The position numbers and the translations under genes were made by a program. Positions 1-37,791 of a stretch of 37,791 nucleotides of DNA are shown here, piece by piece. Source of the stretch: Synechococcus sp. AG-670-B23 (lineage in GTDB: Bacteria; Cyanobacteriota; Cyanobacteriia; PCC-6307; Cyanobiaceae); the NCBI GenBank assembly GCA_003209165.1, contig QCSL01000018.1, forward strand, positions 1 to 37,791. The letters are read 5' to 3'. Position 1 is the first letter of the stretch. The number at the start of each line of letters is the position of its first letter. The notes under the pieces are model-generated. The model ran no database searches. It had not been told where the DNA came from and was given only the letters and a program-made list of their open reading frames with translations.

Positions 1-990
1 CTCCGCCCCCTTCCAGCTGAGCTGCCAGCCCCCTGCAAGATCGGCTGCACCGCCGGGGGCACCGTTTTCCAGTCGCCGGCTGAGCTCCTCAAGTTGAGGG
101 GCCGGTATTGGCGGCACCCCCTGCTGCTGCAGCCATTGCGCCAGTAGCAGGCGGCGGGCTGATGAGCTCAACGCCCCCAGGCCGCGGCGGTCCAGGCCAG
201 CAGGGGTTTGCAGAACCGCCAGGGCCATTTGGCTCAGTTCCGTCTGACTGTCCCGCACGTGGGACACCCGTTCGGCCAGATCGCTCATCCGCCTAGTGCA
301 GCCTGGATACAACTCTTCCAGCACCGGCAGAACCTCCTGGCGAATCCGGTTGCGGGCGAAATCAGGGGATTGGTTGCTGGGGTCCTCCCAGATGGGCAGG
401 GCCAGCTCCTGGCAGATTTGGAGGGTATCGTCGCGCTGCAGATGCAGTAGCGGCCGGCGTAGCTGGGGTCCTTCTGGGCTGAGGGGGCGGACGCTCGGTA
501 GTGATGCCAGGCCGGCCAGGTCGCTGCCGCGGGCCAGCTGTAGCAATATCGTTTCGGCCCGGTCGCTGGCGGTGTGGCCCGTCACCACATCGGAGCATGC
601 TTCGCGGCCCCTTTGTTCCAGCCGTTCGTAACGCCAATGCCGGGCCGTGGCTTCATTGGGCATCTCTCCCGGCGTTGCGGCGTCAATTTGGAGGGGCAGC
701 TGGCGCTGCTGGCACCAGGCGCTGAGTTCGGTGGCGATCCGGCTGGAGCTGTTGCGCCAGCGGTGGTCGCCGTGCCAAAGGCTCAGACTCCAGCCATGCA
801 AGGGCGCCAGATCCCGTAGCAGGGCCAGCAGAGCCATGGAGTCCTGTCCGCCGGACACAGCCAGAAGCAGGGAGCTGCCCTGGGGCAAAAGCTGCGGCTG
901 CTGAAGCAGGCGCCGGTGCAGGCGGTCATGCCAGGACGTCCAGCCCAAGGGAGAGGGTGCGTTTCCCCCACGGTGTGAGAATTGGGGCAT
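1..990 (-). CDS. tilS: tRNA(Ile)-lysidine synthase TilS (3' part outside window)
   Basis: TilS ligates lysine to C34 of the AUA-decoding tRNA-Ile in an ATP-dependent reaction. Translating the minus strand gives an uninterrupted frame from ATG at 990 to the window edge (330 codons, C-terminus missing). About 50 residues in is the PP-loop motif SGGQDSMALL, followed by WHGDHRWR and, further on, VVTGHTASDRAETILL; all three are typical of TilS. The start could also lie at an in-frame TTG 14 codons downstream, just before the Trp-rich GWTSWHDRLHRRL segment where homologues usually begin to align. Its ATG is only 16 bp from the start of the divergent ycf23, so the two promoters must overlap each other or the coding sequences. 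High GC, like the rest of the core. Confidence 0.93.
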   Translation of the reverse strand, partial: MPQFSHRGGNAPSPLGWTSWHDRLHRRLLQQPQLLPQGSSLLLAVSGGQDSMALLALLRDLAPLHGWSLSLWHGDHRWRNSSSRIATELSAWCQQRQLPLQIDAATPGEMPNEATARHWRYERLEQRGREACSDVVTGHTASDRAETILLQLARGSDLAGLASLPSVRPLSPEGPQLRRPLLHLQRDDTLQICQELALPIWEDPSNQSPDFARNRIRQEVLPVLEELYPGCTRRMSDLAERVSHVRDSQTELSQMALAVLQTPAGLDRRGLGALSSSARRLLLAQWLQQQGVPPIPAPQLEELSRRLENGAPGGAADLAGGWQLSWKGAE

Positions 991-1006
991 TGCTGTCCAG
1001 TCCCCC

Positions 1007-1765
1007 ATGACCCGTCTTCAGCAGCTGCCCGCTTCTCTGCAGCGCAGCCTCAAGCAGCGCTCCGCGCTCAAGGTGATCGCTGGCCTGATGAATTTTGATG
1101 CCGCCAGTGTGGAGCGGGTCGCCCGTGCAGCGGGGCGTGGCGGTGCTGATCTGATCGATGTGGCCTGCGATCCCGCCCTGGTGCGCCTTGCGATCGAAGC
1201 CTCCGGTGGCGTGCCGGTGTGCGTGTCGTCGGTGGAGCCCGAGCAGTTCCCAGCGGCCGTGGCGGCCGGTGCGTTGATGGTGGAGATCGGCAACTACGAC
1301 GCCTTTTATCCCCAAGGTCGAATTTTTGATGCAGCTGAGGTTTTGGAGCTCAACCGCCGCACTCGCCAACTGCTGCCCAACATTGTGTTGAGCGTCACGG
1401 TGCCCCACGTGTTGCCGATGGATGAGCAGGAACAGCTGGCCATCGATTTGGTGGCGGCTGGTGCCGATCTAATCCAGACCGAGGGCGGCACCAGTGCCAA
1501 GCCCTTCAGCGCTGGCCATCTCGGCTTGATCGAGAAGGCCGCCCCCACCTTGGCGGCGGCCCACAGCATCAGCCGTGCGGTGGATGTGCCCGTGCTCTGT
1601 GCTTCTGGTCTTTCGGCGGTGACGCTGCCAATGGCCATCGCTGCTGGTGCGGCCGGCGTGGGCGTTGGTTCGGCCGTGAATCGCCTGCAGGATGAGTTGG
1701 CGATGGTGGCGGTAGTGCGTGGTCTGCGTTATGCCCTCGGCAACGCTGTCGCGACCTGGGTCTGA
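1007..1765 (+). CDS. ycf23: Ycf23/DUF561 family protein (TIM-barrel-like)
   Basis: The 252-residue protein matches what I know of the DUF561/Ycf23 family, conserved in cyanobacteria and red-algal plastids with no established biochemical role. Visible features are ALKVIAGLMNFD near residue 22, GGADLIDVACDP, a VEIGNYDAFYPQGRIF segment, and late glycine-rich strands (VPVLCASGLSAVTLPMAIAAGAAGVGVGSAVN) that look like the phosphate-binding end of a TIM barrel. The ATG at 1007 is used; it is divergent from tilS with a 16-bp gap. The gene ends inside a perfect palindrome shared with the convergent sulfotransferase. Family assignment is confident; function is not known. Confidence 0.85.
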   Translation: MTRLQQLPASLQRSLKQRSALKVIAGLMNFDAASVERVARAAGRGGADLIDVACDPALVRLAIEASGGVPVCVSSVEPEQFPAAVAAGALMVEIGNYDAFYPQGRIFDAAEVLELNRRTRQLLPNIVLSVTVPHVLPMDEQEQLAIDLVAAGADLIQTEGGTSAKPFSAGHLGLIEKAAPTLAAAHSISRAVDVPVLCASGLSAVTLPMAIAAGAAGVGVGSAVNRLQDELAMVAVVRGLRYALGNAVATWV

Positions 1766-1783
1766 GGCCTCGCCTCAGACCCA
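1757..1783. terminator. 12-bp perfect inverted repeat holding both convergent stop codons
   Basis: The left arm TGGGTCTGAGGC (1757-1768) and right arm GCCTCAGACCCA (1772-1783) are exact reverse complements around a CTC loop. The ycf23 stop lies in the left arm and the sulfotransferase stop in the right arm, so both proteins end in Trp-Val-stop. There is no T-run on either side, so this would be a non-canonical bidirectional terminator or an RNA-stabilising 3' hairpin. The structure is seen directly; its function is inferred. Confidence 0.7.
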
Positions 1784-2566
1784 CTCCCATTTGATGCCGT
1801 AGCGGCTCCATACGCCGGCAACGGTTTCTGCCAGTTGTTGCCTGAGTTGTTGGCGTAGGGCTGGGTCGATACGGTCGCCCAGCCCGTCACCGGCATTTGC
1901 GCGGGGCAACGCCCCGGGCCAATCGATGGGTTTGAGCTCGAGAAAACTGAGCAGCTTCTGCCAGATGCGCTCCGGCGTGGAGAACAGGTCTTCACTGCGC
2001 AGGATCAGCAGCTGCTCTCGGGGAAAGAGGGCTTCGTAGCGGTCCAGCTGTTCGAGGTAGCGGCTGCGGCTGAGGTAGCTGTGCTTCTGAAGGCTGATGG
2101 GATCGCCGCTTTGCAGACGTTCGGGTTCCGCGGCCAGAGCAGCGGCGGGTTCCAGGGTTTCAAAGCCCCGTTTGCGGGCGTGAAACAGTTGAGAGATGCT
2201 GCGTTCCACCGGATCCCTCAGCAGCACCACCATGCGGGATTTTGGTACGAGCTGGTGGATGCGACTCGGCACGTCGGGATGGAACAAATAAAAGGGCGTT
2301 ATCTCACCGCACGTCTGGTGGGGTTCGGCGTCTGCGAAGTGGTTCCGGTACCACCCTTTTCCTTTGTCGTAATTCTGATCAAAGAAATGAACTTCTTTGA
2401 AGGCCGGAAGAAACACGTCTGGGTGCTGCCCCAGCAATCGATGCAGCGTTGTTGTACCCCCTTTCTGGGTGCCGAGGCCGAGGAACTCAGGTAGGGGGGC
2501 TGCCATTGAGCTGGTGTGGCCGATTGGCTCCATTTTGTTGGGGGAGCAGGGTCTGAACGCCTTCAT
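1775..2566 (-). CDS. sulfotransferase family protein (PAPS-dependent)
   Basis: This family transfers a sulfuryl group from PAPS to an acceptor such as a glycan. The PAPS 5'-phosphosulfate loop is GLGTQKGGTTTLHRLLGQHP, followed by the usual KEVHFFD segment and a central VVLLRDPVERSISQLFHARKR that matches the 3'-phosphate-binding Arg/Ser motif. I chose the ATG at 2566 (263 aa). A TTG at 2587 extends the frame, and internal ATGs only a few residues before the P-loop are also possible; none has a clear Shine-Dalgarno. It lies between core genes ycf23 and psbZ, convergent with the former and divergent from the latter. The acceptor cannot be predicted. It is a small accessory insertion or lineage-specific gene in otherwise core DNA. 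Confidence 0.85.
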   Translation of the reverse strand: MKAFRPCSPNKMEPIGHTSSMAAPLPEFLGLGTQKGGTTTLHRLLGQHPDVFLPAFKEVHFFDQNYDKGKGWYRNHFADAEPHQTCGEITPFYLFHPDVPSRIHQLVPKSRMVVLLRDPVERSISQLFHARKRGFETLEPAAALAAEPERLQSGDPISLQKHSYLSRSRYLEQLDRYEALFPREQLLILRSEDLFSTPERIWQKLLSFLELKPIDWPGALPRANAGDGLGDRIDPALRQQLRQQLAETVAGVWSRYGIKWEWV

Positions 2567-2604
2567 GGTGTGAAGAGTGGCTAGCAACTCCCCGAAGCCA
2601 TCGG

Positions 2605-2616
2605 TTCACATGTGAA
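2605..2616. promoter_or_regulatory. operator-like palindrome between sulfotransferase and psbZ
   Basis: TTCACATGTGAA is a perfect 12-nt palindrome centred in the divergent gap between the sulfotransferase start and psbZ (start 2641). It is nested in a wider GGTTCA/TGAACC inverted repeat (2603-2625). The position fits a regulator site or part of the psbZ promoter region. I do not recognise a known cyanobacterial operator (it is not an NtcA GTA-N8-TAC site). Confidence 0.3.
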
Positions 2617-2640
2617 AATTGAACCCTGACTTCCAGTTCC

Positions 2641-2829
2641 ATGCAGTTCATCAACACGCTGACCGTTCTGGCCCTGGTGGTGGCATCATTTGCCTTGATC
2701 GTTGCTGTGCCAGTGCTTTATGCCTCCAGCGAGGACAGCGGCCGTTCTAACCGTCTGATCCTTCTGGGCAGTGCTGTGTGGGTTGCTCTGGTGCTGCTGA
2801 ACTGGGGTGTGAGCTTCTTCGTCGTCTGA
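2641..2829 (+). CDS. psbZ: photosystem II protein PsbZ (Ycf9)
   Basis: PsbZ is a small integral subunit of the photosystem II core, located at the CP43 side in the thylakoid membrane. The 62-residue product has the standard length and two hydrophobic helices (about residues 5-27 and 38-60) separated by the polar loop SSEDSGRSNR. The termini MQFINTLTVLAL and LNWGVSFFVV match the family closely. It is followed by a small hairpin (2825-2843) and then ribH on the same strand 64 nt downstream. This gene is the best single indicator that the host is an oxygenic phototroph. Confidence 0.97.
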   Translation: MQFINTLTVLALVVASFALIVAVPVLYASSEDSGRSNRLILLGSAVWVALVLLNWGVSFFVV

Positions 2830-2843
2830 GCTCAGCTCTCAGA
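2825..2843 (+). terminator. small hairpin at the psbZ stop
   Basis: TCTGAG (2825-2830) pairs with CTCAGA (2838-2843) around a 7-nt loop and includes the psbZ stop codon. No T-run follows. It could be a weak terminator or a 3'-end stabiliser. Confidence 0.35.
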
Positions 2844-2855
2844 GGAAACCTGGAG

Positions 2856-2887
2856 GGTGCCACGATGGCTGAGATTCAGTCGGCACC
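2856..2887 (+). promoter_or_regulatory. bulged hairpin just upstream of ribH
   Basis: GGTGCC (2856-2861) pairs with GGCACC (2882-2887). Inside it GGCTGA pairs with TCAGTC (one G-U) around a GAT loop, leaving a 5-nt bulge on the 5' side. The structure ends 6 nt before the ribH ATG, so it could terminate psbZ transcription or limit ribosome access to ribH. It is not an FMN riboswitch: it is far too short and lacks the RFN core. Confidence 0.35.
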
Positions 2888-2893
2888 TTCCCA

Positions 2894-3376
2894 ATGGCTA
2901 CGTTCGAAGGACGTTTCTCAGACGCAGCAGGGTTGCGAGTCGCCATTGTTGTGGCCCGTTTCAACGATCTCGTAACATCCAAGCTGCTGAGCGGTTGTCT
3001 TGACTGCCTCAAGCGCCACGGCGTGGATGTATCGGAGACCAGCTCTCAGCTTGATGTGGCCTGGGTGCCGGGTTCGTTCGAATTGCCGATCGTGACCCAG
3101 CAGATGGCCCGCTCTGGTCAGTACCAGGTGCTGATCACTTTGGGCGCGGTGATCCGTGGGGACACGCCCCATTTCGATGTGGTGGTGGCGGAGGCCAGTA
3201 AGGGCATTGCAGCAGTGGCGCGAGACACATCAGTGCCGGTGATCTTCGGTGTTTTGACTACCGACACCATGCAGCAGGCGCTGGAGCGGGCGGGCATCAA
3301 GAGCAACCTCGGCTGGAGCTACGGACTGGAGGCCCTGGAGATGGGCAGCTTGATGCGGGCCTTGCCGTCGGCTTGA
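2894..3376 (+). CDS. ribH: 6,7-dimethyl-8-ribityllumazine synthase
   Basis: RibH condenses 5-amino-6-ribitylaminouracil with 3,4-dihydroxy-2-butanone 4-phosphate to give lumazine, the penultimate step of riboflavin synthesis, and forms icosahedral cytosolic capsids. The 160-residue length is normal. Visible signatures are [10 protein letters not shown] near residue 17, [11 protein letters not shown] (substrate loop), [15 protein letters not shown] with the catalytic His region, and [17 protein letters not shown] near the C-terminus. The ATG at 2894 is supported by the family N-terminus (MATFEGRF). It is downstream of psbZ on the same strand and convergent with mutS, with 4 nt between the stops. 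Confidence 0.97.
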
Positions 3377-3388
3377 GGCTTCAGGCCG
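3369..3388. terminator. hairpin spanning the ribH and mutS stop codons
   Basis: CGGCTTGA (3369-3376) pairs with TCAGGCCG (3381-3388) with one G-U pair and a GGCT tetraloop. It contains the ribH stop in one arm and the mutS stop in the other. No T-tract. This repeats the design seen at 1757-1783 for the other convergent pair. Confidence 0.55.
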
Positions 3389-6092
3389 CCAACTGATCCA
3401 GCACTTGGCGAGCCCGTTGCACCACGGGCTTGGGAACGCCGGCCAGGCGCGCCGCTTCGATGCCGTAGCTGCGGCTGGCGCCGCCGGCTTGCACCTGATG
3501 GAGGAAGACCAGATCCTCCCCGGTTTCCTTTACCAGCACCTGGAAGTTGGCCACGTTGTCGCGTTCAGAGGCCAGGTTGTTGAGCTCGTGATAGTGGGTG
3601 GCGAACACCGTGCGGCTGCCCAGATCGCCCGCCAGGTGCTCGCTCACGGCCCAGGCGATCGAGAGGCCGTCGAAGGTGGCGGTGCCCCGCCCGATCTCAT
3701 CGAGCAGCACCAGGGAACGATTGCTGGCGTGGTGAAGGATGTTGGCGGTTTCGGCCATCTCCACCATGAAGGTGGACTGGCCGGCGGCCAGATCATCCAC
3801 GGCACCCACCCGGGTGAAGATCCGATCGGCGACGCTGACCGTGGCGGAGCGGGCCGGCACCCAGCTGCCGATCTGAGCCATCAACTGGATCAGACCGATC
3901 TGGCGTAAATAGCAGCTCTTGCCACTGGCGTTCGGGCCTGTGAGCACCACCAGATCGGTGCCCTCACCGAGCTGCACATCATTTGGGGTGAAGGAGGTTT
4001 CCACTAGCCGTTGCTCCACCACCGGATGGCGGCTGGCCTCCAGCTGCAGCCCCCGGCCGTCGGTGATGGTTGGTGCGCAGTAGCCACCGCTGGCGGCCAC
4101 ATCGGCCAGGCCGGTGAGGGCATCGAGGGAAGCAACGGCCCGGGCCGTCTGGCGGATTGGGGCGGCCATGTCTCCCACCTGCTCGCGCAGCTGGCAGAAC
4201 AGTTCGTACTCCCGCTGGCAGGCGCGAGCCCGTAGCTGGAAGATGCGGACCTCCCGCTCCTTGAGATCTGGGGTGATGAAGCGTTCTTCGTTAGCCAGGG
4301 TCTGGCGCCGGATCCAGTGGTCCGGCACGGCGGTGGCCTTGGCTTTGCTCACCGCCAGGAAATAGCCGAAGGTGCGGTGGTGCTGCAGCTTCAGGGTGCT
4401 GATGCCACTGCGTTGGCGCTCCTGCTGTTCCTGATGGCTGAGCCAGGCATCCTGATCGTCCAGCTGGTTGCGCAGCCCATCCAGCAGCGGGTCGACGCCG
4501 TCATGGATCAGATCGCCTTCTGAGAGGGAGAGCGGTGGGGCCTCCATCAGGCTGTGGCGAATGATCTGGGCGAGCTCAGCCAGGGCTGGATCGGGGCTGA
4601 GCAGGTCCTGCAACCATGCGGGCCCACTGGTGATCGCAGATTCCAGCCGTGCGGTGAGCTGGGGCAACCGTTCCAGGCCATCGGCGATGGCCACCAGATC
4701 ACGGGCGCCGGCGTGGCCCGCCCCGGCTCGGCCCGCCAGCCGTTCCAGGTCCCCCATCGGCCGCAGCAGCTGACGGATTCCCAGCCGCAGGCTGCGTTTA
4801 TCCACCAGGTTGCTCACCAGATCCTGGCGTTGCTGGATGGCCTGCTGGTCCATCAGTGGTGCTTCCAGCCAGCGGCGCAGGCAACGGCCGCCCATGGCGG
4901 TGAGGGTGCGATCGATCGCCCAGAGCAACGAACCCTGCAACTGGTTGTCGCGCTGGGTGGCGGTGAGTTCGAGGTTGCGGCGGGTCTGGGCATCCAGTAC
5001 CAGGGCATCGCCGCGGTGGACGATCGCTGGCACCTCCAGAGGAATGCGGCTGTCCTCCTCCAAGGGCTGGGTGTCCTGCAGGTAGCGCAGCAGGCCGCCG
5101 AGGGCCTGTAGGGCCAGGGGATGCTCCGGCAGGCCCAGGCCATCGAGGCTGCTGAGGCCGTAGTGCTGCTGCAGGGTGCGCTCCGCCTCCGCCGGGCTGA
5201 AGGGGGTGCTGGCCATCGGCGTCAGCCGCAGCCGTTCCGGGCACCAGGCTGGCCTTTCGGCGTCGTGGTCTGCGGCCCAGAGCAGTTCGGAGGCCTCCTG
5301 CTGGGCCAGCTGCTGGTGCAGGGCGCTGCTCTCTTCCTGCTGCATCACCTGCACCTCGCCAGTGCTCACATCGGCGCTGGCCAGGCCCCAGCGCAGCGGT
5401 TGTTTCCCCTGGGCCGGCTCCACCACAACCGCCGCCAGCCAGTTGTTGCGGCGGGCGCTGAGCATGCCCTCTTCCAACACTGTGCCGGGGGTCAGTACTC
5501 GGGTGATGTCCCGCTTGAGCAGGGCACCTTTGGTGGGGGTGGTTTCGAGTTGATCGCAAAGGGCCACGCTGTAGCCCTGCTTGATCAGTTCGGCGCAGTA
5601 GCGCTCAGCGGCATGGTGGGGGATGCCCGCCATCGGCACCCGCCCGATCGACTTGCCGCCCTCTTTGCCGGTGAGGGTGAGTTCCAGCACCCGGGAGAGT
5701 TCGATGGCGTCTTCGAAGAAGCATTCGAAGAAGTCGCCTAAGCGGTAGAGCAGTACCCGTTCGGGATGGGCTGCTTTCAGCTCCACGTAGTGGCGCAGCA
5801 TCGGTGTGAGCTGCGGCGGGTCCAGTTGGCTGTGGTGGGCCCAGGCCGGTTCGTCGCTGCTGAGTTCTGAATCGTTTGCAGCCGAGGATTCGCTGCTGCC
5901 CTCCCTTGCCGTGGCTTGGCGCGTTCGGGGCCGGGCGGCGGCATCGGCTCCGAGTTCGTCGTCGCTGAGGTCGTGGCTGGCGGTCTCAGCTTTACTGGTG
6001 GTTGTCGTCGCCGATGGGGCTTCCGGTTCAGGGGTGCCGAAAAGATTGCCCTGAAGGGCGTCGTCAGGGGATTGGGACGCGGATCGCGGCAT
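3381..6092 (-). CDS. mutS: DNA mismatch repair ATPase MutS
   Basis: MutS recognises mismatches and recruits downstream repair factors. The protein is about 903 aa from the ATG at 6092; a GTG three codons upstream (6101) is equally open. After a low-complexity acidic/Ser-rich leader of about 100 residues comes the N-terminal mismatch-binding domain with [12 protein letters not shown] (the Phe-x-Glu wedge, as FFE). The lever, clamp and ATPase domains follow, with Walker [18 protein letters not shown] and Walker B/signature [16 protein letters not shown], then the FATHYHEL switch. The C-terminus stops soon after the helix-turn-helix, without a long extension. The gene appears intact. Its start faces the AT-rich island directly, and a decayed copy of its middle section lies at about 36.8 kb. 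Confidence 0.97.
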
Positions 6093-6154
6093 CAACTGCA
6101 CTCTCGAGTTCCGATCGTACTCAGTTCGGGTGGGAAGCTTTGATAGAACAGTTC

Positions 6155-6247
6155 ATGAGCTTTAGAAACAATGATCAAAAGTCAACGGCTGCAGATGCTA
6201 TCAATACTATATTAACTGATATATTCAAAAGGCTTTTCGGAAGATGA
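6155..6247 (+). CDS. possible 30-residue microprotein or C-terminal relic at island edge
   Basis: The short frame begins MSFRNNDQKS and ends TDIFKRLFGR. It has a mixed amphipathic composition and its stop overlaps the next ATG (ATGA at 6244-6247). The frame stays open upstream into the mutS start region (GWEALIEQF), so it may instead be the C-terminal remnant of a gene cut by island insertion. No Shine-Dalgarno is visible. I do not recognise a family. Confidence 0.2.
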   Translation: MSFRNNDQKSTAADAINTILTDIFKRLFGR

Positions 6248-6327
6248 AATCAATTCTCAAGTCGATAAAAAAAGACCAATTTTTTTCCAATAATAATTCA
6301 CAGCCAGGTCTTACTCTATTCAAATAA
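6244..6327 (+). CDS. possible 27-residue Lys-rich microprotein
   Basis: The ATG at 6244 overlaps the stop of the preceding short frame. The product starts MKSILKSIKKDQ and ends PGLTLFK, and the stop is only 6 nt before the ATG of the 6334 gene. The spacing suggests translational coupling, but the length is too short to judge coding potential by eye. It may be a leader peptide or chance. Confidence 0.2.
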   Translation: MKSILKSIKKDQFFSNNNSQPGLTLFK

Positions 6328-6333
6328 TTTGCT

Positions 6334-7632
6334 ATGTCGATAGTTTACTTTCTACCTGTTGAAGTTGAACATAGGGGATTTTGTTCAAAACTATTGCTGT
6401 CTTTGAAATTACTTTCAAGTCGTCAAAGCCGACATGTGGTCATTGGTTTTGATAAGTATATCGGAGGAGTTCTAAGATCTATAAACTTTCCATCTATTTT
6501 ATTGGATAAAAGCTGTTCTGATTTGATGTACCAATCCCGCATCAAACATGTTTTGAGCAACAACGGTAAGGCTGCAGTATGCGATGAAGAAGGCGTAAAT
6601 AATATTACTAATAATTATGCGGGCTTAAAAGCAAGATTTGACCCTAATTGTGCCGCAAGCATTAGTAAATTTTTTGCATGGGGCAAATTAGATTGCGATT
6701 TAGCGACTGACGCAGGGATACCCCAAGAAAGAGTTGTGATGACAGGTAATCCGCGATGTGATCTGATGAATATCAATGGCTCAAAATTTTACAATAAAAA
6801 AGCATCTGCATTGAATACAATATTTGGTGACTTTATTCTCATTAATGATAACTTTGTAGTGGAGCGATTTGACCCAAATTATTCCCCGCCATTCAGATCA
6901 CATTTATCAAAACAAGAGAATATTGAGCTTAAGGCAAAAAGAGATAAAAAAATTAAAGAAAATAAACTCCAGCGCGAAAGATTGCTAGAACTTCTTATGG
7001 ATTTATCGCAAAAATATCCCGATATAAATTTTGTAATAAGGCCTCATCCTATGAGTGATCCAGCTTACATGCATGAAAAATTTTCAAAAGTAAGAAATGT
7101 GTTTGTTGTTTATAAAGATTCAATAGAACCATGGCTTTTTGCATGTCGCGCGATGGTGTCATCAGGTTGTACAACTGCTCTACAGGCTGCAATAGCAAAA
7201 AAGCCAATTTACCATTTTCCTTCGGTCGGGGATCATTTAGAGCCCTTAGCATCAAGCCTTGGAATTGAATTTAGTGTCAGCACTAATTTAAGAGATTACC
7301 CAGAATCTATTGTCGAATCTAACTACAAATCTGTCAGCGAATATATTAATATTCTAGATCAAGCTACTGATAATATTTCCCAGGAGTTGTTTCAACTTGA
7401 AAGCCAAAATATGCATATCAATTTAGATTTTAACATGTTTTCACTGCTTTCTAAAAAGGTTGTCGAACAACAACCGTCACCTGTTGAGCCAAAATGGTCG
7501 CGCTCTGGCTACAGTGTATCCAGTGTAAGAAAAATAGTTCAAAATATGGTTGAAAGCTTTTCTATCTCATGTGGTAAAATATCTATAATAAAAATCTCAC
7601 CTTATTTGTTTATTCTATCCAATGGCTATTGA
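6334..7632 (+). CDS. surface carbohydrate biosynthesis protein (TagF/GT-B-like transferase)
   Basis: The 432-residue protein resembles the 'surface carbohydrate biosynthesis' family related to CDP-glycerol glycerophosphotransferases (GT-B fold). Supporting segments are the N-terminal FLPVEVEHRGFCSKLLLSLKLL, a central FFAWGKLDCDLATDAGIPQERVVMTGNPRCDL, and the C-terminal FVIRPHPMSDP and MVSSGCTTALQAAIAKKPIYHF. The last two match the nucleotide-binding RPHP and SSGCTTALEA motifs of this group. No signal peptide or membrane span is evident. It starts the AT-rich block and overlaps the next gene by 11 nt. In this context it could transfer a CMP-activated phosphonate or sugar phosphate to a glycan; the substrate is inference. 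Confidence 0.65.
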   Translation: MSIVYFLPVEVEHRGFCSKLLLSLKLLSSRQSRHVVIGFDKYIGGVLRSINFPSILLDKSCSDLMYQSRIKHVLSNNGKAAVCDEEGVNNITNNYAGLKARFDPNCAASISKFFAWGKLDCDLATDAGIPQERVVMTGNPRCDLMNINGSKFYNKKASALNTIFGDFILINDNFVVERFDPNYSPPFRSHLSKQENIELKAKRDKKIKENKLQRERLLELLMDLSQKYPDINFVIRPHPMSDPAYMHEKFSKVRNVFVVYKDSIEPWLFACRAMVSSGCTTALQAAIAKKPIYHFPSVGDHLEPLASSLGIEFSVSTNLRDYPESIVESNYKSVSEYINILDQATDNISQELFQLESQNMHINLDFNMFSLLSKKVVEQQPSPVEPKWSRSGYSVSSVRKIVQNMVESFSISCGKISIIKISPYLFILSNGY

Positions 7633-9379
7633 TATTAAAATAAATCCTGGGAATCAAAATATTTCTTATATTGTTAAGAATAGCTATATAGAACCTTTCG
7701 GCAAATTATCCATATTGTTGGTTGGAAAATTTTTAGGTGCATTAAATGAAAATGGTACGATTGCTATAGAAGATCTACGTGAATTTAAAAAATTTATACT
7801 CTCTTCTTTGAAAAAAGCAGATATTTCTGACTTTTCTTTGAATTCTTGCGTGGGAAATTTTTCACTTATTTGTATTTTTCATGATCTGTCTAAGATTCTT
7901 GTTTCAACATCGACTTCTGGAATAAGTCCATATATTGCCAAATCTCACCAGGGACAAATAAAAATTAATTTCGATGAAAATTCTATTTTATCAACTTATA
8001 AGTCAAATTTATCTGTTGCAGCGAAAGAAGGGATTTTGGTGGGTCATCAATTGGTGACTCGTGCTCCCTTAACATTATTCGATGTTGAAAATATTTCTAG
8101 ATGTCCTTCTGGTCATAACACAATTATAAGTATGGATGCTTTTAATATTACTTTTCGTCCGTATCTTAACAAAAAAGATTTTATTTATTCTCCTCAAGTT
8201 CTAGAAGAGTCGTTAAAAAGCATTCTTAAATTGTATTTAGGCCGTTTTGGAAGTGATATAGGACTTGCCTTCTCCGGAGGATTAGATTCATCTTGTTTGG
8301 CAGCATTGTTGAAGAGCATGAATGCTTCAGTACCATTTTTTCATGTTGACTACAAGGGATCTAAATCTAAAAGATCAAGAGTTGCGCACTATATTGCCAC
8401 ATATCTTGGCTTTTCAACATTACATCTAGCTCGTCATGATTCACGTGTTGATGTAGCTGATATGACTAAAAATTGTAAGGCTGGATTTATTACTGTTCCT
8501 AATTCTATGTATTTAGGATCACCTATCAATAAATATGTTAAGAACAGCGTTCCTTCAAACCTAATTACAGGTCAAGGTGCCGATTCGATCTATGTAATTG
8601 ACAGCTTTGCGCCTGCAACAGAGCTTGTAGGCGATGCTCGTGTCCAATCAATTGTTGACAGTCGTCATTTACGTCTTGCACTCACTACTCCAAATATAGA
8701 AAAGCTTTTTTCGTTCAGCCACAATGATAGTTTACAATCACAAATTTACTCAAATCAATCATTTAGAGGTCTAGTGGATAATCAGTGCGTATCTTTCAAT
8801 GAGCATGTTGATTATAATAAATTCGATAATGTTAAGCCAACCTCTTTAAATACTTATCGTAGAACGTTTATCTCGAAAAAGATTTTTGATACTTTACTTC
8901 CAGAGTACTTTGAGTCAAATCCCCATTCGTCTATTTTGTCTTTATATAGATACATAAAGTGGATGCGCTCACTAATTAATGTACCCGTCCAATATGCTTC
9001 CGCACAACTAGCTCAGGGTGTTAATAGATTAACGCCCTTTCTCGAAGGACCGATAGTAAACATGTTCTTTCAATTAGAAATTTCATCTTTAGAATCTCTC
9101 AATCTTAAGGCAAAATTAGAACATATGTTTTTTGCCAATGCTGACATTTCACACCGCACCCTAGTGGAAAATGCTTTGTCTACTTTTACAGGAAGCGATG
9201 CAGATTTTGGCTATAAACTTAGCAAAGAGATGGATCCTGATAAATATAAAAGTTTGGCGAATCAAGTAATATCTGCACTACATCAGGAATCACAAGCTTC
9301 TACTTTTATGCATGATATTCTAAAAAATGTTACTTCAGCTGATCATCTGCTAAGGGCAGCCTCGTTAATAAATGATTGA
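7622..9379 (+). CDS. asparagine synthetase-like ATP-dependent ligase, no Cys nucleophile
   Basis: The C-terminal half is an asparagine-synthetase-type PP-loop ligase: LAFSGGLDSSCLAALL (SGGLDS at 218-223), FFHVDYKGSKSKRSR, and NLITGQGADSIYV near residue 320. The N-terminal half (1-180) has an Ntn-glutaminase-like outline but begins MAIDIK and lacks the Cys2 nucleophile, so glutamine hydrolysis is unlikely. Homologues with this loss (beta-lactam synthetase and lasso-peptide cyclase types) adenylate a carboxylate and couple it to an amine already present. The 585-residue length is close to AsnB. It overlaps the upstream gene by 11 nt, and a perfect hairpin follows at 9435. The likely role is amide formation in the phosphonate or surface-glycan pathway; the substrate is unknown. 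Confidence 0.7.
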   Translation: MAIDIKINPGNQNISYIVKNSYIEPFGKLSILLVGKFLGALNENGTIAIEDLREFKKFILSSLKKADISDFSLNSCVGNFSLICIFHDLSKILVSTSTSGISPYIAKSHQGQIKINFDENSILSTYKSNLSVAAKEGILVGHQLVTRAPLTLFDVENISRCPSGHNTIISMDAFNITFRPYLNKKDFIYSPQVLEESLKSILKLYLGRFGSDIGLAFSGGLDSSCLAALLKSMNASVPFFHVDYKGSKSKRSRVAHYIATYLGFSTLHLARHDSRVDVADMTKNCKAGFITVPNSMYLGSPINKYVKNSVPSNLITGQGADSIYVIDSFAPATELVGDARVQSIVDSRHLRLALTTPNIEKLFSFSHNDSLQSQIYSNQSFRGLVDNQCVSFNEHVDYNKFDNVKPTSLNTYRRTFISKKIFDTLLPEYFESNPHSSILSLYRYIKWMRSLINVPVQYASAQLAQGVNRLTPFLEGPIVNMFFQLEISSLESLNLKAKLEHMFFANADISHRTLVENALSTFTGSDADFGYKLSKEMDPDKYKSLANQVISALHQESQASTFMHDILKNVTSADHLLRAASLIND

Positions 9380-9434
9380 TGAAATCATTTTTGGCAACTA
9401 TGATGCATTTTGCAACAAAATATTCTATCTGTTG

Positions 9435-9462
9435 CACTAATGTTATAGTTTTAACATTAGTG
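9435..9462 (+). promoter_or_regulatory. 10-bp perfect hairpin before the ATP-grasp gene
   Basis: CACTAATGTT (9435-9444) and AACATTAGTG (9453-9462) are exact reverse complements around an 8-nt loop. The repeat lies in the only sizeable gap inside the plus-strand cassette, 12 nt before the GTG at 9475. It lacks a strong T-run, so it may be an operator, an attenuator or a translation-control hairpin as easily as a terminator. Confidence 0.5.
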
Positions 9463-9474
9463 TTTGAGAACTAA

Positions 9475-10581
9475 GTGCGTAAGATCCTCATTTCTTGCAT
9501 GGGTGGCTATGGAGCCGAACATTTAGCTAAAAGTATTGCTAATTCCTCCTTAGGCCCCAAAGTAGAAATCCATGGCACTCACGCCGATCCTTATCTTCTG
9601 GCCCGTTCATCGGCGCACCAGAACTTCCTTTCACCATGGTCTTTTGAACCAGATAAGTATATTCAAAAAATATCAAGTTATATAGAGTCCCATTCTATTG
9701 ATTTATTTATACCTAAAAGCGACAAAGAAGTTACAGTTTGCTCTCAAAATAGAGATTTAATACCATGCAAGATGTTTCTGCCTCAACCCTCAGATATATT
9801 GGCAGCACAAGATAAACTATCATTTTACAATATTCTCCACAAGGCTGGTGTGCATGTTGCTCAAACAGAGCAAGTAAAGTCTATTGACCAGCTAGATTCC
9901 ATTTTTAGAAAATTAGGTTCAGCTGAAAAATATTGGGTACGAGTTAAAAGCGCAGGCGAAGCTGGTGCGTTTGGCGCCACATGGGTAACGAAGCCTGAAC
10001 AAGCCAGGCAATGGATTCAATTATGGAATGAGCTCAATAATGTCGCTATAGACGAATTTACTGTTTCTGAATATCTGCCGGGTCGTTTATTCGAAGTGCT
10101 GACCTTGTTTAGTCAAGGCGAATTAAAGATTGCTAAAATATACGAGAATATTGAATATTACGGTGGTTCTGGAATTTCAGGAGTAGGGTCAACCCCAAAA
10201 GTCGGGAAAACTTGTTGTGACCATGCTTCAGTACAGGCAGTTAAGGAATCACTTAAAGCAATTGAAGCATTAGCTATTGAGACACAATCCAAACCTAATG
10301 GTATATATCATTTTTCTGTCAAAGAAAATATTAACCTTAGTCCGTGTATAACTGAGTGCAACATTGGACGCTTCCCATCAACATGCGGCTTTTTAAATCA
10401 AATTGGGCAATTTAATGTGGGTGAGTGGTTTGTTCGTTTTGCCTTGGATGATTTGCCTCCAGACATTCCTTCCAATTTGATCGATCTTGAACACAATTCA
10501 ATTTACATGATTCGGTCATTAGATCAAGAAATGGCTCTGCTTTCCGAAGACAAGATCAATGCTTTTTCGTTGAACAAATGA
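9475..10581 (+). CDS. ATP-grasp ligase (CarB/D-Ala-D-Ala ligase-like fold)
   Basis: The 368-residue protein starts at GTG 9475 (RKILISCMGGYGAEHLAKSI, a Rossmann-like preATP-grasp strand). ATP-grasp features follow: LAAQDKLSFYNILHKAGV (the D-K substrate segment), YWVRVKSAGEAGAFG (ATP-binding Lys and glycine-rich loop), FTVSEYLPGRLFEV, and ITECNIGRF (metal-binding Glu/Asn) near residue 297. The family activates a carboxylate as an acyl phosphate and couples it to an amine or thiol. Its stop overlaps the ALDH start (ATGA), which argues for translational coupling. It could ligate phosphonoacetate or an amino acid; this is inference from context. Confidence 0.75.
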   Translation: MRKILISCMGGYGAEHLAKSIANSSLGPKVEIHGTHADPYLLARSSAHQNFLSPWSFEPDKYIQKISSYIESHSIDLFIPKSDKEVTVCSQNRDLIPCKMFLPQPSDILAAQDKLSFYNILHKAGVHVAQTEQVKSIDQLDSIFRKLGSAEKYWVRVKSAGEAGAFGATWVTKPEQARQWIQLWNELNNVAIDEFTVSEYLPGRLFEVLTLFSQGELKIAKIYENIEYYGGSGISGVGSTPKVGKTCCDHASVQAVKESLKAIEALAIETQSKPNGIYHFSVKENINLSPCITECNIGRFPSTCGFLNQIGQFNVGEWFVRFALDDLPPDIPSNLIDLEHNSIYMIRSLDQEMALLSEDKINAFSLNK

Positions 10582-11963
10582 GTAAATTAAAGCAGGCTAT
10601 GAGTCAGACTGTTATTAATCCCTACAATGGCGAGATTGTTGGCACCTATCCGCTTTTGTCAGAGGATCAAGTGCAAGACTCAATACAACAACTTGCGAAA
10701 TATAAAAGAAATTTGTCTCTTCAGCAGATATCTGTATATTTAAACAATCTTGCCGATTCTATTTCAAAGAAAAAAGATCAGTATTCAAGATTGATTACCT
10801 CTGAGTCTGGCTTATGCCTTAAAGACACTTTGCATGAGGTGAGTCGTGCCTTAAAAGTTATTAGATTTTCGGCTGATTCGGCACTGAGGTTAGATGATTA
10901 CAGTGAGTCAGAAAATTTCAGTGTTGGAAATGCTCATTTTTCTGCAGATGTTATTAGGGAACCTGTTGGTATAGTTGCTTGTGTCACACCTTTCAATCAC
11001 CCTCTTAATCAAGTTGTCCATAAAGTGTGTCCTGCGTTAGCTTCAAACAATGCTTGCCTTCTCAAGCCCTCTGAGAAGACACCTATGACTGCGCTTATGT
11101 TTGTAGATGATGCTTTGAAGTGCGGCATCCCACCTGAGATGCTTCAAATCGTCACTGGTGATGCCGCTTTGGTTGGCAAACAAATTTGTCAATCTAATGA
11201 TATATCCATGATCAGCTTCACTGGTAGTACAAAAGTGGGTGAAATCTTTACCAGAAATGCCGGAATTAAAAAGCTCTCTCTTGAACTTGGCGGTAACGAT
11301 GCCTTATTGGTGATGTCTGATGCGAACATTGAAGAAGCTGTTGCCATTGCTGCCGAAGGTTCTTTCCGTAATTCAGGACAACGATGTAGTGCAGTAAAGA
11401 GAATATTTGTCCATTCAGATATCTATACTTTATTCTGTGATCATTTGGTACAAAAGACAAAGACTTACTCATGCGGTGATCCTATGAATAGCTCTACTGA
11501 TGTTGGTACTGTAATTTCTGAAGAAGATGCAATTGAAATTGAATCAAGAATTCAACAAGCAGTCAGCGCGGGTGCTACGTTACTTTGGGGAGGTAATCGC
11601 AAGGGTGCTTTACTAGAGCCAACTATAGTTATCGACGTAAATCCAGATTCTTTACTCGTCACTTCTGAAACTTTTGGACCAGTTGCGTCAATTATGAAAT
11701 TTGAGGATTATGAAGATGCGATTTCGATGATTAATAACACTATTTATGGATTGAATTCTGCCATTGTGACTAACGATGATTGTTTGATTCAAGATTTTAT
11801 CAGTCGCATTAATGTGGGTGGCATTAGGATCAATATGCCACCCGGCTTTAGAAGTGAAAACGTTCCCTTTGGAGGAAACAAGTCAAGTGGCTTTGGACGG
11901 AGTGGTGTCTGGCCGTCAATATTAGAGATGACCAATCAAAAGACTATAATTCGCAAGGTTTAG
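10578..11963 (+). CDS. NAD(P)-dependent aldehyde dehydrogenase, candidate phosphonoacetaldehyde dehydrogenase
   Basis: This is a full-length ALDH superfamily enzyme (461 aa). Catalytic features are visible: CVTPFNHPLNQ with the oxyanion Asn140, LLKPSEKTP with the cofactor-binding Lys163, FTGSTKVGE, LELGGND with Glu236, and NSGQRCSAVKR with the nucleophile Cys270. The ETFGPVASI segment near the C-terminus is also canonical. The FNHPLNQVVHK stretch resembles the phosphonoacetaldehyde/glyceraldehyde-3-phosphate (non-phosphorylating) branch. Sitting three genes before phosphonopyruvate decarboxylase, it most simply oxidises phosphonoacetaldehyde to phosphonoacetate. It overlaps the ATP-grasp gene by 4 nt and precedes the methyltransferase by 12 nt. 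Enzyme class is sure; substrate is inference. Confidence 0.88.
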   Translation: MSKLKQAMSQTVINPYNGEIVGTYPLLSEDQVQDSIQQLAKYKRNLSLQQISVYLNNLADSISKKKDQYSRLITSESGLCLKDTLHEVSRALKVIRFSADSALRLDDYSESENFSVGNAHFSADVIREPVGIVACVTPFNHPLNQVVHKVCPALASNNACLLKPSEKTPMTALMFVDDALKCGIPPEMLQIVTGDAALVGKQICQSNDISMISFTGSTKVGEIFTRNAGIKKLSLELGGNDALLVMSDANIEEAVAIAAEGSFRNSGQRCSAVKRIFVHSDIYTLFCDHLVQKTKTYSCGDPMNSSTDVGTVISEEDAIEIESRIQQAVSAGATLLWGGNRKGALLEPTIVIDVNPDSLLVTSETFGPVASIMKFEDYEDAISMINNTIYGLNSAIVTNDDCLIQDFISRINVGGIRINMPPGFRSENVPFGGNKSSGFGRSGVWPSILEMTNQKTIIRKV

Positions 11964-11975
11964 CAGTGTTATTGT

Positions 11976-12800
11976 ATGGACAAAGCTGTACTGTATTCGC
12001 AAGAAGATGCAGATGCGCTTACAGCTTCTGAGAAAGCTGAAGATTGGAGAGATTTAGCTGATCAGATGAAAGCTGATCTTATTTTGGAACATCTACCTCA
12101 AATATCTAGCCTTTTGGACATCGGCTGTGCATGGGGGCAAGTATTAAGGAAGCTAGTTGGTCACGTACCACGTTTGGCTGGAGTAGACGAGTCAGCAGAT
12201 CGCATCAAAACTCTTCTTGATAATGATCTTGGTATTGAAGTTTATAAATCTCATTCTTCATTGTTGCCGGTAGATAACTCTTCATTTGATGCAGTTTTAA
12301 CCTCCCATATTGTTCATGAAATTAAGCTTTTTGGCTCATCACAAGACTTTTCTTTAATGCTTAAGGAGATAAAACGTGTTCTTACCCCCTCCGGAAAATA
12401 TATTTTGATTGATCATAGAGATCCTGGTGATGGAACCGTATCGATAAGATTGACTGATAGCAATCGTCAAAAGCTTTTATATTTTGCTGAAAAATTTAAG
12501 TATAGAAAAGTTGTGGCCGATATATCTGGTGATGTCGCAACATTATCCACTAGGGATTGTCATGACTTTGTGACTAAAATATGGTCACTTGGATCCGGTG
12601 CTGAAGACTTAGAGATGAATGAGACCCATACGGTGATGAAAAAGGATGAGATTAAGCATGATTTGTCTGTGAATAATTTCGTTCTAATTAATTGGATCCC
12701 CTTCAACAATATACAGCCCTTAATGGATCATTACGGGATAGAACTTGTCTCTGGTGATGCATGGGATCGCCAGTTCATGTGCCTTAGCCAGCCAAAATGA
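11976..12800 (+). CDS. SAM-dependent methyltransferase (class I)
   Basis: The 274-residue protein has a clear class I SAM-binding motif SLLDIGCAWGQVLRKL at about residue 45, an acidic motif II region (LAGVDESADRI), SFDAVLTSHIVHEI as motif III/IV and IKRVLTPSGKYILIDHRD as the post-motif strand. The C-terminal part carries no recognisable extra domain. It ends in a 4-nt ATGA overlap with the PEP mutase gene, so it belongs to the phosphonate transcription unit. Methylation of a carboxylate, hydroxyl or amine on the phosphonate product is a reasonable guess; the acceptor cannot be read from sequence. Confidence 0.8.
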   Translation: MDKAVLYSQEDADALTASEKAEDWRDLADQMKADLILEHLPQISSLLDIGCAWGQVLRKLVGHVPRLAGVDESADRIKTLLDNDLGIEVYKSHSSLLPVDNSSFDAVLTSHIVHEIKLFGSSQDFSLMLKEIKRVLTPSGKYILIDHRDPGDGTVSIRLTDSNRQKLLYFAEKFKYRKVVADISGDVATLSTRDCHDFVTKIWSLGSGAEDLEMNETHTVMKKDEIKHDLSVNNFVLINWIPFNNIQPLMDHYGIELVSGDAWDRQFMCLSQPK

Positions 12801-14416
12801 AGAACTCCACCAAGTTAAGAGAGCTTCTATCGAGTAGCTCTCCAGAAATGATTATGGAGTCCCACAGTGGACTTTCTGCAAAAATAGCCCAAGAAACTGG
12901 GTTCAAAGCTGTATGGGCTTCCAGTTTATCAATCTCTGCCTCATATGGTCTAAGAGATTGCAACGAAGCCAGTTGGTCTCATATTTTAGAAACTGTTGAG
13001 TTTATGACTGACTCTATTGATATACCTCTTTTGTTAGATGCAGATACTGGTTATGGAAATTTTAACAACGTTAGGTATCTTGTTAAACGTCTAGAAAATA
13101 GAAGGGTTGGTGGGATGTGTATTGAAGATAAGTTATTTCCGAAAACCAACTCTTTTATTAATGGTGAGCGTCAATCACTTGCTGATGTAGATGAGTTTTG
13201 CGGAAAAATCAAAGCAGCTAAGGATACACAAGTAGATCCTGATTTCAATGTAATTGCGCGTATCGAGGCTTTGATTGCTGGATATGGAATGGATGAAGCT
13301 CTGACAAGGGCTCATAAGTATGTTGACGCTGGTGCTGATGCACTTTTAGTGCACTCAAAGTCTAATACCGTCACTCAAATTGCTGAATTCATGGGTTTGT
13401 GGGATCAGTCATGTCCTATTGTTGTTGTTCCTACAAAATATTATGACACGCCTTTTCATGTTTTTGAAGATTTGGGCATATCGGTTGTAATTTGGGCTAA
13501 TCAAATGATGCGTGCTTCTATTACAAGCATGCAAGATGTTACTAGAAGGATATATGAATCAAGATCCATCTCTGAGGTTGAGCCTACTATTGTTCCAGTC
13601 TCAGAGGTATTTAGACTCCAAAATACACAAGAACTACTTGAAGCAGAGTTAAATTATCTCCAACAGATTGAATCTGTTGGAGGCATAATTTTAGCTGCAT
13701 CTAAGGGTGATGATTTTGAAGGGTTGACCAAAGATAAACCAAAGGCAATGGTATCAGTTGATGGTAAGCCAATACTTAGCCACATCCAAGATACATTTAA
13801 TCAGTGCGGTGTAAAGGACATTACAGTCTTAGCAGGTTACGCTCACGAATCTGTCAAACTACCTAATATTGAAAAAATAATAGTTGATGATTGGCAAATA
13901 AATGGCAATGCTTGGTCTCTATATCTTGCTCTTCATAAACTTAACGGCCCTTGTGTAATTAGTTTTGGTGATATCTTGTTTGATAAGTCCCTTTTAGATC
14001 ATTTATTAGACAATCCCGATGATATTGTTTTGTCTGTTGATTATACCTGGACCAATGGCCCATCCGATCGTAATGTTTTACCCCTTGTTCAATGCGATGC
14101 ACCAGCATCTCAGATGTTTGGTGGCCGTACCACTTCATCTTTGACCAGTATTGGCTACAAACTAGGTGAATCCAATATTTCAGGTGAATGGATTGGTTTG
14201 TTAAAAGTTAACACTCAGGGAGCCAAGATAATGTCTGATCACCTCAAGTATCTCGCAGAAACTGATATTAATTCATTAAGGTCCATGGATATGGTTTCAT
14301 TTTTGCATTCTTTAAGTTTAACCACTGCCGATCTTTCCGTCAGTTATTTCCCTGGTAAATGGCTTGATGTTGATAATTCTAATGATCTCACTCGCTACAA
14401 TTCAATGAAGGATTGA
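12797..14416 (+). CDS. pepM: phosphoenolpyruvate mutase fused to nucleotidyltransferase
   Basis: PEP mutase rearranges PEP to phosphonopyruvate, the entry step of nearly all C-P bond biosynthesis. Residues 1-290 form the isocitrate-lyase-like barrel: LLLDADTGYGN (Asp81, Asp83 for Mg) and the diagnostic EDKLFPKTNS at 110-119, which matches the EDK-x5-NS signature separating true PEP mutases from other ICL family members. Residues 295-539 are a sugar-phosphate-type nucleotidyltransferase (IILAASKGDDFEGL then TKDKPKAMVSV, later SFGDILFDKSLL and GKWLDVDNSNDL). The usual Arg of the GxGxR loop is replaced (KGDDF), so activity of this domain is less sure. Fused domains of this kind are known to make CMP-activated phosphonates. 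The gene overlaps both neighbours by 4 nt. Confidence 0.95.
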   Translation: MKNSTKLRELLSSSSPEMIMESHSGLSAKIAQETGFKAVWASSLSISASYGLRDCNEASWSHILETVEFMTDSIDIPLLLDADTGYGNFNNVRYLVKRLENRRVGGMCIEDKLFPKTNSFINGERQSLADVDEFCGKIKAAKDTQVDPDFNVIARIEALIAGYGMDEALTRAHKYVDAGADALLVHSKSNTVTQIAEFMGLWDQSCPIVVVPTKYYDTPFHVFEDLGISVVIWANQMMRASITSMQDVTRRIYESRSISEVEPTIVPVSEVFRLQNTQELLEAELNYLQQIESVGGIILAASKGDDFEGLTKDKPKAMVSVDGKPILSHIQDTFNQCGVKDITVLAGYAHESVKLPNIEKIIVDDWQINGNAWSLYLALHKLNGPCVISFGDILFDKSLLDHLLDNPDDIVLSVDYTWTNGPSDRNVLPLVQCDAPASQMFGGRTTSSLTSIGYKLGESNISGEWIGLLKVNTQGAKIMSDHLKYLAETDINSLRSMDMVSFLHSLSLTTADLSVSYFPGKWLDVDNSNDLTRYNSMKD

Positions 14417-14418
14417 AA

Positions 14419-15522
14419 ATGATTCCAGCGGATTTCCTTGATCTTCTCTCCTCTCATAACTTTGGTCCTTTTGCCGGAGTTCCTTGTTCATTGCTCGGTG
14501 GGTTAATTAACTCGATTGAATGTAGTGATGAGCAAAGTTATTATACTGCTTCTTCTGAGGGGGAATCTATGGGGATAGCTGCTGGCTTTAGTTTATCTGG
14601 CAAAACTCCCGTTGTTCTTATGCAGAATGATGGACTTGGTAATGTTATAAATCCACTTTCTTCTCTTCAGATTCCTTTCAAGTTGCCCACACTTCTAGTT
14701 ATTACATGGAGAGGGGAGCCACATGGAAAGCCTGATGCTATCCAACATCAATTAATGGGTGAAAAACTGCTTGAGCTTTTAAAGCTTTTTGATATTCCAT
14801 TTTCTATTCTTGATCAAGATCAAGACATCAAATCTACAGATGCTCTTTTAGAAGAGGCCTCCGCTTATATTTCAGAAGCAAGTACGCCGTATGCACTAAT
14901 AGTAAAACGTGGTTTTTTCGATAAAATTCCTCCTGTTCAGTCTAATTGTGACGAAAAATATTTTAAGAGAGAGCTGTATATAAAGTCATTGTTGACCAAT
15001 ATTTCCTTCGATTCTCCCGTATTAGGAACTACAGGATTTACTGGTAGGGAGCTAACGGAACTGGCGGGAGATCATCCTCATTTTTATATGCCAGGTTCAA
15101 TGGGTTGCCTACCATCCATTGGTCTGGGTCTTGCCAAAGCCAATCCAACTAAACGTTTTTTTGTTCTTGACGGTGATGGCGCTCTGTTAATGAAGCTTGG
15201 TTCATTGTCAACCTTGGGTCATTACAAACCTACTAATCTCGTACACATAGTATTTGATAATCTTTGTTATGAATCTACGGGTTGTCAAGCAACTGTTGCT
15301 AACACAGTAGATTTTGAATCACTTGCACGCGCTTGTGGATATCGACATTGTGTATCTGTCGATAACTTGACTGCCTTTATTGACTATACAAAAAACATTA
15401 CCACTAATATCGATGGCCCTTATTTTATTCATATTAGAATTAGTACTGGCACGATGTCAAATCTTAGCAGGCCTTCAAGTACACCCGTAGAGCATAAAAA
15501 TGAATTTATTCGAAATCTCTAA
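14419..15522 (+). CDS. ppd: phosphonopyruvate decarboxylase
   Basis: The TPP-dependent enzyme decarboxylates phosphonopyruvate to phosphonoacetaldehyde, pulling the unfavourable PEP mutase equilibrium forward. The 367-residue, two-domain length is typical for Ppd. The N-terminal PYR domain has FAGVPCSLLGG and SSEGESMGIAAG with the cofactor-activating Glu. The Mg/TPP motif is LDGDGALLMKLGSLSTLG ... HIVFDN in the C-terminal domain, and GSMGCLPSIGLGLA precedes it. I take the ATG at 14419, 2 nt after the pepM stop; a TTG at 14413 overlapping that stop is an alternative. It is the last gene of the plus-strand unit. The pairing with PEP mutase makes the assignment firm. Confidence 0.94.
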   Translation: MIPADFLDLLSSHNFGPFAGVPCSLLGGLINSIECSDEQSYYTASSEGESMGIAAGFSLSGKTPVVLMQNDGLGNVINPLSSLQIPFKLPTLLVITWRGEPHGKPDAIQHQLMGEKLLELLKLFDIPFSILDQDQDIKSTDALLEEASAYISEASTPYALIVKRGFFDKIPPVQSNCDEKYFKRELYIKSLLTNISFDSPVLGTTGFTGRELTELAGDHPHFYMPGSMGCLPSIGLGLAKANPTKRFFVLDGDGALLMKLGSLSTLGHYKPTNLVHIVFDNLCYESTGCQATVANTVDFESLARACGYRHCVSVDNLTAFIDYTKNITTNIDGPYFIHIRISTGTMSNLSRPSSTPVEHKNEFIRNL

Positions 15523-15781
15523 ATAGTTGGCAGTTTGGCCTCTATTCAATAGATAATTGAGGATTCATTAACAATATTTGCTTATTTTTTATCATTTAGA
15601 TTCGCATTGATTTGCTTCTCCAATGTATGCTTCTCTCTTTGCTTCCAAGCTTAATTCGGCCGACAATAATGTTCTGAGTTCCTTTCGTTGTTTCAGTTAT
15701 TTTCGGAGACCTTGCTGCTCAGTGCCGATATTCCATGGCTAGTTTAATCTCCCATGGCATTAAATCCTCGTCTTCATAGCT
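15523..15781. other. convergent intergenic region, no clear gene or terminator
   Basis: This AT-rich gap separates ppd from the convergent oxygenase gene. It contains two CCATGGC copies (about 15734 and 15753) and a 39-codon plus-strand frame at 15623-15742 beginning MYASLFASKL, which could be the head of a lost gene. I see no convincing hairpin with T-run. Confidence 0.4.
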
Positions 15782-16699
15782 TTATTGATCCAGTAGTGAA
15801 AATAGTTTTTCAATCTCAAAGTTCGTATAATTGTTCCTTTTTTGCACAGCTGCTCTTATGTCTTCACCTGAGGTCAAGCTTAATCGTTTATCTTTTCCAT
15901 TTGGAATTGGTAAGTACAGGCATTGAATAATTCTTCGATGAGCATTTGGTGGGAGTGGGGTTCCTCGATGTATTCCTCTGGTATCCTCAGCAAAGCCTTT
16001 GCCTGCACTTCCAATCACGTCAATAATGTCTTTGGCAATTGGCCATATTGCATCATCTTCGATCTTATAACGGCCTCTTAAACTTCTCTTTTTTGTTAGT
16101 ACTTTTTTTAGGTGTAGTGAGTAAGGATCTAAAGCTTTCAATCGTTTATCAAATGCTGACTGATTATGTGTGTTGGATATAAATTGATGGTGACCCATGC
16201 CAAGTATCACATCATCAAGGTAATAAAAGACTTTTACAAACCTATGGCCATGGTGATCCATATGCCAGTACATTTCATTTGTTCTTATCGGATGATCACC
16301 ACCTTTGTTTTCCCAGCTCGCTATGAATTGGATACTAGGGAATATACCTAAGTATTCTTGTATGGGCCTAATGATCTTTTTATCAGAGAAAATATGTATC
16401 AAAATTGGATCATCTATTAATATTTCTGGCAGGATAGATCTCTTATTTTCACTAATTATGGGTTCTTGGAAGTATTTATTTTTTAAGTGCATACATATTT
16501 TAGAGCTAATATTTGGAATCTTGCATATTCCTAGTTTCTTAAGATCTAGTCCTCTTGCTATATCCAGTTCACTCATGAGACTGGCATCAGGCTTTAGACT
16601 TGTATGATATTGATGTAGTACTTTATTGTATATTAATTCTCTGGTGTCGTAATTAGAGTAGTCGTATGTCAAAAAATGATAGTACTGTTGTTTATTCAT
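15782..16699 (-). CDS. Fe(II)/2-oxoglutarate-dependent oxygenase (PhyH-like)
   Basis: The 305-residue protein shows a plausible double-stranded beta-helix iron triad: EMYWHMDHHG (His146, Asp148) and, about 100 residues later, TRGIHRGTPLPPNAHRR with the distal His244 and an Arg (255/256) placed to bind 2-oxoglutarate. This spacing fits the phytanoyl-CoA dioxygenase superfamily. It is the second gene of a minus-strand pair, 8 nt after a methyltransferase, and converges on ppd. In phosphonate clusters such enzymes hydroxylate or cleave the carbon chain; in polysaccharide clusters they also occur. It is not a recognisable methylphosphonate synthase, which is a longer cupin-type protein. Enzyme class is moderately sure; the substrate is unknown. 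Confidence 0.65.
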   Translation of the reverse strand: MNKQQYYHFLTYDYSNYDTRELIYNKVLHQYHTSLKPDASLMSELDIARGLDLKKLGICKIPNISSKICMHLKNKYFQEPIISENKRSILPEILIDDPILIHIFSDKKIIRPIQEYLGIFPSIQFIASWENKGGDHPIRTNEMYWHMDHHGHRFVKVFYYLDDVILGMGHHQFISNTHNQSAFDKRLKALDPYSLHLKKVLTKKRSLRGRYKIEDDAIWPIAKDIIDVIGSAGKGFAEDTRGIHRGTPLPPNAHRRIIQCLYLPIPNGKDKRLSLTSGEDIRAAVQKRNNYTNFEIEKLFSLLDQ

Positions 16700-16707
16700 T
16701 GAATCTA

Positions 16708-17583
16708 TTATTTTGTAATTATTCCCGCTTTCATGAAGGGTTGATTCTTTATTTCTATATATATATCTTTGGTTTCGTTTTCCTTGTCTACCAGATTTTG
16801 CGCCAATTTATAGTATTCCTCAAATGCAAGAACCTTCTTAGCACCTGTACGCGGTCTGCTACTTCTGTCGGTTTTTTGTTTGTATCCTTTTGATTCATGT
16901 GTTGTCGATACTGTGAAAATGAGAGAGCCATCATTTTTTAATACTCTTATCGCTTCTTTGAAGGCTATTTCTGGAGCCTCGCTGTAAGCAATGCAGTGAG
17001 TTAATATGCATGCATCGAATTTTTCTTCAGGGAAGGAGAGTTCATGCATATCACCTAGTTGTATTAATGGACTGTATGAATGCAAATCTATTGCAGTAAT
17101 ATTATGAGGATTGATGCCGAAGTTGCTCATGTATAGTATCTCAGCTTCTGTCCGTGCTCCTATATATAATATTCGAGCATTGCCTGGGTTGCGTTTTACG
17201 GAATTTGATTGCAACAAAAGCTTTCCAAAGCAGTTTGCTTTCGTTTGATTAATATAGTAAGTGTTTATTCCAAATTCGTCTTGATGTGCACCTCTAGACT
17301 TTGCATAGTCACTACCTACTGTGGATATAAATGATAAATTTGTTTCTATTGTTGTTTCTGTGGTTGCGTCGTGCGTTTTTTTTATGTATCTCATTTTTCC
17401 TAGTACGTGTACCCAGTACCAATACCTTATGGTGCAAATGCTATTTAGTTGATCTATAGATAGTTTTTTATTGATAAGTTCATTGATGAGTAGGTCGTCG
17501 TTTAATATATTGATTTCGCAGTTTGCTTTAGCGTATAAATTTTGTATGTGTTTGTAAAGTAAATTGTGCGAATCTTGATTCAC
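16708..17583 (-). CDS. SAM-dependent methyltransferase-like protein
   Basis: The 291-residue protein starts at GTG 17583. A methyltransferase core is recognisable from residue 137: ARILYIGARTEAEILYM (motif I, with IGAR replacing the usual xGxGxG), ITAIDLHSYSPLIQLGDMHELSFPEEKFDACILTH (the type-11 pattern of GDMxxLPFxDxxFD), and AIRVLKNDGSLIFTVSTTHES. The N-terminal 130 residues are not recognised and may bind substrate. It is the first gene of the minus-strand pair with the oxygenase. The start is uncertain because a separate 52-codon frame overlaps its first 56 nt (see 17528-17852). Very AT-rich, like the rest of the island. Confidence 0.6.
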   Translation of the reverse strand: MNQDSHNLLYKHIQNLYAKANCEINILNDDLLINELINKKLSIDQLNSICTIRYWYWVHVLGKMRYIKKTHDATTETTIETNLSFISTVGSDYAKSRGAHQDEFGINTYYINQTKANCFGKLLLQSNSVKRNPGNARILYIGARTEAEILYMSNFGINPHNITAIDLHSYSPLIQLGDMHELSFPEEKFDACILTHCIAYSEAPEIAFKEAIRVLKNDGSLIFTVSTTHESKGYKQKTDRSSRPRTGAKKVLAFEEYYKLAQNLVDKENETKDIYIEIKNQPFMKAGIITK

Positions 17584-17852
17584 TTTCTTGATGATGCTCT
17601 TGTATGTATCTTAGCATGTATGGTTTGATGTTGAAGCGTAGCAGGTATGCCTGTGCCTCATTGTAGGTTCTATCGTATCTCCGCATTGATCTTGCTTAAA
17701 ATCTTTTCAGTATTTTTCCGTTTTCTTTGTTTCTGTAAGATCTTAACGTGTTTCTTTGGTAAGCACATATGATTCGGTTCGCCACCTACTTTGTTTTGCA
17801 TATGTAGTATTTTTATGATTTCAATAATCTTTTCGTTTACATATTGGATGTT
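17528..17852 (-). pseudogene. degenerate coding remnant with frameshift
   Basis: On the minus strand an open frame from 17852 to 17670 (61 codons, containing VNEKIIEIIKIL and KVGGEPNHMCLPKKHV) ends at a TAG. A +1 frame then continues from an ATG at 17686 to 17528 (MRRYDRTYNEAQAYLL...). Joined, they read like one protein with a single frameshift. I do not recognise the family. It could also be two unrelated short frames. Further upstream to about 17940 are more short open pieces broken by stops. Confidence 0.3.
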
Positions 17853-18105
17853 TTATTTAATTGAACCTGTTCAAAGTGTGAGATCATTTTTCATTTGTTT
17901 AACTTCCGACTTAATGCTTATGAATGACCCAAGCTTTAATTAAATGTCTTGGTTGAAGACGTTATTTATTGTTTGATTGTTGACATAGTTGTGTTAAGCA
18001 AAATATCACATATGATCTGCCTGGTTTATTCATTGGTTCTCTGAGGCATTCACTCTGATTAAAGTTGAACTAGACCAGCCCAATTTATTCCTTCTTTTTT
18101 TAATC
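17584..18105. other. AT-rich spacer between phosphonate island and pseudaminic acid operon
   Basis: About 520 nt with no intact gene of normal size. It holds the frameshifted remnant at 17528-17852, short broken frames up to about 18000, and presumably the promoter of the methyltransferase/oxygenase pair. Composition changes sharply at its right end, where the higher-GC pseI begins. I see no terminator for pseI. Confidence 0.5.
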
Positions 18106-19155
18106 CTATAGAAGTTTGTCTAGGCTTAGTGGTGTCCCACATTTGTAATTCTGTCGGGCTTTGCGTCCCAACAATTGAGGGTATAGGTGTGGCGAAGCTC
18201 CGTCACCTGGTCGAACAATCCGGAGGTTTTCACTTGTGAAAATCTCACCTTCTTTGATGTCCGCTGTGACATAAATAGAGCGTCGAAATATCAGACTTTT
18301 TCTCTCCGTCTCGGTTGCTCCGTATCGTACTTCTCCCAGTGATTGCCAGGCTCGCTCAGTCTCGATGACCAAGCTGCTAAGTTCTTTTGGTTCAAGTGAA
18401 AACGCGCTGTCAACTCCTCCATCAGAACGTGCCAAGGTGAAGTGTTTTTCGATTACTGTCGCGCCGAGCGCGACAGAGGCCACCGCAACTCCAATTCCCA
18501 TTGTGTGATCGCTTAGGCCTACTTCTGCGTGGAATAACTCCCTTAAATGAGGGATTGTCCGGATATTCGTGTTATCTGGCCTGGCTGGATAGGTGCTCGT
18601 GCATTTAAGTAATACTATTTGTTTACATCCAGCTCCGCGTGCAGTATTAACAGCTTGCTCCAGCTCAGACAGACTTGCCATTCCTGTCGAGATTATTAGT
18701 GGCTTTCCTGTTGCAGATGCCTTTTCAATTAAGGGTAGATGATTGTTTTCAAAGCTGGCTATTTTGTAGGCAGGTGCATCAAGCTCCTCAAGAAAATCTA
18801 CAGCGGTCTCATCAAAGGGTGAACTAAAGCAAATCAACCCTAATGCGTGTGCATGTTCCATGATCGGGGCATGCCATTCCCACGGGGTGTATGCCTTTTT
18901 GTAAAGGTCGTGAAGGTTCTGGCCAGACCAGAGGGAGTTGGGATCGTTAACCTCAAAACTGCCGCCTCGCGCATCGAGCGTCATCGTGTCAGCGGTATAA
19001 GTTTGCAGCTTGATGGCGTGAGCCCCAGCTTTGGCGGCAGCCTCAACAATCTCCAGAGCTCGTTCAAGGCTCTGATTGTGATTGCCGCTCATTTCAGCAA
19101 TCACAAATGGCGGATGCTTTGAACCGATAAATCGCCCGGCGATCTCGATGCTCAT
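18106..19155 (-). CDS. pseI: pseudaminic acid synthase
   Basis: PseI condenses 2,4-diacetamido-2,4,6-trideoxy-L-altrose with PEP to form pseudaminic acid. The 349-residue length is standard. The NeuB-type barrel begins FVIAEMSGNHNQ (19-28); the AEMSGNHN form is characteristic of PseI as opposed to sialic acid synthases. HAIKLQTYTADT, ICFSSPFDETAVDFL, YKIASFE, LIISTGMASLSEL, VGLSDHTMGIGV and VIEKHFTLARSDGGVDSAFSLEP follow in the expected order. An antifreeze-like SAF domain forms the C-terminus (residues ~290-349). It is the last gene of the minus-strand operon and its ATG overlaps the formyltransferase stop (ATGA). Confidence 0.94.
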   Translation of the reverse strand: MSIEIAGRFIGSKHPPFVIAEMSGNHNQSLERALEIVEAAAKAGAHAIKLQTYTADTMTLDARGGSFEVNDPNSLWSGQNLHDLYKKAYTPWEWHAPIMEHAHALGLICFSSPFDETAVDFLEELDAPAYKIASFENNHLPLIEKASATGKPLIISTGMASLSELEQAVNTARGAGCKQIVLLKCTSTYPARPDNTNIRTIPHLRELFHAEVGLSDHTMGIGVAVASVALGATVIEKHFTLARSDGGVDSAFSLEPKELSSLVIETERAWQSLGEVRYGATETERKSLIFRRSIYVTADIKEGEIFTSENLRIVRPGDGASPHLYPQLLGRKARQNYKCGTPLSLDKLL

Positions 19156-19892
19156 GAGGGGATGTTTTGGCTAACAGATTGGTCTGGTGACATTGGTACT
19201 ATCCTCACATCGGCATGGAGGCCATCGCTGCGCTGGGTCACGCGACGAAACTCCAGCCGCATGCCGCGAGTTTCTAGAAACGCATGTGGGTACCCTTCGG
19301 CGTCGAGCATACGGATCTGGTCGTACCAGGAACTCAGGTCGCCTTTCGAGCAGCTAGCCAGATTGCTTTGGTCTGGAGTACGGCGGCTGAACAGCACCGA
19401 TTCTCCCCGCTGGGGAGTGGCAGCGGGCTCCTCACGCACGATTTTTTCAATCATTTGCTCAATTACACCATCAGCCCTGAGAAAGATTTCTTCTGCGCTG
19501 CCATGAAGGCTCAAAGGCTGCTTGGCATAGATGTCACCTGTATCCAGGCCGGCGTCGCAGCGCAGGGCTGAGAGCATCGTGGTGCTGTGGCCTCGTTGGA
19601 TCAGGTTCTGTAGTGGACTACCGCCTCGGCCATAGGGCAAGTCGGTCATATGGAAGATCACAGTTGGCCAAGAGCCCCAGATCGATTCGGGGATTAGATG
19701 GTTCCAATGAGGCAAGAAGATCCACTCGGGATTTATCGCTGCTACAGCCTCCGAGGTGAGCTTGGCGGGTTCGGTAATGCTCTCAACGGGGCGATTCAGT
19801 TGTCGGCTGAGACGATCAGCCAATGTGCTGTTCCAACGGCGGCTCGAGAGCAACAGCAGGGGGCGTTGGTGGAGAGGTGAAACAGGGCCCAT
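19152..19892 (-). CDS. formyltransferase-like protein of the pseudaminic acid operon
   Basis: The central part resembles the formyl-THF-dependent formyltransferase fold: TVIFHMTDLPYGRGGSPLQNLI (His81; compare the NxHxSLLPxxRG motif) and AGLDTGDIYAKQPLSL with the catalytic-type Asp at about 117. The usual Asn two residues before the His is replaced by Ile, so catalysis needs confirming. The family includes sugar N-formyltransferases and Fmt. At 246 aa it is shorter than Fmt and has a small C-terminal domain. It sits between pseI (4-nt overlap) and pseG; N-formylation of an amino group on the nonulosonic acid or its precursor is a fair inference. A 160-nt gap with small broken frames follows towards pseG. 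Confidence 0.65.
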   Translation of the reverse strand: MGPVSPLHQRPLLLLSSRRWNSTLADRLSRQLNRPVESITEPAKLTSEAVAAINPEWIFLPHWNHLIPESIWGSWPTVIFHMTDLPYGRGGSPLQNLIQRGHSTTMLSALRCDAGLDTGDIYAKQPLSLHGSAEEIFLRADGVIEQMIEKIVREEPAATPQRGESVLFSRRTPDQSNLASCSKGDLSSWYDQIRMLDAEGYPHAFLETRGMRLEFRRVTQRSDGLHADVRIVPMSPDQSVSQNIPS

Positions 19893-20054
19893 CAGCTAGG
19901 CGTCTTACCCAAGGCAAAGGGTGAAAAAGATTGTTTAATCATGACAAGAAAATTGGAGTCCCCAAACCCCTCATTCGCTCAATAGACATAAATGGCCAAG
20001 CGGCGGTAGCTGTAGTTGCTGGACTGAGTATGCTCGGACAAAGCACCCTCATGC

Positions 20055-21680
20055 TCAACCAAGTTGTTGTGGTGCATCGAGTTGCCAACGCCAGCGATTC
20101 ACAGTCCTAGGCGCCGAGGATGAAGCAACGGCAAGCTCTGAATCGGCAGTAAACCCAGCGCGCGCAAAGCAGGCATTGCTGGCGGTGTTGCTGTTGAGCA
20201 CCTCAGCGACAGCCTCAACAGAAGGCCCCCAACATTGTTCCATGGCTTGAAGACCTAAACGTATTAGCTCAGCAGCCAGTCCGTGCCCACGGGCACAACG
20301 ATCGAGAGAGAGATCCACCGCAGCCTCAATGACATCAGCTTGATCGCTGGCGAGCAACCGATCAAAGCGGATCTGGCCGATCGGACAACCATCCATTGCC
20401 TTGGCGATCAGCAAAAGGCGGTTCGGGTCGGTCAGACCTTTGTGAAACCAGTGGTGGTGATCTTTTGGTGCAATTGACTTCGGCGAAAAGCTATTGGCGC
20501 GGACCTGAGGGTCGTTGGCCCAGTGTAAGAGCAGGGTTTCGTCCGCGGCTATGGCTGGTCGCAGACTGATTGCCCCTTGGGGTCCCAGCATCGCCATCGC
20601 CAGGCGTGGTGCACCCCAGCCATCAGTCAGTGCAGGAGCTGCATTTGCAGGCTTCGTAACAGCCATTCTAGACAGCAGCGTGGAGCGGATCTGCTCAGCA
20701 GTGACACTGGGCCCATTGCCTAAGAGCTGAAGATGGCCAGCCTGATCAAGGGCCTCTGAGAAAGGCAGTTGATTCTCAGCAATCGCCACCACCAGGCTCG
20801 GAAGCCGAAGACATGCTCTCTCCCAGGTGGTGGCACCACCGGCGCCGATCGCCAGATCCGCCTGAGCGATCAACCCGGCCAAGCTCGGTAGTGGTCCATG
20901 CAGGGTGGTGTGTGGCCTACGGGCCACCAGCTCGGTAACCGCCTGGCGGTGGGGGCTTTGAAGCCCAAGCACCACATCCACTGCCAAATCAGCCAGCGCC
21001 GGATCCAGCAAGGCTCCAAGCGCCCGACCCGTGAGATTGTCCGGATCCACCCCCCCAAAGAACAGAAGCACCCGTTGCAACTCAGTGCGCGGTGGCACCA
21101 GTGGATGCAGCTGCGCGTATTCCGGCCCCAGCAAGGCGTAATGGGGCCCAAGCAGCTGGCGACACTGAGGCGGCACCAACTCCTGGTAGCGCTGGTGCGT
21201 GGCCTCACCAAAGAAGTTCTGATCCAACAACAGATCGGCCTGATGAGTTCGATCTGCTAAGTCATCGATCACCAGAAGCTTGGGAGCTTTATCGCTTCTG
21301 GGCAAACCCGCAAGCAGTTGAGATTCCCATGGGGCATCCAGGCCGTAGTGGTCTGCCACGATCCAGCTAAAGCTGTTAATTCCGGCCTTCTTAAGTGCCT
21401 CAAGGCACTGGGTCGCATCCTGGTCCTGAGTGCAACCAAGCCAGGCGCCGTAGAGATCGCGGCCCTCCAAGCAATCACAAGCAACCAAAGGCTGCTCGGG
21501 CAGAGCAAAAACTGAAAACTCTGGCTCCAGCAGATTGATCAGATCACCGGGCTGGCGACGACATAAAAAGATGACCTCTGCACCACGGCGCTGCAGCTCT
21601 CGGGCCAAGGTGCGGCAGCGCATCACGTGGCCACTGCCAATCAGCAGGGATGCATCGCAGCGGATGAGGATGCGTGTCAA
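20055..21680 (-). CDS. pseG: PseG UDP-sugar hydrolase fused to a GNAT acetyltransferase (PseH-like)
   Basis: Residues 1-340 match PseG, which removes UDP from UDP-2,4-diacetamido-2,4,6-trideoxy-altrose: ILIRCDASLLIGSGHVMRC with the catalytic-type His18, ADHYGLDAPWE, LLVIDDLADR, LLGPHYALLGPEY, LLFFGGVDPDN and ADLAIGAGGATTWE. Residues ~350-541 form a GNAT domain (ISLRPAIAADETLLLHWANDPQVR at its start, later GHGLAAELIRLGLQAME), suited to the PseH N4-acetylation step. At 541 residues this is a two-enzyme fusion that would perform successive pathway steps. It starts with TTG at 21680, overlapping the PIG-L stop (TTGA). Confidence 0.9.
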   Translation of the reverse strand: MTRILIRCDASLLIGSGHVMRCRTLARELQRRGAEVIFLCRRQPGDLINLLEPEFSVFALPEQPLVACDCLEGRDLYGAWLGCTQDQDATQCLEALKKAGINSFSWIVADHYGLDAPWESQLLAGLPRSDKAPKLLVIDDLADRTHQADLLLDQNFFGEATHQRYQELVPPQCRQLLGPHYALLGPEYAQLHPLVPPRTELQRVLLFFGGVDPDNLTGRALGALLDPALADLAVDVVLGLQSPHRQAVTELVARRPHTTLHGPLPSLAGLIAQADLAIGAGGATTWERACLRLPSLVVAIAENQLPFSEALDQAGHLQLLGNGPSVTAEQIRSTLLSRMAVTKPANAAPALTDGWGAPRLAMAMLGPQGAISLRPAIAADETLLLHWANDPQVRANSFSPKSIAPKDHHHWFHKGLTDPNRLLLIAKAMDGCPIGQIRFDRLLASDQADVIEAAVDLSLDRCARGHGLAAELIRLGLQAMEQCWGPSVEAVAEVLNSNTASNACFARAGFTADSELAVASSSAPRTVNRWRWQLDAPQQLG

Positions 21681-22378
21681 ACCAGCTGCCGCAGCAGGAA
21701 AAAGGCTTCCGCTGCTTCGACGCCCACCTGAGCGCCGCGCCAGCGTGCCAGGTGCTCTACAGCGTCAAGGGAGCGGGCATGGGGCCAATTGCGCATTTCA
21801 GTTGCGTATGCCAACAGAGCTTCCCGTTTGCGCTCCCACTGATCTGAAATATCGACAAACCAGTTTGGCTGGAAAGCTTGCGCAGATCCCGGAGGCTGCC
21901 ATTCCGTGCTGCTCGCCACCTCAAAACTGAGCAACCTCTTCACCACATGACCCGGCGTAGGCCTACATGCCGTCACCACCGCCTCATGCAATCGGCGGTG
22001 GTCCACATTCACATCACCAGCATGGTGAACGTAAACACAGTCTGGTTGGTGACGCTCGACGCATTCTTCAATGCGCTTGATGAGGTCAAGACGATCCAAG
22101 GAATCCAGGCGGTTATCTGGAAGATCGAGGAGGTCCACACCCGCTGCACCAAGGATCGATCCAGCCGTTTGTGCCGCTTGAGCAAGGGCTGAAAGTTCAT
22201 TTCGAACTTGGGCTCGATCGCGTTCTTGCTGGCGTGACGTTGAGCCCTCCGCAACGATCAATATTTGCACCTGATCCCCTGAATCAGCGTGCCGGGTAAT
22301 GGTTCCGCCGCAACCGAGCACTTCGTCATCGGGATGAGCAGCTATCACCAAGACCTTTTTCTTTGAAGCCAAAGCCAT
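21677..22378 (-). CDS. PIG-L/LmbE family N-deacetylase
   Basis: The protein has the zinc-binding signature VIAAHPDDEVLGCGGT near the N-terminus (AHPDDE) and the second metal segment VYVHHAGDVNVDHRRLHEAV (HxxDxNxDH form). These are diagnostic of the PIG-L family, which removes acetyl groups from N-acetylamino sugars. Length (about 233 aa) is normal. The start is ATG at 22378, with a GTG one codon upstream. It lies between the SpsF fusion gene and pseG with overlap to the latter, so it probably deacetylates a nonulosonate intermediate or its CMP form, possibly preparing an amine for the neighbouring formyltransferase. That link is inference. Confidence 0.88.
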   Translation of the reverse strand: MALASKKKVLVIAAHPDDEVLGCGGTITRHADSGDQVQILIVAEGSTSRQQERDRAQVRNELSALAQAAQTAGSILGAAGVDLLDLPDNRLDSLDRLDLIKRIEECVERHQPDCVYVHHAGDVNVDHRRLHEAVVTACRPTPGHVVKRLLSFEVASSTEWQPPGSAQAFQPNWFVDISDQWERKREALLAYATEMRNWPHARSLDAVEHLARWRGAQVGVEAAEAFFLLRQLV

Positions 22379-22394
22379 CACTCAACGCAACCTT

Positions 22395-24428
22395 TCAATT
22401 AAGCCGTTTAAAGCCACCGTGGCAGACGGGCCCTTCTAACAACTCCTCAACGGATCGGCCTGCCTCGCACTCGGCAATCAGCGCAAACACCTGGCCAAGA
22501 GCATTCAGATACGGCTCCACTACATCAGGTGTATGAGCCAAGCTGACGTAGCAACTTGTGGCCGCCAGATATCCCTTCTTGAGCATCTCTTGACTTATCA
22601 ATGTTTTATAGCCCAATGACTGAGGACTTTGGATGGCGAATCCCGTAAGAGCCGGTAAGCCGTTATGGGTGATGCTTAATCCATAACGATCGGCAAGTTC
22701 CTGCCAGCGGCGGCGAAGCGTCAGTCCTGTAGCTGTCACCTGCTCCCAGCTGCACTCACGCTCCATCACCTCAAGGGTTTTCAGTGCAGCGGTGGGGCCA
22801 ATGCGTTCCGTCCAAAAAGTGCTGCTGATGAACGTGCTCTGGGCCGCTTCCATCACGGCGCGACGACCAATGGTGGCTGTGATGGCATAGCCATTACCAA
22901 GAGCCTTACCAAACATTGCCATATCGGGCTCAACGCCATATTTCAAATGCAGGCCACCAAAAGTTTCCCGGAAGCCTGAGGTGCACTCATCAAAAATCAG
23001 AACGATGCCGCGGCGTGTGCAGAGCTCACGAACACCCTGGAGAAAGCCTGGATCAGGAGGGCTGCTGCGCTGCACCTCCATCTTCACGGCCGCCAACTCG
23101 TGGGTTGAAGCGATGCTCTCGAGTTGATCCAGGCGATTGAAACTGAACGGCTGCACGGTGCCCGCCAGACCACGGGGCACGCCATTGGGTTCCAGCCCTG
23201 GGAGCAGGTGCTCCTCCAATCCGGAGTCGTTCTGAAGGTTCGTGGCCAGATACCAGTCGTGCCACCCGTGATAACCGCAAATGGCCACCGTGTCTCGGCC
23301 TGTGGCTGCGCGGGCAATACGTATCGCGATGGCATTGGCCTCGCCTCCGCTGCGAGCAAATCGAGCCATCTCGGCCCAGGGGTGCAGCTGCACCAGCCGC
23401 TCAGCCAGCCACACCTCCTCAGGGCAATTGAGGGTGCTCATGTTGCCTGCAGCCACGGTGGCCGCCACAGCAGCATCTACCTCGGGGTGGCCATAGCCGA
23501 GCAGGTTGGTGCCAATTCCCATGATGCTCATGTCAATGAGCTCACGACCGTCTAGATCCCAGACCCGGCAACCCTTCACGCGTGAGAAATAGGCCGGCCA
23601 CTGCTCCGGCAAGAACATCTCCGCCCGCTTGGAGAGAAGCATGTTGCCCCCAGGGATCACTCGCTTGGCGCGGCGCCAAAGCTTCTGACCTTCACCCATC
23701 GCTGCCCCCTCATTGCGGGCAAATTTGGCATTGGCGTCGAACAGCTGAGGTTGCTGATGCGCCAGTTCAAGCACATCGTGCCAGCTGAAATCAGAACTTC
23801 CTTCGAAATGGGCTACCACCGAGCGAATCACCTGAAGATCCTCAGGCTCATCGACAGTCCAACGCAAAGCTGAATGGTCTTCATTATGTCGTTTCTGGGC
23901 TAGTCGAAATCTGCCGCTTTCGCGAATCCAAGGCGTCACATGCTCACGTTGAGCGGCATCAATACATTCAGCCTGTGCCAATAACAAACTCTGGCGAGTG
24001 AAGATTTCGATGTCCAAGCCATCGGGATAAGTTGGAGAGATGCAATTTGAGAAGTAATCAAATTTCTGGTCGTAAAACTCATTGATCATCTCCTCAAGAA
24101 GGTTGGGATCCAAAAGCGGGCAATCACCAGTAATGCGAACCAAGATATTGGCCTTGGTGTATTCAGCAGCGAGTGCAAAACGAGATAAAACATCGTTTTT
24201 ACTACCTCGAACCACTGTTAGGCCCAGCGACTTACCCAGCTCAGCAAGAGCATCGTCTTCTGCTAAATCAGTGGTTGCCAGAATGCACCGATCAACTGAT
24301 GCGCAAGACTTCAAGCGCTCCACAAGAAAGGTCAGCATCGGCCGACCAGCCAAATCAGCGAGAACCTTTCCAGGTAGTCGGCTGGATCCAGTTCTTGCCT
24401 GAAGGATGACAGCAACTTGATCAGTCAT
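22395..24428 (-). CDS. SpsF/PseF-like cytidylyltransferase fused to GSA-aminomutase-like aminotransferase
   Basis: Residues 1-235 are a CMP-nonulosonate-type cytidylyltransferase: VAVILQARTGSSRLPGK (6-21), ATTDLAEDDAL, VRGSKNDVLSRF, VRITGDCPLLDP and WTVDEPEDL, typical of SpsF/PseF. Residues 245-677 are a class III PLP aminotransferase close to glutamate-1-semialdehyde aminomutase: LWRRAKRVIPGGN, FARSGGEANAIAIRIARAATGR, CGYHGWHDWY, LIFDECTSGFR and MFGKALGNGYAI with the PLP Lys508. At 677 residues the fusion supplies the CMP-activation step plus an extra amino transfer. Since real heme GSA aminomutases are stand-alone, this one is likely a sugar-modifying paralogue. Upstream is a 72-nt gap to the aldo/keto reductase. 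Confidence 0.9.
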   Translation of the reverse strand: MTDQVAVILQARTGSSRLPGKVLADLAGRPMLTFLVERLKSCASVDRCILATTDLAEDDALAELGKSLGLTVVRGSKNDVLSRFALAAEYTKANILVRITGDCPLLDPNLLEEMINEFYDQKFDYFSNCISPTYPDGLDIEIFTRQSLLLAQAECIDAAQREHVTPWIRESGRFRLAQKRHNEDHSALRWTVDEPEDLQVIRSVVAHFEGSSDFSWHDVLELAHQQPQLFDANAKFARNEGAAMGEGQKLWRRAKRVIPGGNMLLSKRAEMFLPEQWPAYFSRVKGCRVWDLDGRELIDMSIMGIGTNLLGYGHPEVDAAVAATVAAGNMSTLNCPEEVWLAERLVQLHPWAEMARFARSGGEANAIAIRIARAATGRDTVAICGYHGWHDWYLATNLQNDSGLEEHLLPGLEPNGVPRGLAGTVQPFSFNRLDQLESIASTHELAAVKMEVQRSSPPDPGFLQGVRELCTRRGIVLIFDECTSGFRETFGGLHLKYGVEPDMAMFGKALGNGYAITATIGRRAVMEAAQSTFISSTFWTERIGPTAALKTLEVMERECSWEQVTATGLTLRRRWQELADRYGLSITHNGLPALTGFAIQSPQSLGYKTLISQEMLKKGYLAATSCYVSLAHTPDVVEPYLNALGQVFALIAECEAGRSVEELLEGPVCHGGFKRLN

Positions 24429-24500
24429 CGGGCTTGTAATTTGCGTTGGAAGCAGGTATTGCCTTTACTCTCGAGGAATATCTGGGTTGAGGAAGGGCTG

Positions 24501-25379
24501 TCATCCTGGCATCCAGCAGCGGGGATCAATGTCCATTACATTTTCCCAGGCCCATTTCTCAGGTGTTTCTTCGACAGCCCCCCTCTTATGACTCCAGGCT
24601 TCCAAAACCTCAATCAACTCCTTCCGCGAAACCACTCCACATAGAACTGCCTCAACACCTTCACATTCACGCACGAAGCCAAGGGCACCAGCTAAGGGTG
24701 ATACTTCGTCTTGATGCAGCTGTTTCAGCCATCGAGCGTGATGGTTCCGAAACGCTGGAGAGAGATGAGTCGGCCAATGTTCAGGCGACTGAAGCAGCAA
24801 TCCCTGAAGCAGCACGCTTCTCACGTGCACAGCGATACCTAGATCCTGAAGTCTGGTAATGGTGCCATCACGTATTGGGCGTTGGTCGTACACCGACAAA
24901 GGAAGTTGCACTAGTTGCAGACGATCTAAGGGAAGACCCTCAAGCTCGGAGGCGACATAGATAGAAACACCGATGCGCTCCACAAGGCCTCGCTCTCGTA
25001 GACCCTCCAACCAATCCATAAGTGCCTTCCCCTCTGAAGCGAGCAAATCCGAGGCGCGATGCAAGAGAAACCCATCCAGTTGGGGAGTCTGCAATCGCTC
25101 CAGGCTGGCGACCAAACTTTCTTCCCAGCTTTCCTGGCCTGTCCCTGCAGGCAACTTGCTGATCAAGCGACGTGGTGCGCCCTTAGGCCAGCAACGACCC
25201 AAGACCATTTCCGAAGTGCCATAGGCCTGAGCTGTATCCAACAGCTCAATTCCTGATGCGGTGGCCAGATCCAGAATCCGGCTTACCTCTACTTCAGGAA
25301 CCTGCCCAGCTTGATTGGTAATCCCATAGGGCAGACCAAATTGAACTGTACCCAGACACAATTTTGGTGCGTGAGTCAT
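24501..25379 (-). CDS. aldo/keto reductase
   Basis: The AKR catalytic tetrad is readable: Asp48 (IELLDTAQAYG), Tyr53, Lys75 (LISKLPAGTG) and His107 (DGFLLHRAS). The N-terminal LCLGTVQFGLPYGITN is the form seen in AKRs of nonulosonic acid and O-antigen clusters. Length 292 aa. NADPH-dependent reduction of a keto sugar is the expected chemistry. It overlaps pseC by 4 nt (ATGA) and so is an integral operon member; paired with the SpsF-aminotransferase fusion it suggests a modified variant of pseudaminic acid. Confidence 0.85.
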   Translation of the reverse strand: MTHAPKLCLGTVQFGLPYGITNQAGQVPEVEVSRILDLATASGIELLDTAQAYGTSEMVLGRCWPKGAPRRLISKLPAGTGQESWEESLVASLERLQTPQLDGFLLHRASDLLASEGKALMDWLEGLRERGLVERIGVSIYVASELEGLPLDRLQLVQLPLSVYDQRPIRDGTITRLQDLGIAVHVRSVLLQGLLLQSPEHWPTHLSPAFRNHHARWLKQLHQDEVSPLAGALGFVRECEGVEAVLCGVVSRKELIEVLEAWSHKRGAVEETPEKWAWENVMDIDPRCWMPG

Positions 25380-26551
25380 GCCGCTAGCAGCTCTGCAAGC
25401 GTGCGAACCACTCGCTGCTGATCGCCGTCATGCAGACCGGGGAACAGAGGAAGACTCATCGCATTGGTGCCGTAGGCCTCCGCTTCAGGAAAATCACCTT
25501 CCCGGAAGCCCAGTCTCCGGTAATAGGGCTGCAGATGCACCGGGCTGTAGTGCAGTTGCACGCCGATGCTGGCAGCTCTCATTCCTTCAAATACAAGACG
25601 ATGCTTGTCGGGTTCGGTCTCCGCCAGTCGGATTACTGCTAGATGCAGAGAGCTAAGAACATCTTCAGGTATGGACAGAAGCTTTACAGGCATTTCTGCT
25701 AGCAACTCCCTATAACGTTCTATCTGTCGGTTGCGCTCTGAGACAATCCCATCGAGACCTTGTAATTGGCTTAGGCCCAACGCTGCTTGTATATCGGTTA
25801 TTCGATAGTTGTATCCAAGATTTTGCTGTTCATAGCTCCATGGTCCTGCCGGCCGATGTTCGAATCGTTTCGCATCTTTAGTAATTCCGTGGCTCCGCAA
25901 CTCTGCCATTTTCTGGGCCAACTCAGCGTCATTAGTGGTGGCTAGACCGCCTTCACCAGTTGTAATTATTTTTACTGGATGAAAACTGAAAACTGTAATC
26001 GAGCTATATTTGCAATTTCCCACAGGGTGGCCTCGGTAGTTGCCTCCGATTGCATGACTAGCATCCTCCAATATAACAAATCCATATTCTTGGGCCAATT
26101 TATTGATAGATTTCATCTCGCAGCTTGTGCCGCATAAGTGCACGGGTACAACAATCTTTGGAAGTTTGCCATTACGTTTTGCTGTCTCCAATTTCATGGA
26201 GAGTGCTTTTACGCTCATTAAACCTGTTCGGGGGTCAATATCAACAAAGTCAACCTTGGCTCCGCAATATCGTGCGCAATTTGCTGAAGCTACAAACGTA
26301 ATTGGCGTTGTCCAAAGCCAATCATCTGGCCCTAGCTCTAATGCCAGACATGCGAGATGAAGTGCGCTGGTTGCACTATTCATCGCCACGCCATAAGCGG
26401 CTCCAACTTTTTCGGCAACAGCCTTTTCGAATAAGGGAACTGCAGGTCCTTGTGTCAGAAATGGACCGCGCAGCACGTTTACAACTGCAGCAATGTCAGC
26501 CTCGGAGATGGTTTGGCGGCCGTAGGGAAGGGTGGGCTTAGGGTTGAACAT
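25376..26551 (-). CDS. pseC: UDP-4-amino-4,6-dideoxy-N-acetyl-beta-L-altrosamine transaminase
   Basis: PseC transaminates the 4-keto product of PseB using glutamate and PLP. The 391-residue DegT/DnrJ/EryC1 protein opens TLPYGRQTISEADIAAVVNVL, characteristic of PseC, and shows AMNSATSALHLACLAL, TTPITFVASANC, LEDASHAIGG and VFSFHPVKIITTGEGG with the PLP Lys194. It lies 12 nt after pseB and overlaps the aldo/keto reductase. Base composition drops a little towards the pseB side. Confidence 0.95.
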   Translation of the reverse strand: MFNPKPTLPYGRQTISEADIAAVVNVLRGPFLTQGPAVPLFEKAVAEKVGAAYGVAMNSATSALHLACLALELGPDDWLWTTPITFVASANCARYCGAKVDFVDIDPRTGLMSVKALSMKLETAKRNGKLPKIVVPVHLCGTSCEMKSINKLAQEYGFVILEDASHAIGGNYRGHPVGNCKYSSITVFSFHPVKIITTGEGGLATTNDAELAQKMAELRSHGITKDAKRFEHRPAGPWSYEQQNLGYNYRITDIQAALGLSQLQGLDGIVSERNRQIERYRELLAEMPVKLLSIPEDVLSSLHLAVIRLAETEPDKHRLVFEGMRAASIGVQLHYSPVHLQPYYRRLGFREGDFPEAEAYGTNAMSLPLFPGLHDGDQQRVVRTLAELLAA

Positions 26552-26563
26552 CGAGGGAAATTA

Positions 26564-27568
26564 TTAGACAGGTTGAAAAGAGGGATCCACGTGTTCTCGA
26601 ATCAGAGAACGCAGCTGCTCAACACTCAAGAATTCAGGATTTGTGCCTGAGTTGTAGGCAAAGCCAGATTTGACCAGATTGATATTTATACCGGATTCCT
26701 TGTAATTGCGCTGAACCCAACCATCGCTCGGCAAGATCGCGTAATAAGAACCTAGATCTATCGTTGAATGGCTGTCGGATGCTGTAATCATCTCCTCATG
26801 GATTTTTTCCCCCGGCCGGATGCCGATGACGGTTTTTTTGCAGCTCGGTCCTATAGCTTCGGCGACATCAGTAATCCGGTAGCTCGGGATTTTTGGTACA
26901 AAGATTTCGCCCCCAAGGCTATTTGTTAGTGACCATATCACCATCTTTACGCCGTCTTGAAGTGAAATATTGAATCTCGTCATGGAAGTGTCTGTAATGG
27001 GAAGTGTTCCGTCTTTTGACTTTTCGAGAAAGAATGGAATAACAGATCCTCGTGAACCCATCACGTTGCCATATCTAACGACTGAGAAACGTAAGTTACG
27101 AGCTCCTTTGATGTTGTTTGCCGCGATGAAAAGCTTGTCAGAGCAAAGCTTAGTCGCTCCATAAAGATTAATCGGTGCCGCAGCTTTGTCGGTGCTAAGT
27201 GCAACGACTCTTGTGACCTCAGAATCCAGGCATGCCTCTATTAGATTCTCCGATCCCAACACGTTTGTTTTGATGAATTCCATCGGGTTGTATTCAGCTG
27301 CCGGCACCTGTTTAAGGGCTGCAGCATGAACCACTGTATCGATGCCTTCTAGAGCTCTGCGTAATCGATCTCTGTCGCGGATATCACCCAGAAAAAAGCG
27401 TAGTTGTGGATATATTTTTGATGGATATTTTTGCCTTAGTTCCCATTGTTTTAATTCATCTCTGCTGTAAATAACAAGCCGATCCACTTCGGGATTAGTT
27501 GCTAATACTTGTGCGATAAAGGTCTTGCCGAAGCTTCCTGTAGCACCCGTTACTAAGATGTTCTTCAC
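26564..27568 (-). CDS. pseB: UDP-N-acetylglucosamine 4,6-dehydratase (inverting)
   Basis: PseB converts UDP-GlcNAc to the 4-keto-6-deoxy-L-arabino sugar, the first step to pseudaminic acid. I start it at GTG 27568 (VKNILVTGATGSFGKTF), which has AAGGGA 3-8 nt upstream and gives the family-typical 334 residues; the frame is open a further 16 codons upstream. Rossmann motif TGATGSFG, ALSTDKAAAPINLYGATK (catalytic Asp-Lys and the YxxxK pair), NVLGSENLIEACL, SVVRYGNVMGSRGSV and GIRPGEKIHEEMI are all present. It is the first gene of the minus-strand operon. Confidence 0.95.
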   Translation of the reverse strand: MKNILVTGATGSFGKTFIAQVLATNPEVDRLVIYSRDELKQWELRQKYPSKIYPQLRFFLGDIRDRDRLRRALEGIDTVVHAAALKQVPAAEYNPMEFIKTNVLGSENLIEACLDSEVTRVVALSTDKAAAPINLYGATKLCSDKLFIAANNIKGARNLRFSVVRYGNVMGSRGSVIPFFLEKSKDGTLPITDTSMTRFNISLQDGVKMVIWSLTNSLGGEIFVPKIPSYRITDVAEAIGPSCKKTVIGIRPGEKIHEEMITASDSHSTIDLGSYYAILPSDGWVQRNYKESGININLVKSGFAYNSGTNPEFLSVEQLRSLIREHVDPSFQPV

Positions 27569-27590
27569 AATCCCTTCTATTTGTAGATAT

Positions 27591-27596
27591 ATTCTA
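27591..27596 (-). promoter_or_regulatory. candidate extended -10 element for the pse operon
   Basis: On the minus strand TGCTAGAAT (extended -10, TGnTATAAT-like) lies about 23 nt upstream of the pseB GTG, with TTGAGG upstream at a shorter-than-ideal spacing. It is the only promoter-like sequence I find before the operon. Weak evidence, position-based. Confidence 0.35.
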
Positions 27597-27664
27597 GCAT
27601 CATCCCAGACCCTCAATTGTTTCAGGAGAGCTGAGGTGCTTGATTCTTGGACTTAGTTGAGTTT

Positions 27665-27689
27665 TGATCGATTATTCGATCATTTTTTT
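27665..27689 (+). terminator. intrinsic terminator on the plus strand with no plus-strand gene before it
   Basis: TGATCGA pairs with TCGATCA around a TTAT loop and is followed by seven Ts (27683-27689). This is a good Rho-independent terminator for plus-strand transcription, but pseB on the left and the GNAT gene on the right both run on the minus strand. It may block antisense transcription from the island or be the leftover terminator of a lost gene. Confidence 0.6.
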
Positions 27690-27721
27690 CTGTCTGCAAT
27701 TTCCATTTCAGTTCTAATTTT

Positions 27722-28177
27722 TTAGCGGCGTAGCACCATTAACTGCTGCGGATTCGCATTTTTGAATCCTAGCTGCCCGTAAAAACTAGCGCTCTTTGTT
27801 GTCATCAGATAAACCCGTTCAACGCCCACTACTGGGGGGGTGTGGAGGAGTTCTTCGATCACCCTGCGGCCCAGGCCATGGCCCTGAAGATCGCCGGCCA
27901 CCACGATGTCCCAGAGCACGGCCCGGCTGAAGCCATCGGATGTGGCCCGACCAAAGCCCACCAGCCGCTTGCCGCGCCAGAGGCTCACCACGGCGTCGCT
28001 GCCTGCCAGCAACCGGCGTAGTTGGGCAAAGCTGCGGCCCCGGGCCCAGAATGCGTGGCGATCGAACAGCCGCTGCAGTTTCAGCAGGGCACGGCTGGGG
28101 GTGAGATCTGGGCCCAGACCCAGGCAACGCAGACCAGGCGCTCCGGGGGCGTGATGAACCAACCTGATCGGGGTCAC
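27722..28177 (-). CDS. GNAT family N-acetyltransferase (conserved cyanobacterial type)
   Basis: The 151-residue protein from GTG 28177 has the acetyl-CoA loop [19 protein letters not shown] (Q/RxxGxG/A form), the preceding strand ALWDIVV and the C-terminal [19 protein letters not shown] motif B. It resembles the Ycf52-like GNAT proteins common in cyanobacteria. It is divergent from uvrB with 72 bp between the starts and has core-like high GC, so it is probably part of the core rather than the pse operon. Substrate unknown. Confidence 0.8.
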
Positions 28178-28249
28178 GGGTCGGGAAGTCGAAGCACTTC
28201 ATCTTGCTCCCCGGCGATAATTAACGGCCGCCGTCTGGCACCGCACCAT

Positions 28250-30295
28250 ATGCCCGCCTACGATCTAACGGCGCCTTACTCCCCCAAGGGCGACCAGCCA
28301 ACGGCGATTAAGCAGCTGGTGAAGGGGGTGAATGGCGGTGAGCGCTATCAGACCCTGCTTGGGGCTACGGGCACGGGCAAGACGTTCACGATGGCCAACG
28401 TCATCGCCCAGACCGGCCGACCGGCTTTGGTCTTAGCCCACAACAAAACCCTGGCGGCGCAGCTCTGCAACGAGCTGCGGGAATTCTTCCCAGACAACGC
28501 CGTTGAGTATTTCATCTCTTATTACGACTACTACCAGCCCGAGGCTTACGTTCCGGTCAGCGACACCTATATCGCCAAGACGGCGTCGATCAACGAGGAG
28601 ATCGACATGCTGCGCCACTCGGCGACGCGGTCGTTGTTTGAACGGCGCGACGTAATCGTGGTGGCTTCGATCAGCTGCATTTACGGCTTGGGCATTCCCA
28701 GTGAATACCTCAAGGCGGCGGTGAAGTTCGAGGTCGGGGAGACCCTCAACATCCGCAGCCAGCTGAGGGAGCTGGTGAACAACCAGTACAGCCGCAACGA
28801 CACCGAAATCGCCCGAGGGCGATTTCGGATGAAAGGTGATGTGCTGGAGATCGGCCCCGCCTACGAAGACCGGTTGGTGCGGATCGAGCTGTTCGGCGAT
28901 GAGGTGGAGGCGATTCGCTACGTCGATCCCACCACCGGTGAGATCCTCCAGAGTTTGGATGCGGTGAACATTTACCCGGCCAAGCACTTTGTCACCCCCA
29001 AAGACCGGCTGGATTCGGCGATCAGCGCCATCCGCTCGGAGCTGCGTGAACGGCTGGATGTGCTCAATGGCGAAGGCAAGTTGCTTGAGGCCCAGCGGCT
29101 GGAGCAGCGCACCAAGTACGACTTGGAGATGCTGGGGCAGGTGGGCTACTGCAATGGGGTGGAGAACTACGCCCGCCACCTGGCCGGCCGAGAGGAGGGC
29201 ACCCCGCCGGAGTGCTTGATCGATTATTTCCCCGACGATTGGCTGCTGATTGTGGACGAGAGCCATGTCACCTGCTCACAGCTACAGGCGATGTACAACG
29301 GCGATCAGGCCCGTAAGAAGGTGTTGATTGAGCATGGCTTTCGTCTCCCTAGCGCTGCGGACAACAGGCCGCTGAAGGGGGCTGAGTTCTGGGAGAAGGC
29401 GAAACAGACTGTGTTCGTTTCAGCGACCCCGGGCAACTGGGAGATTGATGTGAGTAGCGGCGAGGTGGCTGAGCAGGTGATCCGCCCGACCGGAGTGCTC
29501 GATCCGGTGGTAGAGGTGCGGCCCACCACTGGCCAGGTGGATGATTTGCTGGGCGAGATTCGTGTTCGGGCGGCCAAGAACCAGCGGGTGCTGGTCACCA
29601 CCCTCACCAAGCGGATGGCGGAAGACCTCACCGACTACCTGGCAGAGAACGAGGTGCGGGTGCGCTACTTGCACTCCGAGATCCACTCGATCGAGCGGAT
29701 CGAGATCATTCAGGACCTACGCCTGGGGGAATACGACGTACTGGTGGGGGTGAACCTGCTGCGGGAGGGTCTGGACCTTCCGGAGGTGAGCTTGGTGGCG
29801 ATCCTCGATGCTGACAAGGAAGGCTTTCTGAGGGCTGAGCGATCCTTGATTCAGACCATTGGCCGGGCAGCTCGACATGTGGAGGGGGTGGCTTTGCTTT
29901 ATGCGGACAACATGACCGACTCCATGGCTAAGGCTATCTCCGAAACCGAGAGACGACGTGCCATCCAGCAGACTTACAACGAGAAGAACGGTGTCGTGCC
30001 GACGGCCGCGGGCAAGAAGGCCAGCAATTCGATTCTCAGCTTCCTGGAGCTGAGTCGCAAGCTCAAGCAGGACGGACCTGATGCGGATCTGGTGGAGGTG
30101 GTGGGCAAAGCGGCCCTGGCTCTGGAGAACGATCCCGATGCCGGTCTGGCTCTCGAGGCACTGCCAGAGTTGATCGATCAGCTCGAGTCCAAGATGAAGG
30201 AAGCTGCCAAGAAGTTGGACTTCGAAGAAGCTGCCAACCTGCGGGATCGGGTTAAGCAGCTGCGCAAGAAGATGTCTGGGTCTCATGGAGTGTGA
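28250..30295 (+). CDS. uvrB: excinuclease ABC subunit B
   Basis: UvrB is the damage-verifying helicase of nucleotide excision repair. I place the start at ATG 28250 ([20 protein letters not shown]), the family N-terminus; the frame extends 76 codons further upstream but there overlaps the divergent GNAT gene. The product is 681 aa. Walker A GATGTGKT (38-45), the beta-hairpin [12 protein letters not shown], helicase box [53 protein letters not shown] and a C-terminal UVR domain ([20 protein letters not shown]) are all intact. Confidence 0.97.
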
Positions 30296-30499
30296 GCTTC
30301 AGCGATTAGTTGCACGTCAATTGACTGAGGTCCCCTTTGTGGTGAATGCTTTGGTAGCTGAGAAATGACGGTTCTGTTTTTTGTCTCTTGGTCTTGCAAT
30401 GTTTTTGAGAACTCGCAACGAAGAAGTTCCCCGCCGAGGTTTCGAATCGTGGGGTTAACTTCCCTTTAACCACAGCGTTGAACTCTGCGAAGATGAGGG

Positions 30500-31708
30500 A
30501 TGTCAGCATTGGGTGCTAAGAATTGGTTGTTGATCAGCTTCGACCAATGGCGTGGTGATTGGCTTCACCAGCGATGGTTAGATCTGCCCGTGTTGCGCGG
30601 ATTAGCACGTCAAGGTTGGGATCTGCGGCGCTGCTACACCTCGTGTCCCCAGTGCATCCCTGCTCGAGTGAGTTGGTTGACAGGTCAGACTCCTAAGTCG
30701 CTACGTCTCACCAAAAATCGCCCATATTCCGTTGCGCCTGATGCCCCATCTTTTGTGCGTGAGCTGCGTGAAGTTGGCAACTACCGCACGGTGGTTGTAG
30801 GCAAAACCCACTGGTCACCGCACAATAAACCAGGAGATCTTCGAGATAATTTGCCCTTACTTCGGGCATTAGGTTTCGATCACGCCCGGGAGATTGCTGG
30901 TCAGCGTGCTATGCAACGCATGGAATCGGAGCTCACAGATCGCTTGCGGGAGGCTGGGGTACTAGAGGATTACCGCGCCGATCTGCAAGATCGTTACGCA
31001 TCCCGGAGGGCCCATTGCGTTCGGCCTTCAGTTTTGCCTGATGCTCTTTACCCCGACCTTTGGCTAACCGGTGTCGCCAAAGAGGAGCTGACTTCGCTTC
31101 CGGATGACCGCCCCTGGTTGCTTTGGGTCAGTTTTCCTGGCCCCCACGAACCTTTTGATGTGCCAGCTCGTTGGTGCAGGAGCCGTTCGATCCCCCCACC
31201 AGCTTCGCGCCCTGAAGATCCAGAGAAGCTACGGCGCCTCGCTCCCCCGGACAGTGTTCTGGCTAGCAAAATGAAACGCTGGCCCGACGGACTTCCGCCG
31301 AAGGCACTCGAGGCTTTGCGCCAAGATTACGCCAACCATTTGGAGCTGTTGGATCAGCAGGTGGGTGAGTTGCTGCAGGTGTTGGAGCAGCGCGGTGATG
31401 CGTCCAACACGGCTGTGACGGTGTGTAGTGATCATGGCGAGCTGCTGGGGGATTGGGGGCTCTTGCTTAAAGGGTGCTTCCTAGAAGGGGCCATTCGATC
31501 GCTGTTTCTGCATCGTCCTCCACGGGGACGATGCGGCTTACGTCGCTTGTGGCGTGCTGATTGTCGCCCTTATGGCCTTACGGAATCTTTGTGGGCTGCA
31601 CACCATGCGGTGCTCCGTCCCGAAGACGGAAGTTTTGGCCATCACCTCCGTCAGATGCGAAAGGAGGTCACCATCGCCTTCGCCGAGGAGGAGATCACCT
31701 TGCAGTGA
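30500..31708 (+). CDS. sulfatase family hydrolase
   Basis: The 402-residue protein has type I sulfatase features: metal-binding ISFDQWRGDW near the N-terminus, the formylglycine motif CIPAR at 52-56 in SCPQCIPARVSWLTGQTPKS, GKTHWSPHNK, and the second metal segment VTVCSDHGELLGDWGLLLKG. This predicts sulfate ester hydrolysis once the Cys is modified by a formylglycine-generating enzyme (not in this window). No signal peptide is evident, so it is probably cytoplasmic. It is shorter at the C-terminus than many sulfatases. The 204-nt gap from uvrB shows only the palindrome GTCAATTGAC. The sulfotransferase follows 10 nt later, which suggests an operon. Confidence 0.85.
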   Translation: MSALGAKNWLLISFDQWRGDWLHQRWLDLPVLRGLARQGWDLRRCYTSCPQCIPARVSWLTGQTPKSLRLTKNRPYSVAPDAPSFVRELREVGNYRTVVVGKTHWSPHNKPGDLRDNLPLLRALGFDHAREIAGQRAMQRMESELTDRLREAGVLEDYRADLQDRYASRRAHCVRPSVLPDALYPDLWLTGVAKEELTSLPDDRPWLLWVSFPGPHEPFDVPARWCRSRSIPPPASRPEDPEKLRRLAPPDSVLASKMKRWPDGLPPKALEALRQDYANHLELLDQQVGELLQVLEQRGDASNTAVTVCSDHGELLGDWGLLLKGCFLEGAIRSLFLHRPPRGRCGLRRLWRADCRPYGLTESLWAAHHAVLRPEDGSFGHHLRQMRKEVTIAFAEEEITLQ

Positions 31709-31718
31709 AAATTGTGTA

Positions 31719-32777
31719 ATGAAGCTGTATCTGCACATAGGTCATGGCAAAACCGGCAGTTCTTATCTGCAGAGTTGGCTGGCATGCAATGCAGAAGCGC
31801 TGCTTTTCCAGGCTGGCTTGATCTACCCCGAGGGCCTACCTGGTCAGGGGCAAGCCATGGATGGCCGTGCCTTGCGAGGACACTTCAGCCAAGGCAATGG
31901 ATTTGTGTTCGAACACCTGCTGCAGCTTCGAGCCAGTCCAGAGCAGCAGCGCCGCTGGCGGCGTCGACTCGTCGCAGCTGCACACGATTCGGTTCCAATG
32001 CCGAATGGGCTGGTGTTTAGTTTTGAGGGATGGACCAAACGCTTTGCAGCGTTTTTGCCCGATCTTCAGGCCTTGATGGCCTGTTGGCGACTTGAGCAGG
32101 TGGAGCTGCTCCTGCTGGTGAGAGATCCTTTGGAGCATGCCTGCTCCGTTTATAGCCAGGTCGTGAAACGCCATGGCTACGGAGGCTCTCTTGATGACTG
32201 GCTGGCTAGTTACCGGTTCACCGAGCGTTTGCTTGAAAGCTTGGACGCGATCGCTGCGGCGGGCTCCTCTTTGCAGCTCACCGTGGCCCATTACGGCAGA
32301 CAACGAGGTGAGCTGCTGCCTTTGCTTCAAGGCTGGCTAAAATTGGATCCGACCCAGCCTTGGCAGCAGCCGCCTCAGTCGCGGGTGAATCGATCGCTCA
32401 CCCTGGAGGAACTGCGTTTGATGCGGTATCTGAACCGTCGCATTGGCGATGCGGCGGCTCGAGTTGGTGAGCATCTTGTCGATCGTCTGCCTGGAGAAGC
32501 CGCCGCACTCTTGCAACCATCCCAGCAGGCGGTGGATGCCTTTCAAGAGCGTTTGCAGGAACCTGTGGAGTTAGTCAATCAACGTCTGCCGGCTGCAGCT
32601 CAGTTGTCGCTCGAAGTACCCTCCTGGATGTCGATTGGATCCAGTCCTCCCACTGAGGGTGAGCATTGGGACGAGATTCGGCTCAGTTCTGCTCAGCTCG
32701 AATGTCTTGTGGATGCTCTCTGGCAGCCTCATCTTTCAGATGCATCAGGTTCTGATCCTTCAGCTGCTCCAGGCTGA
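31719..32777 (+). CDS. sulfotransferase-like protein
   Basis: The start is ATG 31719, since the N-terminus MKLYLHIGHGKTGSSYLQSWL carries the PAPS 5'-phosphosulfate loop (GHGKTGSSYLQ); the upstream in-frame extension overlaps the sulfatase. The 3'-phosphate motif is VELLLLVRDPLEHACSVYSQVVKRHGYGGSLDDWL. Length is 352 aa. It is probably co-transcribed with the sulfatase, giving an opposing sulfation/desulfation pair. The last 95 nt overlap the 3' end of the convergent nucleotidyltransferase gene. The acceptor is unknown; a surface polysaccharide is likely. Confidence 0.8.
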   Translation: MKLYLHIGHGKTGSSYLQSWLACNAEALLFQAGLIYPEGLPGQGQAMDGRALRGHFSQGNGFVFEHLLQLRASPEQQRRWRRRLVAAAHDSVPMPNGLVFSFEGWTKRFAAFLPDLQALMACWRLEQVELLLLVRDPLEHACSVYSQVVKRHGYGGSLDDWLASYRFTERLLESLDAIAAAGSSLQLTVAHYGRQRGELLPLLQGWLKLDPTQPWQQPPQSRVNRSLTLEELRLMRYLNRRIGDAAARVGEHLVDRLPGEAAALLQPSQQAVDAFQERLQEPVELVNQRLPAAAQLSLEVPSWMSIGSSPPTEGEHWDEIRLSSAQLECLVDALWQPHLSDASGSDPSAAPG

Positions 32778-33492
32778 TGCTGAAGGTTGTGCAGAGTTCC
32801 CTGGGTGTGCCGAACAGGCGAACGCCGTCGACACGTGGCAACCGCACGCTTTCTCCAGCCTCCAGGCATTGCTGCAACATCGGTGCGATGAAGTGTTCTC
32901 CCCGTACCGTTTCACCTTGGCTGAGTTGCTGTTGGGCTCGGCACAGGAAATGGCTGGTGGAGCGGAATCCATACAGGCCGATTGAGGCGAGCGATGAAAT
33001 CCGCTGTTTTTCGGCGATGGCGATAGCTTTTTCGGGATCTTGAGGATGAGGCTGCCCGAACGACCAATGCTCCCCCTCCGCCTCAAACACCGCCATGGCG
33101 GCAGATCCCTCGATCACTCCGAGTTGCTCATTCCATTGGAAGCCGGTGTCGCAGTTGTGAATTAATAGAACCTGGTCGGATGCGATCTCGCAGGCCTCAA
33201 TGGCTGCGGTTGCCGTAGCCAGTTGCCCTGGTAACAGCGTTTCCAGTTCCACCCAATGAATGGACAGCTCGGGGTGGGTTTGCCGGAGCAAGGGGCTGAG
33301 TCGGTCTCGGATCCGGTGCTGCCGCTGCACCGCCAAGATCAGCTGATCGCCTGAGCTCCAGCGGAAACTGGCGAGGGTGTGTTCCAGTATGGTGCGCCCC
33401 TCCACCGTGATTAAGGGTTTGGGGGTGGTGATTCCGGCTTGAGCAAAGCGGCTGCCAGCACCGGCAGCGGGAATCAGAACAGTCTTGGCCAC
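32683..33492 (-). CDS. sugar-phosphate nucleotidyltransferase-like protein
   Basis: The N-terminus TVLIPAAGAGSRFAQAGITT followed by PKPLITVEG matches the GxGxRF...PKPL signature of nucleotidyltransferases. A DxD-like HNCDTGF segment, DPEKAIAIAEKQRISSLASIGLYGFRS and GEHFIAPMLQQCLEAG follow. I take the GTG at 33492, 7 nt after the stop of the upstream gene; a TTG at 33510 overlaps that gene. The length of about 269 aa fits single-domain enzymes of the HddC/LicC/capsule type. With the upstream kinase-containing protein it may activate a phosphorylated substrate. Its 3' end overlaps the convergent sulfotransferase by 95 nt. Confidence 0.75.
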   Translation of the reverse strand: MAKTVLIPAAGAGSRFAQAGITTPKPLITVEGRTILEHTLASFRWSSGDQLILAVQRQHRIRDRLSPLLRQTHPELSIHWVELETLLPGQLATATAAIEACEIASDQVLLIHNCDTGFQWNEQLGVIEGSAAMAVFEAEGEHWSFGQPHPQDPEKAIAIAEKQRISSLASIGLYGFRSTSHFLCRAQQQLSQGETVRGEHFIAPMLQQCLEAGESVRLPRVDGVRLFGTPRELCTTFSISLEQLKDQNLMHLKDEAAREHPQDIRAEQN

Positions 33493-33499
33493 AGGCGAT

Positions 33500-35221
33500 T
33501 CAGGGTGCAAGGACGCGATCGAAGTGGCGCTCGAAGATCAAGACTCCAATGCAGCCCAGCACAAAGCAGTGCAGCGGTTCACTTCTGTGCAGCGGGAGCA
33601 TGGAGAAAAACAGGCTGCTGGTCAACAGCCGTTCCTCCTCTGGGTTCAGCTCGTTTTGAATCAGTTCGCGCCGCAGGGCTTGATTGGCTTCCCGGTGCTG
33701 GGTGGGTACGTCCAGCTTCAGCCGCACCCCCTCGTTGTGGCTGGTCAGCTTGAAGAGGTCGTTCACGACGACGTCATACAGATAAAAGCTCGAATGGAGC
33801 AGCTTGATCAGGTCGTAACGAGGATCGCCGAATCCAATCGGCCAGGTCGCGTTGTTGGGCTGTTCGCCTCGGGGATCTATTAAGCGGATCGAGCCGCTCA
33901 GGGGTTCCACCAAGATGTTGTTGAAACAGAAATCCCCGTGGATGAGTCGCACGGTGCCGCCGCTCTCTAGGTCAGGCAATGCCTTCATCAAACTCTGGCA
34001 GCATGCGGCTGGGCTAGGGAGTTGCAATAGCTCGTCTTGATCTGATTTCACCAGGGTCAAGTTCAGGGGCTGTTGCCAGAAGTGATCCCAGCTCAAGCCA
34101 ATAACTTCTTCGCTCGCGGGTGGGTGTTGCTCAAGCTGACTTATTCGTCGTTGTAATTTTCTGCTGTACAACCAGCTCAGGTTTTGCGCTGCTTGCGCGC
34201 TGCGTGCAGGTGCTGCTTCCCGCAGCGCGGTGCGGATCAGCTGCAGGCGCCGGGCGATCTGGTTCCAACCATTGGCGCCGAGGCGCCAATGCAAGAACAG
34301 CTCCGCAAGGTTGGGGAATGGCACATAATCCATTTCCATGACGAGCTGGCCGTTGTCGCACCTCTGCAGCTCCGTTGAAACGAGGGCAGGGAAGTAACGC
34401 CGTACGGCTGATGGCAGCGCTTGCAAGTAGCGGTGCTCTTGTTCGAGCCGGGCTATGTCGTTTGAGCTCTTGCGGATCAGATCCCTTGCGGGTTCATAGC
34501 GCACATGGTTGAAGCTGCGGCTGCTGAGGCGGCTCAACCGAGCCTGGCTATAGGTGGAGCGGTGCCCAAGATCCCACCAGGGTTGAAAGCGAAAACTAGC
34601 GAGCTGGCGCTGGTGCAGCCGGCGGGCCAGCACCAGCAAATCGCCCCTCTCCTGAGTCTCAATCGGCTCATGCAGCACCCCCTCAATCTGCGCGGTGGGC
34701 GCCAAGATTTCGCCTGTGAAGGGATGGCTCGCGGGTTCATCGCCTGACGCTGCTTGGGTTTTGCTCAGGAAATGCGGCTCCGGGCCATGGGCTTGGCCTA
34801 TGGCCGACCAGTTTTCGCGTGGAATCGCCCTCTGCCCAAGAGTGATGCTGGCCTTTTGCTCGAGGCGACCGCAAGGGAGAGTGGTGATTGGCACCAGCAG
34901 CAGCCAGGGCGTGTGAATCTGATCTAAGGCCGCCCGCACGCTGTCGATCACGGCCGTTTGCGGAGCGATCAGGAGCGGTTCGATCCAGGCATCACTGCGG
35001 TGTGCCCGCGGCGGCCCCAGCGTTCGATCGCAGAGCAGGCGTATAACCAGCCCCTCGCCTTGATCTTTGTAGTGCTTCGCGATCCTGGCACGGGCTAAGC
35101 CAGAGCCATCGGGCAGATCTGCAGGGTGTTCGCTGAGGGCCGGTGCCGGCCCCAGTTGCTTCTCTGCCAGGGAACCTCCGGCTAAAATAAGTACCGTGAG
35201 CCAAGGATGGTGGCTTTTCAA
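33500..35221 (-). CDS. bidomain protein: degenerate nucleotidyltransferase-like N-terminus plus APH-type kinase
   Basis: The C-terminal half carries an aminoglycoside/choline-kinase-type catalytic site: RLIHGDFCFNNILVEPLSG (HGDxxxxN brace) and IRLIDPRGE (the Asp of the DxD/DFG equivalent), then FGDPRYDLIKLLHS. The N-terminal 200 residues begin LTVLILAGGSLAEK, which resembles the first strand of nucleotidyltransferases but lacks the GxGxR loop, and contain TPWLLLVPITTLP like the metal strand; this part looks degenerate. I take TTG 35221, whose TTGA overlaps the upstream stop, giving 573 aa; the frame is open 16 codons further. A role phosphorylating a capsule precursor is inferred from the adjacent nucleotidyltransferase. 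Confidence 0.6.
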   Translation of the reverse strand: MKSHHPWLTVLILAGGSLAEKQLGPAPALSEHPADLPDGSGLARARIAKHYKDQGEGLVIRLLCDRTLGPPRAHRSDAWIEPLLIAPQTAVIDSVRAALDQIHTPWLLLVPITTLPCGRLEQKASITLGQRAIPRENWSAIGQAHGPEPHFLSKTQAASGDEPASHPFTGEILAPTAQIEGVLHEPIETQERGDLLVLARRLHQRQLASFRFQPWWDLGHRSTYSQARLSRLSSRSFNHVRYEPARDLIRKSSNDIARLEQEHRYLQALPSAVRRYFPALVSTELQRCDNGQLVMEMDYVPFPNLAELFLHWRLGANGWNQIARRLQLIRTALREAAPARSAQAAQNLSWLYSRKLQRRISQLEQHPPASEEVIGLSWDHFWQQPLNLTLVKSDQDELLQLPSPAACCQSLMKALPDLESGGTVRLIHGDFCFNNILVEPLSGSIRLIDPRGEQPNNATWPIGFGDPRYDLIKLLHSSFYLYDVVVNDLFKLTSHNEGVRLKLDVPTQHREANQALRRELIQNELNPEEERLLTSSLFFSMLPLHRSEPLHCFVLGCIGVLIFERHFDRVLAP

Positions 35222-36258
35222 GGCTGCTCGCTGCGATCGCTGTACAGAAAGCCCCGCAGGGCCACGCAATCATGGAAGGGGATACCGCAGAAGTTCAGAA
35301 ATCGACTGAAGCTGATTTCTGAGGCGAAGCGTGGGTTCCCCTTAAGCAGGCGGTGGTAGTGCGCACTTTGGCTTGATTTGTAGTGAGCCAAAGCCTGGGT
35401 GAGGTGCTGTTCACCAGCGAGAAGGGCCTGTCTCCAGGGACGGGGGTGCTGGGGTGTTCCCACCAGGTCCAGAGGCCAGTTCATGCCATACCACTTCACC
35501 GCATCGTCAGAGGCCAGAACCTGTTGCAGATTGATAGGCCAGTAGGTCTGCTCCCGTTGGTCGAACCAGCGGGGAATGGCCCTGAAGAAACCCTCGAACT
35601 GCATCATCAGCTCTCGTGGGCCTCCGAACACCTTGTCTGAGGCACCCACTAAGCCAGTTTCCGGTGAGCGGCAGACGTTATCGATTTCTTGCAACATCGT
35701 CTCAGGATGGACGTAGTAGTAGTCGCTCCGAAGTTTGACGATGTAGCGATAGCGCTTCTGGAGCTTCTGCTCCCGATGGCGAATGAGGCGCAGTGCCAGG
35801 CTAAGTTTGTGCCACTGTTTCATCGAATTCATCGGTAAACCTGCATCGATCGATGATTCGGCGAGTTGATCATCAACGATCAGGCAGTGCTCATCTGGCA
35901 CTAGGGCCAGGGCCCTCTGGCGGTAAGGTGCCGATGTCACGATGAAAAGATCGGCCTGCGAGCTGAGTCGTTTGAACAAGGCTTCTGACCGCGTGATGCA
36001 GCGCAGTTCACCTGCGAGCACCAGTGCGAAGCGGGATTGGCTTTTGTAGTGGCCAGCATGTTCATAGAGCGGCTGTACAAGTGCGGCGGGGTCCTTGGCG
36101 TTGATGCCGCGATTGTTCAGCAGGATGTGGTCTCTCAGGATGGTGTGATCATCCTCAGGATCACACGCCATGTTGAGTCTGTTGTTGGAGGCGGTGAGCA
36201 ACACCCACGCGGGCTGAGTAGGAGCATGCTGCAGGCAAGCAACAGAGTTAGTAGGCAT
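35218..36258 (-). CDS. WavE-like surface polysaccharide protein
   Basis: The protein (346 aa from ATG 36258; a TTG at 36306 directly abutting the upstream small ORF adds 16 residues) resembles the WavE/LPS-biosynthesis glycosyltransferase-like group. Supporting segments are RFALVLAGELRCITRSEALFKRL, ADLFIVTSAPYRQRALAL, and YRYIVKLRSDYYYVHPETML with the characteristic K-x-R-x-D, followed by VGASDKVFGGPRELM. No membrane span is visible. It overlaps the kinase fusion gene and is probably the first large gene of a three-gene minus-strand operon with the kinase and nucleotidyltransferase. The assignment is by motif resemblance only. Confidence 0.55.
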   Translation of the reverse strand: MPTNSVACLQHAPTQPAWVLLTASNNRLNMACDPEDDHTILRDHILLNNRGINAKDPAALVQPLYEHAGHYKSQSRFALVLAGELRCITRSEALFKRLSSQADLFIVTSAPYRQRALALVPDEHCLIVDDQLAESSIDAGLPMNSMKQWHKLSLALRLIRHREQKLQKRYRYIVKLRSDYYYVHPETMLQEIDNVCRSPETGLVGASDKVFGGPRELMMQFEGFFRAIPRWFDQREQTYWPINLQQVLASDDAVKWYGMNWPLDLVGTPQHPRPWRQALLAGEQHLTQALAHYKSSQSAHYHRLLKGNPRFASEISFSRFLNFCGIPFHDCVALRGFLYSDRSEQP

Positions 36259-36306
36259 GATTTCTGTTGTAGATAGAGTCTTTTGTTTAATACAGGTAGT
36301 GCACAA

Positions 36307-36462
36307 TCATCTAGCCAGAATTCGACTTGTCCCCACCGCTTGTTCCAGGAGTTTTAGATCTCTCGTTTTGGCATATTTCAGGATCGTGATGGTTGACTTC
36401 AGGTTGTCGATGTATTTCAGCTGCTTCAGTAGAGGGTTTACATCGGTAATTTGATCTCTCAT
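36307..36462 (-). CDS. small hypothetical protein (51 aa)
   Basis: An ATG at 36462 gives a 51-residue product beginning MRDQITDVNPLLKQLKYI and rich in spaced Leu/Ile and Lys, suggesting an amphipathic helix or short coiled coil. Its stop is immediately followed by the possible TTG start of the WavE-like gene. The composition looks coding, but no family is recognised and no Shine-Dalgarno is seen; an AT-rich tract precedes it. Confidence 0.4.
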   Translation of the reverse strand: MRDQITDVNPLLKQLKYIDNLKSTITILKYAKTRDLKLLEQAVGTSRILAR

Positions 36463-37240
36463 CTGATTTATTTTTATTTAAGCATTAACCTAAGTCAATA
36501 TACCTTTAAAGTCGAGAAAATAAATTCTAATTAGAGATTTTTTTATAATTAACCCCGGTTTACAGTCATTCCCCTGGAGTTCTGTTCAAGCTGATCTTGG
36601 TTCTGTTGATTACAGAAAGTTGATGTCGCTGAGAGCAACTTCGTGGTTCCTATCACCCATGACTTTGATAATGACTTGCTCGGCTCTACTGACTTAGAAT
36701 CGCCATCACGACAACATGAAGATGCATAGAGGCAATTAGGCCATCCTTGGCAGACAGAAAGACGAGCTGTCTACTTTACCCAGGAGGCCGACGTTCCTTG
36801 CTGCATCTAATATCGGGGTGGCCGTGGCCCCAACTATTCGTGCAGCACTGTTAGGGCAGAGCGAACTTCCGCTGGCAGGCGCGGCCCGAAGCTGGAAGAT
36901 ACGGCTTCTTCGTTCTTGACGTCGACTCCAGTGGTTCCCTGTTGTGGTGGGAGCGGTAAAGTCAGGCGTGATTTGAGGTCAAGGCTCATAGCTGTGCGGC
37001 TCTTTGGAGAGCCTTGACTGATTGGATCGCAACTAGTTCAAGGGGCTGCTTGACAGTTTGCACAAGCCTCAGCAAAGGAGAGCGACCCTCTGCAAAACGC
37101 TGGGGATGCGCTGCAGGCGTTGGCTGATTCAGCAGTCCTACATCCAGAGGAACGGCGTCATCCATTCCATTGCGATTGACCGAGGGACCCTCTGTGGTGC
37201 ATTATTATGTGGTCAGACGGACAGCACCGTTTCACGTTCT
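36463..37240. other. long non-coding stretch before tRNA-Gly, with mutS relic
   Basis: About 780 nt without an intact gene. The left part (36463-36560) is very AT-rich and includes TCTAATTAGA followed by a T-run. From about 36813 the sequence aligns with the middle of mutS (separate entry). Weaker collinear resemblance to mutS around 4390-4525 may continue at about 37090-37190 (for example GATGCGCTGCAGGCGTTGGC and ACGGCGTCATCC). The remainder carries no feature I can name. Confidence 0.5.
36813..36950 (-). pseudogene. mutS: decayed fragment of mutS
   Basis: By eye, 36869-36904 matches plus-strand positions 4212-4248 inside the intact mutS at about 34 of 37 aligned columns (shared CCGCTGGCAGGCGCG and AGCTGGAAGAT). 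Looser similarity extends left (ATCGGGGTGGCC against ATTGGGGCGGCC at about 4156) and right (CCAGTGGT...GGTGG against 4315-4338, with a deletion). The corresponding MutS residues are roughly 590-650, in the lever/clamp region. The relic has the same orientation as mutS and is frame-disrupted. Confidence 0.75.
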
Positions 37241-37312
37241 GCGGATGTAGCTCAGTGGTAGAGCATCTCCTTGCCAAGGAGAGGGTCGAGAGTTCGAATC
37301 TCTTCATCCGCT
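37241..37312 (+). tRNA. trnG-GCC: tRNA-Gly (anticodon GCC)
   Basis: The cloverleaf is complete in 72 nt: acceptor stem GCGGATG/CATCCGC, D-arm GCTC-AGTGGTA-GAGC, anticodon arm TCTCC-TTGCCAA-GGAGA (anticodon GCC), variable GGGTC, and T-arm GAGAG-TTCGAAT-CTCTT, with discriminator T. CCA is not encoded, as usual in cyanobacteria. It lies at the junction between the mutS-relic spacer and an AT-rich TPR gene. Confidence 0.97.
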
Positions 37313-37316
37313 TTGA

Positions 37317-37791
37317 TTAAGTCCTGAAAGGCAGGTCTTCCTCACGTGATCTGTTCGAGGGGAATAATAATTCTTTGCACTGTTTGACGTTATTATCATT
37401 GCGATCAATTTTTTCCGCCTCTATGATCCAGTATTTGGCCATTAGTTGATCTTTTCGCATTGCAGCAAAACTTGCCAAATTAACGTAGTTTGATATTGTT
37501 TTTTCATTATTTTGTAATGCCATCAACGCAAATATTTCAGCTTCCTTGAATTTTTCTAGCCCAATGAAGGCATCACTCGCAAGTTTGTATGTTTGACCAT
37601 AAAGCCCACTACAATTTTTTCTAATATTAATCAATATGTCAATCGCATCTGCGTGTTGTTTTTTGGTGATCATCTCTGAGGCTAATTTAATCATCTCCAG
37701 CTCCGCTTCTTCAACATTCTCTGTTTTATCTATCGCAAGTAATTTATGTACTGACGCAGTTACCTGGCCTATCTTTCCGCCGACTCTGCTT
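37317..37791 (-). CDS. TPR-like repeat protein, 5' part outside window
   Basis: The frame is open from the window edge to the stop at 37317, so the gene continues beyond the window; the visible part is 157 residues. Helical repeat segments resemble tetratricopeptide units: HADAIDILINIRKN, YKLASDAFIGLEKFKEAEIFALMAL, and YVNLASFAAMRKDQLMAKYWIIEAEKI. It is AT-rich, unlike core genes, and ends 4 nt from tRNA-Gly on the opposite strand. TPR proteins of this sort often accompany glycosyltransferases in cyanobacterial islands; the partner is not visible here. Confidence 0.65.
   Translation of the reverse strand, partial: SRVGGKIGQVTASVHKLLAIDKTENVEEAELEMIKLASEMITKKQHADAIDILINIRKNCSGLYGQTYKLASDAFIGLEKFKEAEIFALMALQNNEKTISNYVNLASFAAMRKDQLMAKYWIIEAEKIDRNDNNVKQCKELLFPSNRSREEDLPFRT

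Follow-up and report, generated by a model that had tools for sequence, protein, structure and literature searches.

The window studied here, meaning the whole stretch of 37,791 nucleotides from Synechococcus sp. AG-670-B23, contains an operon whose five core genes are predicted to make and tailor phosphonoacetate, which would then be activated with CMP and handed by a TagF-like protein to a surface glycan. The probability of this reading is estimated at roughly 0.5. The route PEP > phosphonopyruvate > phosphonoacetaldehyde > phosphonoacetate is likely, judging from family membership and motifs: PEP mutase (PepM) would convert PEP to phosphonopyruvate, phosphonopyruvate decarboxylase (Ppd) would yield phosphonoacetaldehyde, and a PhnY-like dehydrogenase would turn the latter into phosphonoacetate. 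The later steps are more conjectural. An ATP-grasp and/or AsnB-like ligase could couple an amine or alcohol to the carboxyl group, the nucleotidyltransferase fused to PepM could link CMP to the phosphonate or to a conjugate of it, the TagF-like protein could transfer the activated phosphonate to a surface glycan, and a methyltransferase, perhaps together with a 2OG oxygenase, could decorate the product. The outcome would be a phosphonoglycan on the cell surface that bears a phosphonoacetyl-derived group, not AEP, HEP or methylphosphonate.

The phosphonoacetate reading is favored because PepM and Ppd score above curated cut-offs, the dehydrogenase keeps all four PhnY pocket residues, the AEP branch gene is absent from the operon, PhnA was not found in the genome and the five core genes share their G+C content. 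The surface reading is supported by the position of the insert in a glycan-swapping spot beside a pseudaminic acid cluster. The sub-cut-off TIGR03250 score of the dehydrogenase and a nucleotidyltransferase lacking the GxG(T/S)R arginine count against the overall explanation. Actinomycete phosphonoacetate clusters and PepM-nucleotidyltransferase fusions are already known; it is the whole set that is not known as a described pathway.

Organization of the operon

The open-frame check of positions 6334–17583 found all nine reading frames at the coordinates given below. A plus-strand run (6334–15522) consists of seven genes in the order tagF, asnB, atpg, aldh, mt1, pepM and ppd. The sequence-only reading had described a tightly overlapping unit, and 4-bp overlaps are indeed present at atpg/aldh, mt1/pepM and pepM/ppd; tagF and asnB overlap by 11 bp, and the coordinates leave gaps of 12 bp between aldh and mt1 and of 95 bp between asnB and atpg. 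The G+C content of the five core genes (atpg, aldh, mt1, pepM, ppd) is 0.383–0.396, that of tagF 0.353, of asnB 0.339 and of the convergent oxygenase/methyltransferase pair 0.35.

PEP mutase is the maker of C-P bonds. The protein encoded at 12797–14416 (plus strand) passes the curated cut-off of TIGR02320 (373.9 bits against 319.55) and contains the EDKX5NS motif, as EDKLFPKTNS, at residue 110. The adjoining Ppd (14413–15522, plus strand) passes TIGR03297 (350.3 bits against 312.5) and matches, as a single chain, both the alpha and the beta subunit of 9iz3. The two identities had been proposed earlier and are confirmed by these scores, which together with pseudaminic-acid-type neighbours give good support to the earlier view of a phosphonate biosynthesis cassette amid surface-glycan genes.

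The fusion of PepM to a C-terminal LicC/PntC-type nucleotidyltransferase had escaped the earlier reading. PF13714 covers residues 7–252 and PF12804 (MobA-like NTP transferase) residues 296–411 of one chain, which is a trait of Pnt clusters, and residues 291–500 match LicC-type 1jyk in the PDB sequence search. About 33% of predicted PepM proteins are fused to PF12804, and this fusion has been linked to surface tailoring (PMC6697681). In the alignment the fused domain is without the arginine of GxG(T/S)R; the lysine of PK is retained, as are the positions FGD and WLDVD. All seven fused comparators depart from GxG(T/S)R, the arginine being kept by the two free enzymes aligned, and its alanine mutant in T. 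denticola PntC had less than 10% activity (PMC6697681). Departure from the motif in fused proteins means either that this subfamily works otherwise or that the domain is no cytidylyltransferase.

Ligases, tailoring enzymes and the glycan context

The first gene of the run (6334–7632, plus strand) encodes a TagF-like surface carbohydrate biosynthesis protein, a candidate phosphonate or glycan transferase, with a TIGR04396 match over residues 6–299 (184.7 bits against a cut-off of 125), an RPHP motif at residue 236 and no Pfam match. The next one (7622–9379, plus strand) encodes an AsnB-like amidoligase (PF00733, 32 bits against a cut-off of 21), which keeps SGGLDSS at residue 218 and, with the N-terminus MAIDIKINPG, has no Cys2 glutaminase nucleophile. 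It has no close relative in 260 other genomes of the family, where two matches only were obtained (E about 9e-5); the SAM-dependent methyltransferase mt1 (11976–12800, plus strand; PF08241, 45.1 bits) has nine there (27–32% identity, E 1e-6).

The ATP-grasp ligase named in the earlier reading (9475–10581, plus strand; a predicted carboxylate ligase) stands by virtue of its relatives, not of its own matches. The protein has no Pfam match, NCBIfam matches only below cut-off (36 bits at best) and no solved relative by itself in the PDB (best E 0.069, unrelated), but its relatives carry ATP-grasp Pfam matches above cut-off, and the profile built with them matches 2pn1 (E 2.6e-20) as well as amino-acid ligases. 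Searches of 399 other family genomes and 291 other phylum genomes gave no close relative of it, and its best-scoring family relative adjoins a neuB-type gene (L047). A 34% relative of the TagF-like protein is found in a same-genus glycan island (L122) in which the other cassette proteins are unmatched. Both proteins may thus serve ordinary glycan chemistry, and the substrates of the ATP-grasp, AsnB-like and methyltransferase proteins are guesses, since these proteins are without a characterised close relative.

On the opposite strand, a PhyH-type 2OG oxygenase (15782–16699) and a second SAM methyltransferase (16708–17583; PF08241, 42.4 bits, residues 156–223) are possible tailoring enzymes, which cannot be tied to the pathway by their sequences. 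The earlier oxygenase assignment holds in the alignment with five relatives, where H146, D148, H244 and R255 (HxD...H...R) are invariant, and in the profile, which matches EctD (E 3.4e-8) and also MysH-type enzymes; the protein itself has neither a Pfam or NCBIfam match nor a solved relative in the PDB (best E 0.16, unrelated). Farther along lies a pseudaminic-acid-type cluster (18106–27616, minus strand; NCBIfam and Pfam) with PseI, a formyltransferase, PseG with a weak PseH match, PIG-L, a cytidylyltransferase-aminotransferase fusion, an aldo/keto reductase, PseC and PseB. TIGR03586, TIGR03590, TIGR03588 and TIGR03589 are above cut-off there and TIGR03585 (PseH) is below.

It is conceivable that the cassette yields a small secreted ester or amide of phosphonoacetate, as in actinomycetes, the glycan neighbours reflecting the insertion spot only. 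PepM, Ppd and an aldehyde dehydrogenase with the PhnY pocket mark actinomycete clusters (O-phosphonoacetic acid serine; K. fiedleri) for which a route to phosphonoacetate is proposed, and the K. fiedleri cluster also has ATP-grasp and TauD/TfdA-type dioxygenase genes (available part of PMC12723261). The ATP-grasp and AsnB-like ligases and the methyltransferases would fit a small conjugate, and the G+C of the core is unlike that of the TagF-like and AsnB-like genes. Nevertheless, a secreted compound appears unlikely, though it deserves serious weight: the TagF-like gene lies immediately upstream, the PepM-PF12804 fusion has been tied to surface tailoring (PMC6697681), no transporter-named Pfam match was found among the 28 window proteins scanned, and resistance-type matches are limited to a sub-cut-off APH (33503–35269) and a GNAT domain within the PseG frame. 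The decarboxylase is split into two genes in the actinomycete clusters (available part of PMC12723261) and is one chain in the window, which also has the fused nucleotidyltransferase and the glycan locus; the word "nucleotidyltransferase" is absent from the main text of PMC12723261. The earlier remark that the combination is not a described pathway is therefore correct for the whole set but not for its PepM, Ppd and aldehyde dehydrogenase core, nor for the fusion, which is already common (PMC6697681).

Within the surface reading, a bolder and rather doubtful variant is that phosphonoacetate acts as a two-ended linker. Its carboxyl group would be ligated by the ATP-grasp or AsnB-like enzymes to an amine, either of an amino sugar (for instance pseudaminic acid from the adjacent cluster, through one of its amino groups) or of an amino acid. 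The phosphonate end would be CMP-activated and transferred to a glycan by the TagF-like protein. A cyanobacterial surface polymer would thereby gain a C-P bridge or cap that is non-hydrolysable; the titles and abstract openings of the literature searched contain no such linkage.

The PhnY-like dehydrogenase

The aldehyde dehydrogenase recognized earlier is supported by PF00171 (441 bits) and is located at 10578–11963 (plus strand). Its best NCBIfam match is TIGR03250 with 454.1 bits, below the equivalog cut-off of 635.65, and lactaldehyde dehydrogenase is near with 445.9 bits. Its best solved relative among 42 matches of the PDB sequence search is 4i3t (E 4e-96), which we take to be PhnY, phosphonoacetaldehyde dehydrogenase; this relationship is an addition to the earlier reading. 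R90, H141, R269 and R425, corresponding to all four positions that we assume to form the phosphonate pocket in the PhnY structure, align with 4i3t together with the catalytic C270. Among the best five of the 42 matches, the four others have two pocket residues each, and H141, common to the window protein and PhnY, occurs in none of them.

The sub-cut-off score and the proximity of lactaldehyde dehydrogenase would also suit an enzyme of glycan sugar or amino-acid chemistry, with another phosphonate made via a transaminase or reductase encoded elsewhere in the genome. This explanation is improbable in view of H141, of the position of the gene in the operon core and of the best match to the AEP transaminase PhnW in the genome, which reaches 184 of 360.8 bits, about half the cut-off; with the genome 87.7% complete, a transaminase or reductase gene may be missing from the assembly.

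Comparison with other cyanobacterial loci

The predicted phosphonoacetate branch probably distinguishes the window from the other cyanobacterial loci compared, which are of the AEP or the iron alcohol dehydrogenase type. In Pnt clusters (PMC6697681; L044, L045, L079–L082) the fusion can be aligned end to end with that of the window (44–50% identity) and Ppd adjoins or lies near it, as in the window, but an AEP transaminase takes the place of the PhnY-like dehydrogenase. A sample of 386 genomes of the phylum contains four cyanobacterial proteins that align with the fusion from end to end, and all four have this transaminase above cut-off nearby. It was found in six of the seven fusion comparators, the seventh (L043) having been left out of the check; of the plasmid records, 15 carry a fusion alignable in this way, and three were taken into the comparison. 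NCBIfam gave no AEP transaminase in the window operon, which has the ATP-grasp, AsnB-like and methyltransferase genes in addition and lacks a separate free nucleotidyltransferase.

Picocyanobacterial clusters of the HEP/methylphosphonate type (Prochlorococcus SB, available part of PMC8931226; L040, L042) come from the same bacterial family and have PepM and Ppd, and that of Prochlorococcus SB is situated amid surface-glycan genes like the window's. PepM of L040 and L042 is 32–33% identical to that of the window, with a cytidylyltransferase-like stretch (by inspection) at the N-terminus. In both of these loci, the two scanned, the gene after Ppd encodes a protein of the iron alcohol dehydrogenase type, below cut-off (TIGR03405, 144 and 273 bits against 423.7), whereas none of the nine proteins of 6334–17583 has such a match in Pfam or NCBIfam. 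The earlier label "picocyanobacterial" fits a genome of 2.27 Mb in a family that includes near-complete genomes of 1.7 Mb.

The insertion spot

The cassette was not met again in the genomes searched, which makes conserved gene order unusable as evidence. The insert is bordered on the left by mutS (3381–6101, minus strand) and on the right by uvrB (28022–30295, plus strand), both assigned by Pfam; the six other genomes of the genus that match mutS best have it at 92–94% identity. The distance between the two genes is at most 1.5 kb in five of ten same-genus genomes, and other glycan genes lie between them in two of the ten. Judged by these gene arrangements, the interval is the spot where the genus swaps surface-glycan genes. 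The AT-rich island of the earlier reading is evident from a G+C of 0.368 against 0.645 and 0.563 in the flanks; however, same-genus glycan islands have 0.34–0.39 (four stretches measured), so low G+C alone is no proof of a foreign donor. It is very improbable that the genes are a non-functional remnant, imported or misassembled: the assembly is a draft (100 contigs, 2.27 Mb, 87.7% complete) and offers no second copy, but every frame is open, the motifs are kept, and mutS and uvrB of the genus flank the insert on one contig at the glycan-insert spot of its relatives.

An alkaline-phosphatase-superfamily protein is encoded at 30500–31708 (PF00884, PF01663). Its arylsulfatase matches are below cut-offs, and none of its 10 NCBIfam matches is PhnA; a 67% relative occupies the mutS–uvrB interval of L124, which gave no match to any cassette protein. 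A phosphonate-consuming PhnWAY-type route, with the dehydrogenase feeding a phosphonoacetate hydrolase, would find here a PhnY-type dehydrogenase of the same family and pocket residues and this superfamily member, but is already disfavoured and scarcely credible, as the latter is arylsulfatase-like, PhnA (TIGR02335) has 0 matches in the 87.7% complete genome, the partner genes are biosynthetic, and PEP mutase builds C-P bonds.

Significance

With the cassette located at a glycan-swapping spot, the host may display an unusual phosphonate on its surface. The cyanobacterial branches compared lead to AEP or, probably, HEP, and phosphonoacetate, if the proposal is true, would be a third product class. 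Picocyanobacterial phosphonates are a source for the methane and phosphorus cycles of aquatic environments (available part of PMC8931226). Flathead Lake metagenomes showed no methylphosphonate cycling genes from Cyanobium, as far as the available part of PMC10734540 reports, and a different picocyanobacterial phosphonate would therefore bear on the question of phosphonate makers in lakes and coastal waters. CMP activation in surface tailoring would be widened to a phosphonate acid, not an amine, and phosphonates would become tied to the gene spot of surface variation in the genus, a variation that is probably driven by phages and grazers.

Organization of the locus and its insertion site

Nine frames of the window lie between mutS (3381–6101, minus strand) and a pseudaminic-acid-type (Pse) cluster (18106–27616, minus strand), with uvrB (28022–30295, plus strand) after that cluster. 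Seven of them form a plus-strand run at 6334–15522 with overlaps or short gaps: a TagF-like protein, an AsnB-like protein, an ATP-grasp protein, an aldehyde dehydrogenase, a methyltransferase, PEP mutase (PepM) and phosphonopyruvate decarboxylase (Ppd). The two remaining frames, a PhyH-type 2OG oxygenase (15782–16699) and a second methyltransferase (16708–17583), lie on the minus strand and point towards this run, as the sequence-only reading had described. Its assignments of PepM and Ppd proved solid with the NCBIfam curated models. The phosphonate cassette is real and intact-looking.

The G+C content is 0.368 at 6102–18105, 0.531 in the Pse cluster, and 0.645 and 0.563 in the two flanks. In the plus-strand run, the last five genes (ATP-grasp to Ppd) range over 0.383–0.396 and the first two have 0.353 and 0.339, a difference that fits a five-gene core with an attached glycan pair. 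A tRNA was the sole Rfam match at the gathering threshold, promoter and terminator scans gave chance levels (37 vs 42.2 and 9 vs 7.5, respectively), and the repeat search did not find a clear integration site.

The 20 kb beside mutS were compared in ten same-genus genomes. The start of uvrB is located within 1.5 kb of mutS in five of them (L118, L119, L120, L121 and L123), on the far side of a portion of this Pse cluster in L122 and of a sulfatase set in L124; whole uvrB was not found within 20 kb in L125, L126 (short match) and L127. Since mutS and uvrB are close in half of the genomes and are separated by the Pse subset or the sulfatase set in L122 and L124, the cassette is an insert at a glycan-swapping spot (window 6102–28021). 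Only one of the nine cassette-region proteins, the TagF-like one, was matched in these stretches, once, in L122 (E 1e-6).

Several neighbouring genes have relatives or unusual domain arrangements. The five genes after uvrB (30500–36306: sulfatase, unknown, NTP transferase, APH-like, unknown) have counterparts with 49–67% identity between mutS and uvrB of L124. Inside the Pse cluster, 22395–24428 encodes CTP_transf_3 fused to a class III (glutamate-1-semialdehyde-type) aminotransferase, with a relative in L126 (71%), and 20055–21680 combines PseG and a GNAT domain in a single frame, where the PseH match is below its cut-off.

The PepM-nucleotidyltransferase fusion

The second domain of the window PepM is PF12804 of the LicC/PntC family. 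According to the accessible text of PMC6697681, such a fusion occurs in ~33% of predicted PepM proteins, and CMP-AEP is made by two PntC proteins, a free-standing one and another that is joined to an AEP transaminase. The alignment shows that the PK lysine, FGD and WLDVD positions are kept in the window domain. Its first loop reads AASKG versus AAG.G with a retained arginine in the two free enzymes aligned; the same departure (AAS.G) is found in all seven fused comparators. The accessible text of PMC6697681 was not found to contain an experiment on a PF12804 domain fused to PepM, so CMP activation by the window domain is an inference. The PepM tree places the window protein at an open fork among stand-alone and AEP-type PepM, and therefore no donor is claimed.

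The PhnY-like dehydrogenase

The best solved relative of the window dehydrogenase is 4i3t, which we take to be the phosphonoacetaldehyde dehydrogenase PhnY; its phosphonate pocket is presumably formed by R108, H159, R290 and R447 (offset of three from chain numbering). These residues align with R90, H141, R269 and R425 of the window protein, and C270 aligns with the catalytic cysteine. The pocket was compared in 4i3t and the next four solved relatives (best 5 of 42 matches). In these next four, the H141 position is occupied by F, F, Y and Y and the R269 position by V, N, R and R; all of them retain R90, but R425 is found just in the first and second. Thus each of these relatives keeps two of the four pocket residues, and among the best 5 of 42 matches PhnY alone keeps all four. 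The assignment is weakened by the score against the curated PhnY equivalog, 454.1 bits, which does not reach the cut-off of 635.65, and by the lactaldehyde dehydrogenase model, which gives 445.9 bits.

Branches after phosphonoacetaldehyde in other loci

Three branches past phosphonoacetaldehyde are seen among the cyanobacterial loci read. The phylum search gave 29 loci besides that of the window; neighbourhoods were read for six of them (L050–L053, also numbered L079–L082; L057, the same as L083; L058, the same as L040). An end-to-end alignable PepM fusion is present in four genomes besides the window's own in the 386-genome phylum sample, and in each of them an AEP transaminase that scores above its cut-off is encoded close by. 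In one of these loci (L081, 9324–9743) a frame of 139 residues, which has 'SEAEVLSSE'-like repeats, is located between the AEP-type PepM fusion and Ppd.

The PepM cut-off was passed by 4 of 151 sampled family genomes, the window's own counted, with matches at E 0.001 in 12; the other three proteins over the cut-off have 32–34% identity to the window PepM domain. In both family loci scanned (L041 left out) Ppd is followed by a protein of iron alcohol dehydrogenase type, whose best match is TIGR03405 with 144 and 273 bits, both below the cut-off of 423.7. L083, from the phylum outside the family, has a similar layout by inspection only. The window has neither the AEP transaminase branch nor the iron alcohol dehydrogenase branch, and carries the PhnY-like dehydrogenase instead; the latter had no match (E 1e-6) within the 3–4 kb around PepM in the other 23 loci of the phylum search.

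In seven of ten PepM loci from several phyla (the other three unscanned) a D-2-hydroxyacid dehydrogenase gene directly precedes a stand-alone PepM with 60–65% identity to that of the window: L002 (8995–9960), L003 (8983–9939), L005 (8975–9943), L009 (9015–10001), L018 (6067–6990), L022 (8994–9968) and L024 (8979–9944). Because this gene adjoins PepM and Ppd has no match in these loci at E 1e-8, a phosphonopyruvate-to-phosphonolactate branch is suggested for them.

Candidate ligases, the TagF-like protein and possible tailoring enzymes

Searched by itself, the ATP-grasp protein gave nothing noteworthy in Pfam or PDB. Four relatives with 21–25% identity match ATP-grasp Pfam families over the cut-off, and a profile of five rows recovers 2pn1, carbamoyl-phosphate synthetase and amino-acid ligases; its putative ATP-grasp identity rests on these relatives. 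The best-scoring family relative, L047, adjoins a neuB-type gene, so ligases of this kind belong to nonulosonic acid loci as well. Single-sequence structure prediction was poor (mean pLDDT 39.7 for ATP-grasp and 35.1 for the 2OG protein) and was replaced by profiles built from relatives, leaving out L048 (second family ATP-grasp match) and L086 (no frame picked); Foldseek, queried with the predicted ATP-grasp structure, gave nothing at E ≤ 0.001 and was set aside.

In the AsnB-like protein the synthetase PP-loop is present and the glutaminase cysteine is missing, so it would need another amine source. The family of the TagF-like protein, TIGR04396, consists by name of surface-carbohydrate enzymes, and a relative (34%) lies in one same-genus island without the rest of the cassette. 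H146, D148, H244 and R255 of the 2OG frame are conserved in five relatives, which come from four genomes; only a single one of these relatives reaches PF05721, with a score below the cut-off. Hydroxylation of phosphonoacetate by TauD/TfdA-type dioxygenases is a proposal made in the accessible text of PMC12723261; such a reaction would suit the 2OG frame, but the sequence gives no tie to the operon. PADLOC and PHROGs searches with six proteins returned only methyltransferase, QueC-type or unnamed matches.

Rarity of the cassette

A recurrence of the gene set at other pepM neighbourhoods, proposed earlier as a check, was not observed: no second copy was found in the family and phylum genome samples, nor in viral contigs queried with three window proteins. 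Genome contigs contained 26 PepM-domain loci, several on short contigs; in them none of the TagF-like, AsnB-like, ATP-grasp, dehydrogenase and first methyltransferase proteins was matched at E 1e-8, and matches to Ppd were confined to L025 and L026. Plasmids gave AEP-type PepM fusions, one weak partial match to the ATP-grasp protein and four such matches to the methyltransferase, and phages partial PepM-superfamily matches in nine records. In evenly drawn, overlapping samples weak matches to the ATP-grasp protein numbered two among 399 other genomes of the family and three among 291 other genomes of the phylum; the AsnB-like protein had two weak matches and the first methyltransferase nine (27–32%) in 260 other family genomes, and the 2OG protein was matched in five genomes of 200 (28–37%).

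Proposed route and destination of the product

A catabolic role was rejected, as PhnA (phosphonoacetate hydrolase) was not found in the organism's own genome (87.7% complete). The cassette most likely runs via phosphonoacetate, to which we give a probability of roughly 0.8. The three enzymes that open the window's route are also present in actinomycete phosphonoacetate clusters, of which that of K. fiedleri additionally has ATP-grasp and TauD/TfdA genes (PMC12723261, accessible text). No phosphonoacetate cassette of cyanobacteria was found in the titles and abstract openings of open-access literature among the matches listed. Phosphonates of Prochlorococcus SB were located in the protein fraction and interpreted by the authors as phosphonylated glycoproteins (PMC8931226, accessible text). 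For the whole account, a phosphonoacetate cassette whose product would probably end on the cell surface, we see about an even chance.
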